Of a stretch of 47,925 nucleotides of DNA, positions 1 through 47,925 are shown piece after piece. Origin of the DNA: a virus; IMG/VR virus record IMGVR_UViG_3300034166_000283, positions 1 through 47,925 of that record; one strand, given 5' to 3'. The notes under the pieces are model-generated. The model searched no databases, was not told where the DNA came from, and was given only the letters and a program-made list of their open reading frames with translations. Made by a program: the position numbers and the translations under genes. Numbering within the stretch: the stretch's first letter is position 1; every line of letters starts with the position of its first letter.

Positions 1-1881
1 GTGAGACATCTCAGGTACTACACGCACACCGAAGTTGTACATAGGTAGGTCCTTAAATGATGCGAGGACATCCATATTAGCCTTACCGATTGCGTTCTCG
101 TACACTCTGTAGATAACAGACTGAGGAGGCACGATTTGGAGGCATTTAACGACGTATTCCACGACTTTCTTGTAGAGCATCATAGATGCGTGAGTAATGT
201 CGTAGGTGGCGTTATTTGATGCCTCAATGGCCTGCTGGCGCACACCAACCAATGCGTCACCCTTAGGAGTGGATGCGTCAACTACTTCGTTGATACCCGT
301 AGCGTCACGAATCATACGCAGGTAATGGTTGTATGTATTCACATACGCCTCGATGTTGCGGATGGCGTTACCAATCTCACGGATGGGTGGGTTCTGAAAT
401 CCTCCCTCTGGGTTCTTAGAGCGATAGTAGAAAATACCAGTCTGCTCGTAGATATCTTGAATCTCCAAAGGTTGAAGCTCTCCACCAGAACCGAGCTGTA
501 CGTTCTCCAATCCCTCGATGTCGATGATGAGTCCGTCAGGCTTAGCCTTAGCGATTGACTGCTGAATCTTCAGGTGAGTAATTTGCAGTTGGTCAGCGAA
601 TCCTACGATGCCGCTTACCATAGACTTAGGAATCATACGGCGCATATTCACCGCAACTGCACTGTACGACAGGCGAGTTCTGGTGATATCGTGGATGTTG
701 CGTGGCTGGTTGTTCTTCATCCCATAGCCGTACATCTTGTTCGTACCTACAATGTAGCTACCTCCGTAAAGTGTAACGAATGACATACGTACTGGCTTGC
801 GGTCGAACACGCTCTCCTTGGGTGGCTGATACACCATACCCTTGTAGTAGAATCCTACGTTACCGAAGCGAGACTCCTTAGACTCGTAGAAGATGTCATC
901 AACTGATAGGAACTCGAAGTCCATAACCTCAACGATGTACTCGTCGTATCCGAAGATTGTTCGCTGTAGGTTTCTGTCGTAGTAAGAGTGAGACAGCTTG
1001 TTTGGGTCGTTGGCGTACTTATTCTGTACGTTGCGAGCCATCTGGTCGTACTCCTGCTCAGTGAACTCATCACCAGCCAGACGCTTAAGCTCCGAAATGG
1101 TGATGCGCTTAACGTGACCAGCGTAGGTCAGGTCGTTCATCAGTGGGTCCTCGGTGTACGAGTGGATGAAGTATGCCGGGTCAACGTACTTGGCTACGAG
1201 TCCGTAGTTGGGGTCGTACTCGTTTTTGGTTACGCCCATACCTACCTGAACCAAATCGTTCACGCATCTGCGGTGTACGGTGTGGTTGTATTCGTTCCAC
1301 TCAAGTGTGAGGTTGGCTGCAATCTGCGCGGCAATCTCAGCGTTGGTCTTGATGTTTGACTCTAGGAAAATCTCAGCTTCTTCCGGGGTGTCGGGGATTT
1401 TCTCTAGGTTAGTACCGATGTCAAGTCCAGCCTGCTGAGCCTGCTGTAGCATATCTCTGTTGTTCACGTTGAACTTGAGCTCAGCCTTCTTGCGCTCCTT
1501 CTCGGTGATGCTAAGTGGGTCGATTGCCTCTACGTTGGGGTATGGATTCTTAGAGAGAATCTTATTTACTACAATCTTAACGAACTTGGGGATGATGGGG
1601 ACCGGAGACCAGTCGATGTTGAGCAACGAACCGTCTCCGTTGTTCGGGTCAAGCGAGTTTAGAATCTGCTTGTAAATCTTTGTGTCTTGAGTTCCGTTGG
1701 CGTAGTCTCTGTATCGCTCGAACTCGTCGAGACGCTTACGGAAGATACTTCCGTGGTCGTCTGTATGTCCCCACTGCGACTCGATGGCCTTAGCGTACTT
1801 CAGTCCGTAGGACTTGGCAGCCTTAGCATCGGGAGAAGCTAGTGGGTCAGGGAAGTTCCCTTGCTTGTTATTGCTTTCCAT
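1..1881 (-). CDS. portal protein, C-terminus cut by window edge
   Basis: The leftward frame is open from an ATG at 1881 to base 1 without a stop (627 codons), so the C-terminus is missing. Portal proteins form the dodecameric ring at one capsid vertex, through which DNA is packaged and ejected. I call it from its place directly after the large terminase, its length, and a portal-like pattern: an acidic N-terminus, a long alpha/beta middle, and a stretch near codons 430-520 with a helical NAIRNIEAYVNTYNHYLRMI segment followed by residues like TGINEVVDAS. It resembles portals of Bacteroidota podoviruses. A TAnnTTTG box lies upstream at 1909-1916. Head-protein identity is fairly sure; no assay or search was made. 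Confidence 0.8.
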   Translation of the reverse strand, partial: MESNNKQGNFPDPLASPDAKAAKSYGLKYAKAIESQWGHTDDHGSIFRKRLDEFERYRDYANGTQDTKIYKQILNSLDPNNGDGSLLNIDWSPVPIIPKFVKIVVNKILSKNPYPNVEAIDPLSITEKERKKAELKFNVNNRDMLQQAQQAGLDIGTNLEKIPDTPEEAEIFLESNIKTNAEIAAQIAANLTLEWNEYNHTVHRRCVNDLVQVGMGVTKNEYDPNYGLVAKYVDPAYFIHSYTEDPLMNDLTYAGHVKRITISELKRLAGDEFTEQEYDQMARNVQNKYANDPNKLSHSYYDRNLQRTIFGYDEYIVEVMDFEFLSVDDIFYESKESRFGNVGFYYKGMVYQPPKESVFDRKPVRMSFVTLYGGSYIVGTNKMYGYGMKNNQPRNIHDITRTRLSYSAVAVNMRRMIPKSMVSGIVGFADQLQITHLKIQQSIAKAKPDGLIIDIEGLENVQLGSGGELQPLEIQDIYEQTGIFYYRSKNPEGGFQNPPIREIGNAIRNIEAYVNTYNHYLRMIRDATGINEVVDASTPKGDALVGVRQQAIEASNNATYDITHASMMLYKKVVEYVVKCLQIVPPQSVIYRVYENAIGKANMDVLASFKDLPMYNFGVRVVPEMSH

Positions 1882-1899
1882 ACCTATTGTTTATCCCCA

Positions 1900-1918
1900 G
1901 TTTATGTGCAAATATACC
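1900..1918 (-). promoter_or_regulatory. late-type promoter box upstream of portal
   Basis: Read leftward, the segment contains TATATTTG (1916-1909), a perfect TAnnTTTG -7 box. The same 19 bases (GTTTATGTGCAAATATACC on the + strand) occur exactly at 46275-46293 upstream of a neck gene. No TTTG is found 19-20 bases upstream. The predicted leader before the portal ATG is about 20 bases. Confidence 0.55.
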
Positions 1919-1935
1919 GAATAATGTGTTGCAGG

Positions 1936-4062
1936 TTAGCGAGTTATGTCCTTGAATCGCCTGAGGAATACTTTTGATGACATATCTGCCGACTTACGCT
2001 CCTGTTTTACACGCTGTGCTGCGAGCAGTGCAAGACCTGAACTGATGGTCAAGTCAAACTTAGTTCGGTCGTCGATTCGGTAACCAATCCAGTCTTCGAG
2101 GGTCTTATCTAGATACATACGTCCGTATTCACCACTCTCTGCGTTAAGACCCACGTGCTCGTGTACGTACGCCTCAATAGCCTGTGCGTGGGCCTGTATC
2201 ACGTCCTGTGAGTTAGATGGGATACCCTTGGTCTTGACGTTGGAACTAGAACCGGGGGCCCTTAGGTGCTCGGGTCTATCCATAATGTATCCGTCGTATC
2301 CTCTCGATTCGAAGTATCGTACTATCCCATACTTGTTGTTCTCTATGAGCAGTGGATATCCATAGAACACTGCGGCCATCAGTACATCCTCATAGAAGAT
2401 TCTGGCTAGCGGAGGTCTATTGGCATACTCAGCCACGAACATATTCGACGGATAGCTCATATTGAACTTATTGTAGATGTGGCAGGCCCCCTTAGAGCCA
2501 CGTCCGTCCATCGTATTGTCGAGGTCATAGGAGTCAACTCCGCCAGTACCTAGGTGGTCGTTCGCCGGGAACACCTTGCCAAACTCCGTCTTTCGTTTGT
2601 TTCGAATATCGTCTGGTGGTAGCCACGTAACCGTCCAGCGACCGTTGGCATCTGGGTTCCATAGAACCTCGGTGTCTGGCTTGCCGTCCTTCCACACGAA
2701 GTTGCCTTTGATTACAGGGCTTGGGTATAACTCTCTGTTGTGCTGCAACTGCTCGTATATCTTTCCCACGTTGAAGTGAGATGACTTGGTGGAGTCACGG
2801 AATGCCTCCTCCTCGCTCCACGGGAACTGACGGATAACCTCATTGAGTTCATACGGGTCGTGCATCAGTGCCTTACGTTCGTTCGATAGATACGTCTTAG
2901 CTCCGATGCTGATGATGTCTCCATCCATCGTAAGCGTTGGCTCCGCTGGGTCCTCAACCACGGGCATACCGTACACGTCGAAGAATCCTTCAAGCGCCTC
3001 ATAGGCTGGAATGAACAGCTTGTAGAGTCCACTCTTGGTGCGCCCGTTCTCGTTACGCTTGGTGGGGTCCGAGTCGTAGTACAGCTTCTTGTAGTTGGCT
3101 CCGCCCTTATCTAGAGGATTAACAGTTGAGCCGACCATAGCCTTACCTACAATCTTCTTACCTACCAGCAGACAGGTCCTGTGTACACGCCAAACTTCAT
3201 TGATATCGAGCGGATTCTCCCACTTTCCGGCCTCATCGAGGTATAGATAGTGTAGTTTCTCACCGTCGTATGCGTTGGCCACTGAGTTCTTCCAATTGAT
3301 TACCGTATCAAGAGCTTCGGTCTGCCCACTGACTTTGTTGGTCTTTGTGATTCGTTTTGCTGGCTCACGGAATGCGAGCTCCACACGTGGGTTGGTCGTA
3401 CCATCCTGAATCGGCTTGAAGAAGAATGGGTAGGAACGGAACATCGGGAGTAGTTTCTTCATAAAGATGTTCTCTTGTGCGTCCTTACCTGTCTTGGACA
3501 TAATGCCTAGCACCTTATTGGATACCTGCGTACCCTCGTCAGCCAGTGCTGAGCCACAGATGTTGGTGTAACCTGAGCGTCGACACTTGGTGTATATCTG
3601 TCCCACGCACCTAGGGTCCTGCTTGCACGCCTCTAGATGCAGGAAGATTGTCCGCTGGAAGTCTAGGAAGCTGGCGTAACCGATGTCCATCTGGCTCCAC
3701 TGGAGTAGCATATAATGATGCCCGGTAATATATGTTGGAACACCGTTATTGTAGAACCACACACCGTTCCTACGACGGTGAAACTCCTGCTCGATGTAAG
3801 CATTATGTTTTATACGGAACTCCTTGGGCTGCTCCATCCACTCATCCATAGAGCGTACACGCACTAAGTCCTGAGGTACTGGCAATCTCTTCCACATCTG
3901 CTCCTCACGTTTCTTGTCGTGGAACAGAATATCCGTCTTGGCTGGTTGTTTGGGTAGTTGGATGAAGATATCGGATATCTCAATAACATCTCCCTGCGAA
4001 TCATCCGGACAGATGTTCACTAAGAAGTCTTTATACCCGTCTATCTTCTTTAGCCCAGCCAT
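1936..4062 (-). CDS. terL: terminase large subunit (packaging ATPase-nuclease)
   Basis: This 708-residue protein should pump DNA into the prohead and cut the concatemer. A deviant P-loop region (CRRSGYTN, about residues 159-166) is followed by a clear Walker B, LHYLYLDEAGKW, with D276/E277 as the acidic pair, and a coupling-type motif (MVGSTVN) shortly after. The C-terminal half carries an RNase H-like nuclease pattern: GVDSYD near 508, IENNKYG, and FDLTISSGLALL near the end supplying the expected acidic residues. The start ATG shares one base with the stop of the 98-residue gene upstream (TAATG), indicating translational coupling. The lysine of a canonical GKT/S P-loop is not evident, as in other divergent phage terminases. 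Confidence 0.93.
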   Translation of the reverse strand: MAGLKKIDGYKDFLVNICPDDSQGDVIEISDIFIQLPKQPAKTDILFHDKKREEQMWKRLPVPQDLVRVRSMDEWMEQPKEFRIKHNAYIEQEFHRRRNGVWFYNNGVPTYITGHHYMLLQWSQMDIGYASFLDFQRTIFLHLEACKQDPRCVGQIYTKCRRSGYTNICGSALADEGTQVSNKVLGIMSKTGKDAQENIFMKKLLPMFRSYPFFFKPIQDGTTNPRVELAFREPAKRITKTNKVSGQTEALDTVINWKNSVANAYDGEKLHYLYLDEAGKWENPLDINEVWRVHRTCLLVGKKIVGKAMVGSTVNPLDKGGANYKKLYYDSDPTKRNENGRTKSGLYKLFIPAYEALEGFFDVYGMPVVEDPAEPTLTMDGDIISIGAKTYLSNERKALMHDPYELNEVIRQFPWSEEEAFRDSTKSSHFNVGKIYEQLQHNRELYPSPVIKGNFVWKDGKPDTEVLWNPDANGRWTVTWLPPDDIRNKRKTEFGKVFPANDHLGTGGVDSYDLDNTMDGRGSKGACHIYNKFNMSYPSNMFVAEYANRPPLARIFYEDVLMAAVFYGYPLLIENNKYGIVRYFESRGYDGYIMDRPEHLRAPGSSSNVKTKGIPSNSQDVIQAHAQAIEAYVHEHVGLNAESGEYGRMYLDKTLEDWIGYRIDDRTKFDLTISSGLALLAAQRVKQERKSADMSSKVFLRRFKDITR

Positions 4063-4358
4063 TACTTCCTGAATTTCTCAGCGAAGCCACCTGCGAAGTC
4101 AACCTGCTCACCCATACTTCCGTTCTCGGATAGCATCTTAATCATCTCCTCCAACCGTTGCCTTTCTTGCAGAAGCTCACGAGCATCAACTGCCGTCTGT
4201 TTGATTGACTGGAGCTCAGCCTTGCGTGCCGACCCGTTGATTTCAGGGTCGACTGGCTTCTTAATCTCCTCAATCATATTGTTGATGGCGACCTCCATCG
4301 ACTCCATAAGTCTGATGGCCGCATCAATGGTGGTGAATTCAGACTTCTTCCTTGACAT
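4062..4358 (-). CDS. coiled-coil protein upstream of terL (possible small terminase)
   Basis: A 98-residue, highly charged, mostly helical protein. Residues 10-35 and 45-80 have heptad-like Leu/Ile/Met spacing, suggesting a coiled coil. It overlaps the 3' end of the GroES-like gene by 20 bases and is coupled to terL through a one-base stop/start overlap. The position just before terL and the small coiled-coil nature would suit a small terminase or packaging accessory, but I see no DNA-binding motif. That role is inference from context only. Confidence 0.75.
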   Translation of the reverse strand: MSRKKSEFTTIDAAIRLMESMEVAINNMIEEIKKPVDPEINGSARKAELQSIKQTAVDARELLQERQRLEEMIKMLSENGSMGEQVDFAGGFAEKFRK

Positions 4359-4914
4359 ACAGCAGGTCGTTAGGTGTCATTCTCCAGAGTTTTTCACCGT
4401 TCACATCCATCGTATAGTCAGATTCTTTGCTGAAGCCTACTCTGTCGCCAGCCTTAACTCCCATCTCAAGCAGTTCGGGGGTATCGAAGCGAATGACTCC
4501 CTCCATCTTGACTTCCTTCTTTGTAGAGATAATCAGTCCAGAGTCAGATGTTGGTTCTTCGGCCTCCTCCGGTATGAGAAACACCCATCCAGTGAGAACC
4601 TTCACTTCTCCGTCATCACCCTTGTAGGCGTAAGCCTGTGAGCCATAACCTCCGTCTGGGTCGAACTTCACTCTGTACAGCTCCTTGTCGATTTCTGCAC
4701 GTTTGTCGAGCACCACGTGGTGGTGGAAGTACAGCGTATCGCCCTCCTTGGCTCCGGTTGGGAACTTTATCGGGGTTGCGACAATCTCAGCCTCAGAGAT
4801 TCGGTTGGCAAACTCGTCGAATCTAGAGTCCAAGAAAATCTCAGTATCACCGAACTTAATGGTGTCCTTGAACTTCTTGGGCATACGTACGATAAACTCG
4901 TGTAGAACCTTCAT
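4339..4914 (-). CDS. tandem GroES-like co-chaperonin
   Basis: A 191-residue protein. The C-terminal half (about 105-191) follows the GroES plan: WVFLIPEEAEEPTSDSGLII corresponds to the first strand and mobile loop region, GVKAGDRVGFSKESDY to the conserved VKVGDRVLF strand, and EKLWRMTPNDLLYVKEE to the closing LILREDDILAVIE strand. The N-terminal half (about 6-95) repeats the pattern more weakly, with FIVRMPKKF at its start, a central GAKEGDTLYFHHHVV and a closing LYRVKFDPDG, so the protein looks like two fused GroES barrels. It may work with host GroEL to fold capsid proteins, as T4 gp31 does. Its place among head and packaging genes supports that. The start shares one base with the upstream stop. 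Confidence 0.78.
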   Translation of the reverse strand: MKVLHEFIVRMPKKFKDTIKFGDTEIFLDSRFDEFANRISEAEIVATPIKFPTGAKEGDTLYFHHHVVLDKRAEIDKELYRVKFDPDGGYGSQAYAYKGDDGEVKVLTGWVFLIPEEAEEPTSDSGLIISTKKEVKMEGVIRFDTPELLEMGVKAGDRVGFSKESDYTMDVNGEKLWRMTPNDLLYVKEEV

Positions 4915-5144
4915 TAGAACTTACAGTCGTTTTCGATTACCACTGGCATACCGATGATTTCCTTCCAAGGCATCGTGCCGTCACCGTTCTGGATGTAGAT
5001 GGTGTAATCCTTGCGCCCGTACTTTGCGAATGTGCGCTCGTCAAGCTCGATGGCTACGATGGTTCCGTCGCTTCCGGCGTTATTGCCTACGACGTATGCT
5101 AGGGCGTCCTTAGGATTCGTCCCTACAATAATCTTTCTAATCAT
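4914..5144 (-). CDS. hypothetical protein, 76 aa
   Basis: A small, probably beta-rich soluble protein (MIRKIIVGTNPKDALAYVV start, IGMPVVIENDCKF end). Its stop codon shares a base with the GroES-like start (TAATG), so it belongs to the same leftward operon. No motif was recognised. Codon use and tight packing support a real gene. Confidence 0.75.
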   Translation of the reverse strand: MIRKIIVGTNPKDALAYVVGNNAGSDGTIVAIELDERTFAKYGRKDYTIYIQNGDGTMPWKEIIGMPVVIENDCKF

Positions 5145-5149
5145 ATTGT

Positions 5150-5470
5150 TTAGTTTGAGTCTGAACTTCCCCCTCCCATACGGCGCAGCCAGTAATCTAC
5201 GCTGCTGGTATCGTTGCGCTGCTGGTGCTGGTATCCTTCGATGATGAAGCCCACGATTTCGTCAAGCTCTTCCTCGTCGTTCACGTTAACTGAGAACGCA
5301 AGGTCCATCTCCGGCTCGTCGTCCTCATCAGATGGAGATACTACCCCAATGGCTGCAACAACAAATCCATAGTCTTCGAGGCCGTGCTTAATGATAAGGC
5401 CGTTCATCTGCGCTACAAGGCCAGTAAACTCCTCGTAAAGCTCGTCTCTAATTTCTTTTGGGATGCTCAT
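5150..5470 (-). CDS. acidic hypothetical protein, 106 aa
   Basis: A strongly acidic protein with an alpha/beta pattern and a low-complexity acidic loop (SPSDEDDEPEMDLAF) in the middle. It ends in a Gly/Ser-rich tail. It is the first gene of its leftward run and lies divergent from the winged-helix gene at 5522. A weak TAnnTTTt match with a TTTG about 20 bases upstream lies in the shared intergenic DNA (5471-5521), but the resulting leader would be almost absent. No function recognised. Confidence 0.75.
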   Translation of the reverse strand: MSIPKEIRDELYEEFTGLVAQMNGLIIKHGLEDYGFVVAAIGVVSPSDEDDEPEMDLAFSVNVNDEEELDEIVGFIIEGYQHQQRNDTSSVDYWLRRMGGGSSDSN

Positions 5471-5521
5471 TGTAATGAAAAATGTATGAAATTTGCTACG
5501 AATTTACAAAACAAATACAAT

Positions 5522-5962
5522 ATGAGACGTGGAGCCAACTCCAGACGTATGCGGGAGTATGCGATTCTACCGGCCAGAGATATAGCACGTAACTATCTCA
5601 AGTACCTCCGTCACGTACAGTCTGATGTATGTCAGAAGTTTGAACTCACTCCAAGTCAGTTTCAGTTCCTGCTATTCATCTATGACCTAGAGTTCTTCAC
5701 TCTGATGTATGCCAGAACACACTTTGCGGCCATATCAGACAACAAGATGCGACTTCTCTACACTAAGCCACTGCTGGATGCTGGTATTATAGATGTGTAC
5801 GTCAATAAGCACAGCCTTAAGAGTGACGTACGTCAGATGTTCGGGATATCGAGCAGTGAGGGATACGCCGCTAGGTATGCGCTCACCCAGAAGGGGAGAC
5901 TGCTCGTTCAGAAGATTTACAGGAAGCTGGAGGGCCGTGAGGCTATCAATGCTGACGAATGA
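5522..5962 (+). CDS. winged-helix-like (MarR-type) putative regulator
   Basis: A 146-residue basic protein and the only rightward gene in the left arm. After an Arg-rich N-terminus it has the order seen in MarR-like winged helices: LTPSQFQFLLFIYD helix, a second helix with LMYARTHFA, a recognition-helix-like stretch (DNKMRLLYTKPLLDAGII), a wing (IDVYVNKH...), and ALTQKGRLLVQKIYRKLEG, which matches the typical 'LT..G..l....' ending. The start at 5522 was preferred because the homology-like core begins just after it; an in-frame ATG at 5486 is possible. Its 3' end overlaps the convergent 58-residue gene by 17 bases. It could regulate the arms; this is inference. Confidence 0.72.
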   Translation: MRRGANSRRMREYAILPARDIARNYLKYLRHVQSDVCQKFELTPSQFQFLLFIYDLEFFTLMYARTHFAAISDNKMRLLYTKPLLDAGIIDVYVNKHSLKSDVRQMFGISSSEGYAARYALTQKGRLLVQKIYRKLEGREAINADE

Positions 5963-6122
5963 CCTTGAATGGCATCTCCATCGCAGCGTCGGTGTGCGGG
6001 ACGAACTCGCCCGTGTGCTCCATCAGGAAGTAGCGTCCACCCTTACTCATCCAGTGGTAGCCCTTCGGTGCTTTAACCATAACCTCATTGGGTCTCTTCA
6101 GGTCTGTACGCTTAGCTTTCAT
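5946..6122 (-). CDS. hypothetical protein, 58 aa
   Basis: An open frame from ATG 6122 to TGA 5946-5948. The sequence begins MKAKRTDLKRPNEVMVKAPK and continues with GYHWMSKGGRYFLMEHTGEF, ending in PFKVIRQH. It resembles small conserved proteins I have seen in Bacteroidota phages. The start overlaps the stop of the DUF5872-like gene by one base (TGATG), which argues that it is translated. Function unknown. Confidence 0.75.
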   Translation of the reverse strand: MKAKRTDLKRPNEVMVKAPKGYHWMSKGGRYFLMEHTGEFVPHTDAAMEMPFKVIRQH

Positions 6123-6505
6123 CAATTACGGAATTTAGCCGCCCACTCGGCGATTTTCTTGGGTTGTGGTACGAACTGTTTACCGGACTTGTTACCCTTA
6201 GCTTTTGCACGGTTGGTTGCGGCCTTATCTGCGGCACTCATCGCACTCCACGCAGCCTTGGGCAGGTATCTCTTCTTACCTTCACTTGGCTTGCCGTCGG
6301 AGGTCGTCCAGTCTTGCTTGGTCCACTTAGATAGGCTCGTCTCCTTCTTGGGTCCTGAGTATCCTCCGCCTGACTTCTTGTATCTAAGTACGGCCAGCTG
6401 TGCCTTACGGGCTGACCACTCGCCGGGGTCTCCTCCCTTAGAGCCTGCCTTCACGCTAGCAACGATGCGCTTCCACTTTGCTGGGTCCTTCTTCTTAGCT
6501 TCCAC
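6122..6505 (-). CDS. DUF5872-like basic protein, 127 aa
   Basis: A very basic protein of two parts. Residues 1-45 hold a K/R-rich helix (DPAKWKRIVASVKAGSKGG). Residues 55-127 show the pattern LSKWTKQDW...GKPSEGKKRYLPKAAW...ATNRAKAKG...GKQFVPQPKKIAEWAAKFR, which matches my memory of the DUF5872 family found in phages and giant viruses. The function of that family is unknown; the charge suggests nucleic-acid or virion association. Coupled to its neighbours by short overlaps on both sides. Confidence 0.8.
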   Translation of the reverse strand: MEAKKKDPAKWKRIVASVKAGSKGGDPGEWSARKAQLAVLRYKKSGGGYSGPKKETSLSKWTKQDWTTSDGKPSEGKKRYLPKAAWSAMSAADKAATNRAKAKGNKSGKQFVPQPKKIAEWAAKFRN

Positions 6506-6617
6506 TTCCTAAACGGTTGATAATCTCAAAATTACGAACACCAACAGTTGCTCTGTCGGCACTCACACGCTTGACACCCTTGGTGTTGTTGCCTCTCTTC
6601 TTCAGTGACTTAGCCAT
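6495..6617 (-). CDS. small basic protein, 40 aa
   Basis: An ATG at 6617 opens a 40-codon frame beginning MAKSLKKRGNNTKGVKRVSA and ending NRLGSGS. It overlaps the preceding 59-residue gene by 8 bases and the following gene by 11, a compact arrangement typical of this block. A longer upstream extension in the same frame exists but would overlap the 59-residue gene entirely, so the short start is preferred. Function unknown. Confidence 0.65.
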   Translation of the reverse strand: MAKSLKKRGNNTKGVKRVSADRATVGVRNFEIINRLGSGS

Positions 6618-6789
6618 TCCAGTTGATGTAATGTAGGATAATCTTGATGTCTTTGCTCTGGAGGTACTTCCCCTGTGGGATTTCCACCCCGTTGAAGTAA
6701 TCATTCGAGTAATCACGAGTGAATGCATTCCACGTATCCTCGTATGGGTTATAGTGGAACAGCCAATCGTTGAATGCTTCGTTCTTCAT
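6610..6789 (-). CDS. hypothetical protein, 59 aa
   Basis: Frame from ATG 6789 to TAA 6610-6612. Aromatic-rich start MKNEAFNDWLFHYNPYEDTW, then an NDYFNG turn and a helix DIKIILHYINWNG. Similar short W/Y-rich proteins occur in crAss-like and flavobacterial phages, from memory. The start overlaps the preceding stop in an ATGA arrangement. Confidence 0.75.
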   Translation of the reverse strand: MKNEAFNDWLFHYNPYEDTWNAFTRDYSNDYFNGVEIPQGKYLQSKDIKIILHYINWNG

Positions 6790-7019
6790 TTCTTGCTTCT
6801 GTTGCGTCTGGCCATAATCATACGTGCCTCGTCGTGGTCGTAATCCTTCCCGTCTCCGTTCCCGTATGTCCCGGCGTCTCTATTCTTCTTATTCAGGAAC
6901 GCACGGTACTTCTTCCGCTCTTCAGTTGAGTGGTACTTAGTATCGTACGCCTTCTTCTTATCTCTAGCCTCTGGGCTATTGGCGTAGAACTCTGCGCTCT
7001 TACTCTTCCTTGCTTTCAC
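6786..7019 (-). CDS. small basic HNH-like protein, 77 aa
   Basis: The core YDTKYHSTEERKKYRAFLNKKNRDAG, then GDGKDYDHDEARMIMARRNR, resembles the short phage and giant-virus proteins that carry a reduced HNH-type finger (GDGKDVDH). The full second half of an HNH site is missing, so nuclease activity is doubtful. I chose a GTG start at 7019 (GTGAAAGCA, preceded by GGTAAAG); a TTG at 7058 in the same frame would give 90 residues and a long overlap with the upstream gene. The end overlaps the next start as ATGA. Confidence 0.7.
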   Translation of the reverse strand: MKARKSKSAEFYANSPEARDKKKAYDTKYHSTEERKKYRAFLNKKNRDAGTYGNGDGKDYDHDEARMIMARRNRSKK

Positions 7020-7221
7020 CTTTACCGTTGTGTTTGATGTAATCTTCAACAGCTTCAATGCTGTGCTCCATTACGGAAATCTTAGATGCCATCCACGGGT
7101 CTAGATTAGACTTAGCGTCGATGTTCTCTAGGATGTCCTCAATACAGTCCTTGATGCTCATAAGCTGGGTGATAATCATCTCACCGTTCGGCTCCTTAGA
7201 TGTATACTTCCTAGGTTTCAC
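7000..7221 (-). CDS. conserved phage protein with LDPWM motif, 73 aa
   Basis: A small helical protein. A central LDPWMASKISVMEHSIEAVE segment matches a pattern (LxPWMxSKI...) I recognise in many aquatic phages; family function unknown. The start is GTG at 7221, overlapping the TGA of the upstream 39-residue gene by four bases (GTGA). The C-terminus is acidic (GESKEE). Confidence 0.78.
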   Translation of the reverse strand: MKPRKYTSKEPNGEMIITQLMSIKDCIEDILENIDAKSNLDPWMASKISVMEHSIEAVEDYIKHNGKGESKEE

Positions 7222-7337
7222 TTCTTCTTCTTTTTAGAAATTTTACTCCAATCAAACTTAACCAACTTCGCTCTGTTGTCAGGGCGAACCTCAGCCTTCT
7301 GGCCTACGGGGTCAACTGGTCGTTTAACTGCTATCAT
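7218..7337 (-). CDS. small basic protein, 39 aa
   Basis: ATG 7337 to TGA 7218-7220. Starts MIAVKRPVDPVGQKAEV and ends in a lysine tail (KISKKKKK). It begins one base after the amidase stop and overlaps the next gene by four bases, so it is well embedded in the operon. Function unknown. Confidence 0.65.
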   Translation of the reverse strand: MIAVKRPVDPVGQKAEVRPDNRAKLVKFDWSKISKKKKK

Positions 7338-7338
7338 C

Positions 7339-8007
7339 TTACAGTCCCTTAAGCATTTGAATCATCTCGGGCTGTGGGAAGATATCAATCTTATCCTTAC
7401 GTACTGAGTTGTGCGTATATACTCCTGCGACACCATTCAGTGCATTCATAGATACATCCCACATATCCTCCTCACGATAGTCCAGCGGGATATCATAAAT
7501 CTCATTCCAGTACTTCAAGAGATTCTCAACACTGCGAATCTGCTCATCGGTGTATCTGTGGAAGTGGATATGCTTCTTGTACGGGGAATCAAGGGTACAT
7601 ACATCCTCCTTGGCCACCTCACGATTGACGTAGTTGTAGTACTTACCGCCACGCTCCTCTAGCTGTCCCCAAGCACAAATCTCAATACCGATAGAAATCT
7701 TATCGAGCACCTTGTGTGGGACACCGTACCCCTTGAAGATTTCAGCCTTAGCACCTAAGTGGTAGGCCCAGTACTTAGATGGGAATCCCTGCACGATGCG
7801 TCCATCTCCTTCCTTAGCTCCCTTTCCGCTGATACAAACACACGTTGCGATACGACCTCTTGAGTCGGTATCCCACTGCTTGAATGTAGATACCCCACTT
7901 GAGTTACCTGCGGTGTGGTGTAGGTAAATCTGCTTCTTCGGAGCAGCCTCCTTGATGTACTCGGTAGGTGAAAACTCTACCTGCAAGATGTCCTTGAGAA
8001 ATTCCAT
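7339..8007 (-). CDS. N-acetylmuramoyl-L-alanine amidase (endolysin)
   Basis: A 222-residue Amidase_2 (T7 lysozyme-like) enzyme that cleaves the MurNAc to L-Ala bond in peptidoglycan. The zinc site is visible: H30-H31 in YLHHTAGN, H199 in GVYTHNSVRKD, and D208 (KIDIFPQ) at the place where T7 lysozyme has Cys. K206 matches the catalytic lysine position. There is no signal peptide or membrane segment, so export would need a holin or another route. It is the first gene of the left arm; a TAnnTTTG box lies four bases upstream of its ATG (8012-8019). A second wall enzyme is encoded at 13962-14510. Confidence 0.92.
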   Translation of the reverse strand: MEFLKDILQVEFSPTEYIKEAAPKKQIYLHHTAGNSSGVSTFKQWDTDSRGRIATCVCISGKGAKEGDGRIVQGFPSKYWAYHLGAKAEIFKGYGVPHKVLDKISIGIEICAWGQLEERGGKYYNYVNREVAKEDVCTLDSPYKKHIHFHRYTDEQIRSVENLLKYWNEIYDIPLDYREEDMWDVSMNALNGVAGVYTHNSVRKDKIDIFPQPEMIQMLKGL

Positions 8008-8011
8008 AGAA

Positions 8012-8019
8012 CAAAGATA
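8012..8019 (-). promoter_or_regulatory. late-type TAnnTTTG box before amidase
   Basis: Leftward TATCTTTG, four bases before the amidase ATG. No TTTG is seen 19-20 bases further upstream. If used as a -7 element the message would be nearly leaderless. Confidence 0.45.
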
Positions 8020-8067
8020 ATGATTGTATACGATAGGTGATTATGTCGGTACTATGTATTACACACT

Positions 8068-8099
8068 ATTGATTATGTCATTTTTTTTGTGTAACTTTG
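8068..8099 (+). promoter_or_regulatory. Bacteroidota-type promoter
   Basis: ATTG at 8068-8071, a 20-base gap, then TAACTTTG at 8092-8099. This closely matches the -33 TTTG / -7 TAnnTTTG consensus of Bacteroidota housekeeping promoters. It points rightward into a segment with strong RNA helices and no open frame on that strand. Confidence 0.7.
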
Positions 8100-8104
8100 C
8101 CCCT

Positions 8105-8330
8105 GTAGTGCAAGGGCACGCAGACGAACAATAGTATACGCAACGTAACATAGACGTAACTACGGACCGATGCATAGGCGGACAGCCCAAAAGCGACAGT
8201 CCGCCTCTGCAAAAATAGGGCGACAGCCACTACGCAAAGCACTTGAATACAGGAGGCGTGTGTCCAAGCAGTTCCTATCCACAAGAATACTCATTTAACT
8301 GCTCGTATACAGTATTCTACTGTTGTTTTC
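8105..8330 (+). ncRNA. candidate structured small RNA
   Basis: The transcript from the 8068 promoter would fold strongly. A GTGC-AAGG-GCAC hairpin lies at 8108-8119. An 11-bp helix joins TGCA/GGCGGAC (8171-8174, 8177-8183) to GTCCGCC/TGCA (8199-8205, 8208-8211) with a 2x2 internal loop. AGCAGTT (8267-8273) pairs with AACTGCT (8297-8303). A terminator follows at 8309-8329. The + strand has no usable reading frame, and the open frame on the opposite strand lacks protein-like composition. I do not recognise the family. Confidence 0.55.
8309..8329 (+). terminator. intrinsic-type terminator of the small RNA
   Basis: ACAGTA-TTC-TACTGT hairpin (8309-8323) followed by TGTTTT. It lies about 220 bases after the promoter and gives the RNA a plausible 3' end. 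Confidence 0.5.
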
Positions 8331-8930
8331 ACGTTTTAGAAACACATATAGTAGTAGGTGGGTGATGGATACTTTTTTAATTCGTACGAGTTCTAGGTAC
8401 CGTGGGGAGAATTATACAAGAGCGACGCTGACGAACCAACTCCGAAACCGAATCGCAAACCCAACCCCCTCGTAATCAGCGCGTTACGTTCAAACTTTTT
8501 AGCGTTTTGTCTATAGGTAGGCGCTCAAGTAGAGTATCTATTCTATGTCGGCTAGGCGTTCGTTTACTGAACGTATTCAGGTCGTTTGCTGTAGAAAAAG
8601 GTAAACTTTTCGTGTACTGAACGTATGCTTTTTTTCGTGGGTGTGGTCGGTCGTAGACCTGCATCAATCCCCTCTCTACTTTTCCCCACTTTTCACCACT
8701 CGTTCCCTTCATCTTTCTTAGTACGTTTCGCTGTATGTTTCGTGTATGTTTATTTAGTATACTATAGTAGACAGGGCCTCAGTTAACGATTACGGCAGGA
8801 ATTATACTAATAGTTTAAACAGCGGAAAAAGTATGCTTTTGCCCGTATTTGGTACATATTGGGTCGGGTTAGGCCGTTGGTGTTCAGTCAGTTAGGTGCT
8901 GAATTACGTACATACGATTTCTTAAATGAC
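8331..8930. other. intergenic DNA, possible replication origin or control region
   Basis: About 600 bases without a convincing gene. It holds two copies of a 12-base direct repeat (listed separately), a pyrimidine-rich tract near 8665-8720, several TACG/CGTA-rich words, and A+T-rich patches around 8740-8830. I see no rightward promoter matching the consensus and no clear terminator. Confidence 0.4.
8562..8626 (+). repeat. 12-bp direct repeats, 50 bp apart
   Basis: TACTGAACGTAT occurs at 8565-8576 and 8615-8626; the match extends one-sided to CGTnTACTGAACGTAT. Exact repeats in non-coding DNA next to a divergent promoter region suit iterons or regulator sites. Confidence 0.55.
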
Positions 8931-8932
8931 GC

Positions 8933-9119
8933 TGATTATCAGGTAGTTACGTTAACTCGTTGTGTTTCAGTATGTTGTAACTTGCTGAGTTTTAGCCTGT
9001 TAGTAACTAATTGATTCTCAGCGGTTTACTAACTCGTTGATTATCAGGTAGTATTATTTAGAACGATTCTAAATTTCATCTCGAAGCAACTTTTTTTTTG
9101 GTGCTGATTATCAAGCAGT
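8933..9119 (+). repeat. TGATTATCA-type repeats upstream of the big RNA promoter
   Basis: TGATTATCAGGTAGT occurs exactly at 8933-8947 and 9038-9052, and as TGATTATCAAGCAGT at 9105-9119. The core TGATTATCA is a near-perfect palindrome. A degenerate copy (TGATTCTCAGCGGTT) starts near 9012, and ACTCGTTG also repeats near 8955 and 9032. The cluster ends 58 bases before the strong promoter at 9177, so operators or origin iterons are the natural readings. Confidence 0.6.
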
Positions 9120-9176
9120 TAGCCCTATATATTCCTATAAGGGGCGTGGGCTCCTCGAAATTTCTCTTGGCTAAAG

Positions 9177-9207
9177 TTTGCATATTTGTAAAGCCGCAGT
9201 ATATTTG
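9177..9207 (+). promoter_or_regulatory. consensus Bacteroidota promoter for the large RNA
   Basis: TTTG (9177-9180), exactly 19 bases, then TATATTTG (9200-9207). Both boxes are perfect consensus, making this the best promoter in the window. Transcription would begin around 9212-9216 and run rightward through the long structured segment into the 69-residue gene. Confidence 0.78.
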
Positions 9208-9212
9208 TGGAG

Positions 9213-9834
9213 TCGAAAGGCCAACGGGCCACCACCACTCGACGAAGTTTTTTGAAATATCAACCGAAACGCGAACTCAGAGTCGGAGACAAGAGCAGAG
9301 CGCGGTAGGCAGGAAAGTCCCAAGTGACGATAGACGAACGGATGTTGGCGAAAACGCCTCTCCAATTTCTGAAACCCACCTTGTGAACCTTGTACGATTG
9401 AGTCAGTGAGCCACGGCCACTTTCTCTCGGGCGTTAAGGAGCGGAGTAGCAGGTCAGGTCAGAATAGTAGAGTGATGTAAGCAGAAAGCGTAGCGCAAGT
9501 AAGCCAACACAGGTCGATTGAAAGTAGCGAGGGCAGGTAGACAAGACAAGCAAAGCCAAGTACGGCGGCCGTAAGAAACACGAGTCCAAACCTAATGAAG
9601 CAAAGCGCCGTGGCGCGGAGCGACAAGCAGTGCGGAGGAGTCCAATGAACGCCACCTGAACACCTGAGTGAATCGAGTCAAACAAAGCCGAGAACAACAT
9701 CAAGCGAAAGACAGGATATGCGGTGCGTAAACAGCGCCGCCAAAGGATAGCAGATGTGGTCGAACTAACAGCATATGCGGTCAACAGGCTCACGCCACAG
9801 GCCGCCAAAAAAGTTCACCTGTTCAAGGCACACT
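9213..9834 (+). ncRNA. candidate large structured non-coding RNA (about 620 nt)
   Basis: Downstream of the consensus promoter the + strand is G/A-rich, lacks reading frames, and has many local helices: GTCGA/TCGAC around a GGCC-AAC-GGGCC element near 9212-9242, GGCG-AAAA-CGCC at 9347-9358, TACGG-CGG-CCGTA at 9561-9573, GCGC-CGTG-GCGC at 9605-9616, and GCGGTGC/GCGCCGC (9720-9726, 9734-9740). ATATGCGGT is repeated near 9717 and 9774. A tRNA-like element follows directly. Size, phage location and a neighbouring tRNA-like structure recall the large ornate phage RNAs GOLLD and ROOL, but I cannot match their consensus by eye. The opposite-strand open frame (9434-9808) is probably a shadow of strand bias. 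Confidence 0.6.
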
Positions 9835-9886
9835 ACTGCCGCTTGGAGTGCACATCGTGCATAGGGTTCGAGTCCCTACGGCAGTC
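9835..9886 (+). ncRNA. minimal tRNA-like structure lacking a D arm
   Basis: A perfect 7-bp acceptor stem (ACTGCCG 9835-9841 with CGGCAGT 9879-9885) stacks on a perfect T arm: TAGGG (9862-9866), loop TTCGAGT, CCCTA (9874-9878). The T loop matches the TTCRANT consensus. Instead of D and anticodon arms there is only CTTGGAG plus a short TGCAC-ATC-GTGCA hairpin. No CCA is encoded. It cannot decode; it could be an RNase P or RNase Z substrate that sets the 3' end of the upstream RNA, or a tmRNA-like acceptor domain. Confidence 0.68.
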
Positions 9887-9918
9887 AAACTTTAACCACT
9901 AATCTAAAATCAATCACT

Positions 9919-10128
9919 ATGAAAATTAAAGAAATCGCCATTTTATTTCTTCAATTCTTATTCGTAACCACCATAATCCTACTTCCATTTGTTATTGTCT
10001 TTTCGTTGGCAGACGAAGACCCGCGTGAGAGAATAGAAATAGAAGATGGAACGAGAGTAATTACAATGGACGGAGACACAATCGAAGTTCACGCATACAA
10101 ATTTTTGTACGCATACAAGGTTAACTGA
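9919..10128 (+). CDS. small membrane protein, 69 aa
   Basis: Residues 6-31 (IAILFLQFLFVTTIILLPFV plus flanks) form one strong transmembrane helix, followed by a charged, beta-like tail of about 38 residues rich in D/E. Holin or membrane-effector roles are possible, but one helix is not diagnostic. Its TGA stop lies inside the catalytic core of the first hammerhead ribozyme, so cleavage would separate it from the amidoligase message. Confidence 0.75.
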   Translation: MKIKEIAILFLQFLFVTTIILLPFVIVFSLADEDPRERIEIEDGTRVITMDGDTIEVHAYKFLYAYKVN

Positions 10129-10169
10129 TGAGCGCTTTAATAGCCGAAACGTCGTGAGACGTCTTAACC
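10119..10169 (+). ncRNA. hammerhead ribozyme 1 (type I)
   Basis: Stem I GGTTAA (10119-10124) pairs with TTAACC (10164-10169). Core CTGATGA (10125-10131) and GAAA (10146-10149) are both intact. Stem II pairs G10132, G10134 and C10135 with GCC (10143-10145), with one bulged C and a 7-base loop TTTAATA. Stem III is CGTC-GTGA-GACG, a GNRA tetraloop, followed by TC. The predicted cleavage is after C10163. All invariant core bases are present. It sits between the membrane-protein gene and the amidoligase. Confidence 0.85.
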
Positions 10170-10193
10170 AAAAACAATTTAATTCTTTTCGTT

Positions 10194-11717
10194 ATGAGAG
10201 TTACCAATATCGTATCAGGCCGTCAGATTGAAATCCGCCGCTCTTACTACAACGAGCAGTTCAACTTCTACTTCGGTATCAACAACGACTTCTTTGTGTA
10301 CACCTACGCCAACAACGAAGGTGAACTTAACCGCACTCGTTTCCCTCGCGCACTCAACGCCGCTGAGTGGGGCATCGACCTTCGTACGGGCACTCACTCG
10401 TCAGCAACATTCGAACTGCGCGGTCAACAAATTCTGCGAGGTCGCTACTTCCGTAGCGAGCAGGTATCTGAGCAACGCATCTTAGGTATTCCGCACGTTA
10501 CGCTAACTAATGATGAGAAGGCCAACTTCGCTGTTCGTGTGGCAGAGTCAAGCGGACACAACTCAAACGTGTTTGTATCACTGCTCATCGGGGAAGTACT
10601 GCATACAACTGACCTTGTCGTTCGTAATTACTCAACTACTTCGGCGAAGTTCTACGATGCGAACGGAGTGTCTCACGTGCTAAATTTCCAAGACAACGAG
10701 TACGGCCACGTTATGTCTGCAATTCGTGAAGGTCGCACTGAGTACTTAACAGGTCGCGACCTGTTAGGCAATACGTCAATCTTCGCCAACGCTGAGATTC
10801 AGGAGCGCTTCGGTGCAGCCCCTGAACTTAGCGGTTACCACGGCCCATCACGCAACACCGAAATCTTCAACGATTCATCAGTTGAGTGGTTCGTAGGTTT
10901 CGAGGTCGAGAAGGAGGACCTGAATGTTCGCAACCGCTGCGCTCGTGCTAACTGCAACTTGGGTGACGGATGGATTGCAGAACGCGACGGCTCACTCGAT
11001 TCATCGACAGGTGTCGAGGTCGTGTCACCTGTACTCAACCTGTTCGATACGAAGACATTGTTCGAGCAGTTCGAGAAGTACGATTGGGTTATGAACGCAG
11101 AGTACTCACGCCGCTGTGGTGGCCACATCACCATCAGCCGTCGTGGAATTTCAGCCGATGACCTCGTCGACAAGTTGGCTCCGTTCGTGCCTATGCTTTT
11201 CTCGCTATACGAAGGCCGCCTGTCCAATCAGTACAGCGGAGTTCAGAGCAAGGACGAAATCAAGCGAGGTTCACGCCGCGCCATCAACAACTGCTCACGT
11301 GCATACAATAACCGCAAGGAGGCAGTTGAGATTCGCATCTTCAGCGCAGTATCTACGCTCGAGTCAATTAAGTTCCGCACGAAGTTGGTTCAGTGGATAT
11401 GCGCTCACATCGACAAGGGCACGTTCACCACGTTCACTCAGGTGGCCGATGCTATGTTCAACGACAAGAAGTTGAACAAGTTACTTCGTCAGCAGTACAG
11501 CGCTGAGAAGTTAGCACGTAAGCAGGCACTCACCTACGTGTTCGGCGGATGTCTCGAAGGTCAGTCACCGAGCGAGTTTCTCACCGATGCTGACAACTAC
11601 GACCGCACCATCGAGCGTATGAAGCGAGCCTACGACAGCGTACAGGGCTACGTTCGCCGCGAGGTCGAGAGCAAGTTCGGTACTTACTCAGTCAATAAGG
11701 CCGCAGGTAAGTTGTAA
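10194..11717 (+). CDS. amidoligase family protein (Amidoligase_2-like), 507 aa
   Basis: Residues 1-225 form an N-terminal region I do not recognise. Residues 230-430 carry the Amidoligase_2 pattern of the GCS/glutamine-synthetase-like COOH-NH2 ligase fold: GFEVEKED, then WIAERDGSL and TGVEVVSPVL, then CGGHITISRRG near 308, then SRAYNNRKEAVEIRIFSAVS near 375. Such enzymes are thought to form ATP-dependent amide bonds between a carboxylate and an amine, often on peptides; the substrate is unknown here. A class II glutamine amidotransferase and an AIG2/GGCT-like protein, typical companions, are encoded downstream. The gene and its 66-residue follower are bracketed by two hammerhead ribozymes. 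Confidence 0.82.
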   Translation: MRVTNIVSGRQIEIRRSYYNEQFNFYFGINNDFFVYTYANNEGELNRTRFPRALNAAEWGIDLRTGTHSSATFELRGQQILRGRYFRSEQVSEQRILGIPHVTLTNDEKANFAVRVAESSGHNSNVFVSLLIGEVLHTTDLVVRNYSTTSAKFYDANGVSHVLNFQDNEYGHVMSAIREGRTEYLTGRDLLGNTSIFANAEIQERFGAAPELSGYHGPSRNTEIFNDSSVEWFVGFEVEKEDLNVRNRCARANCNLGDGWIAERDGSLDSSTGVEVVSPVLNLFDTKTLFEQFEKYDWVMNAEYSRRCGGHITISRRGISADDLVDKLAPFVPMLFSLYEGRLSNQYSGVQSKDEIKRGSRRAINNCSRAYNNRKEAVEIRIFSAVSTLESIKFRTKLVQWICAHIDKGTFTTFTQVADAMFNDKKLNKLLRQQYSAEKLARKQALTYVFGGCLEGQSPSEFLTDADNYDRTIERMKRAYDSVQGYVRREVESKFGTYSVNKAAGKL

Positions 11718-11725
11718 GATGTCCC

Positions 11726-11781
11726 CTCCGTGTAAGGGTGGTTAAGGTGAGCAGGCGTTGCACGGAGCGCCCTGCTTTTTT
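11726..11781 (+). terminator. terminator/attenuator after amidoligase
   Basis: AGCAGG (11750-11755) pairs with CCTGCT (11771-11776), extended by CG/CG, followed by six T. The loop sequence CACGGAG (11761-11767) also complements CTCCGTG (11726-11732) upstream, so a pseudoknot or an alternative fold is possible. Genes continue in the same direction without an obvious new promoter, which suggests partial termination. Confidence 0.65.
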
Positions 11782-11800
11782 CACTATCACGAATCAAATT

Positions 11801-12001
11801 ATGAAACACGAACTAAACGAAATGATGCGAGCCTACGAAAACTACCTGAGTAAGGTATCGAGGTTCATCGAAGCAACCGACGAAACCGAACGCTACAAGT
11901 TGATTGCGTTCGATATAATCGAGCGGCAAAGTATCGACCTCGAAGAAAACTTGGAGGCCGCATACGAAACGCTAACGCAATATCTAGAAGAACGAGGTTA
12001 A
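11801..12001 (+). CDS. hypothetical helical protein, 66 aa
   Basis: ATG at 11801 gives MKHELNEMMRAYENYLSKVS and an all-helical, acidic protein. The longer frame from 11738 runs through the terminator hairpin and is rejected. Its TAA stop lies in stem I of the second hammerhead. Function unknown; it is confined with the amidoligase between the two ribozymes. Confidence 0.7.
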   Translation: MKHELNEMMRAYENYLSKVSRFIEATDETERYKLIAFDIIERQSIDLEENLEAAYETLTQYLEERG

Positions 12002-12046
12002 CTGACGATGGCTTGAGTAGCCGAAACGCTGTGAAGCGTCTTAACC
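11996..12046 (+). ncRNA. hammerhead ribozyme 2 (type I)
   Basis: Same plan as copy 1. Stem I GGTTAA (11996-12001) with TTAACC (12041-12046); core CTGACGA (12002-12008, the CUGANGA consensus) and GAAA (12023-12026); stem II GGC/GCC (12010-12012, 12020-12022) after one extra T; stem III CGCT-GTGA-AGCG (12027-12038); then TC, with predicted cleavage after C12040. Stem III differs from copy 1 (CGTC/GACG) by paired changes that keep all four base pairs, good evidence for selection on structure. Confidence 0.85.
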
Positions 12047-12060
12047 ATAAACTAATTAAG

Positions 12061-12462
12061 ATGAACGCTTACAAATTCACCCTTACAATCACAAATTCTA
12101 ACACCTTCATTATTAACGCAGAAAACTATAAGGAGGCGATGAAACTTGCTTACGACAATGGTTTTGCAGATAGAAATGCAGTTAAAGACCTTTGCGTTCC
12201 AACCGAAGTTTACTCAGAACTAACTTGTACTGAAAGCGAAACACCTGAGGGACTAATTCGTGTTTGGACATATTTTAACGCATCGGAAGAAACAGAGATA
12301 GAAGAATTCACGAGTGAGTGGTCTACGTTATTAGGTACGGAAGTCACTTACGACCTCGACCTATCCAACACCGATGAAGATTCTTGGTACTGCGAAACAT
12401 TCGTAACGCAAGCGCAAATCGATGAGTTCAATATGAGCGAAGATTGGTTCACCATTCAATAA
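12061..12462 (+). CDS. hypothetical acidic protein, 133 aa
   Basis: Starts MNAYKFTLTITNSNTFIINA at 12061, fifteen bases after the ribozyme; a longer frame from 12013 would translate the ribozyme itself and is rejected. The N-terminal 50 residues look like a beta-beta-alpha unit (NAENYKEAMKLAYDNGF), the rest is acidic with several W/Y. No family recognised. Confidence 0.75.
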   Translation: MNAYKFTLTITNSNTFIINAENYKEAMKLAYDNGFADRNAVKDLCVPTEVYSELTCTESETPEGLIRVWTYFNASEETEIEEFTSEWSTLLGTEVTYDLDLSNTDEDSWYCETFVTQAQIDEFNMSEDWFTIQ

Positions 12463-12481
12463 TCAGTAAAAAAAAATTAAG

Positions 12482-12604
12482 ATGTACGAACTATCTATTT
12501 CAATCGCACCTACCTACGGCATACTAATCGGAGCCGCAGGTTCAATCGCCGTCGTTATCGTGTCGGCAGTTTTGTCAACCATTCAATTCAAGCAAAATGT
12601 TTAA
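12482..12604 (+). CDS. tiny membrane protein, 40 aa
   Basis: MYELSISIAPTYGILIGAAG followed by SIAVVIVSAVLSTIQFKQNV: a single hydrophobic helix covers most of the protein. It overlaps the next start by eight bases. Small one-helix phage proteins can act as holin accessories; no specific evidence here. Confidence 0.55.
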   Translation: MYELSISIAPTYGILIGAAGSIAVVIVSAVLSTIQFKQNV

Positions 12605-12758
12605 AGATATTTTTCTACCACCACCTACTACTTTATTCAAGGTATTCGCACACTACGGAGGCGAGTATCCGTCACGAGTTATGCTGTTCAAGAGTTATGA
12701 GTCAGCAGTTCAGTTCGCACAAGGTGCAGAACAATACGAAATCATTCAAGTAAAATAA
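12597..12758 (+). CDS. hypothetical protein, 53 aa
   Basis: MFKDIFLPPPTTLFKVFAHY opening, then a basic/aromatic middle and EQYEIIQVK end, likely a compact beta-alpha-beta fold. Embedded between two overlapping or adjacent genes (next ATG two bases after its stop). Function unknown. Confidence 0.6.
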   Translation: MFKDIFLPPPTTLFKVFAHYGGEYPSRVMLFKSYESAVQFAQGAEQYEIIQVK

Positions 12759-12760
12759 TT

Positions 12761-12961
12761 ATGAGCCAAATCGACTTAATCATTCAGTACGAAAGCGGAG
12801 AACTTGACGACCAACAGGTCGTGTTCTTATTTGCCGACCTCGTCCGCACAGGACAGGCTTGGATTCTACAGGGCCACTACGGCCGCACTGCTCAACGACT
12901 AATTGAGGCAGGATGGATTGACAAAAAAGGTAATGTATCACTTGAAGTATTTGAACTATGA
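12761..12961 (+). CDS. conserved small phage protein (DUF7417-like), 66 aa
   Basis: YESGELDDQQVVFLFADLVR, then TGQAWILQGHYGRTAQRLIE, matches a short family I recall from many tailed phages (acidic ESGELxxxE..xLF..L, then W.LQG.YGR.A..LI). Function of that family is not known to me; family number is from memory. Overlaps the next gene by four bases. Confidence 0.75.
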   Translation: MSQIDLIIQYESGELDDQQVVFLFADLVRTGQAWILQGHYGRTAQRLIEAGWIDKKGNVSLEVFEL

Positions 12962-13146
12962 ACTTAGAAAACGATAAATCATTCTTTCGTGCAGGTATGT
13001 ACCTGTCGACAATTATGCTCGTGATTGGCACAACGGCACGTATCACGCAAGGCCACCCAAGCGAGTCCACAGGAACGCTTATAGTGGGTGGCATCTTAAT
13101 CTTCCTAATCTCAGCCTTCGGCTACATCGTTAACTACAACAAATAA
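12958..13146 (+). CDS. small two-helix membrane protein, 62 aa
   Basis: Two hydrophobic segments (about 14-30, GMYLSTIMLVIGTTA, and 40-58, GTLIVGGILIFLISAFGYIV) separated by a short polar loop. The layout suits a class II holin-like protein, but this is not diagnostic. It lies two genes upstream of the membrane-anchored glucosaminidase. ATG overlaps the preceding stop. Confidence 0.7.
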   Translation: MNLENDKSFFRAGMYLSTIMLVIGTTARITQGHPSESTGTLIVGGILIFLISAFGYIVNYNK

Positions 13147-13158
13147 TCTATTTCAATT

Positions 13159-13962
13159 ATGTGTATTGCAATTGTAAACCAACCAAACTACTTCATACCT
13201 AAGCAACAACTAAAGAATGCTTGGGACAACAACAACCACGGAGCAGGTATCGCCTACGTCGACAACGGCAGGGTTATGACCTACCACGAGCCGTATAGTT
13301 TCGAGGACTTCTTCGAGGAGTACGAGTTCATTCGTGAATTGACTGACACGCCCATACTGATTCACTTCCGCATCGCCACGCACGGCAAAGGCATCGATAT
13401 GCTCCACCCGCACAGCGTAACCGAAGGTCGTGTATCTCTGATTCACAACGGAGTTATCAGCGGTCTCGGCAACACTATCGTGAGCGACACTCGTGAGTTC
13501 GCAGAAATGCTCAGTAAGTTCTACCCTGACAACGTCGACTTCATCGACCACGTAGGCATCGAGGCTATGGCCCTCGCACTACTCGGTAAATCCAACAAGG
13601 TCGCGTTACTCGATTGGCGCGGTGAGGTTCGTATCCTCAACGCACACTTGGGTCACTACGACGATTACGGCAATTGGTTCAGTAACACATCGTACAAGCA
13701 GTTGAATACCTACGTATGGGAGGGGAGCAAGAAGGTCTACAAAAGCCTTACGAAAAGCGCTGTCAAAAACGCTTACCCTGCTCAGCCGACTATTTGGGAT
13801 TCAGAACGTAAGGTCGCTGTGCCGGCAATACCTAAGGCTCCCGCGTCAGATTGGCTCGACGAGGATTGGGATGACGAACCATCGTACAAATGGAACGCAT
13901 CACGTGACGAGTTACGTAGCGAGACATTCAGTGCATTCCTTGACGACGACGGACAAATCTAA
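13159..13962 (+). CDS. class II glutamine amidotransferase (Ntn hydrolase), 267 aa
   Basis: Begins MCIAIVNQPN, so removal of Met exposes Cys2, the nucleophile of Ntn-type GATases. GAGIAYVDNGRV, LIHFRIATHG and SLIHNGVISG match the conserved GAG, HxRxATxG and HNG elements of GATase type II. The enzyme should release ammonia from glutamine (or hydrolyse a related amide). It lacks an attached synthase domain; the last 70 residues are a W/D-rich tail. The amidoligase 1.4 kb upstream is a plausible ammonia acceptor partner. Its stop overlaps the next ATG (TAATG). Confidence 0.88.
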   Translation: MCIAIVNQPNYFIPKQQLKNAWDNNNHGAGIAYVDNGRVMTYHEPYSFEDFFEEYEFIRELTDTPILIHFRIATHGKGIDMLHPHSVTEGRVSLIHNGVISGLGNTIVSDTREFAEMLSKFYPDNVDFIDHVGIEAMALALLGKSNKVALLDWRGEVRILNAHLGHYDDYGNWFSNTSYKQLNTYVWEGSKKVYKSLTKSAVKNAYPAQPTIWDSERKVAVPAIPKAPASDWLDEDWDDEPSYKWNASRDELRSETFSAFLDDDGQI

Positions 13963-14510
13963 TGTTGTACAAGTATGACAAGGTGAACCTCGTGTTTCGC
14001 CCTATCGTAACCACAAGAGGAGTCGCTTCGGGATTGGCCTTAGCGACTGCCCTCTTTGGTTTCGGCCTTTATGGAGTTGACAACGTAGACGAACGTATCT
14101 ACGAGAGCATACTTAACGTGAACGTGACGGATGCCGCATTCACGGAAGACCGACTGATTGAGAAATTCAAGCAGTTAAACATCAAGTACCCGCACATCGC
14201 ATTGGCTCAGGCTAAGTTAGAGAGCGGTAACTTCAGGTCGGACATCTTCAGCGAGAACAACAACCTGTTCGGTATGAAACAGGCACGTGTTCGTGTGAAC
14301 TTGGCCGCAGGTACGAAACGTGGGCACGCATACTATGCGACGTGGGAGGACAGCGTCCTCGACTACGCGTATTGGTGCGCTACATATGCAAGCAGTTGCA
14401 GAAGCGAAGACGAGTTCTACGCCCTGCTATCACGTTACGCAGAGGATTCACTCTACGAAACGAAACTTCGCGAGGTCATCGAGCGCGACAGCCTGCGCGA
14501 ACTTTTTTAG
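13962..14510 (+). CDS. membrane-anchored glucosaminidase-like wall hydrolase, 182 aa
   Basis: A hydrophobic segment at about 17-38 (TTRGVASGLALATALFGFGL) suggests a signal anchor. Residues 75-165 match the GH73/FlgJ-like lysozyme superfamily: HIALAQAKLESGNFRSDIFS with the catalytic Glu in KLESG, then NNNLFGMKQARVR and AYYATWEDSVLDYAYW. It likely cuts glycan strands, for entry or lysis. It is transcribed with early genes rather than next to the amidase, which hints at a role other than final lysis. Confidence 0.82.
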   Translation: MLYKYDKVNLVFRPIVTTRGVASGLALATALFGFGLYGVDNVDERIYESILNVNVTDAAFTEDRLIEKFKQLNIKYPHIALAQAKLESGNFRSDIFSENNNLFGMKQARVRVNLAAGTKRGHAYYATWEDSVLDYAYWCATYASSCRSEDEFYALLSRYAEDSLYETKLREVIERDSLRELF

Positions 14511-14564
14511 CGTTCACTATCATCGAGAGCATTCGAAACGCAAAACTTCTAAACTTCACTAATT

Positions 14565-14744
14565 ATGGAAAGTAAATTCATCAAAACATCAGTTGTGTAC
14601 GTATCCAAACTTGGATTCAAGACACCCGCCCTACTCGTTGACATCAAGACCGACAATCGTTGCCTCGGCAACCATCGTGTCAGGATTATCGACGCATACG
14701 GCAAAAGCAAATTCACTCCAATTCGTAACATCCAATTCGTATGA
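14565..14744 (+). CDS. hypothetical protein, 59 aa
   Basis: ATG 14565 to TGA 14742. Beta-rich basic protein beginning MESKFIKTSVVYVSKLGFKT, with paired strands (ALLVDIKTDNR, HRVRIIDAYG). The stop overlaps the next start (ATGA at 14741). Function unknown. Confidence 0.65.
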   Translation: MESKFIKTSVVYVSKLGFKTPALLVDIKTDNRCLGNHRVRIIDAYGKSKFTPIRNIQFV

Positions 14745-14923
14745 CCTACAACCAAGATATGATTATCTACCTACAGCAACGCATCCAAGCGCTGTCTAAC
14801 GAGGTAGAAGAACGAGGCAAGCAGTTGAATAAACTGCAAGAGAGATGCGACTATCTCGAGGCTGAACGTCAACACTTACTTGACCAACTGCTCGATAAGC
14901 CGTACGTGACTACGTTACGTTGA
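14741..14923 (+). CDS. coiled-coil protein, 60 aa
   Basis: Nearly the whole protein (residues 6-50) shows heptads: IIYLQQRIQALSNEVEERGK and LNKLQERCDYLEAERQHLLD. Probably an oligomerising or adaptor peptide. Coupled to the preceding gene by ATGA. Confidence 0.65.
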   Translation: MTYNQDMIIYLQQRIQALSNEVEERGKQLNKLQERCDYLEAERQHLLDQLLDKPYVTTLR

Positions 14924-14949
14924 GTTATCAACACTTGTTTACAAAGCAT

Positions 14950-15085
14950 TGATTGTCTCACTAACGAGCGCTAACTTCGCCCTATCGGCTTTGCCGTAAC
15001 AGACAACACGATAAGCGGCTATGGGGGCTTTGAAGGGCCCCCTCGCCGCCGACTCGGTAAGACGAACGACTACTCGGTAGTATAC
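14950..15085 (+). ncRNA. candidate GC-rich structured RNA
   Basis: This 216-base gap (14924-15139) has no gene but strong + strand helices: TTGTCT/AGACAA (14953-14958, 15001-15006), CGGC-TTT-GCCG (14986-14996), nested GCGGC/GCCGC (15015-15019, 15045-15049) around GGGGGC/GCCCCC (15023-15028, 15037-15042), and CTAC-TCG-GTAG (15070-15080). The nested hairpin has no T tract, so it is not a simple terminator. GC content is well above the flanking genes. Family not recognised. Confidence 0.5.
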
Positions 15086-15139
15086 GAGCGCAATACAGGC
15101 GCAATGTGTCAAATAAACAAATAGTGTAATTAACTGAAA

Positions 15140-15283
15140 ATGAGCACAAAAGAGTTACGAGAGCAGTTTATGCGTATTGCAACTGCTCGTCTAAAGAGCG
15201 ACTATCCGTTCCTGCCTCAACGCATAGCGGTGGCCGCATCAATGTATCGCAGATGGTATGAACGTAAAAACAACACGCAATGA
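15140..15283 (+). CDS. small basic protein, 47 aa
   Basis: MSTKELREQFMRIATARLKS followed by DYPFLPQRIAVAASMYRRWY: an alpha-helical basic protein. Its TGA overlaps the next ATG in an ATGA junction. Function unknown. Confidence 0.6.
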   Translation: MSTKELREQFMRIATARLKSDYPFLPQRIAVAASMYRRWYERKNNTQ

Positions 15284-15519
15284 CAACAGAAGTAGGATAC
15301 CAAGAGTATAGCGTAAAACAGGATTGCCTTCATTTCAACCAACTGCATAATGGAAAACTTAACCACATCAAAAGAAAAGATTGGGCAGTTATTGGACTAT
15401 GCACAATTGATGCATCAATGCATATCGCAATGTATTGTGATGATGTAAAGAGCAGAAAAGGATATTTTGATATTAGAGATGTCAAGATTGCATACGAACT
15501 ATATAAAGACATCAAATAA
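15280..15519 (+). CDS. hypothetical protein, 79 aa
   Basis: Mixed alpha/beta protein (KRKDWAVIGLCTIDASMHIA, then YFDIRDVKIAYELYKDIK). A+T content rises from here to about 16800 compared with the upstream genes, hinting at a separately acquired cassette. Function unknown. Confidence 0.7.
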   Translation: MTTEVGYQEYSVKQDCLHFNQLHNGKLNHIKRKDWAVIGLCTIDASMHIAMYCDDVKSRKGYFDIRDVKIAYELYKDIK

Positions 15520-15532
15520 TTCTAATTGAGCA

Positions 15533-15712
15533 ATGAAAATAGAACTAACAATGACCGAGCTGTTGCTAATCGTTGATATGATTAAGAACGGCACTGAGCA
15601 AGACAACGAGGGGGATGACTTCTACCTGATGCAAGAGTTCCTTGATGGAGATTTGCATCATAAGTGCACCAAATGCAACGCAACGATGGATAAAACCACC
15701 AAAGTGAAATGA
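15533..15712 (+). CDS. hypothetical protein with a CxxC pair, 59 aa
   Basis: ATG 15533 to TGA 15710. Helical acidic N-terminus (MKIELTMTELLLIVDMIKNG) and a C-terminal HHKCTKCNATM, a possible half zinc site. ATGA overlap with the next gene. Function unknown. Confidence 0.65.
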   Translation: MKIELTMTELLLIVDMIKNGTEQDNEGDDFYLMQEFLDGDLHHKCTKCNATMDKTTKVK

Positions 15713-15939
15713 AAACACCGATTCAAGAGTTGATGGATGAGTTCGCAAAAAAAGCGGACTCACTACCAGACACATTAGATGCGAACGTGGCATACTTGGC
15801 ATTCCAAGAATGCTACGATATGGCAAAGTCAATGCTCAAGAAAGAGAAAGAAGTGATTATGGATGCTTATGACTATGGATTTAGTGACGCTAAAAGCAAT
15901 CACGACCATAACAAACGAATACTACAACGAAACCTTTAA
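15709..15939 (+). CDS. hypothetical helical protein, 76 aa
   Basis: Begins MKTPIQELMDEFAKKADSLP and contains KSMLKKEKEVIMDAYDYGFS, a pattern shared with the 70-residue gene at 16377 (helix, then KEMEKEQ...YGD). The two may be distant paralogues. Function unknown. Confidence 0.7.
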   Translation: MKTPIQELMDEFAKKADSLPDTLDANVAYLAFQECYDMAKSMLKKEKEVIMDAYDYGFSDAKSNHDHNKRILQRNL

Positions 15940-15951
15940 TATCAAAGAGAA

Positions 15952-16134
15952 ATGAAAGAATTTGAAATAAATTGGATTTACGCTTATGAAAGAGTGCCAA
16001 GAATAGAAGACAATGGTTCTTCAAGAGTTCTTGTTAATTGGGTTAACTTAAAATTTGACCACCCATTTTTTGGCACTGACATAATAGATTGTGATGAGGA
16101 CTTGGACTCATACACCATCTTCGGAGAACTATAA
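15952..16134 (+). CDS. hypothetical acidic protein, 60 aa
   Basis: MKEFEINWIYAYERVPRIED, then VLVNWVNLKFDHPFFGTDII and an acidic C-terminus ending YTIFGEL. Preceded by the A/G-rich start context AGAGAA typical of this cassette. Function unknown. Confidence 0.65.
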   Translation: MKEFEINWIYAYERVPRIEDNGSSRVLVNWVNLKFDHPFFGTDIIDCDEDLDSYTIFGEL

Positions 16135-16215
16135 GGGGTCGAATTCGACCCAATCAAACCGAGAAGCCTGATGCGGTTAAATGAGGGCAAACAAAACCAA
16201 TTAAATTTTAGAGAG

Positions 16216-16380
16216 ATGACACAAAAACAAATCAAAGACTTTAAGTTAATTGATGTTGATATAAATGACGGTATAACATTTACATTATTGGTAAATAAGA
16301 ACGAAATAGTACAACATCACTTTCAATTAAATGAAATTTCTAAGATATTTGGAGGTAACAACAGCACCAACGAGAAATGA
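16216..16380 (+). CDS. hypothetical protein, 54 aa
   Basis: MTQKQIKDFKLIDVDINDGI opening, likely a small beta fold with a helix (NEISKIFGG). I chose 16216 because it is preceded by AGAGAG; an in-frame ATG at 16171 would add 15 residues. Its TGA overlaps the next ATG in the word ACGAGAAATGAAA. Confidence 0.6.
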   Translation: MTQKQIKDFKLIDVDINDGITFTLLVNKNEIVQHHFQLNEISKIFGGNNSTNEK

Positions 16381-16589
16381 AACAGACAGCAGTAGAGTGG
16401 TTGTATAACAACCTAAAATCTCACTTTGAACACGATGGAGATTTATTGGAATGCGTGCAAATGTCAATGCAGCAAGCCAAAGAAATGGAGAAGGAGCAGA
16501 TGGTTGACTTCGCTTTCAAGTACGGAGACTTGACCACCCGTGAGATTGCAGATGCTTTTGATAAAGAATACAAAAACAACGAGAAATGA
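16377..16589 (+). CDS. hypothetical helical protein, 70 aa
   Basis: MKQTAVEWLYNNLKSHFEHD followed by SMQQAKEMEKEQMVDFAFKY is a pattern common in flavobacterial phage small proteins (from memory). Mostly helical, acidic C-terminus. Coupled on both sides through ACGAGAAATGA junctions. Function unknown. Confidence 0.72.
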   Translation: MKQTAVEWLYNNLKSHFEHDGDLLECVQMSMQQAKEMEKEQMVDFAFKYGDLTTREIADAFDKEYKNNEK

Positions 16590-16798
16590 AAATAACTGAC
16601 GAAATCAAAAACGAAACATTGGTATGGGTTCTTGCATCAATATCTGATGTAGAATTGCAATCACAATGTGATATAGATGAAATCGTAGTAGAACCTCACG
16701 GTAGAAAATCAATGCCATTGTACGCAAGTAAAGATTGGGTAAAGCGACTAACCAAAAAAGAGGTTAGAGAATACTACAAGGAAATTGAAAACCTTTAA
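16586..16798 (+). CDS. hypothetical protein, 70 aa
   Basis: MKITDEIKNETLVWVLASIS, a DIDEIVVEPHGRK middle and helical VREYYKEIENL end. Last gene of the small-gene cassette before a non-coding stretch with two structured elements. Function unknown. Confidence 0.7.
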   Translation: MKITDEIKNETLVWVLASISDVELQSQCDIDEIVVEPHGRKSMPLYASKDWVKRLTKKEVREYYKEIENL

Positions 16799-16809
16799 CA
16801 CAAATAGAA

Positions 16810-16887
16810 ATGAGAACTCCGCCCGCTTATGGCGCATTAGGTTTCAGCAAGCGGCAAGCTACCGCACTGATTAACGGAGTCTTTTTT
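16810..16887 (+). terminator. terminator-like hairpin overlapping a possible 27-aa peptide gene
   Basis: ACTCCG (16816-16821) pairs with CGGAGT (16875-16880), followed by CTTTTTTC, with CCGCTT/AAGCGG inside: a branched intrinsic terminator. The same DNA is open from ATG 16810 to TAA 16891-16893 and would encode MRTPPAYGALGFSKRQATAL plus INGVFFL. The start context AATAGAAATGA resembles neighbouring real starts. The long, GC-rich loop is unusual for a plain terminator. Confidence 0.5.
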
Positions 16888-16909
16888 CTTTAACGCCAAA
16901 TGAAATGAG

Positions 16910-17033
16910 GGAGTGGTGAGTGAAGCTGTAGTTAGCACACCACTGATAAAGGTGACTATACTGAAAAAGGGTTTAGACTAAGTATAGGTGAAATCAGGCT
17001 AACCAGAAACCTTGAGAGACCCGAAGCCACTCC
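16910..17033 (+). ncRNA. candidate pseudoknotted structured RNA, 124 nt
   Basis: Closed by GGAGTGG/CCACTCC (16910-16916, 17027-17033). Inside lie GTTAGC/GCTAAC, CTGAT/ATCAG and CTATACT/AGTATAG, four helices that stack into one long arm ending in a loop containing GGGTTT. That loop can pair with AAACC or GACCC in the 3' strand, giving a pseudoknot. No start codon with a good frame fits. It lies 35 bases before the 156-residue gene and could be a leader element (riboswitch-like) or a free RNA. Family not recognised. Confidence 0.55.
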
Positions 17034-17068
17034 TTCTATTTCATATCCAATAAATCATTTACAACCCT

Positions 17069-17539
17069 ATGAACAACTTTAGTTTCCTTAAGATATACAA
17101 CTCACCGTTCAAGCGGCCACGTATAAACATATACTTCGGTAAGATTGTCGTAGGTACTCCGTACTTCCCCCCTCGCCGCAAGGTCAAGTCTAAGACGAAA
17201 GATGGATGGATTGAGTTCAAACCAAAGTACTTCGGATTTGACTTCGTTGACCTTGGTTGGAAGACCAAATGGAGCGACACCGACTATCGCCACGAGTGGA
17301 ATCCAAGATGGTCGTTCGTGTTCTGGAAGTGGCAGCTTGCCGTCATCTTCTCTTCTCCAGCATTAGACTCTCTCTCTGCCTATTGGGAGGCTTGGCTGTA
17401 CTACAGATACGACACGGTTGGAACGATGGAACAGCGAGTGGCTCAGTGCAAAGAAAAAAACCCGATGAGTTCAACTAGTTATCCAAGCCTCAAACACACG
17501 AATCACTACGATGAAATACTTAAAAATAAGTACCTATGA
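17069..17539 (+). CDS. conserved Bacteroidota-phage protein, 156 aa
   Basis: Contains INIYFGKIVVGTPYFPPRRK, FDFVDLGWKTKWSDTDYRHE and WSFVFWKWQLAVIF, an aromatic-rich pattern I recognise from Bacteroidota phage genomes, with no known role. Soluble, beta-rich, with a Pro/Ser-rich C-terminus. It overlaps the phosphoesterase start by four bases. Confidence 0.8.
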   Translation: MNNFSFLKIYNSPFKRPRINIYFGKIVVGTPYFPPRRKVKSKTKDGWIEFKPKYFGFDFVDLGWKTKWSDTDYRHEWNPRWSFVFWKWQLAVIFSSPALDSLSAYWEAWLYYRYDTVGTMEQRVAQCKEKNPMSSTSYPSLKHTNHYDEILKNKYL

Positions 17540-18288
17540 AAACACTAATCTTAGGGGACACCCACGGACGCACCAACTGGAAGCAAGCGATTGACGCACA
17601 CCAAGACGCAGGGCGTATCATCTTTATGGGTGACTACTTTGATTCGTTTGACATCAGCGGTGTTGAGCAGTTGCACAACTTCAATGAAATCATTCGCTTC
17701 AAGGAGTCCACCGACAAGGAGGTTGTGATGCTCATAGGCAACCACGACCACCACTACCTTGATGTAGGCGAGACCTACAGCGGGTACAAGGCCGCACACA
17801 AGTGGGACTTTCAGGATGCACTGACCAAGAATATGCATCACATTCAGATTGCATACTCGCTTGATGAACTGCTGTTCTCTCACGCAGGTGTAAGCCCTAT
17901 GTGGATGGACAACACGTTTGGGTTGGAGTGGAACGTAGACAACTTGGTTGAACTGCTCAACGATAAGTACAAGCATCAGCCAAATGCATTCAACTTCAGC
18001 CAAGACAGCTTTGACCCATACGGAGACTCACCGAAGCAGGGACCGCTTTGGATACGGCCCCGCTCGCTGATGGGATGCAACAGAGGTGAGAACGGCCTGA
18101 AGAAGATGTTCATTCAGATTGTTGGACACACCCAAGTGAAGAATATCTTCGACAGCATCGTAGCCTGCAACAAGTCTATGGGTGGACGATACTACCTTGT
18201 TGACGCTATGGAATCAGGTGGGTACATCACCTACGAGGACGGAGAGATAACGGCACACGAAATCCATATCTCGCCAAATGTGCAGTAA
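17536..18288 (+). CDS. calcineurin-like metallophosphoesterase, 250 aa
   Basis: All five blocks of the family are present in order: GDTHG (residues 7-11), GDYFDS, GNHDHHY, FSHAG and GHTQ, supplying the Asp, His and Asn ligands of a two-metal site. Phage relatives act as protein or nucleotide phosphatases, or nucleases; the substrate cannot be told from sequence. It begins inside the previous stop (ATGA) and its end overlaps an upstream extension of the next frame. Confidence 0.93.
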   Translation: MKTLILGDTHGRTNWKQAIDAHQDAGRIIFMGDYFDSFDISGVEQLHNFNEIIRFKESTDKEVVMLIGNHDHHYLDVGETYSGYKAAHKWDFQDALTKNMHHIQIAYSLDELLFSHAGVSPMWMDNTFGLEWNVDNLVELLNDKYKHQPNAFNFSQDSFDPYGDSPKQGPLWIRPRSLMGCNRGENGLKKMFIQIVGHTQVKNIFDSIVACNKSMGGRYYLVDAMESGGYITYEDGEITAHEIHISPNVQ

Positions 18289-18322
18289 AAACATAGTTTT
18301 GGCAGATTATACAACACAAAAT

Positions 18323-18634
18323 ATGGCAAAGAGACTAACCAAACAAGAGAAGTGGAACAAGGCAAGTGAAGACCTCATCAACAAGATGTTTGAGATTGCT
18401 GGCCACAACGTAACCTATGACGACATCAAGGGACGAACAGATGATTGGTACACAGACTGGACTATGACCGTTGCTCAGGCAGAGCAGTGGAAAGAGTGGG
18501 GTATGGAGTACCTACAAAAGAATATGAAGTTCACGAAGCACTACGCTGAGCTTGAGATGAGAATGTTTAATGTAATGTATGGACTTAAATACAGTGATTG
18601 GTATGGAACCGAAGAACAAACGCCTACTACTTGA
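18323..18634 (+). CDS. hypothetical protein, 103 aa
   Basis: MAKRLTKQEKWNKASEDLIN start, W/Y-rich middle (DDWYTDWTMTVAQAEQWKEW) and a helical C-terminus. The ATG at 18323 is preferred over 18278, which would overlap the phosphoesterase. Resembles a widespread phage family of unknown role. Confidence 0.7.
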   Translation: MAKRLTKQEKWNKASEDLINKMFEIAGHNVTYDDIKGRTDDWYTDWTMTVAQAEQWKEWGMEYLQKNMKFTKHYAELEMRMFNVMYGLKYSDWYGTEEQTPTT

Positions 18635-18755
18635 GCAATACAAGAAGGCACAATACAACCGCAACGTATGCCTATACAGCCGCCGAGACACGGAGGCTAA
18701 GTATTGGGAGGGATACGTCAATGCACTCAGTCTAATCTTAGAAACACAACAATGA
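18603..18755 (+). CDS. small basic protein, 50 aa
   Basis: ATG 18603, overlapping the previous gene by 32 bases; MEPKNKRLLLEQYKKAQYNR then RRDTEAKYWEGYVNALSLIL. Helical, basic. Its TGA overlaps the next ATG (ATGA at 18752). Confidence 0.65.
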   Translation: MEPKNKRLLLEQYKKAQYNRNVCLYSRRDTEAKYWEGYVNALSLILETQQ

Positions 18756-19057
18756 GCGATTCAAGTGTAGAACTAAAGCTCGTGAAGCTACTAATCATTA
18801 TGCAGGTTCACCTTGAACTGCTTGATGAATTGCAGACAACACCGCTATATCGTCACAATATCAAACGAGCAGTTAATAACCTTATTAAGGACCTCGAGGC
18901 ACAGCTTCACATACTATACAAGAATATGAAGACTGACAACGACATTGAGGACGCATACAATGCGGTTAAGCACGGAGTGGAAGTACTTTTGGCGGCAGAT
19001 ACAGATACGCTATACAACATAGGATATCGACCAACCAACAACGCAACCAAAGAATGA
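18752..19057 (+). CDS. conserved helical phage protein, 101 aa
   Basis: ELKLVKLLIIMQVHLELLDE and TTPLYRHNIKRAVNNLIKDL are well-formed helices; this pattern is common in small proteins of Bacteroidota phages (from memory). Probably a helical bundle. The start at 18752 is set by the ATGA junction. Function unknown. Confidence 0.75.
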   Translation: MSDSSVELKLVKLLIIMQVHLELLDELQTTPLYRHNIKRAVNNLIKDLEAQLHILYKNMKTDNDIEDAYNAVKHGVEVLLAADTDTLYNIGYRPTNNATKE

Positions 19058-19431
19058 AACCATCTGACCACCTCGCGTACTTCGCAGAACACCCGATAAT
19101 TAAAAACAAAAACAATAAAAAGAAGAAAATGGACAGCATCATTGACTTAGAGATGAAGGTCGTAGAGTGGGCACACCGCCGAGACCTAGTGAAGCCTGAG
19201 AACGCCAATCGGCAAATGCTCAAGGTGATGGAGGAAGTAGGTGAGCTCGCATCTGCAATTGCAAAAAACAAAGAGGCGGAGACAATCGATGCTATCGGTG
19301 ATGTACTCGTCACTATCATCATCCTGTCGGCTCAGCTAGAACTCAGTCCGTGGGAGTGTTTAGAGCAAGCCTACGGAGAGATTGCCAATCGTAAAGGTCA
19401 AACAATTAACGGAGTATTCGTAAAGGAATGA
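19054..19431 (+). CDS. MazG-like nucleotide pyrophosphohydrolase
   Basis: The domain begins at an internal ATG (19129): DLEMKVVEWAHRRDLVKPEN, MEEVGELASAIAKNK with the EExxE-type metal site, and IDAIGDVLVTIIILSAQ with the second acidic pair (ExxD-like), the MazG four-helix pattern. Such enzymes hydrolyse NTPs or dNTPs and in phages may tune nucleotide pools or ppGpp. The frame extends upstream to 19054, where an ATGA junction couples it to the previous gene; the added 25 residues are lysine-rich. A 100-residue product from 19129 is equally possible. Confidence 0.85.
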   Translation: MKPSDHLAYFAEHPIIKNKNNKKKKMDSIIDLEMKVVEWAHRRDLVKPENANRQMLKVMEEVGELASAIAKNKEAETIDAIGDVLVTIIILSAQLELSPWECLEQAYGEIANRKGQTINGVFVKE

Positions 19432-19637
19432 AGACACCAATGCAAATGATTGAGGATAAACTCAACGAATCAGATGGACGAGAGTTCTATCGTTGGGCTG
19501 TAATCAATCTACCTATGCTCATAAAGAGAGAGAAGATGTTTATCAATGTAGAGAAGAATCGATTATCAAAGAATAACGATGAGAAAGTCGTAATCAGCGG
19601 TAATTATTCTAGAACAATTTGCATTTCTGATAAATAA
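19428..19637 (+). CDS. hypothetical protein, 69 aa
   Basis: MKTPMQMIEDKLNESDGREF followed by a helical, basic middle (LIKREKMFINVEKNRL). ATGA overlap with mazG. The -33 element of the next promoter lies at its 3' end. Function unknown. Confidence 0.7.
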   Translation: MKTPMQMIEDKLNESDGREFYRWAVINLPMLIKREKMFINVEKNRLSKNNDEKVVISGNYSRTICISDK

Positions 19638-19649
19638 TTTATATTTTTG
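19618..19649 (+). promoter_or_regulatory. Bacteroidota-type promoter before the recombination genes
   Basis: TTTG (19618-19621), 20 bases, TATTTTTG (19642-19649). The predicted start lies about 15-20 bases before the ATG at 19673. It would drive the annealing protein, exonuclease and SSB-like genes up to the terminator at 21337. Confidence 0.7.
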
Positions 19650-19672
19650 TTCAAGTAATTCAATTCAAACCT

Positions 19673-20209
19673 ATGTCTAATTACAAATTCAAGACAACCA
19701 ACATAAAGGGTAAGGACTACGTTGAGGTTAACCAACGCGTGCTTTACTTCCGTAACGAACCTAAGTTCGAAGGTTGGACAATCGAGAACGAGCTCGTCGT
19801 AATCGACAGCGACACTTGCATCGTCAAGTCAACCATCAAGGATACGGCAATGCGTGTCGTCGCAAGCGCCCACGCTCAGGAGGACCGCACATCCTCTATG
19901 ATTAACAAGACATCGTATGTAGAGAACTGCGAAACGTCGGCCGTGGGTCGTGCTCTCGCAATGCTTGGCATCGGTATCGAGACTTCAATCGCATCGTCAA
20001 ACGAGGTCGCTATGGCAATCGCTAAGCAGGACGCTCCCGCATCCGAGACGCAGAAAGTTGAAATTCCTAACAACGATGTGTTTCAGTCAGCGATTGACTT
20101 TATGAAGAAGGACGGAACAGCCGCTGGCCTCGAGAAGATTATTGCCAAGTATGGCTCTAAGTTCTCTGACGGGCAGAAAAATGCTCTGTCTAAGTTCGTT
20201 AAGAAGTAA
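19673..20209 (+). CDS. Erf-like single-strand annealing protein, 178 aa
   Basis: The segment SYVENCETSAVGRALAMLGI followed by ETSIASSNEVAMAI is the signature of the Erf/Sak-type recombinases (ENaeTSAigRALa.lGig..IAS..E). Residues 1-100 make the annealing core; the C-terminal third is a separate helical tail (LEKIIAKYGSKFSDGQKNAL) resembling a small DNA- or partner-binding region. It would pair ssDNA during phage recombination with the exonuclease gene that follows; stop and start overlap (TAATG). Confidence 0.85.
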   Translation: MSNYKFKTTNIKGKDYVEVNQRVLYFRNEPKFEGWTIENELVVIDSDTCIVKSTIKDTAMRVVASAHAQEDRTSSMINKTSYVENCETSAVGRALAMLGIGIETSIASSNEVAMAIAKQDAPASETQKVEIPNNDVFQSAIDFMKKDGTAAGLEKIIAKYGSKFSDGQKNALSKFVKK

Positions 20210-21000
20210 TGGAAATCCAGCTTCTTGACGGAAGTACTTGGCATCGTAGCGACTTGCTCTCTGCGATGGCCGATGACGACTTCTACTATGGGTACTTGGG
20301 GAAGGCAGTTCTGTCTTCCTCGAGTCTCAAGAAGATTAACGACTCACCACGTGAGTACGCACGCTACTTGAAGTATGGAGAGGAAGGCGACACGACGGCT
20401 CTTGTCGCAGGCAACCTTATACATACTCTCTTGTTAGAGCCACACCTCCAAGACAACTTCATACCTGTGGAATGTTCCAATAAGAACACGAACATATGGA
20501 AACAAGCAGTTGCCGATAACGAGGGTACGGGCAAGAAGTTGCTTCTTCAGAAGGACTTCGATAATTGCCACTATGTAGTTGATGCACTGCTCAAGAACAA
20601 GATTGTTCAGGGTGCACTCATCGACGCTGATTACGAACTTCCTGAGATTGGTCTACTCTACGGCGTGCCGTTTCGAGCTAAGGCTGATATCAAGAAGAGG
20701 GGTCAAAAGTATATCTATGACCTTAAGACAACATCAAACATCGATGACTTTTACCACAGCGCACGCAAGTATGGTTATGCCGCACAAGCATACATCTACT
20801 GCACTCTGTTTGATGTTCCGTTTGAGAACTTTAAGTTTATCGTTGTAGATAAGAATAAGAAAGACATCGGCGTTTTTTCCGTGTCGGAGACTTTCTTTAT
20901 GTTAGGCAAGCGGTTGGTAGAGCAAGGTGTATCTGATTACATCAAGTTCTTTATCGACGGTGAGGACCTAAACCAATATGTGATTTACGGAGAACTTTAA
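20209..21000 (+). CDS. PD-(D/E)XK exonuclease (RecE/YqaJ-like), 263 aa
   Basis: VLSSSSLKKINDSPREYARY near residue 35 is the N-terminal motif of RecE/PDDEXK exonucleases. The active site reads FRAKADIKKRGQKYIYDLKTT (about 155-175), with D and DxK spaced as in this superfamily, and YGYAAQAYIYC gives the usual QxxxY after it. It would resect 5' ends to expose ssDNA for the Erf-like partner immediately upstream. Ends with a YVIYGEL tail. Confidence 0.88.
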   Translation: MEIQLLDGSTWHRSDLLSAMADDDFYYGYLGKAVLSSSSLKKINDSPREYARYLKYGEEGDTTALVAGNLIHTLLLEPHLQDNFIPVECSNKNTNIWKQAVADNEGTGKKLLLQKDFDNCHYVVDALLKNKIVQGALIDADYELPEIGLLYGVPFRAKADIKKRGQKYIYDLKTTSNIDDFYHSARKYGYAAQAYIYCTLFDVPFENFKFIVVDKNKKDIGVFSVSETFFMLGKRLVEQGVSDYIKFFIDGEDLNQYVIYGEL

Positions 21001-21011
21001 TTCAATTAGTT

Positions 21012-21299
21012 ATGTCAGACAAGACAAAACCCAACTACTTCGGTAGCACTTGGTACAACGAGTACAAAGGAGAATTCAATGGTTACACTCTCTACCTAAC
21101 TGCGGCCGAGCTTCAAGAGGCTGCTCGTTACATCAACGAGGAAAGCGGTAAGGTTAAGATTTTAATCAAGCAAGGTCGCGACCCCAAGAAGCCTTACAGC
21201 GTTATCGAGTCTCCTCAGGAGACCGCAATGCGCCGTCAGAACGCTCAGGCGGCTTCCAACGCTAAACCTACTCCATCACTGAACGACTTGCCGTTCTAA
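21012..21299 (+). CDS. SSB-like small protein with acidic/hydrophobic tip, 95 aa
   Basis: The last residues SLNDLPF match the C-terminal tip of bacterial SSBs (DDxPF), which recruits replication and repair proteins. The body (YNEYKGEFNGYTLYLTAAEL, GKVKILIKQGRDPKKPYSVI) looks beta-rich but I cannot confirm an OB fold. Context after the annealing protein and exonuclease supports an ssDNA-related role. Confidence 0.72.
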   Translation: MSDKTKPNYFGSTWYNEYKGEFNGYTLYLTAAELQEAARYINEESGKVKILIKQGRDPKKPYSVIESPQETAMRRQNAQAASNAKPTPSLNDLPF

Positions 21300-21698
21300 A
21301 TGGAAAAGGCAATCGCGGCACTGCTGTGCTTCGAGTGGGGGCTCGGATTCTTAGAGTCCGGCCCCCTTTTCTTTAAGCACACAACGAGAAACGACGGCCC
21401 AACTCAGACTCAGATAATCTTCGCTAAGATTAGCGACGGTAAGTTTGAGCTAGATGTCAAGCCTGTAGAATATGTAGCTAAGCACTCCGTGGTTGTCATC
21501 CCCGAAAAGAACGGCAACAACGTGGTTCTTGTTGATTCATCCAAGCTGTATGCGGCATTAGACGGATTCTTTGTCGATGCCTCAGCTCTTGGTGAAATGA
21601 TTATGTGGAAAACCGAAATGAGATTTAGCGATGCATCCGATTTATTTTCTAGAGATAGAGGTGTCCTTCAAGAAGGGGAAGCTCAATCAGAGTCGTAA
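21300..21698 (+). CDS. hypothetical protein, 132 aa, with terminator inside its 5' end
   Basis: The frame starts one base after the SSB-like stop and codes a plausible soluble protein (KISDGKFELDVKPVEYVAKH, VVVIPEKNGNNVVLVDSSKL). However, a strong terminator (21337-21373) lies within its first 25 codons, and no in-frame ATG follows until 21598. Either it is read only by read-through or coupled translation, or the 5' part is not coding. Overlaps the next gene by 68 bases. Confidence 0.5.
   Translation: MEKAIAALLCFEWGLGFLESGPLFFKHTTRNDGPTQTQIIFAKISDGKFELDVKPVEYVAKHSVVVIPEKNGNNVVLVDSSKLYAALDGFFVDASALGEMIMWKTEMRFSDASDLFSRDRGVLQEGEAQSES
21337..21373 (+). terminator. intrinsic terminator after the recombination genes
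   Basis: GGGGGC (21337-21342), CGGA, a 9-base loop, TCCG, GCCCCC (21361-21366), then TTTTCTTT. About ten GC-rich pairs and a T tract; one of the strongest terminators in the window. Confidence 0.75.
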
Positions 21699-21870
21699 GG
21701 AGTGGGCAGTGTCAAAGCACGACACTCCATCAGGCATTATGATGCACGACAACAAAACAATCGATAGCCTTCGTGAACGACTGTTCGGTAACAACTACAA
21801 GGGTGACAAATCGCTTGTCATCACTAAAGTATTAGAAAAAAAGATAGTAGGCTATGCCGAGAATAAATAA
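21631..21870 (+). CDS. hypothetical protein, 79 aa
   Basis: IYFLEIEVSFKKGKLNQSRK then HDTPSGIMMHDNKTIDSLRE gives a beta strand pair and a helix. Start uncertain because it overlaps the 132-residue frame. The end overlaps the HTH gene by 17 bases. Function unknown. Confidence 0.6.
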   Translation: MHPIYFLEIEVSFKKGKLNQSRKEWAVSKHDTPSGIMMHDNKTIDSLRERLFGNNYKGDKSLVITKVLEKKIVGYAENK

Positions 21871-22069
21871 CGAAGAAGAAGCCCTAGATATCATTAGGGT
21901 TCTTACTGATGACTTTGGGGTTAGTAAGACTGCTCTTTCCAAAGGGTTACATATAAGTAGAGTGTCTCTAAATAATGTAATCAATGGGAAGACAATCGTA
22001 ACCAAGAAGTTCATCATCCGACTGAACAACCACATTGACAAACTCAAAACAGCAATTAACTATGAATGA
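21854..22069 (+). CDS. small helix-turn-helix protein, 71 aa
   Basis: DFGVSKTALSKGLHISRVSL followed by NNVINGKTIVTKKFIIRLNN fits a Cro/XRE-type HTH: helix 2 (SKTALSKGL), turn, recognition helix (SRVSLNNVINGK). It probably binds DNA as a dimer. It could act on the TGATTATCA repeats or other sites; that link is inference. Overlaps its neighbours by short stretches. Confidence 0.78.
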   Translation: MPRINNEEEALDIIRVLTDDFGVSKTALSKGLHISRVSLNNVINGKTIVTKKFIIRLNNHIDKLKTAINYE

Positions 22070-22490
22070 ATTTATCTACTGGGACGACCCGGGCGATAGC
22101 CAAGATGTCGTTGATAATCAAACAGAGAAGAACAACCTTGTAGCTGTCTACGGTACACTCAAGATTGGTAAAGGCAACCATAGCCTTCTAAGTAGCTCCA
22201 TCTATATGGGGACTGCTCGAACCAAAGACCTAATGCGTCTATGTGTCGTATCTCTCCCATACTTAGTTAGAGGTGAGTCTGAGGAAGGCAAGAATGTACT
22301 TGTTGAACTGTACTATGTTGACGACAGCACTTTAGCATCTCTTGACCGACTTGAGGGACATCCTGTTCACTACAAGCGTGAGATGATGAAGTTTACACCT
22401 GAAGAGTCAATCTTCTCTAACGAAGTAGAGGCTTGGGTGTATATGGTTGACGAACGCTACGATAATAAAAAATACTACGATGAATTCTAG
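22062..22490 (+). CDS. AIG2/gamma-glutamylcyclotransferase-like protein, 142 aa
   Basis: VAVYGTLKIGKGNHSLLSSS matches the VYGTLxxGxxN loop of the GGCT/AIG2 fold. VELYYVDDSTLASLDRLEGH then PVHYKRE matches the catalytic Glu strand (here VELYYV) and the LDRLEGHPxxYxR helix. Such enzymes release gamma-glutamyl groups as 5-oxoproline. Its presence with an amidoligase and a class II amidotransferase suggests a gamma-glutamyl-type modification route. The start at 22062 was preferred over 22035, which overlaps the HTH gene more. Confidence 0.87.
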   Translation: MNEFIYWDDPGDSQDVVDNQTEKNNLVAVYGTLKIGKGNHSLLSSSIYMGTARTKDLMRLCVVSLPYLVRGESEEGKNVLVELYYVDDSTLASLDRLEGHPVHYKREMMKFTPEESIFSNEVEAWVYMVDERYDNKKYYDEF

Positions 22491-22881
22491 AGACAAGATT
22501 ATTCAAGAGACAACAAGGGTAGAGAATCTACTACTTCGTAAGAACGCATCATACGGAGACAGCGCACTGAAGCCTGCCAACGTATTTGCTAAAGGCTCCG
22601 CAGTGGAGAACCTTTGCTCACGTATCGACGATAAGTTGATGCGTATCAAAAACAAGGGAATCAACGTAAACACTACGGATACGATTGATGACCTAATCGG
22701 CTATCTAATTTTATTAAATATCGCACTTAAAGATGCTGAACCCACAAATTCTACAGAGACAGGTAACGATGTTCAGGAGCGTGACAACTCCGACGGAACC
22801 GTTCCTAGTGACAGTCGAGAAAGTTATTGGGCGAATCCAGTCCCCCCCGCCAAGTACACTTGGCCTGATATCGAAGATTAG
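22480..22881 (+). CDS. DUF1599-like protein (nucleotide-modification-associated), 133 aa
   Basis: LLLRKNASYGDSALKPANVF, then SRIDDKLMRIKNKG and DTIDDLIGYLILLNIAL are the three blocks of DUF1599/Nmad1 (R.K...YG, R..DK..R, D...DL.GY..L). The family is all-helical and related to phosphohydrolase-like folds; its reaction is not established to my knowledge. The last 40 residues are a polar tail that overlaps the primase-helicase start. ATG at 22480 chosen for the short overlap with the cyclotransferase. Confidence 0.8.
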   Translation: MNSRDKIIQETTRVENLLLRKNASYGDSALKPANVFAKGSAVENLCSRIDDKLMRIKNKGINVNTTDTIDDLIGYLILLNIALKDAEPTNSTETGNDVQERDNSDGTVPSDSRESYWANPVPPAKYTWPDIED

Positions 22882-24580
22882 GGAGGGAAAATCCAATAAG
22901 CAACTCAAGCAGGAGCTCCCAGTCATTCTATGGTCTGGGATTTTTTCTGCCAGAAGCGACAGCTCCATTGAGGAGCACTCTGGACTGTTCGTAATAGACA
23001 TCGATGGGCTAGACAACCCTGAAGAGCTTAAGTCAACGCTTGCTCACGATGACTATACGTTAATCTGTTTCACGTCTCCTAGTGGTAACGGACTAAAGGT
23101 TGTAGTTCAGATTAGCAATCCTGAGCGACACAGAGACCACTACAGAGCTTTTGTCAAGTACTATGACAATCAGTACGGACTAACTGTTGATTCGACAAGC
23201 ATTAACGAGTCTCGTGCGTGCTACGAGTCATATGACCCAGACATTATCTACAAGCCAAGCGCTAAGGTCTTCGGCGCTATGCTCAGTGAGCAGGCCGAAA
23301 GGCAGGAGGTCAAGGTAAGCGATGCTCCGTTCACTGATTACGAGCAGTTGAATATCGCAGCTCGTATGATTAGGAAGGCGGACGACGGAGAGAAGCATCA
23401 GACGCTACTTCGAGCTTCACGGCTGTGCGGTGGATTTATATCTGCCGGACGGATGGAGGATTCAGAGGTTCGCCGTGTACTACTTAGAGAGATAGAGAAG
23501 CGAGACATCGATTCCGTTGACAACGCCAAGAAAACGATTGACGACGGGATAGAGCAGGGTAAGCTTATGCCTATCAAGGAGATGATGGAGGAGAAGAACA
23601 AGGCCGAGCGTGAGATGAAAATCAACGACGGCGATATGTCCTTCATATCATCAGACGATGAAGACTTTAGGTGGATTAACGACTTCGCTGAAGGTCGCAT
23701 CAAGATGGGATTGGATACTGGCGTTGATATTCTCGACGAACACTTTCGATTCAAGAAGAACTTCACAGTCATCAACGGTCACTCAAACATTGGTAAGACT
23801 ACATTCGCTACATATCTTCAGACCGCATCGTCTATGCGGCACGGATGGAAGTGGCTTATGTATACCAGTGAGAACAAGACCGCATCACAGAAGATGAAGA
23901 TTATGGCATTCGCTATGGGTAAGCCAGTGAACGAGATGTCTTACTCTGAGAGAGTTGAAGCATTCAATTGGGTTAATAAGCACTACACGTTTATCGACAA
24001 CAAGTCTGTCTATTCTTTCTCAGACATACTTCTGTTCGCTGAGAAGGTAAAGCGTAACCAAGACCTAGACGGAATCTTTATCGACCCATACAACGCACTG
24101 CGTAGGGACATTGGTTTCGGTAGTAAGCTTGGTGTTCACGAGCACGACTATGAGGCTATGAGTGAAATGCTTACATTCTCTAACGCTAACAATGTGGCAC
24201 TGTGGCTTAACGCTCACGCAGTCACTGAGGCTCAGCGTATGAAGGGTGATGACGGATTGCCTATCGCTCCGTTTGCTGAGCAGACTGAGGGTGGCGGTAA
24301 GTTCGTTAACAGGGCCGATGACTTCCTTACGTTTCACAGGAAGATTCAGCACCCTGAGCGAGATATGAGACGAACAGTTGAGTTGCACGTTCGTAAGGTT
24401 CGTGAGACTGAGACTGGAGGCTCTCCTACTCCGTTGGATTCCCCTGTACTGTTTGAAATGTCATCTAATGGCGCTACGTTTTACCACAAGACATCTGCGA
24501 GTAAAATGTTTACACCGCTATGTGAACGACAGATTCAGACTACGATTATTCAACCAAGTAGTGTAGACGAGGCGTTCTAA
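22769..24580 (+). CDS. primase-helicase (BT4734-like N-domain plus DnaB-type ATPase)
   Basis: About 603 residues. The N-terminus (MFRSVTTPTEPFLVTVEKVI; HSGLFVIDIDGLDNPEELKS; ICFTSPSGNGLKVVVQI) resembles the BT4734/VirE-type primase-like domain common in Bacteroidota elements. The C-terminal half is a RecA-like helicase: Walker A NGHSNIGKTTFA (about residue 338), Walker B LDGIFIDPYNAL, and an AHAVTEAQRMKG sensor-like motif, as in DnaB/T7 gp4. It should prime and unwind DNA at phage forks. The frame is open to 22733, but the domain pattern starts at 22769; overlap with the DUF1599 gene is about 113 bases. Confidence 0.87.
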   Translation: MFRSVTTPTEPFLVTVEKVIGRIQSPPPSTLGLISKIREGKSNKQLKQELPVILWSGIFSARSDSSIEEHSGLFVIDIDGLDNPEELKSTLAHDDYTLICFTSPSGNGLKVVVQISNPERHRDHYRAFVKYYDNQYGLTVDSTSINESRACYESYDPDIIYKPSAKVFGAMLSEQAERQEVKVSDAPFTDYEQLNIAARMIRKADDGEKHQTLLRASRLCGGFISAGRMEDSEVRRVLLREIEKRDIDSVDNAKKTIDDGIEQGKLMPIKEMMEEKNKAEREMKINDGDMSFISSDDEDFRWINDFAEGRIKMGLDTGVDILDEHFRFKKNFTVINGHSNIGKTTFATYLQTASSMRHGWKWLMYTSENKTASQKMKIMAFAMGKPVNEMSYSERVEAFNWVNKHYTFIDNKSVYSFSDILLFAEKVKRNQDLDGIFIDPYNALRRDIGFGSKLGVHEHDYEAMSEMLTFSNANNVALWLNAHAVTEAQRMKGDDGLPIAPFAEQTEGGGKFVNRADDFLTFHRKIQHPERDMRRTVELHVRKVRETETGGSPTPLDSPVLFEMSSNGATFYHKTSASKMFTPLCERQIQTTIIQPSSVDEAF

Positions 24581-25038
24581 TGGTACATTTGGTAATGCCA
24601 CGAAAGAAAACAGGCGCCGTAAGGAGTAAGAAGAAGACCGTTGATGGGATAACTTTCGAGTCTATGCTCGAAGCTTATTGCTATGCTTCGCTTCAACTTA
24701 AGGGATTAGATTTTAAATATGAAGGCGAATCGATAACGCTTCTTCCCTCCTTTAGGTCTGTTGATACATACTATAAGTCAGTGCCTAAGACGAAATCACT
24801 GGTCGCATACGGGGGTAAGACTCAGCGACCGATTACGTATAAGCCTGACTTCGTATCACACACCCATAAGTTTTACATTGAGACGAAAGGGTTTGTGCCA
24901 TCACAGCACACGTTCACCGTTAGGTGGAAGCTGTTTCTTAAGTGGTTAAATGATAACGGCAAGTCAGACTATAAGATTTTCTTAGTTAAGAATCAATCTC
25001 AAGTCGATGAAGCCATAAACATTATACTGAATGGATAA
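24580..25038 (+). CDS. DUF1064-like PD-(D/E)XK nuclease, 152 aa
   Basis: KKKTVDGITFESMLEAYCYA gives the N-terminal Glu of the fold, and ITYKPDFVSHTHKFYIETKG supplies D and ExK of the active site. This is the pattern of DUF1064 phage nucleases, often suspected to resolve branched DNA. It couples to the primase-helicase (TAATG). An internal Met at residue 6 could be the real start. Confidence 0.82.
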   Translation: MVHLVMPRKKTGAVRSKKKTVDGITFESMLEAYCYASLQLKGLDFKYEGESITLLPSFRSVDTYYKSVPKTKSLVAYGGKTQRPITYKPDFVSHTHKFYIETKGFVPSQHTFTVRWKLFLKWLNDNGKSDYKIFLVKNQSQVDEAINIILNG

Positions 25039-25240
25039 TAAGAAACTATCTCAGCTATACTTTATGTTCTGCGAGCGTATGCACGTCGAAACTACAAATC
25101 TGTACGAGTCGTTGCACGACTATGCAGGTGACGCAGTTGAGCGAGAGGACTTGGTCCGACACTTGTGTTCTAACTTCACCCTAAGGATGAGGTCGGAAAT
25201 TGACGGAATTAAGTCTTCTTGCAAGGAGTTCAACGAATGA
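25031..25240 (+). CDS. hypothetical helical protein, 69 aa
   Basis: MDNKKLSQLYFMFCERMHVE, then SLHDYAGDAVEREDLVRHLC: helical, two Cys. It overlaps both neighbours by a few bases and lies between two nuclease-fold genes. Function unknown. Confidence 0.7.
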   Translation: MDNKKLSQLYFMFCERMHVETTNLYESLHDYAGDAVEREDLVRHLCSNFTLRMRSEIDGIKSSCKEFNE

Positions 25241-25719
25241 ATCACTCCGGAAAAATAGGAGAGGAGCTTTGGGCGGACTATATGTCTTCTAAGGGTTACT
25301 TAATAATAACAGCGCCTAACGGTCCGTTCTACGACTGGGATATTAAAGCAACCAAAGAAGATAAGGTCGTTACGTTCGAAGTTAAGTACGATGAGAAAGC
25401 TTACTGGTGGGCTAAGCGCCGAGGTAAGCCTTCAGAGCCGAACTTATACATAGAATTCAAGAACACAAACAAAGGAGCCGACAGTGGGATACTAGCCTCT
25501 AAAGCTGACTACTACATATACATTATGAAGGAGGACAGCAATAGGGCCTACGTTTTTGACAGAGTGTCTCTATGCAATTTGTGCATAACGTCAAACTTTA
25601 AGGTTGTCGGAAACTCCTCCACTGGAGACGACAATGCTGAAGGATGGATACCACCATTAAGCGAAGTAGTGGCTGATGAAAAAGTTTTCATAAAGTCTAT
25701 TTTGTTAAGTGATTTTTGA
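25237..25719 (+). CDS. restriction-endonuclease-fold protein, 160 aa
   Basis: GKIGEELWADYMSSKGYLII gives the leading Glu, and FYDWDIKATKEDKVVTFEVK supplies D and ExK of a PD-(D/E)XK site (about residues 32-51). Aromatic KAYWWAKRRGKPSEPN follows. It could be a Holliday-junction-type or repair nuclease; no target can be named. Start ATG 25237 overlaps the preceding TGA. A terminator follows its stop. Confidence 0.78.
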   Translation: MNHSGKIGEELWADYMSSKGYLIITAPNGPFYDWDIKATKEDKVVTFEVKYDEKAYWWAKRRGKPSEPNLYIEFKNTNKGADSGILASKADYYIYIMKEDSNRAYVFDRVSLCNLCITSNFKVVGNSSTGDDNAEGWIPPLSEVVADEKVFIKSILLSDF

Positions 25720-25748
25720 TTAGCGAACCATATATTCGCAATCCGATT

Positions 25749-25775
25749 TGGGCCGCCTTGTGTGGCCCATTTTTG
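25749..25775 (+). terminator. intrinsic terminator before nrdB
   Basis: TGGGCC (25749-25754), 9-base loop, GGCCCA (25764-25769), then TTTTTT. A perfect stem. No consensus promoter was seen between it and nrdB, so nrd expression may depend on read-through. Confidence 0.78.
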
Positions 25776-25797
25776 TCTAACATAAAAACCAGAGGCT

Positions 25798-26787
25798 ATG
25801 CTATTTGATGAACGCATCCCCTACAAACCATTCGAATATCCAATCTATTACACCGAGGGCTGGCTCAAGCAAGCACAAGCGTTCTGGCTCCACACGGAGA
25901 TTTCTATGCAGAACGACGTGAAGGACTTCAGAGAGAACCTGAGTGATAGTGAACGCAATCTCGTGGGAAATATCCTATTGGGTTTCGCTCAGACCGAGAC
26001 AGCAGTTGGCGACTATTGGACTAGTATGGTGACTAAGTGGTTCCCCAAACACGAGATTAAGCAGATGGCTATGATGTTCGGCTCACAGGAGACAATCCAC
26101 GCCGCAGCATACAGCTACCTGAACGAAACACTCGGTCTTGAGGACTTTGAAGCGTTCCTTCACGAGCCTTCAACTGCCGCTCGCTTTGAGAATCTCGTCA
26201 ACACTAAGGCAGGATACGACCACCACATCCTTAAGATTAGCCCAAAAGCTCGTCAGGATGTAGCTCGTTCCATTGCCGTGTTCTCTGCGTTCGCTGAAGG
26301 TGTAGCCCTGTACTCTTCGTTCGCTGTACTATACTCGTTCCAAATGCGTAATCTCCTCAAGGGAATAGGTCAACAGATGAAATGGTCAGTTCGCGACGAG
26401 TCTCTGCACTCTAAGATGGGCTGTGCACTGTTCAACCACCTATGTGAGGAGCATCCAGAAATTCGCGTTGCTGTACGTAAGCAAATCGAAGATGCGGCTC
26501 GCGTAGCCGTAGATATGGAGATTAACTTCATTGATAAGATGTTCGAGATGGGAGACCTTGAGAATCTGAAATCGGACGACCTTAAGGAGTTCATCAAGAA
26601 AAGAGCTAACGAAAAGTTGCAAGAGTTGGGATACGAAAGTATCTTTGAGTATGACAACGCTAAGGCTTCAGAGCTTGATTGGTTCTATCACCTCACTGGT
26701 GGTCACACTCATACTGACTTCTTTGCTATCCGTCCTACTGACTACTCAAAGGCCAACGAAGGCGAAGACTTTGAGGATATTTGGTAA
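25798..26787 (+). CDS. nrdB: ribonucleotide reductase class I beta subunit
   Basis: A 329-residue ferritin-like R2 protein. Metal ligands are visible: E67 (TETAVGDYW), E98 and H101 (QETIHAAAY), E167 (FAEGVAL), E201 and H204 (DESLHSK). Y105, four residues after H101, matches the radical tyrosine position (ETIHxxxY). It supplies the radical used by NrdA to make deoxynucleotides for phage DNA synthesis. The C-terminus (NEGEDFEDIW) is the acidic tail expected to dock on alpha. A DnaA-domain gene separates it from nrdA. Confidence 0.95.
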   Translation: MLFDERIPYKPFEYPIYYTEGWLKQAQAFWLHTEISMQNDVKDFRENLSDSERNLVGNILLGFAQTETAVGDYWTSMVTKWFPKHEIKQMAMMFGSQETIHAAAYSYLNETLGLEDFEAFLHEPSTAARFENLVNTKAGYDHHILKISPKARQDVARSIAVFSAFAEGVALYSSFAVLYSFQMRNLLKGIGQQMKWSVRDESLHSKMGCALFNHLCEEHPEIRVAVRKQIEDAARVAVDMEINFIDKMFEMGDLENLKSDDLKEFIKKRANEKLQELGYESIFEYDNAKASELDWFYHLTGGHTHTDFFAIRPTDYSKANEGEDFEDIW

Positions 26788-26798
26788 AAATTAAATTT

Positions 26799-27104
26799 AT
26801 GACAAACAATGAAATTGCGGCCATCGTTTTCAACGAGGTCAAGAACGAGTACGGAGTTACTGCGTTCCAACTGTATAGTAAGACAAGACTTCTCCATATC
26901 CGCGAGTCTCGTCAGGTGTTTTCACATCTTATGCGTAAACATACTGATATGACGCTACTGGAAATAGGTAAGCTCATCAATAGAGACCACTCAACTGTAA
27001 TACATTCTTGCAAGGTAGTGGACTCTGACATCTCATCTAACCAGAAGTTTCGTAAGCGATACGACAGAATTAATAACAACGTAACTGATAAAATCTATGT
27101 CTAA
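26799..27104 (+). CDS. free-standing DnaA domain IV-like protein, 101 aa
   Basis: Residues 50-85 (MTLLEIGKLINRDHSTVIHS then CKVVDSDISS) reproduce the DnaA C-terminal DNA-binding domain signature (LxxIGxxxxxRDHSTVxHA), preceded by two helices. There is no AAA+ domain. It could bind DnaA boxes to guide phage replication or to compete with host DnaA. It lies between nrdB and nrdA and overlaps nrdA by 8 bases. ATG 26799 is preferred to an upstream TTG inside nrdB. Confidence 0.88.
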   Translation: MTNNEIAAIVFNEVKNEYGVTAFQLYSKTRLLHIRESRQVFSHLMRKHTDMTLLEIGKLINRDHSTVIHSCKVVDSDISSNQKFRKRYDRINNNVTDKIYV

Positions 27105-28875
27105 GAATTTTGCTGAACACCTAGGTTGGGAAATCGGTGTAGACTTCCCAGATTGGGGTAACACGGAGGAGTACGTAAAGACTATATCTCGTGGTTACTT
27201 AATCAACAACGAGAAGCCTCGTGATGCCTACTGGCGTGTCGCTAATGCGGCAGCTAATCGACTTAATCGTGCTGATTTAGCTCCTAAGTTCTTTGAGTAC
27301 ATCTGGAACAACTGGCTCGGTTTGGCCACCCCTGTGTTAGCTAATATGGGGACAGACCGTGGACTGCCAATCTCTTGTTTCGGTGTCGATGTGGGTGACA
27401 GCATCCACGACATCGGTATGAAGAATCTCGAGACTATGCTGCTTGCAAAGCACGGTGGAGGTGTGGGTATTGGAGTTAATATGCTGCGTGCGGCAGGCTC
27501 TCCTATCTCCAATAGCAACGGCACAACTGATGGTGTAGTTCCATTCTGTAAGATTTACGATTCTACAATTCTTGCTACATCGCAAGGCAACGTGCGTCGT
27601 GGTGCGGCATCAGTTAACCTAAACATTGAGCACGGAGACTTCTGGGAGTGGATTGAAATCCGAGAGCCAAAAGGTGACGTGAACCGTCAATGTCTAAACC
27701 TGCATCAGTGTGTTGTTGTGTCCGATAAGTTTATGCGTAAGCTTCAAGACGGAGACGACGAGGCACGCCGACGATGGTCTAAGGTCATCCAGAAGCGTAA
27801 GGCTACAGGTGAGCCATACATTATGTATCGTGGCAACGTAAACAAGCAGAACCCAGAGATGTACAAGCACAACGGGCTGAAGGTCTTTATGACTAACATC
27901 TGCTCTGAGATTACGTTGTACACTGACGAATCACATAGTTTCGTTTGCTGTCTATCTTCACTCAACCTCGCTAAGTACGATGAGTGGAAGGACACTGACG
28001 TAGTATACTATTCCACGTTCTTCTTGGACGGTGTGTTAGAGGAGTTCATCCAGAAAGCCAAGAATATGAAGGGCTTCGAAAATTCGGTTCGCTCCGCTGA
28101 AAAGGGACGGGCACTTGGTCTGGGCGTACTCGGATGGCATACTTACTTGCAGCAACGTGGAATCCCATTCGAAGGATTGCAGTCTCAGATTGAGACACGC
28201 AGAATCTTCTCGCACATTAAGATGGAGTCTGAGCGTGCTAGCCGTGATATGGCCAAGCTGTTCGGGGAGCCATTATGGTGTCGTGGATTCGGTATGCGTA
28301 ACACGCACCTTCGAGCTATCGCCCCAACTGTTTCTAATTCTAAGCTTAGCGGAAACGTGAGCGCAGGAATCGAACCGTGGGCTGCTAACGTATTCACCGA
28401 GCAATCCGCTAAGGGTACATTCATTCGTAAGAACCCAACACTTGAGAGGGTACTTCGTCGAGTTGGAATCAACAACAAGGAGACTTGGGACCAGATTCTA
28501 GCCGATGGTGGTTCAGTTCAGAACATCAGTGGACTCGACGGTTGGTTTTATCAGAAGGGTAAGCTTGTGTCTCAAGAGGACCTAGACCCTATGATTGACA
28601 GCGTAACTGTTAAGGATGTGTACAAGACGTTCAAGGAAATCAATCAGTTGGACCTAGTGTATCAAGCTGGCATTCGTCAGCAGTACATCGACCAGTCTGT
28701 GTCGTTGAACTTAGCATTCCCAACAGAGGCTACACCAAAGTGGATTAACCAAGTCCATATGGAGGCGTGGAATCAAGGAATCAAGACCTTGTACTATATG
28801 CGTACAGAGTCAGTTCTTCGTGGAGATATTGCAGTGCAAGCTATGAATCCTGACTGTTTGAGTTGCGATGGCTAG
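27097..28875 (+). CDS. nrdA: ribonucleotide reductase class I alpha subunit, no ATP-cone
   Basis: A 592-residue catalytic subunit reducing NDPs. Key residues: C94 (PISCFG) and C285 (CCLSSLN) as the redox pair, N267, C269 and E271 (TNICSE) as the thiyl-radical site, YY in TLYYMRTES for radical transfer, and a C-terminal CLSC redox tail. Homology starts within about 30 residues of the ATG, so the N-terminal ATP-cone that senses dATP in cellular enzymes is absent; the phage enzyme may escape dATP shut-off. Confidence 0.95.
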   Translation: MSKNFAEHLGWEIGVDFPDWGNTEEYVKTISRGYLINNEKPRDAYWRVANAAANRLNRADLAPKFFEYIWNNWLGLATPVLANMGTDRGLPISCFGVDVGDSIHDIGMKNLETMLLAKHGGGVGIGVNMLRAAGSPISNSNGTTDGVVPFCKIYDSTILATSQGNVRRGAASVNLNIEHGDFWEWIEIREPKGDVNRQCLNLHQCVVVSDKFMRKLQDGDDEARRRWSKVIQKRKATGEPYIMYRGNVNKQNPEMYKHNGLKVFMTNICSEITLYTDESHSFVCCLSSLNLAKYDEWKDTDVVYYSTFFLDGVLEEFIQKAKNMKGFENSVRSAEKGRALGLGVLGWHTYLQQRGIPFEGLQSQIETRRIFSHIKMESERASRDMAKLFGEPLWCRGFGMRNTHLRAIAPTVSNSKLSGNVSAGIEPWAANVFTEQSAKGTFIRKNPTLERVLRRVGINNKETWDQILADGGSVQNISGLDGWFYQKGKLVSQEDLDPMIDSVTVKDVYKTFKEINQLDLVYQAGIRQQYIDQSVSLNLAFPTEATPKWINQVHMEAWNQGIKTLYYMRTESVLRGDIAVQAMNPDCLSCDG

Positions 28876-29008
28876 ACCTTGTAGTAATCACGCTCGTGAA
28901 CTGGATTGGGCCGAAGAAGAGGAGGCGCTAAATAAGCGTATCGACATCATCGGTCAGAACGGAAACACTGGGGAACACTACCCTGAGTACGAGCAGTACG
29001 ATAAATAG
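28868..29008 (+). CDS. small acidic protein, 46 aa
   Basis: ATG 28868 overlaps the nrdA stop by eight bases. MARPCSNHARELDWAEEEEA, then a polar tail rich in Gly, Asn and Tyr (GEHYPEYEQYDK). Acidic helix plus disordered tail. Function unknown; translational coupling with nrdA supports it. Confidence 0.6.
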   Translation: MARPCSNHARELDWAEEEEALNKRIDIIGQNGNTGEHYPEYEQYDK

Positions 29009-29098
29009 TGGGCTAATTGAATGTTCATAAGCTTCGGATGTCTTCGAAGTAATGGGCTATCCTCCCTCGTAGGGCAACACTGTTTCAATTTAAGCCCA
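29009..29098 (+). ncRNA. candidate three-way-junction RNA upstream of tRNA-Arg
   Basis: TGGGCT plus AATTGAA (29009-29021) pairs with TTCAATT plus AGCCCA (29084-29098), about 13 bp with a 2-base bulge. It encloses two hairpins: CTTCG/CGAAG (29032-29036, 29045-29049) and CCCT-CGT-AGGG (29064-29074). There is no T tract, so it is not a standard terminator. It could cap the 3' end of the nrd message or be an independent RNA. Confidence 0.5.
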
Positions 29099-29154
29099 TA
29101 AAGAGTATTTACAGTTAAGGATAGCAAAGACTGACTACTCGGAAAGACGAGTAT

Positions 29155-29228
29155 GTCCCCATAGCTCAACTGGACAGAGCAACGCACTTCTAATGCGTAG
29201 GTTTCAGGTTCGACTCCTGATGGGGATG
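29155..29228 (+). tRNA. tRNA-Arg (anticodon UCU)
   Basis: Full cloverleaf: acceptor GTCCCCA/TGGGGAT (one G-T pair), D stem GCTC/GAGC, anticodon stem ACGCA/TGCGT with loop CTTCTAA (anticodon TCT at 29189-29191), five-base variable loop AGGTT, T stem TCAGG/CCTGA with loop TTCGACT, discriminator G. CCA is not encoded. It reads AGA (and AGG by wobble), an Arg codon used in the phage genes. Confidence 0.96.
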
Positions 29229-29230
29229 CT

Positions 29231-29262
29231 ATTGCATATGTCGACTACGCTTACTATCTTTG
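29231..29262 (+). promoter_or_regulatory. Bacteroidota-type promoter after the tRNA
   Basis: ATTG (29231-29234), 20 bases, TATCTTTG (29255-29262). It would start transcription about 18-20 bases before the ATG of the zinc-ribbon gene at 29287. Confidence 0.65.
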
Positions 29263-29286
29263 TAAACAACTGTAGAATAGTTGATT

Positions 29287-29496
29287 ATGAAGACGTGCAA
29301 TAAGTGTAAGCAAGAACGACGCAATGAGTTCTTCGCTTGGAAGAACAAAGAAGAAGGCTTACGCCACTCTACCTGCAAATTCTGCTACGCGGAGTTCTCT
29401 CGTCAGTGGAGAAAGAAGCGCAAGCAAGAGTTTGAAGAAGAGGTGAACTCACCTACCTTTTGGGAGCGAGTTGTCTCTTTCATTACAGGTTCCTAA
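29287..29496 (+). CDS. zinc-ribbon protein (HNH N-terminus-like), 69 aa
   Basis: MKTCNKCKQERRNEFFAWKN and TCKFCYAEFSRQWRKKRKQE give CxxC...CxxC spaced as in the zinc-ribbon head of many phage HNH proteins (xxFxxxxxxxDGLxxxCKxC), but the HNH body is missing. It may be a remnant, or a small DNA/RNA-binding protein in its own right. The longer frame adds two residues (29281). Last rightward gene; convergent with the 46-residue gene at 29576. Confidence 0.72.
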   Translation: MKTCNKCKQERRNEFFAWKNKEEGLRHSTCKFCYAEFSRQWRKKRKQEFEEEVNSPTFWERVVSFITGS

Positions 29497-29505
29497 GCAA
29501 TTGTA

Positions 29506-29575
29506 GCGACACTCAGTAGGTCTTACTGAGCAGTACCGAATAGGCCCCTCATAGTGGGGCTCTTCGTGTTTGGGC
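29506..29575. terminator. convergent terminator region
   Basis: Two hairpins lie between the converging arms: CTCAGTA-GGTCT-TACTGAG (about 29512-29530) and GCCCC-TCATAGT-GGGGC (about 29543-29560), the latter nested in GGCCC/GGGCC. T tracts are weak on both sides, but the position between converging genes suits a two-way terminator. Confidence 0.5.
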
Positions 29576-29716
29576 CTAACCCTGCCCACGACTCAACTTC
29601 TTGTATAACTTAGAAGATTTGAGTTGTGAGTTTTTAGTTTTGGCGTGTACTCCGGGACGCTTTCTCTTTGGCTTTGCTTGGAATACAGCAGCAGTTTGCG
29701 CTTTTAGTTTTGCCAT
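29576..29716 (-). CDS. small basic protein, 46 aa
   Basis: ATG 29716 to TAG 29576-29578: MAKLKAQTAAVFQAKPKRKR, then PGVHAKTKNSQLKSSKLYKK. This K/R-rich PKRKRPGVHxKxKxS pattern recurs in Bacteroidota phages (from memory), function unknown. Its ATG follows the spanin stop without a gap. Confidence 0.72.
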   Translation of the reverse strand: MAKLKAQTAAVFQAKPKRKRPGVHAKTKNSQLKSSKLYKKLSRGQG

Positions 29717-30142
29717 CTATTTGGTGAATCTGTATATGAACATCATTATAACAAGCGCTGAAGCTAAGAACACAAGTAAATAATTCTTTACTTTGTCCGC
29801 CATACCAACGCTCTTCTCGACAAACTGAGGAGGGCAGTCTACCTGCACCTCTCTTGGGACTTCAATTTCCTTGACTTTCGTTTTAACGATAATCTTGTCT
29901 TGGAACTTCGTGATTACGACACGAACAGTATCGTTGTCTATTACCGATGAATCTCCTGCCTCTGGGACGCTTACTGTGTCAACCAGATATACTGGTGGAG
30001 TCACAATCGTATCCCATATCGTAACAACCGTGGGCTTCAAAATCGAAGGGTCTTTCTGGACCGCTTTCTTTAGATGCCATCCTGCTGAGCATCCACTGAG
30101 CAAAAGGACTGATAGACAAATCAAACATAACTTATTGAACAT
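29717..30142 (-). CDS. putative unimolecular spanin (lipoprotein with C-terminal membrane helix)
   Basis: A 141-residue protein. The N-terminus has a lipoprotein signal (LCLICLSVLLLSGCSAG), with the lipobox Cys near residue 18. The middle (about 30-105) is a beta/helical periplasmic region with many Val/Thr. Residues 116-137 (YLLVFLASALVIMMFIYRFT) form a transmembrane helix at the C-terminus. Anchoring in both outer and inner membranes is the layout of unimolecular spanins such as T1 gp11, which fuse the two membranes at lysis. ATG 30142 is preferred over a TTG at 30148. A TAnnTTTG box lies at 30146-30153. Confidence 0.78.
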   Translation of the reverse strand: MFNKLCLICLSVLLLSGCSAGWHLKKAVQKDPSILKPTVVTIWDTIVTPPVYLVDTVSVPEAGDSSVIDNDTVRVVITKFQDKIIVKTKVKEIEVPREVQVDCPPQFVEKSVGMADKVKNYLLVFLASALVIMMFIYRFTK

Positions 30143-30145
30143 AAG

Positions 30146-30153
30146 CAAATTTA
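30146..30153 (-). promoter_or_regulatory. late-type TAnnTTTG box before the spanin
   Basis: Leftward TAAATTTG, three bases before the spanin ATG at 30142. It lies over the stop region of the giant ejection-protein gene boundary. No -33 element seen. Confidence 0.4.
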
Positions 30154-30159
30154 CGAATT

Positions 30160-33100
30160 TTACTTCTTTCTTAATCTGTCGTACTCGTACTTGAACTTAG
30201 CAGAGAAACTGTATCCAGACTCTTGATAGATTTGTTTTCTAAGGTCTAGTAGCTCATCATCGCTCATATCTCCGTAAAGCAAGTAAACTTTTTTCGCTCT
30301 AGCTTCTTCATCTTTTGAGTATATAATCTCATTAGTATTTTGAGACGCTGAACGCTTCTTAGCAGCAGTTAAGAACGAATCTCTATAGTACATTGCATCA
30401 ACAACATTAGACTTCTTAACTTCTTCCACTTGAAGCTTAGCCTTATTAAGGATAGCTTTTTTATCAGCTTCAGTTTCAGCTTTAATGTAATCCAGACCAA
30501 GTTCCTGAGCTGAGTCTCTAATTTTCATACGCTTACTTCCTGACTCTTGGTCGATACGCATAAGGTCTTCCTTTTGATTGTATACCTTCCAGTCTGGGTT
30601 TGTCTCACCCCATAGGGATTTACTTACCGACATTCCATTTTTTCCAAGAGCAGCTACGACTTTAGATGCGGCTGACTTGCTTTCTGCGGCAGACATATCA
30701 TTGTCGAGTGGCACAACTGATGTAATAATATCTAGCAGTCCGTATGTAGCACCAACAACTAACGACGAGCTTGGGCTAGTTATAACTTTCTCAACTGACG
30801 CCTTAAGTCGAGCAGGTGATACACCGCTCTTCTCTCCAGTGGTTAACTCTTGAAGCTCCCCAGTAACCTTTCCGATAACTTTGTAGAATCTCTCTACATT
30901 GGGGTCATTGATGCCCTCGTCCATAGGTAGAATCTCGTTGAAGTCCATAGTGACAGCACGGTCCCTGAATAGGTCGTAGTTGGTTAGATAGGTCAGCGCC
31001 ATACTGATAGATGGGACTGATGATGTAATCTCAGACAGTGATGCTCCAGTAGGCATAGCACTCTTAACAGAGTTTAACGCATAACCAAGCAAGTCATCAG
31101 ACGGAGAATACTTATCGTTACCCGTAATAGATGCAAGAGCATAACCATTCATAATGTCCATCAGTGCGAAGAATGGGACCATCTGTTGTGGCTTAGCAAT
31201 CTTTATGTATGCCCTTCTCTCTTTGCCCTTCTCGTCAGTGTACTTGGTTGGAAGCATAATAATGAAGTAGCGAAGCTTAACTTCATCTGGAATTTCATCC
31301 ATATCGTCATCACCTACGAGAGCATTAACCATAGCAAGTATCATCATACCAGCCTGAGCCTGCAAGAACTTAGAAGCAAACTTTTTTGGGTTGGCTCTAA
31401 TGTAGTCAGCAGATACTCTGAAGCCTTGGAAGGCAGAGTTGATGTATGGCTTGAATACCTCAAGTCCCTTAGTAAGGTTACCTCCTTGAGCGAAGTCAAT
31501 GATAGAACGAGCTTTGTTTACTGCCTTAGCCTTGATTAGTTCTAGGTCGTCACCAGTAGGCTCCTGACCGTACTTGCTTTCAAACTCAGCTGCTGCGTCG
31601 TCTCTGAATTTCTTGTATACAGCTACACGGAATCCAACTTCGGAAATCTCACCTATACTAGACAGTCTGTCTACGAACTTATCCAGCTTGCCCTTGTCTG
31701 CTCGGAGTGAACCCGGACGGCCATCAGTTGATAGGAAGTCCATACCGCCACCCATCTCCATATATTCTTGGAAGTACTTGTCGTCAGCCTTAAACGACTT
31801 AACTCCCTTAAGGAAATCCCTCATAAGGTTGTACGAACCAAAGTAGATATTCTGATTATCGTAAACATCAGTGAAGAACAAGATGTGTCCGAAGTCACGA
31901 GGTAAGTTCCTCACAATGAACAATGGGTTGGCACGTGTAGCCAATAGCTTCAACAGTGCAGAACCAGTGATGTAACTGATTGCCTTAGTTGTCTTAGGTC
32001 CAAACTCTAAGAGTCTGTTGGCTCCATCCCACTCACGCTTAAGGTCAGTACGAAGCTGGAACTTGGACTGCGCGCCATTCTCGTAGAAATATACAGTCTC
32101 AAAACCAGTTGACGCATCACCGCTAGGGTCTTGCGGTTTCACCCACTCCCTATTTGTGTTATCTAGGGCAGCCTTAAACAACGCCTTATTTGCTCGGTTC
32201 TTTAGGATTCTAGACGATGCTGAGGCAGCGTATGCAGCAAGCAAGAATCTAGAGTCCATAATCGTATCGTCAGCACTACCTTCTCTGATGGCCTTAACTT
32301 GGTCTCCACTCAATCCGTAATCACGTACTGATACATCGTTATCACCGAAGTCAAATGCGTGGTTCAGGAACACACGTGGAGAGTAGTCAAAGTCTTTAAT
32401 CTTGTCGTACAACTCTTTAGTGATGAGACCATTCTTGTATACGTCGTCAAGGATGCTTCTAAACTCAGCGAAGTATGCATCAGCACGCTTGTTAAGCTCC
32501 TCGAAGTTTGCAACTTCTCTAGATAGTCTGCTAAGTTCTGCAATCGCTCCCTCTTTGTCGATGTATGAATTGTTCTTTCTATCCTGAGTGTGGCGAGGAC
32601 GATTCGTTTCAGCAAGCAAACCTTGAAGTCTCTCGAATTCAGCAGTTGCTTTCTCGAGTTCAGCCTTAAGCTTATTCTTCTTCTCTACGTTTACGTTGCT
32701 AGCTAGCGATGCCACTCTAGATGAGGCATAGTCCATATCGACCTTAGCCTGAGCCAACTGCTCGGTAATACTAGCTCTCCTGTCGTCAAACGACTGGTCA
32801 ACCTCGATTACACGACGAAGGAATACAATCTTATTGAGAGCCTTAACGGCATCCTCAGATAGTCCTCCGAAAATCTTTCTATCGGCTTTGTTTACAGAAT
32901 ACTTTGCACGAGCACTTGCTCCAGCCTTGTTCACAAGAAAATCATAGGCTCCGTCAACTCTTGCGTTCAGAAGCTCACGCTTGATGTTAGACTGCCTATC
33001 AAACAGTGCATTGCGAAGCTTTCTTACATTGAATACGCTCTTGTACCAAGGCTCTTCGTAAACCCTGTCCTCGAACTGCTTGTAGATGTTGTCAATGTTT

Positions 33101-36100
33101 GCGGCAGCAACTCTCTTGGGTCCCATACTGCCGTCCAAGAAGTCATTGTATACTTCTCTAGCTGAGTAGTCAGATACTCCGAGCTGAGACATTAGGTTAA
33201 CAAACTCATCCTCAGAGATGCGAGGCACGAGTCTTCCATTAGTATAATCAGATACACTCTTTAGGTAATCGTACTCGTTGCCTCCAGCTTGCAGGCGGCT
33301 CATACCTTTCTGCATAGCCTCTGGAGTAATCGTGAATCCGAAGTTGCGAAGAGTCTCTACTACCTTTTTGAATGTTTCTGGACTCCAAGCGTTCAAGTAG
33401 TGAATCTTGTGGACTCTATCTACCTTATATCCATCGTCAGTAAACAGTTTTGCATCCTCGCTACCTTTCTTCTTGGTGTGGTCAGCGAATCGAACCTCAA
33501 ATGTTCTAGCAATCTCCTTGTCTGCGTCTCCACCTTTAAACTTTAAGTATCTACCAGAGCTTGCGTCTGAGTCATTCTTTACTACATCAGTGTACTCGAG
33601 CAAGAAGCGCATATTCTTCTTTGGCTCGTTCTGTAGCGAGTTATAGATTGCGTTAAACGCATTGAAGGAGTTAAGGTTAGACTTGTCTACAAGCTGATAT
33701 TTCTCCTTAAGCTTGGCTTTGTTGCTTATTTTTTCTTCGGCTTCGGAAAGAAGTCGATGTAGGTTTTCCCAAGATTTTCCTTTGTAGCGTTGCGAATTCC
33801 GTGCTTCGCCAATAATTCGTCCATAGTCAGACTCTTGGATGAATCTGACGTCGGCTTGTTGGGTTGTGAGTTCTGCATCTTTAGTTAGATTGTTTTCTTT
33901 TACGAAGTTAAAGAACTTGCTTATGTTTTCCAAGTATTCATCAAGAGAAAGTCCCCAAGATTCTATTTGAGTATTCCAAGCGAATGATATTCTGTTCTTT
34001 CCTGACTCGATGGTGTACGAGAATCCAGCGTTGAGACCCATCTCGTCAATCTTGTCGAGTAGTGACTTCTGAGCCTTAGTCTCAAGGTTGATTTCAGTGA
34101 GAAGACCAGTTCCTTTCTCGTCTACTCTTGAGATGAGTGCTGAGTTTTGAATCTCTTTAGCCAATGCCCCGTTAAGTGCCGCAATCAGTTCAGCATCATC
34201 CATAGAGATAGAAGCTTCAATTCGACTTGAAGTCTCTACGGTAACTCTACCTGTTTCGAAGTTTCTGTATCCACCGATGTTATCGTACTGCTTGATTGTC
34301 TCAGCGAGGTTAGGGTCGAAAGCATCTACGATTCTAGTCTGCTCTTTCTTTAGGGCCACGTATGCTTCATCACTCTTAAATGCGGCCTTAGCTTCATCTA
34401 CGTTTGTAATCTTAGTCTCAACATATGGCGCGGCACTGATTGAGAACGCCCTAAGGCTGTTAGCAACCTTAGCTTTACGTCTAACCTCAGTAATGGCTTG
34501 AGCTTGCTCTTCTTTGGTTCTAGTACTCTTTTTAGACTTAGCAGAACTCACATACATAGAGCCAGCAACAGATGTGGCAACAGACGTAGGGCTACCCGAG
34601 GCAGAAACAAACTGTTGCTCTGAAAATATCTTATCTACGTAATATTTACCATCAAGTAAGAATGGGTCCTCACCGTGGAACTTACTGTTGAACTGCGGGT
34701 GTACGAATTTACCATCCTTACTCTTAGACAGGTATTCTTGTGCGCCCATATACGGGTCATTCACAAAGAACCCACTCAATGAGTACCCACTGTCTCCGTC
34801 ACCCTTAAGGTTGTCAACGATATTCTTATCTAAGTACTCGCTAAAGAACGCCTTATTATTGAATCCAGCTCTAAGTAGTGCATTTCTAGCAGCTGCGCCC
34901 GGACCAGATACCGCCTGTACTCCCGGGATGAAATTCTCAAGGAAATCACGACGAGTCTTGAAGTCCATCTTATCGTTTGAAGAAACCAAGCGCTGTAGCG
35001 CATCGTGTCCTTCTTTAGTCGTGAAGTCACTGCTTTGAACAGCTTCAGAAAGCATTCTAATCTTTTTGATTGTAGCTTGTCTGATGGCCTTGTTTTTCTC
35101 GTAATCGCTTTTGCCTTCCTTGCTGGCGATGTTCTTCTCAAGCTTGGCCACTTCCTTCTCAACGAAGTCGTTAAGCGAGCTCTTGAATTCTGACTGAGAA
35201 ATATCTCCAGACTCAATAGCCTTAGAGATTCCATCAGCAAAGAACTTAGCCCCGTATGCGTTACCAAAGGCAGCACCCGGAGATTGAATCATAACGAATA
35301 CAGATACTGGCTTTCCAACGTGTTCTGGATTAGAAGCATCTCGCTCTTCGGCTACACGCTTGATAAGGTCACCGAGCTCAGTAACCTTGTTATCCGCCGA
35401 TGCAGCGAAGCCAATTTTATCGTCAATGTTCTGCTTGATAAATGAGTATCCAAAACCTCCGTAAACATCTTGACCGTCAGCCGCGTGACGGATGGCTGTT
35501 CCGTCTGAGTTGATGATTACGAATGCACCGCCTGAACGCTCAAGGACAGAGTCCATAGATAGTTTGTCTTTAACATCGACAACCTCTACGTTCTTAGGCA
35601 TTTCATCATTGAACGAGATATCTACAGGCGTGAACTGCTGCTTCTTATTTGTGGGTCCTCCATCGTATACGCCTCGTGCTATTACAGAGCCGAGCTCTAG
35701 GTCTTCCACGTTAACTGCTACACCACCGCCAAGCGAGTTAGAGATTGAACGCATAGCATCAATCAGTTGGGCGCTAGTGGGGGCTACATTGAACTTAGTG
35801 CCGAGAAACTTATTGATTATCTCAAGGAACTTAGTGGCGAGCGAGCGCTTAACCTCAATGTCAATCTGATTTGACGCAATGAGTGATGACAGCTCAGTAA
35901 CAAACTCATCGTCTAGTTCTGCCTCAGAAGCACCCATAGCTTGATACTTCTCAATGAAGTTACCCATATACTGGGTAAGCGCCTTGTCTTTGAGTATAGC
36001 ACTACGAAGCGTCTTAGCTAACTTCTTGGTCCCTTCTACTCCGAGTATATCTGGTGCTACTTCGTGGACTGCTTCGTGGTAAACAGTGTTTGAAGCGATG

Positions 36101-38253
36101 GCTGGTACGAACAAGTGAATCTCGCTAATGCCACCTTCTTCTTTGACGTGCATACCTCTAGCAAGCACGTTGTCTCCAGATGCCTTCTTAAATGACTCAG
36201 CGTTAGTATGGGATACTACACGTACATCTCTACCAGACTTGGACAGTGAATCAATCACGTTCTGGATAGACTGAACGCCAGACAGAACGTCCTGCTTGGT
36301 TGTACCAGATAATGCGAAGAAGTCGTCTGCCTTTTCGTTTACGTAGTTAGACAGCCAGTCAATAGCATTGCCAGCAGTTGATTGGTTAATCTTGAGGCTA
36401 CGAACCTTAGGACCTAACTCCTGCTCAACTGCTTGCGTTACTTCTTGAGGTGTTTGAAGAACTCCACCTGCCTGAGTCGTTTGAGCGCCTGCTCCTTCGA
36501 TAGGTTGGGCTTGCTGAGTGGCTTGCCCTGCTTGGATAGGACTTGATACTTGTTGTTGCGCTTGGCTATCATACTTCTGTTCGATTTTGGCTTTCTCTGC
36601 TAGAGCATTCTTAATGTCCGAAACTAACTGAGCCTTAGCCTCAGAGCTAGTGAGCTTACTGTAGTTCTTCATCCCATTAGAGATGGTCTGGTCAAGTTTT
36701 ATTGTTTTCGTAAGGTCCTCTGCCGAGTAGTTAGAATAGAATGCCTCTGCATCCTGCTGCATTTTCTTTTCTTTTTTCCTAAACTCTTCCAGCCTCGGCT
36801 CTAGCAACTTCTTTTCTTCTACAGATACACTAGGGTCATTTTTGATATTTTGGATTTCTTGAATCTTATTACGAACCTCAACTCTGTCGCCAAATATTGG
36901 GGTACGAAGCATTGCAGATGGACCTTTGGTTGCTACATATTGAAGACCGCCGACTCCACCACCCATAGCCGCACCAACGAATACAGACTCAGCAATATTC
37001 ATATAGTCAACCTTGTCTCCAGCAAGTACTTTCTGTAATACTTCTTGAGTTACACCAACAATACCTTCTTCAAGTCCCTCCTCTAAAGGCTGTCTAGCTA
37101 TCTGTGGTAATTTACCGAACAGCATATCACCAAACTCTTTCTTTGGCATTTTAGCCACGTCTTCAGCTGTGCCAAAGATTGCACGAACTGCTTTAATATC
37201 AGATGCAAACAGTTTCTCAGTTGCATACTCAGCAAGACCTACTCCTGTAGCGTATATTACCTTCTCTATGTCATTATACCTGTCGTCATTTACTACCTCG
37301 TTAAACGCGCTACCTGAAGAAATAACACCAAGTGCGGCGGGGCCAGCTATAACTCCAGCAGCTAGATTCATACTCTGGTCAAGCATATCCATACCAAGCA
37401 GAGTGAGGTCCCCCTCAAGAGCCATACCTAATGAGCCCTTCTCTATCTGTTCATCTGTGTATCCAAGATTAAATCTAGATGCATACGTTTGTATCGATAC
37501 AAGTTTAGCTGCATCTGTACTTGCTCTCTGAAAAATGTTTCCTTCCAAGAACTTATCTGCATCAGCGCCGACTAAGTAGTATGGAACTCTAGCTGCCATA
37601 TCTACAAATCCAGTAACTCCCGAAATAAGAGAGTTGAATCCTCTACTTAGGAAACTACTTTCTTCAGCGATTTTCTTCTGCTCTTTAGCAAACAGTTCGA
37701 TTTGAGACTTCATATCTGCATCTATAGAAGACACAGCAGCTGGGTTTATTGAACCGTTTTCATTGAATAGAGACGTGGGAGCGAGATTATCCTCATCCAA
37801 CTCCTTATATGCTACGTATGTTTTTTCAAGCTCTGGACGTATCTTTTCAAAGTCTTCAGCTGTTTTGACTGATGACAACTTCATTGCCAATTCAGTACCA
37901 GCTTCTGCTCTTTGAGTTGTAAGCCAGTCTCGTCTTACGTTTTTAGTTTCCTCCTTTGGGTCTTGAGCTCCCTGAAAACCAACACCTTGAGCCTGACGGA
38001 ATCCAGTAGGGCCCCAAGTTACTTGCTGACCAAGTTGATTAGTTTTCTGAGAATCCGAAGAAGAAGGCCCTTGAGCCTGCGTGGATTGTGATTCCGAACC
38101 GGAAGGTCTTTTTTTTTTACTGCCGTAGAAGTTAGCCGCTAACGCAATATCGTCGTCGGCGTAACCATTCTTTTTCATTGCGGCAGAGACCTCGTCAATT
38201 GACTTCCCACTGGCGTAGGCCTTCTCAAGAATTGCCTTAAGTTCTTCGTTCAT
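30160..38253 (-). CDS. giant virion/ejection protein with HExxH peptidase-like site, 2697 aa
   Basis: The largest gene in the window. Residues 1-45 form a small helical domain (LEKAYASGKSIDEVSAAMKK) seen in other phage polyvalent proteins, followed by a Ser/Gln-rich linker. Hydrophobic stretches near 300-320 and 430-440 could be membrane-active. HEAVHE at 726-731 (NTVYHEAVHEVAPDI) matches a zinc-peptidase HExxH. The rest is long, mostly helical, with coiled-coil-like parts near 1790-1900. Giant multidomain proteins of this kind are packaged and injected in podovirus-like particles. It is followed by the spanin and preceded by a TAnnTTTG box at 38276-38283. Confidence 0.82.
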   Translation of the reverse strand: MNEELKAILEKAYASGKSIDEVSAAMKKNGYADDDIALAANFYGSKKKRPSGSESQSTQAQGPSSSDSQKTNQLGQQVTWGPTGFRQAQGVGFQGAQDPKEETKNVRRDWLTTQRAEAGTELAMKLSSVKTAEDFEKIRPELEKTYVAYKELDEDNLAPTSLFNENGSINPAAVSSIDADMKSQIELFAKEQKKIAEESSFLSRGFNSLISGVTGFVDMAARVPYYLVGADADKFLEGNIFQRASTDAAKLVSIQTYASRFNLGYTDEQIEKGSLGMALEGDLTLLGMDMLDQSMNLAAGVIAGPAALGVISSGSAFNEVVNDDRYNDIEKVIYATGVGLAEYATEKLFASDIKAVRAIFGTAEDVAKMPKKEFGDMLFGKLPQIARQPLEEGLEEGIVGVTQEVLQKVLAGDKVDYMNIAESVFVGAAMGGGVGGLQYVATKGPSAMLRTPIFGDRVEVRNKIQEIQNIKNDPSVSVEEKKLLEPRLEEFRKKEKKMQQDAEAFYSNYSAEDLTKTIKLDQTISNGMKNYSKLTSSEAKAQLVSDIKNALAEKAKIEQKYDSQAQQQVSSPIQAGQATQQAQPIEGAGAQTTQAGGVLQTPQEVTQAVEQELGPKVRSLKINQSTAGNAIDWLSNYVNEKADDFFALSGTTKQDVLSGVQSIQNVIDSLSKSGRDVRVVSHTNAESFKKASGDNVLARGMHVKEEGGISEIHLFVPAIASNTVYHEAVHEVAPDILGVEGTKKLAKTLRSAILKDKALTQYMGNFIEKYQAMGASEAELDDEFVTELSSLIASNQIDIEVKRSLATKFLEIINKFLGTKFNVAPTSAQLIDAMRSISNSLGGGVAVNVEDLELGSVIARGVYDGGPTNKKQQFTPVDISFNDEMPKNVEVVDVKDKLSMDSVLERSGGAFVIINSDGTAIRHAADGQDVYGGFGYSFIKQNIDDKIGFAASADNKVTELGDLIKRVAEERDASNPEHVGKPVSVFVMIQSPGAAFGNAYGAKFFADGISKAIESGDISQSEFKSSLNDFVEKEVAKLEKNIASKEGKSDYEKNKAIRQATIKKIRMLSEAVQSSDFTTKEGHDALQRLVSSNDKMDFKTRRDFLENFIPGVQAVSGPGAAARNALLRAGFNNKAFFSEYLDKNIVDNLKGDGDSGYSLSGFFVNDPYMGAQEYLSKSKDGKFVHPQFNSKFHGEDPFLLDGKYYVDKIFSEQQFVSASGSPTSVATSVAGSMYVSSAKSKKSTRTKEEQAQAITEVRRKAKVANSLRAFSISAAPYVETKITNVDEAKAAFKSDEAYVALKKEQTRIVDAFDPNLAETIKQYDNIGGYRNFETGRVTVETSSRIEASISMDDAELIAALNGALAKEIQNSALISRVDEKGTGLLTEINLETKAQKSLLDKIDEMGLNAGFSYTIESGKNRISFAWNTQIESWGLSLDEYLENISKFFNFVKENNLTKDAELTTQQADVRFIQESDYGRIIGEARNSQRYKGKSWENLHRLLSEAEEKISNKAKLKEKYQLVDKSNLNSFNAFNAIYNSLQNEPKKNMRFLLEYTDVVKNDSDASSGRYLKFKGGDADKEIARTFEVRFADHTKKKGSEDAKLFTDDGYKVDRVHKIHYLNAWSPETFKKVVETLRNFGFTITPEAMQKGMSRLQAGGNEYDYLKSVSDYTNGRLVPRISEDEFVNLMSQLGVSDYSAREVYNDFLDGSMGPKRVAAANIDNIYKQFEDRVYEEPWYKSVFNVRKLRNALFDRQSNIKRELLNARVDGAYDFLVNKAGASARAKYSVNKADRKIFGGLSEDAVKALNKIVFLRRVIEVDQSFDDRRASITEQLAQAKVDMDYASSRVASLASNVNVEKKNKLKAELEKATAEFERLQGLLAETNRPRHTQDRKNNSYIDKEGAIAELSRLSREVANFEELNKRADAYFAEFRSILDDVYKNGLITKELYDKIKDFDYSPRVFLNHAFDFGDNDVSVRDYGLSGDQVKAIREGSADDTIMDSRFLLAAYAASASSRILKNRANKALFKAALDNTNREWVKPQDPSGDASTGFETVYFYENGAQSKFQLRTDLKREWDGANRLLEFGPKTTKAISYITGSALLKLLATRANPLFIVRNLPRDFGHILFFTDVYDNQNIYFGSYNLMRDFLKGVKSFKADDKYFQEYMEMGGGMDFLSTDGRPGSLRADKGKLDKFVDRLSSIGEISEVGFRVAVYKKFRDDAAAEFESKYGQEPTGDDLELIKAKAVNKARSIIDFAQGGNLTKGLEVFKPYINSAFQGFRVSADYIRANPKKFASKFLQAQAGMMILAMVNALVGDDDMDEIPDEVKLRYFIIMLPTKYTDEKGKERRAYIKIAKPQQMVPFFALMDIMNGYALASITGNDKYSPSDDLLGYALNSVKSAMPTGASLSEITSSVPSISMALTYLTNYDLFRDRAVTMDFNEILPMDEGINDPNVERFYKVIGKVTGELQELTTGEKSGVSPARLKASVEKVITSPSSSLVVGATYGLLDIITSVVPLDNDMSAAESKSAASKVVAALGKNGMSVSKSLWGETNPDWKVYNQKEDLMRIDQESGSKRMKIRDSAQELGLDYIKAETEADKKAILNKAKLQVEEVKKSNVVDAMYYRDSFLTAAKKRSASQNTNEIIYSKDEEARAKKVYLLYGDMSDDELLDLRKQIYQESGYSFSAKFKYEYDRLRKK

Positions 38254-38275
38254 AGCATTGTATATCTGCGATATG

Positions 38276-38283
38276 CAAATATA
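38276..38283 (-). promoter_or_regulatory. late-type TAnnTTTG box before the giant ejection gene
   Basis: Leftward TATATTTG, 22 bases before the ATG at 38253, in the 35-base gap after the 451-residue gene. No TTTG 19-20 bases upstream. Confidence 0.5.
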
Positions 38284-38288
38284 CTAAA

Positions 38289-39644
38289 CTATTCCACGCC
38301 GAGGTCGCCCTTCAGGCCAGACGAGTTTGGAACTGCAATGTTAGAAGCAATAGACCTCATATTGTCATACATACCTCTAGATATCAACTCAGACTCAATC
38401 CCACGCCTTTGCTCACCATTTATCGTTCCAGTATATGACTCCTTCTTTGTTTCGGCCATATCTAATGGTCCAGTCGCTTTTATGATTTTGTAACTAACTA
38501 TTGTTCCATTGGGCGCAATAGATAAATCAGTTAAATACAAATCGTCTTCTCCTGTTATTTTTATAGGATTATTAGATAAAGCGAAGGTCGCAGCCTTTCT
38601 CTGCTTGCCAGTTATCTTGTCGGTAACTGTCTCAATCTTTGACGTTCTAATTACCCCAGCAACCTCGAGCTCTGCTTTTGTAGGCTTGGATTTTCCGCCA
38701 CCGCCGCCGCCGCCTCCAGTGACCTGAGCAGATGGACGCTGAGACTTAATGGCCTCTGAGTATGTTTTCTCAAAATCCTGAAGTGCGGCCTCCATAAATG
38801 CGGGCTCTTCTTTCATTCTGCGCTCGATTTCGGCAGCATCAGCGAATCCCAATCTATTCTTGTCAAGGTTGTTAGTTTGTGCATACCAACGAGTAGCAAT
38901 CATACGCTTGATTTCTGGGTCGGACTCATAGCGCATTTTGAGTTGTGCTACGCCCTTCTCTACGGCAACATTCTCGTTATATGTAGTGCCATTGGCACCA
39001 TCAATACGGACACCAGCTAACGTGTAGATATTCTTGGCGTCTTGCTGTGCTACTGCTACTGGGTCGACAAACTTGATGTTCGGGTCAACTTTGTCTAGGG
39101 AGAACGAGTTGTATGGGTTCTGCTCTTGCTTAAAATAAACTGATTGAGACAATGGAACCATAGCCCCGTCTGGCTCCTTAACCATAACGATACCGTTCTC
39201 AATCTTAGTCTCCATACGTCCGCTAGTAAATTCAGAATACTTCTGCTTAGCAATATCTGGTGTATCTAAGTATCCCACACCCTTAGATGCGTTCATTCTG
39301 TTAATCTCATCTGTGGCAGTTGCTGACACACTAAGACCTATTCCTAAGGCTTGATTAAACTGAGCTCTGGTTGCCTCCATCTTGGCCTTAGCTTCCTGAG
39401 AGCCACTCGTCTCAAATTCAATGGCAGACTCCTTCCAAGCGTTGTACGATGCTTGTGTAGCATCCTTGTACTTACCAGCAAGCTTGTATTGGTTCTCGAC
39501 GAACTGTTTGTCAATACCCATAGCCTCCGTCAACTTCTGCCGCTTCTCTGCCTCCTGCTTACGCTTCTCGGCAGCTTGGGCTTCCATTGCGGCTCCTTGA
39601 GCCGCCCATTCGGGTACTTTGAATACTGTAGTGCTTAGAGCCAT
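38289..39644 (-). CDS. putative internal virion protein, 451 aa
   Basis: Residues 15-130 are Ala/Lys/Glu/Gln-rich and helical (AAQGAAMEAQAAEKRKQEAE), probably coiled coil. A run of eight glycines near 309-316 separates this from a C-terminal beta-rich region of about 130 residues. Location between the 272-residue protein and the giant ejection protein suggests an ejection or internal core protein. Start overlaps the previous stop by one base (TAATG). No enzymatic motif seen. Confidence 0.72.
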   Translation of the reverse strand: MALSTTVFKVPEWAAQGAAMEAQAAEKRKQEAEKRQKLTEAMGIDKQFVENQYKLAGKYKDATQASYNAWKESAIEFETSGSQEAKAKMEATRAQFNQALGIGLSVSATATDEINRMNASKGVGYLDTPDIAKQKYSEFTSGRMETKIENGIVMVKEPDGAMVPLSQSVYFKQEQNPYNSFSLDKVDPNIKFVDPVAVAQQDAKNIYTLAGVRIDGANGTTYNENVAVEKGVAQLKMRYESDPEIKRMIATRWYAQTNNLDKNRLGFADAAEIERRMKEEPAFMEAALQDFEKTYSEAIKSQRPSAQVTGGGGGGGGKSKPTKAELEVAGVIRTSKIETVTDKITGKQRKAATFALSNNPIKITGEDDLYLTDLSIAPNGTIVSYKIIKATGPLDMAETKKESYTGTINGEQRRGIESELISRGMYDNMRSIASNIAVPNSSGLKGDLGVE

Positions 39645-40462
39645 TACTTCTCGAACTTCTTAATTAAACTCTTCACGTATGCGTGAAGTTTCTCTTTATC
39701 TCCTGCGCTTGTAAACTTCTTGATGTTAGACATCTGAGTAGGGTTGAAGATGTATTCTCCACCAGTCATCTCGCCAATCTTGGCTCCGTCCTTCATAATA
39801 TCGATAGGATTCTCTTTGTGAGAGAACTTACCCGGGGTCTTCTCAATCTTTCCGCCTTTAGCATTGATAGGGGTTGAAGGGGTTGGAGTGGTTTTGTCAC
39901 CACCTAATTTAGCACCAGCTAATGACATACCAGCACTACCTAGCGCACTAATGCCTCCAGCGATGTTTTGCACAGCCGCCTCCTTAGCAGCTTGAGCGAA
40001 GCCAAGCTCCTGCTGGTATCTTCCCTCTTTGCGACCCATAGTTGCTTCCTGAGCGCCAGCAAGCTGAGATAGCGCTGCGGTTTGACGCTGCTGTTGCATA
40101 TCAGCCATACTCTGCTGCTGTTGAGCCGCACCCTCAGTAAGGGCTCCGAGACCGCCAAGCAGTGCACGCCCACCTGCCGCGCCAAGAGCTTGAGTTCCAC
40201 CAGCTAGAGCACGATTCACGTTCTCCATCTGACGGTTCATAATGTTTTGGTCGTAAGACTCTTTGTAAGCCTTAAAGTATTCAGATGGAGTGTCGAGTGA
40301 TGGTGCCGACGCTTTAACTCGCTCTAGCTCTTTATTGGCCTTTTTGTTTGCGGCAATACCGTAAATCATTTGGCCAATACCAGCAGCACCCTGAAGGGCT
40401 GCCCCAGCGATGGCGGCTCCACCGACTGCGTAAATCTTCTTATTTGACTTCTTGGACTTCAT
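39644..40462 (-). CDS. Gly/Ala-rich putative ejection protein, 272 aa
   Basis: Residues 9-38 are hydrophobic and glycine-rich (YAVGGAAIAGAALQGAAGIG), residues 85-200 Ala/Gln-rich helical, and the end contains KGGKIEKTPGKFSHKENPID and GEMTGGEYIFNPTQMSNIKK, a pattern I recall from crAss-like and related phages. Amphipathic Gly/Ala helices suit a protein that enters the host membrane on ejection. A TAnnTTTG box lies five bases before its ATG (40467-40474). Confidence 0.75.
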   Translation of the reverse strand: MKSKKSNKKIYAVGGAAIAGAALQGAAGIGQMIYGIAANKKANKELERVKASAPSLDTPSEYFKAYKESYDQNIMNRQMENVNRALAGGTQALGAAGGRALLGGLGALTEGAAQQQQSMADMQQQRQTAALSQLAGAQEATMGRKEGRYQQELGFAQAAKEAAVQNIAGGISALGSAGMSLAGAKLGGDKTTPTPSTPINAKGGKIEKTPGKFSHKENPIDIMKDGAKIGEMTGGEYIFNPTQMSNIKKFTSAGDKEKLHAYVKSLIKKFEK

Positions 40463-40466
40463 AATA

Positions 40467-40474
40467 CAAAGATA
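40467..40474 (-). promoter_or_regulatory. late-type TAnnTTTG box before the 272-aa gene
   Basis: Leftward TATCTTTG, four bases before the ATG at 40462, in the 16-base gap after the 1412-residue gene. No -33 element seen. Confidence 0.45.
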
Positions 40475-40478
40475 CCTA

Positions 40479-43400
40479 TTAGTTAACTAATTCGTTGTGA
40501 AGCATCGAGCGGTTGAATACCGCGTTGAATGCGTAAGTTTCGACTGCCGAAGACAGTCCATTTGTGAATGTGAACACCGCGTAAGGGCCACGCATCTTAT
40601 CTCCATCAACAGCGGAGTTGGACGTTACGGCAATTATTTGACCCACCGACACAGTACTAGTACCTAAAACAGTCATCGTGTTTCTAGATGTTACTTGTGA
40701 TATAGTTAAGTCAGTGTTTGCAAAAACTCCACCAGAAACAACTTTGACAGCTCCATTCAGAGGGAACGGTAGATTGGCGATGTTATTCTGCATAGTGAAC
40801 GTGAATCCACCAGTGATTGCATTAACTGCCGTTACAACCCCGAGAGGGACTATGTTCGAAGTAGATGATGTAGCAGTTGGGATAGATGAATAGTACATAC
40901 CCTCACGCTTGTCCATACTAGATATAGTAACAGTTGATTGGTCTCTTGTCTCAACAGAGAACGACCAAGGCTGATTGCCCTCTACACTAACTGCTTCGAA
41001 AGTCTTAACCATAGAGTTGTTCTGTGCTGATACAACCTTCAACATACTGGCAGTGAATACTCCGTAGAACGTGTTTCTAGTTGACGCATCAGTGTGCTCC
41101 CAAGCCGCTCCATTCTTGAAGGTAATCATTACGTTGTCAACGTAAACTCCAGACTCAGGCGTGAATGAGTATCTAGTTCTCCATACTCCGGACTTAGTAT
41201 CGAATGCGATTGTTTCATCGGTGTATGAACCACCACCAAGTCTTTTCTGGAATGATAGGATGTATTCGGAACGCTCTGGGTCAAATACAGCAACAAACTT
41301 AAAGTTTGAATCACCGAGCTTAACAGCACTTCCAAATTTACCCTGAATGTATGTGTCAACACCCTCTTCGCTAATCGGAGTGATTCCGTCGGGACCGAGT
41401 CTAATCACTTTACCAGTGTTAGCATCGGCGAAGTAAACTCTACCAAAGTTGTTTACTACAGACTCTGGGTGCTTCCCAACTCCATAATCTCCAGCGTAGA
41501 AGCTTTGGCTTCCGATGAAGTTGGTTGATACGGTAACTCCTGCACCTCCACTGATGTACTCGATGAGGTTTCTGTTGATTGGTGCAACTGAACACTTACG
41601 TTCCTGAAGAATAGTAATTGAGTCTCCTCCATCTACGATGTACTGAATAGCCCCGTATACTGGTGAGAAGTCAACAAAGTTTGCCTGACTAAGATTGAAT
41701 GATGATAGTGACAACACCTGCGAGTCAAGAACGTAAGGTTCTGAGTACGTAATAGTTGCCTTCCTATATACCTGTCCAGCAGTTGGGGCAGGTGCATTCG
41801 GTCGACCTACACTGGTGAACTTAGAGTCAGCGTAATCCGTGATTGAGTTATCCTCCACGAACGTATCCTCGAAAACGGTTGTAATCAGAGGAGTAGATGA
41901 GTAGTTGGTTACTACATTCATCTTACGCAATCGGTAGTATGCATCACCGTTAAACGTCTCAATTACAGCGTCAGATAGATTCGTAATGTTGGCGAGCGAA
42001 TAGCTTCCGTTAGGTGGAACCTCAACGCCAATAAGCCCTACCCTGTTAGCGTCCGTAACTGAGAATATAGTACTAGTACCAGAACGCTTAACGGTAGACA
42101 CTCTAACCTCGTATGAGGTTGGTATACCTAGAATTGTTGTGCTAATAACTAGTGCATCACCAGCCTTGATGTCAAGATTGGTTGTGGCAAATCCGTTGGA
42201 TACAGAAATGTTAGAAGGTCCAGAGGTCCACGTGTAAGAGTAGTCTCTCTCTCCCTTGTGTCTGTATGTTCCGGAAGCATTAACCACATCATAAACCTCA
42301 GAAATCTCTCTGTAGATGTTTACATCAGTCTGCTTGATTGGTCTGTAGATTTCAATCTCAGTGTTCTTATTCCAAAGGTCGGTGTCAGCGATTACCTCTG
42401 TCTTAGTAAATCCAGATGCGTCAGGGTTCTCTCTAAGCTTCAGGAACCATCCGATTCTTCTGTCGGCTGGAGTAATTGATGAAGACACTGGAGAATCAGT
42501 TGCATCGAAGTACTCATATCCAAGCACATCAAAAGTATAATCGATATACACTGGGTCTCCGTTGGGTAGAGTTCCGTTCTCGTATTTGACTAGACGAACT
42601 TTATCCCCCTCGGCGAACACATACTCAACCTTAGCATTCTTAGCGTCAATGTATGAGTAAGTCTTACCCTCAAGGGTACTCATAGACACGTATATAGTGT
42701 CATCTTTATCGTTGGCAAACGCCTCACCTACGGTGTACTGAAGTGAGTAGTTGTACGAAGTAAACGGAGAGTATACAAGTTGCCACTTAGAGGCCCACGA
42801 TGGAGCGTTATGCTTTACTCTGAACTGAAACGAAGTAGGACCTCTTCCGTCGGTGTTTCTCTCTGAGTACCACGATACGTCCTTTGCACCTATCTCGTTA
42901 ACTGCTCCACTTCTGTTGAACTTGTCATAGTAAACCACACCGAACTTGTGAGTCTGACCAGACTTAAATGAACGATTAGATGCAGTATAGTTCTGTCTAG
43001 AGTTGTAGTTCTTGTACGTTCTAAAACCTATGAACTGAGTTGAGTATGAGTTGGCTAATAGAGTAGGATTCAGAGTGATAGACAGAAACTCTGAAGAGTC
43101 CATAGGGGCCCCAGTAGATGAGTCGAATCCGCTAGTACTCTCGAGTGATACAGCCACAATCTTAACCAAGAACGAAATCTGAGTTGAGCCGTAGTTTACT
43201 GCATCGAGGGAGATGTTTACAGTGGCAGTTCCTTTGAAGTTGTGAGTCCACCCAGAAGGTTGAAGTGTAGCCTGAGCTTCGGTGATTGGGATAACATAGT
43301 TACCCGAGATGTTGCTGATGAATCTTGCGTAAACGTCTGGGCTACCGCTGGTAAGGCTATCGTACGCAGGCAGCGTGAACTGCTTGGAGATATTCAGTGC

Positions 43401-44717
43401 AATCTCACCAAGAGTTAGGTCAGTAGTTGCCTCAGTGGCAGTAAAGTCGATGGCGCCAGAGCTTCCGGGAAGTATCGACACATTCGCATACACCTGAAAG
43501 TCTAGAATTACTTGGCTGTCGAACGAAGTGCTATCGATAGTGTCTCCAGCGACTAGGTTGAACTTAGAGGTTATTACACTTCCGGACGGGTTGTAGTACT
43601 TTATAGACCCGGTCGTGGGGTTTACACTGATGTACTTACTCTGACCTTCTGGATTGTTAATCTCAGTAATCGAGACATTAGTAGATACTCCGTTGTAGAA
43701 CTCAGTATATCCACCGAACATCAATCTGTTACCGGAGATAGCCTGTGCGTTCGCCTTCTGAGGTACGTTGTCGTACATCTTGTTCTGCTCAATCGATGAG
43801 ATGTATGAGCGAAGTTTACTGTTGGTGAACGTAATTACTGACGTAGTTGAAGCTCTGTTGTTTGCGATTTCATCTGCAACAAAGAACCCAAGAGTGTCAG
43901 CTGACTTTGCAAGCAGTCTAATCTTAGATACATCCGCACGGCTATGCTTAACTGTTACGTTGATTGCGTTGAACAAATCCTTAGCCGATTCAGTGATGTA
44001 GCCATCCAGCAACTGATATACGTTCACTCCAATCTCGCTGTAAGGAGACAGGGCAGATACTTCACCGTCTTCGTAGACATATTGGTAAGCGAACTGGAAG
44101 TACTCGTCATAGACGAAGTTGTCTTGGTTAGCTACGTTGGTGAACGATAACGTCGGAGAGTCTAATGGGGGCTGCTTAGCGGTCGTGATGCAGACAAGCT
44201 TCTCGTCATCCGTGTAGTTGTATCCTCCAGATAACTTGTATGGGTATCCAGTACCGAGCAGTGCCTTAGTTACATTTATCTTCTTAGGGTCTGTTACTCC
44301 GTCAGTGAAGTAAGCTAGTGTGTCTCCATTCTCCTTTACGATGAAGTCGAACTTAACGAAGCTAGAGGCAGTGAAACCGAGTACTGAATCACGGTAAACA
44401 AGCTTGAGCTGGTTGGACTGAGTAGAGTAGTGATAGATGCTGTGGCTTCCGGCTGAATTGTAAACAGCGAATAGAATCTCACTCTTCTCTACGTTGAGGC
44501 CAGAACCTACCACGAGGTGAGTACCAGAGATTGGTAACTCTGAACCGCTAGCGAATGGAATCTGAGAATTGCCACGACTGTTCTTGAGAACGTCAGCATT
44601 GCCCTCGTCGTTGTCGCCAACGTGTACGTTGATTGCATCAATCATCTCGACTGACTTCACAACCAAGAAGTCGTCGTCCTTGTTTAGGTAACGAGGGGTT
44701 AGCTTATCTATTGGCAT
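40479..44717 (-). CDS. large tail protein (crAss-like 'stabilization protein' type), 1412 aa
   Basis: The N-terminal 300 residues carry AYFTDGVTDPKKINVTKALL and QYVYEDGEVSALSPYSEIGV, which I recognise from the tail hub/stabilization proteins of crAss-like and other Bacteroidota podoviruses. The whole protein is beta-rich, with no transmembrane helix. A C-terminal part (FGRVYFADANTGKVIRLGPD, AVFDPERSEYILSFQKRLGG) looks like beta-propeller blades. It likely sits below the portal-neck and closes or lengthens the tail. Next to two neck proteins upstream. Confidence 0.8.
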   Translation of the reverse strand: MPIDKLTPRYLNKDDDFLVVKSVEMIDAINVHVGDNDEGNADVLKNSRGNSQIPFASGSELPISGTHLVVGSGLNVEKSEILFAVYNSAGSHSIYHYSTQSNQLKLVYRDSVLGFTASSFVKFDFIVKENGDTLAYFTDGVTDPKKINVTKALLGTGYPYKLSGGYNYTDDEKLVCITTAKQPPLDSPTLSFTNVANQDNFVYDEYFQFAYQYVYEDGEVSALSPYSEIGVNVYQLLDGYITESAKDLFNAINVTVKHSRADVSKIRLLAKSADTLGFFVADEIANNRASTTSVITFTNSKLRSYISSIEQNKMYDNVPQKANAQAISGNRLMFGGYTEFYNGVSTNVSITEINNPEGQSKYISVNPTTGSIKYYNPSGSVITSKFNLVAGDTIDSTSFDSQVILDFQVYANVSILPGSSGAIDFTATEATTDLTLGEIALNISKQFTLPAYDSLTSGSPDVYARFISNISGNYVIPITEAQATLQPSGWTHNFKGTATVNISLDAVNYGSTQISFLVKIVAVSLESTSGFDSSTGAPMDSSEFLSITLNPTLLANSYSTQFIGFRTYKNYNSRQNYTASNRSFKSGQTHKFGVVYYDKFNRSGAVNEIGAKDVSWYSERNTDGRGPTSFQFRVKHNAPSWASKWQLVYSPFTSYNYSLQYTVGEAFANDKDDTIYVSMSTLEGKTYSYIDAKNAKVEYVFAEGDKVRLVKYENGTLPNGDPVYIDYTFDVLGYEYFDATDSPVSSSITPADRRIGWFLKLRENPDASGFTKTEVIADTDLWNKNTEIEIYRPIKQTDVNIYREISEVYDVVNASGTYRHKGERDYSYTWTSGPSNISVSNGFATTNLDIKAGDALVISTTILGIPTSYEVRVSTVKRSGTSTIFSVTDANRVGLIGVEVPPNGSYSLANITNLSDAVIETFNGDAYYRLRKMNVVTNYSSTPLITTVFEDTFVEDNSITDYADSKFTSVGRPNAPAPTAGQVYRKATITYSEPYVLDSQVLSLSSFNLSQANFVDFSPVYGAIQYIVDGGDSITILQERKCSVAPINRNLIEYISGGAGVTVSTNFIGSQSFYAGDYGVGKHPESVVNNFGRVYFADANTGKVIRLGPDGITPISEEGVDTYIQGKFGSAVKLGDSNFKFVAVFDPERSEYILSFQKRLGGGSYTDETIAFDTKSGVWRTRYSFTPESGVYVDNVMITFKNGAAWEHTDASTRNTFYGVFTASMLKVVSAQNNSMVKTFEAVSVEGNQPWSFSVETRDQSTVTISSMDKREGMYYSSIPTATSSTSNIVPLGVVTAVNAITGGFTFTMQNNIANLPFPLNGAVKVVSGGVFANTDLTISQVTSRNTMTVLGTSTVSVGQIIAVTSNSAVDGDKMRGPYAVFTFTNGLSSAVETYAFNAVFNRSMLHNELVN

Positions 44718-44722
44718 CGGCC

Positions 44723-45535
44723 TTAGTATTTAGGTGACTGCTTGAAATTCTTACGAATGGTCTTAAGTGCCTCGTCTTTGTTGAAGCTCTTAAGTCTAGC
44801 GTTGGCTAGTCTTCTTTCGTTGTAGTATTCTTGTCTTGCACGTGCTTTCTCTCCGAGTGGCACGGTGTTTTTGCGCTCCACCAACCGATAGTAGATGTAT
44901 GAGCGCAGGGCAGGCTCTGCATAGATGTGTACTGATGGATTCGAGCTTCTAGCTTCGTCAGCTACGTACTCGATTACAACGAAGTCGATGTTATCACCGA
45001 CTGACAACTCGATTCTGTTCTGTTCGTTGTTAACTCTGTACTCGCCATTATAGTGTCCACCACCAAGTCCGTAAACGGCCCCGTATGAGTTATCGTACAG
45101 GAAGTTTCTAAAGATGTATTGGTCGTACCCCTTAACTGATTGAGTCAGTTCAATGGTACCCTTGTCATCTACCCTATCGTACACACCGTCTCCGTCAGTG
45201 TCAATGGGGTTGCCATTCGCATCATTTACGTAGACCTGCGAGTAGTTGATGTTCTTATTGTGACCGAAGATGTACACTAGGCCATCGCTTCCGACGTATC
45301 CAATCTTAACGATGTCAACGTAATCATCTGGGAGGTTAACAGTTCGGAGCGCAGAGTTTACTGGCAGCTTGATACTCTTAACGATTTTAAGCATATCAAA
45401 CCCAAATTCACGCAAACCACGCAGAGCTAGGTTACGCACGAGGGTATCGGTAGCATCAGAGGCGAAATCGTCCTGTCCTACAGTTAAGATGAAGTCATTA
45501 ACTACTTCGTCGATGGTGATTAGATTCCTAGCCAT
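44723..45535 (-). CDS. neck/ring protein with calcium-loop-like insertion, 270 aa
   Basis: N-terminal helices (IDEVVNDFILTVGQDDFA, LALRGLREFGFDMLKIVKSI) and VNLPDDYVDIVKIGYVGSDG resemble head-tail adaptor proteins of T7/P22- and crAss-like phages. The insertion DTDGDGVYDRVDDKG follows DxDxDGxxDxxD, a calcium-binding loop of EF-hand/TSP3 type. C-terminal helices carry ARQEYYNERRLANARLKSFN, typical of these adaptors. Coupled to the upstream 243-residue gene by a one-base overlap. Confidence 0.78.
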   Translation of the reverse strand: MARNLITIDEVVNDFILTVGQDDFASDATDTLVRNLALRGLREFGFDMLKIVKSIKLPVNSALRTVNLPDDYVDIVKIGYVGSDGLVYIFGHNKNINYSQVYVNDANGNPIDTDGDGVYDRVDDKGTIELTQSVKGYDQYIFRNFLYDNSYGAVYGLGGGHYNGEYRVNNEQNRIELSVGDNIDFVVIEYVADEARSSNPSVHIYAEPALRSYIYYRLVERKNTVPLGEKARARQEYYNERRLANARLKSFNKDEALKTIRKNFKQSPKY

Positions 45536-46266
45536 TACTGCTTAGCTTGTTCAGATGATGCGTAAGTAAACATATCGGTGTCCTTAATGTTGATTCCAAT
45601 CATCTTGGCTAGTTCCATTACTAACTGCGGAGTGTAGTGCTCCGGAAGCTCGAAGTCAACACTAGTAGATGCACTGAACACCTCTTTGTTGTCCACGACA
45701 GTGTAGCCAAATCTAGGGGTGAGTGCAGTCCTTGCTCCACTAATCGGACTAAGTCCCTCCGGTTGCTTGTAGTACTTAAGCTTAACCTTCTTGATGCTGG
45801 TAGGATATACCGTGATATCCTCAGACACTACAGCCACTGGATTATTCTCAGTAGGTCTAGACAGAGTGCTTCTGAAGATATATTCAGCCTTTAGCTCGTC
45901 ATAGATGAGGTCAATTGGCGTTGAGGTCGTCTGACCTAAGATGAACGTACCAAACGTCTTCAGAGAGATGATACGAGCCAAATCAGCTGGCTTATCGAAC
46001 ACTCCGTCAGCTTGACTAATTGTTGCTTCCTTAGAGAAGAACGATAAGTCCTCCCTCAACTGCTTGCTTAGTGCAAGGTCGCGATGCCCGTCGATGCCTC
46101 TGCTTTTAGCAGTTGCTGACAGCGAATTCTTAGAGAATAGACTGTTGAACACGTTCTGCTGAGCCAACGCGGCGAACGCATTGAAGGTTGACGGAGTGAC
46201 GAACCCTCGCTCGTCTTTGTTCGCCAAATCCTTCAAAGTAGAATATACTGTGTAGACGCTAGCCAT
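45535..46266 (-). CDS. neck/ring protein, 243 aa
   Basis: An alpha/beta protein (YTVYSTLKDLANKDERGFVT, then PSTFNAFAALAQQNVFNSLF) with the look of crAss-like ring proteins that connect portal and tail. The middle has AEYIFRSTLSRPTENNPVAV and KVKLKYYKQPEGLSPISGAR. First gene of a leftward unit (this gene, the 270-, then the 1412-residue gene) that begins behind the TATATTTG box at 46284-46291. Confidence 0.75.
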   Translation of the reverse strand: MASVYTVYSTLKDLANKDERGFVTPSTFNAFAALAQQNVFNSLFSKNSLSATAKSRGIDGHRDLALSKQLREDLSFFSKEATISQADGVFDKPADLARIISLKTFGTFILGQTTSTPIDLIYDELKAEYIFRSTLSRPTENNPVAVVSEDITVYPTSIKKVKLKYYKQPEGLSPISGARTALTPRFGYTVVDNKEVFSASTSVDFELPEHYTPQLVMELAKMIGINIKDTDMFTYASSEQAKQ

Positions 46267-46274
46267 TATACGAT

Positions 46275-46293
46275 GTTTATGTGCAAATATACC
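46275..46293 (-). promoter_or_regulatory. late-type promoter box, exact copy of the portal one
   Basis: The same 19 bases as at 1900-1918, giving TATATTTG read leftward (46291-46284). It lies just after the terminator of the upstream gene and 18 bases before the ATG at 46266, the expected place for a promoter. No -33 TTTG is visible. Confidence 0.62.
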
Positions 46294-46295
46294 AA

Positions 46296-46323
46296 TAAAA
46301 AAGGGGCCACTCTCGTAGCCCCC
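46296..46323 (-). terminator. leftward terminator after the 279-aa head gene
   Basis: Leftward GGGGC-TACGAGAGT-GCCCC-type stem (46303-46322) followed by a run of T (complement of AATAAAAAA at 46294-46302). Confidence 0.78.
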
Positions 46324-46345
46324 ATACTATCAAGCAGTTAAGACA

Positions 46346-47185
46346 TTAGCCCAAGCGCTCGAGTCTGTTTAAGACTTCATCGTAAATCGGTGCGCCCTTC
46401 TCTGTCATACAGTAGCGGGTGAGCACGTCAGTCGGCTCCTGACCAGCAGGTGCAGTAATGATAAGACGGTTGGTGTCAAACCAGTAGATTCCGTCTGGAC
46501 GCTCACGAAGGATTTGGAAGTCGATAGCTTGGCGAATAGCTGAGCGAATCTTAACCATCGGATTGTCAAACATCTCAATGAACGCTTTGGGGTTAACCTT
46601 GGCCTCAGTTAGAAGCTCACGGCGAATCTCCTGATTGCGCTGCTCGATGTTAATACCTAAGTATATAGCAACAGGAAGCAGTTCATCAATGCTCTTATCT
46701 CTAACTAGTGAGATAGCATCGTGAAGCAAGAACTCCTTGTCGAGGTCATCTTCTGCCTTCTTGCTGGTGTCAACCGCAAAGAATACGTTGCCTCCGTTTG
46801 ACTTATTGTCTGGGTGTGCATCCAAGTAATCCTGAAGATTAGGCTTGTTTGCTGGAACTGCTAAATATCCATCACGGAAGACAATGTGGTCACGCATTGC
46901 GTTGATTGATTGTGCATCCACATAGATAGACGGCTCATTCGGGCAGTAGCGGATAGCACGAACTGTGTCCTTCTCTGAGTCGTAGATTGTGATGTTGTTT
47001 TGGTTCAGCTTGAACCAGATGCCTCCTCCAGTTACAACGGAGTAGACCTTTTGTTTTCTGCCCTCATTTTGTTTCTCTAACTGACGCTTAGGACGGTATG
47101 AGGTTGCAGCGGGTGCAGGTACTGCGGTGATGTTTTCTGGTGCTTCGAGGATAGCTTCCTCTCGGCGAATTGCTGGACGTGCCAT
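46346..47185 (-). CDS. putative head-associated protein, 279 aa
   Basis: Follows the capsid gene. An N-terminal Pro/Arg/Glu-rich disordered tail (1-45) precedes a compact domain (YSVVTGGGIWFKLNQNNITI; AIRYCPNEPSIYVDAQ) and then NKPNLQDYLDAHPDNKSNGG and a helical region. Similar proteins accompany capsid genes in aquatic phages (from memory). A head-decoration or completion role is likely but unproven. Terminators flank it on both sides. Confidence 0.72.
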   Translation of the reverse strand: MARPAIRREEAILEAPENITAVPAPAATSYRPKRQLEKQNEGRKQKVYSVVTGGGIWFKLNQNNITIYDSEKDTVRAIRYCPNEPSIYVDAQSINAMRDHIVFRDGYLAVPANKPNLQDYLDAHPDNKSNGGNVFFAVDTSKKAEDDLDKEFLLHDAISLVRDKSIDELLPVAIYLGINIEQRNQEIRRELLTEAKVNPKAFIEMFDNPMVKIRSAIRQAIDFQILRERPDGIYWFDTNRLIITAPAGQEPTDVLTRYCMTEKGAPIYDEVLNRLERLG

Positions 47186-47205
47186 ATTGAATAGAATTAA
47201 AGCAT

Positions 47206-47248
47206 TAAAAAGAAAGGGCTAGGGGGGCCCGAAGACCCCCCGTCCCTT
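47206..47248 (-). terminator. strong terminator after the capsid gene
   Basis: Leftward AAGGG...CCCTT around GGGGGG/CCCCCC (47222-47227, 47236-47241), followed by TTTCTTTTT. Position right after the capsid gene suits limiting read-through into the 279-residue gene while keeping capsid expression high. Confidence 0.8.
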
Positions 47249-47258
47249 AACCTATTGA

Positions 47259-47925
47259 TTAGGCCTTCTTGAGAAGCACGTGGCGGTTAGCGCCGCGAGT
47301 TACAAGAGCGATTTCAGACAGGTAGTTGAACTGAACCAAGTCTTTGGTGTCGTTCGAAGCTCCCATAAATGAGCCAGTCAACCAGTGGTGCATCTCACGG
47401 CTAACACCGTTAGTTGCCTTGTAGTTGATTTCCAATGAAGGATTGCGGTCGCCCGACTTGGGGTCAACTACAGTCGCCATAGGAATAGCAACACCAGCGA
47501 AGTTAGCTTCAGCCAACAAAGTGGGGTCGTTCAGAAGCTTCCAATCGTGCTTGTGGAAGGTGTAACCACCACGGCCGAATGATTTGAAGCCAAGCTTGAT
47601 AGCCATATCAGCACTGTTATTGAATGCTCCGAATTGCGTAGCAACACCAGCAGTCAATGAGTTACCTACACCCTTGGCGACTAAGTCGTCAATCAATAGG
47701 TCTTGCGTGCGGTCAACGTACAGAGCGTACTCGGGAGAAGCACCCTGCTTGTCAAGCTCCTTGATGATGAGGTCAAGGTCAGACAACTCAGTGATGTAAC
47801 CATTGGTAACCAAACCACGATTCTCGATAGCGGCGAAGTAACCTTCAGAACCTTCTACAGATACGTTAGCGGTGTTAGTAACCTTCTGGCCCAACAACAT
47901 CATCATCTCACGCTTGTCGAGGAAG
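47259..47925 (-). CDS. major capsid protein, N-terminus cut by window edge
   Basis: The leftward frame is open through the window end (FLDKREMMML...), so only the last 221 residues are present. KLGFKSFGRGGYTFHKHDWK, then VAIPMATVVDPKSGDRNPSL and MHHWLTGSFMGASNDTKDLV match the C-terminal half of HK97-fold capsids of Bacteroidota phages, ending SEIALVTRGANRHVLLKKA. The first ATG within the window (47906) is internal. It is followed by a very strong terminator. Confidence 0.82.
   Translation of the reverse strand, partial: FLDKREMMMLLGQKVTNTANVSVEGSEGYFAAIENRGLVTNGYITELSDLDLIIKELDKQGASPEYALYVDRTQDLLIDDLVAKGVGNSLTAGVATQFGAFNNSADMAIKLGFKSFGRGGYTFHKHDWKLLNDPTLLAEANFAGVAIPMATVVDPKSGDRNPSLEINYKATNGVSREMHHWLTGSFMGASNDTKDLVQFNYLSEIALVTRGANRHVLLKKA

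Follow-up and report, generated by a model that had tools for sequence, protein, structure and literature searches.

A large covarying RNA with a tRNA-like 3′ element, outside the Rfam classes, in a podovirus-like phage of Bacteroidota

The DNA analysed here, which we refer to as the window, is the whole of the 47,925-base IMG/VR record IMGVR_UViG_3300034166_000283. Its TerL gene (1936-4062, - strand) matches PHROG 6681, and the TerL protein is 48% identical to that of the uncultured podovirus MW202828 and 40% identical to the TerLs of Flavobacterium 'elemo' phages; as the records matched are mostly phages of Flavobacterium and Cellulophaga, the window can be assigned on these matches to a podovirus-like phage of Bacteroidota. 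Laboratory strains of both genera serve as hosts for named relatives. Approximately 5 kb from TerL, between leftward late genes and a rightward operon, lies the RNA region whose parts are given in Table 1. The 507-aa ORF of the operon weakly matches an amidoligase family of phages (E = 0.0078) and is flanked by two ~81% identical copies of a 68-nt intergenic stretch (10115-10182 and ~11992-12059) that contains a small hairpin, ACGTC-GTGA-GACGT. Three imperfect copies of CTGATTATCAGGTAGT (8932-8947, 9037-9052 and 9104-9119) occupy the noncoding stretch upstream of the RNA promoter; at least three copies were found in none of 100 window shuffles, and they are possible regulator or replication sites. 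Elsewhere in the window, an ordinary tRNA-Arg (tct) at 29155 is the sole Rfam match above gathering score. Immediately 3′ of it (29155-29262), upstream of the ORF of a small CxxC...CxxC protein, is a promoter-like TTG-N19-TATCTTTG, and a further promoter-like site with an N20 spacer is found at 19618. The DxDGD RNA-polymerase motif was not found in the four large ORFs examined.

Table 1 Features of the RNA locus, in window coordinates.
Feature	Position	Strand	Basis or remark
Bacteroidota sigma-A type promoter, TTTG-N19-TATATTTG	9177..9207	+	Sequence; kept in homologues
5′-terminal hairpin, outer GTCGA/TCGAC, inner GGCC-AACG-GGCC	9212..9243	+	Sequence, fold
Structured noncoding RNA body	9212..9834	+	Homologues, alignment fold versus column shuffles, no common frame
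Covarying core domain, 49 pairs in 10 helices	9317..9536	+	Covariation
3′ hairpin, GCGGTGC-GTAAACA-GCGCCGC	9720..9740	+	Sequence; conserved in L003/L004/L011/L098 groups
3′ hairpin module, GCGG...(tip)...CCGC	9777..9806	+	Compensatory tip changes among homologues
tRNA-like 3′ element (mini-tRNA), 51 nt	9835..9885	+	Sequence, covariation, shuffles
69-aa ORF	9919..10128	+	Directly 3′ of the RNA; missing in L003 and L004
507-aa ORF	10194..11717	+	First long gene downstream of the RNA

A first-pass annotation of this DNA had read a perfect TTTG-N19 promoter followed by about 620 nt of frame-free sequence, and both readings hold. The promoter, composed of TTTG (9177-9180), a 19-nt spacer and TATATTTG (9200-9207), is unique in the window as an N19 site without mismatches, whereas a crude block shuffle predicts 0.15 such sites. 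Its spacing suggests that transcription probably starts at ~9211-9213, and short hairpins analogous to the 5′-terminal hairpin are found at the same position in the related loci L011, L046, L124, L065 and L029. Beyond it, stops occur in all frames of the window region and in each frame of each homologue, and the longest open stretch sits in different frames in different homologues. A conserved protein frame, which the annotation had named as grounds for giving up an RNA, was thus looked for across the homologues; none is common to them, which rules out a protein-coding region.

The homologues comprise 10 distinct sequences from phage contigs, 55-97% identical and falling into divergent groups, a sample that is small and drawn from one phage group. 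Recruitment was via the 507-aa gene (L002, L003 and L004) or via TerL (L011, L013, L014 and L015); L002, a contig of 61.6 kb, is identical to the window over the 3.5 kb compared, and L108 is incomplete, being cut by a contig end. The promoter is kept in the homologues, and the 507-aa gene lies downstream in every contig long enough. Pattern scans with three different parts of the RNA reached the same contigs, and a fourth, with the 3′ hairpin, added only chance matches. No further homologues were found by the core covariance model, R1, in 0.99 Mb of related-phage and pattern-hit DNA, nor did blastn of the RNA match any of 50,697 phage records. Four matches in genome_contigs (L119-L122) were considered as host or prophage copies and rejected as chance, sharing only a ~25-nt query motif; L143 and L146 were likewise chance matches.

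The annotation had also described many perfect hairpins, and this claim fared unevenly. The fold of the single sequence is no better than that of shuffles (z = +1.61), so hairpins read by eye and folding energy alone provide no evidence; the alignment, in contrast, strongly supports structure. RNAalifold gave -257.8 kcal/mol for the alignment versus -177 to -198 in 14 column shuffles, with 40 double-changed pairs in the fold versus 19-32. In the core domain, 95.0% of cells are paired, compensatory changes affect both sides in 24 of the 49 pairs and covariation has a score of 0.529, values reached by none of 500 shuffles; this is the covariation test among related phages that the annotation had proposed. 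Sliding the core partners by 1-3 columns reduced pairing to at most 38.5%, a control biased by the derivation of the structure from the same sequences. The core sequences fall into few groups and not all compensatory changes are independent events; the number of distinct compensated core helices is far beyond chance. One such helix reads CCUUG/UAAGG in the window, CCCUG/UAGGG in L011 and CCCCA/UGGGG in L013. Of the two 3′ hairpins, that at 9720..9740 is conserved and therefore carries little covariation information, and the module at 9777..9806 has tips that are compensated as a whole (GGC/GCC, GUUG/CAAC, GGACGC/GCGUCC and AAACGC/GCGUUU). Chance structure is rejected by the core shuffles, the shuffles for the tRNA-like element and the alignment column shuffles, and we conclude that a phage-encoded, covarying structured RNA exists at this locus.

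Conserved hairpins could also belong to DNA, for instance a replication origin or packaging site that forms them in single strands. The divergent intergenic position and the direct repeats (TGATTATCAGGTAGT) just upstream would suit such an element, but G-U cells exceed A-C cells by 20 to 6, which indicates an RNA on the + strand, and the conserved, rightly placed promoter, the tRNA-like end and its strand-specific T-loop make the DNA reading scarcely credible.

The tRNA-like element contains the 7+5 bp acceptor/T-arm structure that had been reported here, composed of the acceptor ACTGCCG/CGGCAGT and a T-arm, TAGGG-TTCGAGT-CCCTA, with a TTCGAGT loop. It also has an anticodon-like stem of 5 bp, TGCAC-ATC-GTGCA, that had been overlooked, and a GG-containing spacer, CTTGGAG, in place of a D-arm; no CCA is encoded 3′ of the acceptor. 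A covarying version is present in all complete homologues, with for example a middle stem TGCGC-TCA-GCGCA in L004 and, in L015, an acceptor TTCTGCG/CGCAGAA, a stem GTCC/GGAC and a T-arm AGTGG/CCACT. Every version keeps GG in its spacer. In tRNAs, the GG of the D-loop docks in the T-loop; the spacer GG appears to occupy the corresponding place, and we infer that it may dock likewise. Folded in isolation, the elements of some homologues favour pairing between spacer and T-loop, and the tRNA-like shape thus rests on covariation, not energy. Such an element arose in none of 100 dinucleotide shuffles of the window, on both strands.

Several identities were considered for this element. It is not a tRNA, having no cloverleaf with a D-arm and 7-nt anticodon loop and receiving no call from ARAGORN or Rfam, nor part of a tmRNA, as none was called and the two strands of its acceptor are contained in 51 nt rather than formed by the ends of the whole RNA. 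Its best Rfam resemblance at E up to 10 is mascRNA-menRNA (RF01684), at 19.6 bits well below the gathering score of 42.5 and hence insufficient for membership.

A minimal RNase P substrate consists of an acceptor and a T-arm. The predicted secondary structure of the element supplies both, a 7-bp acceptor coaxial with a 5-bp T-arm that bears a T-loop, which suggests a cut at 9834/9835; if RNase P does cut before the element, 9212..9834 is the predicted mature RNA; with the element included, the RNA measures roughly 670 nt. No + strand terminator was found in the window after the mini-tRNA or before the 507-aa gene, so the 3′ end of the RNA must arise by processing or be located further downstream. 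Two related loci carry the element behind protein genes. In L065, a promoter and 5′ hairpin precede protein genes, and a mini-tRNA further down (4035-3994, -) overlaps a stop codon; in L083, one lies at 4018-3972 (-), directly 3′ of a 182-aa ORF. Both consist of acceptor and T-arm at the stop codons of early protein genes and are possible mRNA-processing signals, and in this position the element looks like a portable processing signal. The reading as an RNase P signal thus fits the anatomy predicted here: minimal substrate, missing terminator and placement behind the stop codons of relatives. Alternatively, the mini-tRNA may be retained as the 3′ end; perhaps after addition of CCA, the RNA might be bound by EF-Tu, a synthetase or some other protein that recognises tRNAs, and so be protected or act as a tRNA mimic. 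Acceptor, T-loop and D-loop-like GG are all kept, which is more than a bare cleavage signal requires; the lack of an encoded CCA and the elements behind mRNAs in L065 and L083, whose presence cannot be put down to a large RNA acting as a mimic, nevertheless make a retained end unlikely. Two further tRNA-like structures were observed. L086 has a longer one at ~2405-2315 (-), GGACTG...TGTGGGTTCGAGTCCCACACAGTCC with an inner CCGACCA/TGGTCGG helix, and a related GGAGACCACAC...ACGGACTG stretch ~290 nt upstream of it, and MW202828.1 (L153), a complete named relative, has a possible D-arm-poor element at 636-697 (+).

We compared the RNA with known classes by the Rfam covariance-model search that the first-pass annotation had recommended, which included GOLLD and ROOL. 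Even with permissive filters and an E-value limit of 10, only chance-level matches were obtained, and seven related loci had no Rfam match. RNase P RNA, a candidate prompted by AGGAAAGTCC at ~9311-9320, received no covariance-model support. As a kind, the RNA is familiar: at more than 500 nt, phage-encoded, with extensive covarying structure and no conserved frame, it is a large ornate phage noncoding RNA. Its class is absent from Rfam. Of the earlier proposal that it is a GOLLD or ROOL RNA or else a new class, the second part stands, as a covarying RNA without Rfam match; the first does not, the likeness being limited to size, phage origin and architecture. A literature search that covered only a minority of subscription papers found no report of this RNA, which does not prove that none exists.

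ROOL RNAs, at ~650 nt, occur in phages and prophages, have elaborate covarying structure, often lie near tRNA genes and have no known function (PMC12286853; PMC5643018); unlike them, the window RNA matches no ROOL model, has a mini-tRNA within its transcription unit and comes from a different host group. GOLLD RNAs are likewise large phage RNAs that lie near or contain tRNAs, and in one phage GOLLD is expressed during lysis (PMC12286853), but many exceed 800 nt, whereas the window RNA is smaller, matches no GOLLD model and does not contain the conserved GOLLD 3′ region. Both classes form RNA-only cages whose function is unknown (PMC12286853), octameric for ROOL and 14-meric for GOLLD. Size, phage origin, ornate structure and association with a tRNA-like element (PMC12286853) might hint at a GOLLD or ROOL RNA diverged beyond recognition by the Rfam models, but with no match under such permissive settings for the window RNA, and none for the seven related loci or the RNA of L046 described below, we regard this as very improbable. 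Another large orf-less phage transcript is the ~800-nt noncoding RNA of ICP1, the most abundant transcript of that phage and likened to GOLLD and ROOL by its authors (PMC7567579); it differs in belonging to a Vibrio phage, lying beside a lysis cluster, and having no tRNA, and the window RNA had no DNA match in the phage collection.

The locus has a second occupant in other phages. L046 (4500-3651, -) and L124 (2635-3478, +) carry at the same place a ~750-nt frame-free RNA, 80% identical between them, with the same plan of promoter, short start hairpin (GUCGAAAG...GAC) and mini-tRNA, and with a relative of the 507-aa gene downstream. Its body shares no similarity with the window RNA by blastn, nhmmer aligned only promoter and start, and model R1 gave no match, so the two cannot be joined into one class on these grounds. 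The two-sequence fold (-432.7 versus -348 to -380 in column shuffles) and its double-changed pairs (20 versus 9-16) point to a second large structured RNA class, apparently unrelated to the first; the L046 RNA has no Rfam match. A third arrangement is found in L029, L032 and L033, where promoter and a GUUC-UUCG-GAAC hairpin precede a conserved ~330-nt stretch (about 6100-5780, -, in L033; the same place in the others) that ends in a terminator-like hairpin and is possibly a third noncoding RNA or a leader. No mini-tRNA accompanies it, which indicates that the element is not indispensable at this locus and, together with its occurrence behind mRNAs, that it occurs independently of the large RNA.

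These loci also bear on whether the RNA is free or a long cis-regulatory 5′ leader of the downstream operon. A leader would be in keeping with the lack of a terminator before the 507-aa gene in the window and with the relative of this gene behind the L046 RNA. However, the structured part exceeds 600 nt, a mini-tRNA separates RNA from genes, the distance to those genes varies and the 69-aa ORF is inserted, and L124 has a terminator-like hairpin with T run after its mini-tRNA. All of this argues against a leader, which we consider distinctly unlikely.

We favour as the probable explanation a noncoding RNA that is large, structured and of a class missing from Rfam: an early host-polymerase transcript with a 5′-terminal hairpin and a probably RNase P-cut 3′ end, acting as RNA. 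Host RNA polymerase would probably transcribe it early, at the head of the rightward operon, from the window's sole perfect N19 Bacteroidota promoter, starting at or a few bases from the 5′-terminal hairpin. The transcript would fold into the branched core and a 3′ hairpin domain, followed by the mini-tRNA. Host RNase P would most likely cut at ~9834/9835, yielding a stable ~620-nt RNA and freeing the downstream mRNA; the mini-tRNA itself may become detached or undergo additional trimming. Stabilised by its 5′ hairpin and RNase P-made 3′ end, the RNA would accumulate and might work in a GOLLD- or ROOL-like way, either structurally or in taking over the host; by analogy with these two classes (PMC12286853) and with the abundant ICP1 RNA (PMC7567579), a role of this sort appears likelier than base-pairing regulation. 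This explanation is favoured by the conserved promoter, the covarying core and + strand fold, the absence of a common frame, the covarying mini-tRNA and the missing terminator. It is also favoured by L046/L124, in which the locus holds a second RNA built to the same plan and counted as independent, and by L065 and L083, in which mini-tRNAs immediately follow coding genes, in the way of a processing signal. Against it are the lack of an encoded CCA after the acceptor, the L029/L032/L033 RNAs without mini-tRNA and the small homologue sample from one phage group.

More tentatively, and with somewhat less than an even chance in our estimation, these phages may hold an exchangeable early-transcript cassette, with a host-type promoter and 5′-terminal hairpin on one side, a mini-tRNA cleavage signal on the other and, as cargo, either unrelated large RNAs (the window and L046/L124 types) or mRNA. 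In that case, at least two GOLLD/ROOL-like RNA classes would have originated at a single locus or been exchanged there, and these bacterial viruses would form the 3′ ends of such RNAs in the way of MALAT1/mascRNA. To our knowledge, a large noncoding RNA followed by a tRNA-like end is otherwise seen only in MALAT1 and MEN beta. In these long noncoding RNAs, RNase P cuts at a small D-arm-poor tRNA-like structure, mascRNA or menRNA, that abuts the 3′ end (PMC11693755); they are human nuclear RNAs and no homology is implied, and cleavage at the window element is predicted.

Few classes of large ornate phage RNA are known (GOLLD and ROOL), and an additional one from Bacteroidota phages provides an independent comparison. 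Two apparently unrelated classes at one locus have in common a 5′ hairpin, a tRNA-like end and a position at the start of an operon, features that hint at the requirements for such RNAs to work. The built-in 3′ processing signal, if true, would be a bacterial-virus parallel to the maturation of MALAT1 by RNase P.

Follow-up and report, generated by a model that had tools for sequence, protein, structure and literature searches.

A reduced amidoligase, glutamine amidotransferase and cyclotransferase cassette in the early arm of an aquatic phage

The window, by which we mean the whole 47.9 kb stretch of phage DNA analyzed here, raises the question of whether an amidoligase, a glutamine amidotransferase (GATase) and a gamma-glutamyl cyclotransferase (GGCT) form one functional set and what such a set would modify. 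Cassettes of these three enzymes have been predicted since 2009, and the version in the window is small and testable. A first-pass annotation of the sequence had called the products an Amidoligase_2-like enzyme, a Cys2-type class II GATase and an AIG2/GGCT-like protein, and had read them as a split set making a peptide-type modification. All three ORFs are present as claimed, in the right-going (early/replication) arm, and the late arm runs in the opposite direction. The features of the locus are as follows.

10194-11717, plus strand: amidoligase, with a predicted glutamine-synthetase-like fold at residues ~226-445 and a variable N-terminal module at residues 1-225
11738-13146, plus strand: a run of four small ORFs that separates the amidoligase from the GATase (11738-12001; 12013-12462; 12761-12961, DUF7417; 12958-13146)
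13159-13962, plus strand: class II GATase with a Cys2 nucleophile, residues 1-195 ordered, followed by a disordered tail of ~70 residues
22062-22490, plus strand: gamma-glutamyl(amine) cyclotransferase (GGCT/GGACT, AIG2-like; PF06094, PHROG 2520)

A near-identical complete genome of 61,636 bp (G001) encodes the same amidoligase, GATase and GGCT at 100% protein identity each; on genome comparison both of its ends carry window positions 18190-18316, and it is therefore circular or permuted. Terminases similar to that of the window occur in Flavobacterium 'elemo' phages, Cellulophaga phages and an Azobacteroides phage, which suggests a Bacteroidota host for this aquatic phage; the best match of the window terminase, at 48% identity, is that of Podoviridae ctfjg026 (MW202828).

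The amidoligase is strongly diverged. It did not reach the curated Pfam cut-off for PF12224 (Amidoligase_2), to which the ligase of phage C75C1 matches at 98.8 bits, and we therefore call it a diverged relative rather than a member of that family; since this ligase subfamily falls below the Pfam threshold, cassettes in environmental phages are under-counted. The PHROG amidoligase match was weak (E 0.008), profile comparison with the C75C1 amidoligase gave E 6e-5 at a probability of 65%, and a profile search of PDB sequences returned no match. When viral contigs were scanned by motif from an alignment of three sequences, 78 amidoligase loci were returned; a conserved-motif scan of bacterial genomes found no relatives. 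Across a 56-sequence alignment, 16 residues are invariant (G235, E237, E239, K240, D265, S267, G273, E275, C308, G309, G310, H311, R342, E379, R381 and R395), and the window protein carries the motif set GxExE, DGSL...GxE, CGGH, R and ExR on a predicted glutamine synthetase (GS)-like fold. Its AlphaFold model (m41cde10bb5e5) is confident over residues ~150-450; Foldseek supports a glutamine-synthetase fold with E 1.9e-4, its four PDB matches below E 0.001 being all glutamine synthetases, and VIA-align of residues 226-445 gave Z 10.2 for YbdK, about 10 for GS and 9.3 for GmaS. Viral structural matches of the model, among them proteins of crAss-like phages, phi14:2, tf and CW02, are annotated as amidoligases ('Amidoligase enzyme'). 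The structural alignment begins with model residue 226 on residue 123 of human GS; if the strand is gapless, E237 and E239 would fall on E134 and E136, which we take to be metal/ATP-site glutamates of GS. Though PF12224 gives no match, the fold and the invariant residues uphold the first-pass call, and the protein is best modeled as a diverged GS-fold amidoligase. Its N-terminal module is poorly modeled and varies greatly in length among relatives, with 43-401 residues before E237; it may select the target.

The GATase is a 267-residue protein that starts ATG-TGT, placing Cys2 directly after the initiator Met. Seven residues are invariant in 50 homologues (C2, R71, T74, G76, N97, G98 and D110), and presumably correspond to Cys1, Arg73, Thr76, Gly78, Asn98-Gly99 and Asp123 of GlmS; the Cys after Met, the Arg and Asp for glutamine and the Asn-Gly oxyanion hole of class II enzymes are thus all present. 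The model (m6221f226b29e) has a pLDDT above 90 across most of residues 1-180 and superposes on the GlmS glutaminase domain with Z 14.3 over 169 residues (rmsd 3.6), as expected of an Ntn glutaminase fold. The score against Pfam GATase_6 was 17.6 bits (cut-off, 27), so the protein is class II by fold and residues and lies outside GATase_6 by score. EgtC is as near in structure as GlmS (Z 13.9), and EgtC hydrolyzes gamma-glutamyl amides without any synthase; with the two equally near, both ammonia donation and gamma-glutamyl hydrolysis are possible for the GATase. Relatives are few in bacteria, only 20 among 84,980 species genomes.

For the GGCT, which starts with an ATG at 22062, assignment is direct: PF06094 matches with E 1.2e-18 and 68.3 bits (cut-off, 22.8) and PHROG 2520 with E 9e-22. 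Sequence alignment pairs Glu107 of the 151-residue frame (codon at 22353, counted from the alignment) with Glu82 of 3jub, which we take to be the human GGACT structure with Glu82 as its catalytic residue; this Glu is invariant in 33 relatives, as are the Y, G and L of the YGTL loop. The first-pass annotation had proposed looking for catalytic residues in structure models and for co-occurrence in related phages; the active sites proved intact in all three families, and the co-occurrence results are given below.

A search of viral contigs with the GATase alone returned 80 loci. An amidoligase was detected by profile at 67 of these, and at 7 more the ORF directly upstream matched PF12224 with E 4e-5 to 5e-3; five contigs start at the GATase and were left out as unevaluable. 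Of the 75 loci that remain, 74 thus have an upstream amidoligase, the exception (L092) having an unrecognized ORF in that place. The distance between the two genes is within 200 bp in 54/67. The four small ORFs that separate them in the window are kept mainly in the near clade and, because amidoligase and GATase are adjacent in most relatives, are not part of the cassette core. The reverse, amidoligase-anchored search found the GATase in 67/75, and a GGCT is also encoded in 29 of the 39 amidoligase-bearing records that are complete or long (≥45 kb). The co-occurrence exceeds chance, for which 50,697 records of annotated phages give a rate: relatives of the GATase occur in 29, of the GGCT in 75 and of the amidoligase in 1. 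The three genes are a co-inherited functional set with intact active sites.

The layout of the set varies. 'Split' is the right word for the window phage and its clade, in which the GGCT is a separate gene, whereas GATase and GGCT form one polypeptide in a sizeable sister clade, which makes up 19 of 48 rows on the GATase tree and is a single branch with 100/100 support. C75C1 and MW202828 likewise encode an amidoligase followed by GATase and GGCT, but as one fused polypeptide. Several phages have the order amidoligase-GATase-amidoligase, as if two ligases shared one ammonia source. The GGCT was found in 0/6 records with two amidoligases and in 29/33 of the others (Fisher p 6e-5 on records); given this absence, and its position 8 kb away in the window, it is not obligatory. 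Strict exclusion of the GGCT by a second amidoligase was not upheld, as on the tree the pattern comes down to about 3 transitions and is not significant (sign test p 0.25-0.5); it stays a lead. These arrangements could also be read as a distinct minimal system for amidating a protein or metabolite. A single GATase would then serve either one GS-fold amidoligase or two that can stand in for each other, their N-terminal target modules being exchangeable; the GGCT would be a fused or detached eraser, and the whole set would trade places, as one block, with further host-takeover modules where the early arm begins. We consider this reading possible but doubtful.

Most of the loci belong to phages of ~60 kb that are related to one another and widely share exo and primase genes, so three unrelated genes might travel together through phage kinship alone. 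As a control, a terminase-anchored search, blind to the cassette, recovered cassette-bearing as well as cassette-free relatives. Three near-complete genomes (G042-G044, 48-64 kb) with terminases 66-69% identical to that of the window have none of the three genes, and amidoligase, GATase and GGCT are all absent from five partial records (25-29 kb). On the terminase tree at least 3 changes are needed to account for cassette presence, and L212, which has the cassette, is sister to L231, which lacks it; the corresponding position in L231 holds an AAA ATPase of PHROG 249, presumably MoxR-like, and a PHROG 1909 protein, and in L226 a PHROG 1221 protein. The cassette thus occupies an accessory slot of changing content at the head of the early arm, and because cassette-free sisters fill this slot with other accessory genes, it is a mobile accessory module, not lineage baggage. 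The GATase-GGCT fusion and the occurrence of the same gene set in unrelated podoviruses also argue against kinship, as does an amidoligase-GATase pair in the Bacteroidota species Chitinophaga eiseniae, where the two genes share 16 bp and lie close to Prok-E2/ThiF genes on a conjugative element resembling CTnDOT. Given the outcome of the terminase-based control and the exchanged content of the slot, we rejected kinship as the whole explanation and regard it as highly improbable. Close phage pairs with and without the cassette provide natural controls. An apparent amidoligase-GATase fusion in an Atopobiaceae MAG (L273) was rejected, as comparison with L272 revealed a frameshift joining two frames.

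The cassette idea is already known from podoviruses. A 'peptidoglycan modification cassette' has been described in phiEco32, LUZ24/PaP3, tf, RIO-1 and others (PMC5498523), and a cassette is also reported in UFV-P2 (PMC3890496). An Amidoligase_2-type ligase, a class II GATase and a GGCT in the early arm are common to the window and to phiEco32, LUZ24/PaP3, tf, RIO-1, CW02, PSA-HP1 and Bas89; as in the phiEco32/LUZ24 type, the window GGCT gene, 8 kb from the GATase, lies just upstream of the primase/helicase gene. In contrast, the COOH-NH2 ligase (PF14395) and the RimK-like ATP-grasp ligase were absent from the window and from the 61.6-kb G001 in searches that detected them in the PaP3, Bas89 and T2S2 controls, and the window GATase is short, whereas GATases of the phiEco32/LUZ24 type are GFAT-like and 486-672 residues long. 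Because the two ligases are absent, we regard the window cassette as a reduced variant rather than the full phiEco32/LUZ24 type; the first-pass annotation was silent on this reduced form. What is new here is the three-gene form, the diverged amidoligase with its variable N-terminus and the fused or split state of GATase and GGCT. With three enzymes it is the smallest form with all parts, which should make reconstitution far easier than for the five-enzyme phiEco32 type. The Zobellviridae OM43 phages MEP401/402 have an adjacent amidoligase and GATase of similar size (PMC10580990), but the GATase is only 35% identical, no GGCT is reported and the phage family is different. No experimental or biochemical test of amidoligase/GATase/GGCT cassettes was found in the literature searched. 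Mass spectrometry of SU10, which is related to phiEco32, identified ATP-grasp, GATase and YtfP (GGCT) as early products, in a sample that was PEG-precipitated rather than gradient-purified (PMC4281155).

What, then, would the set do? We favor, at roughly an even chance of being right, a compact early-arm accessory module in which amidoligase and GATase form a glutamine-dependent amide synthase, the GGCT trims gamma-glutamyl groups and the target is a cytoplasmic component of the host. The GS-fold amidoligase would activate a carboxylate with ATP; the GATase would hydrolyze glutamine, forming a gamma-glutamyl thioester on Cys2, and feed NH3 to the amidoligase, a coupling that we infer because the genes are adjacent; the N-terminal module would pick the target. 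The GGCT would trim adducts or by-products by cyclizing gamma-glutamyl amides to 5-oxoproline. The set would probably modify a peptide, protein or cell-wall precursor of the host, early in infection and to the benefit of the phage. Adjacency, the amidoligase-GATase-amidoligase layout, the GATase-GGCT fusion and the intact active sites support the amide-synthase reading. No signal peptide or membrane segment was evident by eye in the three protein sequences, which is consistent with a cytoplasmic site of action. Of the peptide-type modification claimed at first, the co-inherited set stands, as does the amide/gamma-glutamyl class of chemistry as a standing prediction; a peptide as product or target is a hypothesis. 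Iyer et al. (2009) predicted such chemistry on a peptide-like target, as cited in PMC10580990 and PMC11318856.

The same enzymes might instead act on peptidoglycan precursor peptides, the altered wall blocking superinfection by competing phages, as has been proposed for phiEco32/LUZ24-type cassettes (PMC5498523, PMC10580990, PMC11318856). A precedent is MurT/GatD, in which wall precursors are amidated at the expense of glutamine (PMC3267633). The GATase gene overlaps by 1 bp a glucosaminidase gene (13962-14510) whose product has a hydrophobic segment at its N-terminus, but this gene adjoins the GATase in the near clade only and lies 3.9 kb off in others, and we rejected it as a cassette member. 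GGCT chemistry, moreover, needs a gamma-glutamyl group with a free alpha-amino group, which stem-peptide D-Glu does not have, and the three proteins show no wall-targeting domain and the cassette no feature pointing to export. We judge this wall-and-superinfection reading to be rather unlikely.

Because EgtC, GmaS and YbdK are close folds, a gamma-glutamyl amine cycle is a live rival to the amide synthase: the ligase would gamma-glutamylate a small amine (a polyamine or amino sugar), which the EgtC-like GATase and GGACT-like GGCT would remove or remodel. All three folds are among the best structural matches, the GGCT aligns with GGACT, an enzyme of gamma-glutamylamines, and the GATase-GGCT fusion suggests a common gamma-glutamyl substrate. 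However, with one ligase and two cleaving enzymes acting on one bond, further steps would be needed to avoid a futile cycle, and the window proteins scanned included no recognizable oxidase or dehydrogenase; the large, variable N-terminal modules of the ligase suggest a macromolecular substrate. We consider such a cycle unlikely. Among cellular systems, MurT/GatD, GlmS, PuuA/PuuD and EgtC share the logic of glutamine-dependent amidation or of a gamma-glutamyl ligase with a hydrolase, but belong to other ligase families or another GATase class, with no membership at the sequence level. As a minor observation, a conserved C-terminal 'EDWDD' tail of the GATase, considered as a docking motif or substrate, was dropped as not general; in 45 of the 80 GATases its place is taken by a tail rich in Cys (zinc-ribbon-like).

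In cassette phages and their cassette-free sisters, the slot where the early arm begins is variable; it is a candidate host-takeover site and worth mining. Two cassette-free relatives, L231 and L226, carry there the following:
L231:1311-3948, AAA ATPase and PHROG 1909 protein
L226:327-1202, PHROG 1221 protein

The GATase is flanked by two amidoligases in records G012-G016 and G023, and GGCT was present in none of these six two-amidoligase records, compared with 29 of 33 one-amidoligase records. This pattern is suggestive, with few independent events behind it. At a Chitinophaga eiseniae locus (L256), overlapping amidoligase and GATase genes are cargo of a CTnDOT-like conjugative element; this pair adjoins genes of ubiquitin-like conjugation (Prok-E2_D and ThiF).

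Among 80 non-redundant GATases compared across loci, 45 have a Cys-rich, zinc-ribbon-like C-terminal tail, which is absent from those of the near clade of the window phage. The stop of the window GATase overlaps by 1 base (at 13962) the start of a glucosaminidase with an N-terminal hydrophobic segment, a second wall hydrolase in addition to an amidase:
13962-14510, plus strand, glucosaminidase (PF01832, E = 8e-16)
7339-8007, minus strand, amidase, wall hydrolase

Other window genes were as follows:
30160-38253, minus strand, 2697-aa protein adjoining virion structural genes; no PHROG match was found
25798-29229, plus strand, genes for NrdB and NrdA of a class I ribonucleotide reductase, then tRNA-Arg(TCT)
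4339-4914, minus strand, GroES-like co-chaperonin, late arm

Both GroEL and GroES are annotated in the relative MW202828 (Podoviridae ctfjg026).

What the first reader, a model, noticed from the sequence alone, without database searches (positions are those of the whole stretch)
16910..17033. 124-nt RNA with long stacked arm and loop pseudoknot
Four successive helices (7, 6, 5 and 7 bp) with perfect pairing, plus a loop GGGTTT that can pair with AAACC or GACCC near the 3' strand. Such order is unlikely by chance. It lies between a terminator-like element and a conserved phage gene, so it may be a leader riboswitch or a free RNA.
Basis: seen in the sequence. Interest (0 to 1): 0.65.

Follow-up and report, generated by a model that had tools for sequence, protein, structure and literature searches.

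The report
Portable pseudoknot RNA of tailed phages
The spot marks a real structured RNA that belongs to a widespread, apparently undescribed family of phage RNAs, usually kept as one copy per phage and often wedged between phage tRNA genes; its job is not known but is probably done by the free RNA.

Summary
It belongs to a large RNA family in tailed phages of Bacteroidota, Gammaproteobacteria, Alphaproteobacteria and probably Bacillota. Compensatory changes strongly support P1, a 3-bp P2a, the base of P4 and the pseudoknot. No Rfam 15 family covers it.

Three features stand out. (1) In 46 of 91 distinct canonical members a same-strand tRNA lies within 150 nt, mostly within 10 nt, and none on the opposite strand. 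(2) 48 of 50 whole records hold exactly one copy. (3) The same core occurs circularly permuted, and once each inside a tmRNA and inside the P6 arm of a group I intron. RB69 and a close relative of the window phage lack it at the same site.

Context independence and single copy favour a trans-acting stable RNA over a leader riboswitch. A new self-cleaving ribozyme remains the main rival. Expression, partner and activity are untested.

The parts
16900..17044 (+). whole RNA element including extended P1 (ATGAAAT/ATTTCAT plus 11 bp, one bulged U at 17037)
   Evidence: sequence; 157-nt stretch identical in 4 of 4 rows compared; absent from near relative L065
   Evidence: R2 77 bits, E 1.9e-18; the near-identical L001 copy was one of the 34 sequences of the model
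16907..16917 (+). P1, 5' strand (pairs with 17026-17036)
   Evidence: P1 covaries, 4-5 pair types per position, 0/1000 shuffles
17026..17036 (+). P1, 3' strand
16918..16925 (+). conserved joiner J1/2 (GAGTGAAG; family AGUGAAG / AGUAACG / AGUACG)
16926..16928 (+). P2a 5' strand CUG, pairs with CAG 17004-17006
   Evidence: CTG/CAG, CAG/CTG, CTC/GAG, CTT/AAG, CTA/TAG pairs in relatives
16931..16936 (+). P2b 5' strand GTTAGC, pairs with 16998-17003
   Evidence: ATTAGC/GCTGAT in L122; the arm is variable elsewhere in the family
   Evidence: intact in 9 of 9 distinct close sequences; CTGAT/ATCAG broken in 4 of 9; invariant, so no covariation support
16956..16987 (+). P4 hairpin CTATACT/AGTATAG with 18-nt loop
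   Evidence: base of P4 covaries across the family (columns 52-54 with 73-75)
16968..16974 (+). pseudoknot strand AGGGTTT in the P4 loop, pairs with AAACCTT 17007-17013
   Evidence: AT/GC/GT at pair 2, AT/TA at pair 7
17007..17013 (+). pseudoknot 3' strand AAACCTT
17014..17025 (+). conserved joiner J3/1 GAGAGACCCGAA (family GAAAGACCCGAA / GAAACACCCAAA)
   Evidence: five forms seen 51, 9, 7, 3 and 1 times in 71 cores

Best explanation
What it is (well supported): a member of a phage RNA family of about 90-135 nt. Its core is P1, a conserved joiner (AGUGAAG or AGUAACG), a 3-bp P2a, a variable arm ending in a hairpin whose loop (AAGGUUN or AGGGUUN) pairs back onto NAACCUU directly after P2a, then GAAAGACCCGAA, then P1'. 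How it works (inferred): it is a stable, trans-acting RNA. It is transcribed within a phage operon (in tRNA arrays, among small ORFs as in this window, or as a 3'UTR domain in the permuted form), is released or left attached, and folds on its own. The fixed core presents the two conserved joiners to one partner, most likely a host or phage protein or the translation machinery, whose activity it alters. Shown: fold, single copy, genomic contexts, permutation, gain and loss. Inferred: transcription, processing, trans action, partner.
For: Covariation: 71 distinct cores, P1 pairs 92-100% paired with 4-5 pair types, pseudoknot pair 7 AT 35 / TA 28 / TT 8, pair 2 AT 50 / GC 12 / GT 9, each 0/1000 shuffles; independent count on 34 sequences, 160 double-change cells against 50.1 in shuffles, covariation score 0.587 against 0.184, 0/500, slid controls 0.07-0.15. 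Single copy: 48 of 50 whole records have exactly one motif and none two; model R2 finds 50 of 50, 48 with one hit, two with a further weak hit of 24.1 and 17.5 bits. tRNA-array siting: 46 of 91 distinct canonical members; 24 of 32 upstream gaps and 31 of 39 downstream gaps within 10 nt; 0 opposite strand; 33 of 76 loci within 150 nt against a random mean of 5.1, max 13 in 200 draws. Context independence: inside a tmRNA of Cellulophaga phage phi14:2 right after the tag, inside a group I intron of Klebsiella phage VLCpiM5b, circularly permuted in 13 loci. Presence/absence at fixed sites: L065 against the window; RB69 (6-nt gap between tRNA-Met and tRNA-Arg) against phage mogra (RNA between the same two tRNAs).
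Against: No transcript, processing or binding data. 45 of 91 canonical members, and this window's copy, have no tRNA within 150 nt (window tRNA 12 kb away). Single copy would also fit a unique cis role. Permuted copies sit shortly after stop codons and some run into T-runs, which could be read as a cis 3'-end element. Trans action does not by itself explain why tRNA arrays are preferred. 47 of 50 records of relatives by neighbouring genes have no strong hit, so the RNA is dispensable over evolution.
Confidence: 0.5

Rival explanations
1. A new class of self-cleaving ribozyme used in processing tRNA-array and 3'UTR transcripts, analogous to theta ribozymes.
For: Compact pseudoknotted core with 22 invariant columns in the 34-sequence alignment, many unpaired; natural circular permutation, which the passage read lists only for hammerhead and twister ribozymes, 5S rRNA and group II introns plus a few RNAs permuted at the gene or processing level (PMC10085705, passages); siting beside phage tRNAs as for theta ribozymes (PMC10879173, section 7).
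Against: An intact core sits inside a group I intron between two DNA polymerase CDS and inside a tmRNA, where obligate cutting would be costly. Gaps to tRNA ends vary (-1 to 12 nt for most), so there is no fixed cut next to a tRNA end. No Rfam ribozyme family matches.
Confidence: 0.2
2. A cis-acting processing or stability element of the tRNA-array or mRNA transcripts that carry it (end protection, RNase recruitment, 3'-end formation).
For: Abuts tRNAs by a few nt; permuted copies begin shortly after stop codons and four (L131, L135, L164, L191) end in T-runs.
Against: One copy per genome even in 346-kb and 297-kb records with many transcripts; RB69, T4 and T5 keep tRNA arrays with no match in the regions searched.
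Confidence: 0.14
3. A riboswitch or other leader element sensing a ligand.
For: Aptamer-like architecture; in one permuted case (L131) a T-run follows and the next ORF looks like a class II ribonucleotide reductase (my reading of its first residues from the DNA, family recalled, not searched); one copy follows an RNR small-subunit gene (Eldridge).
Against: No consistent downstream gene; sits between tRNAs, within a tmRNA, and at operon ends facing opposite-strand genes. The RNA is absent upstream of most homologues of the 156-aa gene.
Confidence: 0.09
4. A selfish mobile module with no function for the phage, spread by recombination at cassette borders and inserted at tolerant sites of structured RNAs.
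For: Presence/absence at fixed sites, insertion in P6 of an intron and after a tmRNA tag, HNH genes near some copies.
Against: Copy number stays at one; compensated core over very different phages; no mobility gene consistently linked.
Confidence: 0.06

Closest known systems
Phage T5 stable RNAs of unknown function (RNAIII 106 nt, RNAI 107 nt, RNAIV 103 nt and others) and T4 rnaC/rnaD (species 1 and 2 RNA)
   Same: Stable phage RNAs of about 100-140 nt encoded inside tRNA arrays, a nucleotide or a few from tRNA genes, function unknown (record annotations).
   Different: Sequence and structure do not match: family model R2 finds no hit in the T5 region (22000-48000) or RB69 region searched, and in the T4 region only 11.2 bits (E 0.9) outside rnaC/rnaD.
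GOLLD and ROOL RNAs
   Same: Phage and prophage RNAs of unknown function often near tRNA islands, pseudoknotted (PMC12286853, passages).
   Different: Those are large (many GOLLD over 800 nt) and form nanocages; this one is about 90-135 nt and is not matched by any Rfam model.
Theta ribozymes (minimal HDV-like ribozymes beside phage tRNAs)
   Same: Small pseudoknotted RNA beside phage tRNAs, many in Bacteroidota phages (PMC10879173, section 7).
   Different: Theta ribozymes are HDV-like with the cut site at the tRNA 3' end; here P1 pairs the two ends, the pseudoknot joins a hairpin loop to the strand after P2a, and the gap to the tRNA is not fixed.
Hammerhead and twister ribozymes
   Same: Conserved core known in circularly permuted natural forms (PMC10085705, passages).
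   Different: No match to their Rfam models; no cleavage shown.

Membership tests
This new family (model R2) | P1 + J1/2 + P2a + loop pseudoknot + GAAAGACCCGAA core | tested here: met
   window 16910-17033, 77 bits, E 1.9e-18; the near-identical L001 copy was among the 34 sequences of the model
Any Rfam 15 family | score at or above gathering threshold over the motif | tested here: not met
   window; best 11.8 bits against gathering 70; 34 relatives' loci; hits are tRNA, tmRNA, group I intron and others that do not model this motif
Theta / HDV-like ribozyme | HDV-like nested double-pseudoknot fold (recalled) | tested here: not met
   no Rfam HDV-family hit; topology of the covarying helices differs
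Theta / HDV-like ribozyme | self-scission | not testable with these tools
   needs in vitro transcription
Riboswitch | consistent position upstream of a regulated gene class | tested here: not met
   contexts
Riboswitch | ligand binding | not testable with these tools
   needs in-line probing
GOLLD / ROOL | match to family model | tested here: not met
   no hit
T4 rnaC/rnaD, T5 stable RNAs | homologous core | tested here: not met
   R2 on L202, L319, L320
Stable phage RNA of a tRNA array (kind, not family) | accumulates as a discrete RNA | not testable with these tools
   siting within a few nt of tRNAs only

The most novel reading that the evidence does not exclude
Tailed phages of distant hosts maintain exactly one copy of a portable RNA machine that works in trans and whose core tolerates circular permutation and grafting into tmRNA or a group I intron; its partner is a host factor tied to translation or tRNA-targeting defence, making it an RNA-based host-takeover or counter-defence factor (or, failing that, a new ribozyme class).
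Probability: 0.35. Interest if true: 0.92.

Novelty: new variant of a known kind. Interest (0 to 1): 0.74.

Why it matters
Stable RNAs of unknown function in phage tRNA arrays are annotated in T4 and T5 (records), but I found no family of them spanning many phages. This one spans phages of several host phyla, has a fold backed by covariation, and occurs in a phage that grows on E. coli K-12 (mogra) while its relative RB69 lacks it at the same site, so its role can be tested directly. Natural circular permutation and grafting into a tmRNA and an intron are rare for RNAs and suggest that the core is a self-contained functional unit.

Tried and rejected
Direct similarity searches with the window copy found nothing distant, and a model from the near-identical copies (R1) gave only weak hits. 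Gapped patterns made from the unpaired blocks opened the family. L110-L112, L114-L116 and L118 from those scans read as chance matches. L124 and L125, the only bacterial-genome hits, read as chance; that one genome scan used the GAGAG variant only, so bacterial chromosomes were not fairly searched. A family-model search over a bacterial phylum was not possible. The E. coli collection (20,395 records) had no match to the mogra copy. Weak R2 hits in relatives (L220-L224, 15-22 bits) were read and set aside; L222 is a coding start.

Rejected: coding function of the element (frames touching it are 22-33 aa); the T4 and T5 stable RNAs as members; the 5-bp CTGAT/ATCAG helix; the GACCC pairing of the loop (GACCC hardly changes while the loop position changes with AACCTT). 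No other copy of the element was seen in the first 98 loci except the near-identical ones, which speaks against a template/variable-repeat system; linked guide-RNA nucleases or reverse transcriptases were not specifically looked for. A loop-E/bulged-G reading of GAA...AGUA is recalled from memory; 51 of 71 cores have AGTA there and 55 of 71 GAA, but this window has ACTA.

Rows dropped before the counts: of 85 distinct motif places, nine were left out: L124, L140, L141, L165 as chance or unresolved, L143 as truncated, L164, L194, L203, L211 because the script's joiner pattern did not fit; 76 rows gave 71 distinct cores. In one search five members read by eye were added (L164, L203, L211, L215, L216). 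In one search, 10 of 46 distinct places were unresolved by the script. In one search no permuted copy of 13 had an ARAGORN tRNA within 500 nt, but Rfam later scored a tRNA at L193:1584-1657, close after that permuted copy; and one of two places called permuted (L234) lies by a tRNA and may be a truncated canonical copy.

Full report
Observation. Their nested combination is far beyond chance (0 of 1000 shuffles, 0 of 1196 windows; 0 of 2000 for the 20-bp version without the 5-bp helix), although ordinary folding energy is unremarkable (z -1.32). P1 continues outward to 16900/17044. The stretch is identical over 157 nt in the four rows compared (window, L001, L002, L003). It is missing, together with the next gene, from L065, whose phosphoesterase is 98% identical.

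Finding relatives. Plain similarity failed. Patterns built from the unpaired blocks with the helices left open hit distant phages, several with the same 31-nt spacing and with P1 and P2 changed in a compensated way. The 3' joiner pattern then gave 79 stretches in IMG/VR (some of them chance) and a second form gave 54. BLAST with three named members gave matches in 61, 52 and 60 of 50,697 phage records, the weakest rows being chance. Named carriers include Cellulophaga phi14:2, phi19:1, phi19:3, Nekkels_1; Erwinia Hena1; Klebsiella KP13-26, RaK2, VLCpiM5b, KpGranit; Pseudomonas Milchi; Proteus PM135, Stubb; Escherichia mogra, G2469; Pectobacterium My1, PM2; Xanthomonas XaC1; Rhizobium RHph_N28_1; and, with weak model scores, Bacillus Eldridge and a Zobellviridae phage.

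Fold. On 71 distinct cores (62 canonical, 9 permuted) all six P1 pairs examined vary among four or five pair types and are 92-100% paired. P2a is CTG/CAG with CAG/CTG, CTC/GAG, CTT/AAG and CTA/TAG. The pseudoknot's last pair is AT in 35, TA in 28, TT in 8, and its second pair AT 50, GC 12, GT 9. An independent count on a 34-sequence alignment gives 93.8% paired cells against 72.1% shuffled, 160 double-change cells against 50.1, and covariation score 0.587 against 0.184, 0 of 500 shuffles for each, falling to 0.07-0.15 when slid; the number of pairs with any double change (14 against 12.2, reached by 39 of 500) is not remarkable. Relatedness of the sequences is not removed by the shuffles, but the slid controls keep it. 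The arm between P2a and the loop hairpin varies in length and form. In the window's own subfamily CTGAT/ATCAG is broken in 4 of 9 sequences and CACC/GGTG kept in 9 of 9.

Permutation. In 13 loci the order is loop hairpin, P2a', pseudoknot strand, GAAAGACCCGAA, P1 closed by its own loop, AGUGAAGCUG, P2: the canonical molecule opened in the arm instead of at P1. Four more loci show the same order with P1 shrunk to a turn (L232, L242, L270, L273); the script left most of them unresolved, and this is my reading of the letters. P1 and P2a pair in the permuted copies too, L191 with the swapped CAG/CTG. By ARAGORN none of the 13 lies within 500 nt of a tRNA, but Rfam places one tRNA close after the L193 copy.

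Contexts. Of 91 distinct canonical members, 46 have a same-strand tRNA within 150 nt, 25 on both sides, none on the opposite strand; median gaps are 4 nt upstream and 5 nt downstream. Random placement in 76 loci gives a mean of 5.1 against 33 observed. RB69 has tRNA-Met and tRNA-Arg 6 nt apart; mogra has the RNA between the same two tRNAs. In phi14:2 the permuted copy follows the tag stop codon within a tmRNA called by ARAGORN (tag GSSVQKLAMVA) and scored 46.0 bits by Rfam, one bit below its gathering score. In VLCpiM5b the canonical copy forms the distal part of P6 of a group I intron (69.8 bits, gathering 50) between two CDS annotated as DNA polymerase. In this window the copy stands in a run of small ORFs, 35 nt before a 156-aa ORF with no PHROG or Pfam match.

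Copy number. 48 of 50 whole records hold the joiner motif exactly once; the two without it carry a variant. Model R2 finds at least one copy in 50 of 50 (these records were chosen because they carry it), exactly one in 48, and a second weak hit in two. Divergent second copies below the model's reach are not excluded.

Function. A cis element would be expected in several copies or beside one gene class. A single copy that may sit anywhere, in either permutation, even inside another RNA, is what a trans-acting RNA would look like. That step is inference. The ribozyme rival rests on the rarity of natural permutation outside ribozymes (PMC10085705, abstract and passages) and on the theta-ribozyme precedent (PMC10879173, outline and section 7). 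It is weakened by intact cores inside an intron and a tmRNA.

Known or new. No Rfam 15 family covers the motif. Paper searches (open PMC library only, listings read) showed no description; a report in a subscription journal or preprint could exist. As a kind, stable RNAs in phage tRNA arrays are annotated in T4 and T5, so I file it as a new variant of a known kind.

Noticed in passing
window 16815-16888: The 'terminator-like element' upstream is a conserved element of its own: its 27-nt start occurs in 45 IMG/VR stretches, 38 distinct contexts. It reads as a 27-aa frame, but in several copies the start codon is ATT and the C-terminus varies, so a conserved hairpin-plus-T-run terminator or small RNA is more likely than a protein. 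Two copies in L101.
   Followed up: partly
L195:1291-1762 (Cellulophaga phi14:2): A phage tmRNA in which the region after the tag holds the permuted RNA domain.
   Followed up: partly
L186:500-1010: Permuted motif preceded by a tag-like frame ending KLQMAA (my reading) and followed by a group I intron (785-1010, 82.8 bits); possibly a tmRNA interrupted by an intron, not called by ARAGORN.
   Followed up: no
L232, L242, L270, L273: Permuted members whose P1 is reduced to a tight turn (GAAGGTTCAGCTC) with a long outer stem, suggesting that P1 is dispensable when the ends lie elsewhere.
   Followed up: no
L319:8285-19567 (phage T5): T5 has eight annotated misc_RNA genes, most noted as stable RNAs of unknown function, in its tRNA region; none matches this family, so other undescribed RNA families may be there.
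   Followed up: partly
window 17069-17539: 156-aa ORF after the RNA, with relatives in 63 viral loci but no PHROG or Pfam match.
   Followed up: no
G060:C1:92170-92277, G078:C1:13540-13581: Possible second, diverged copies of the RNA (24.1 and 17.5 bits), not read.
   Followed up: no
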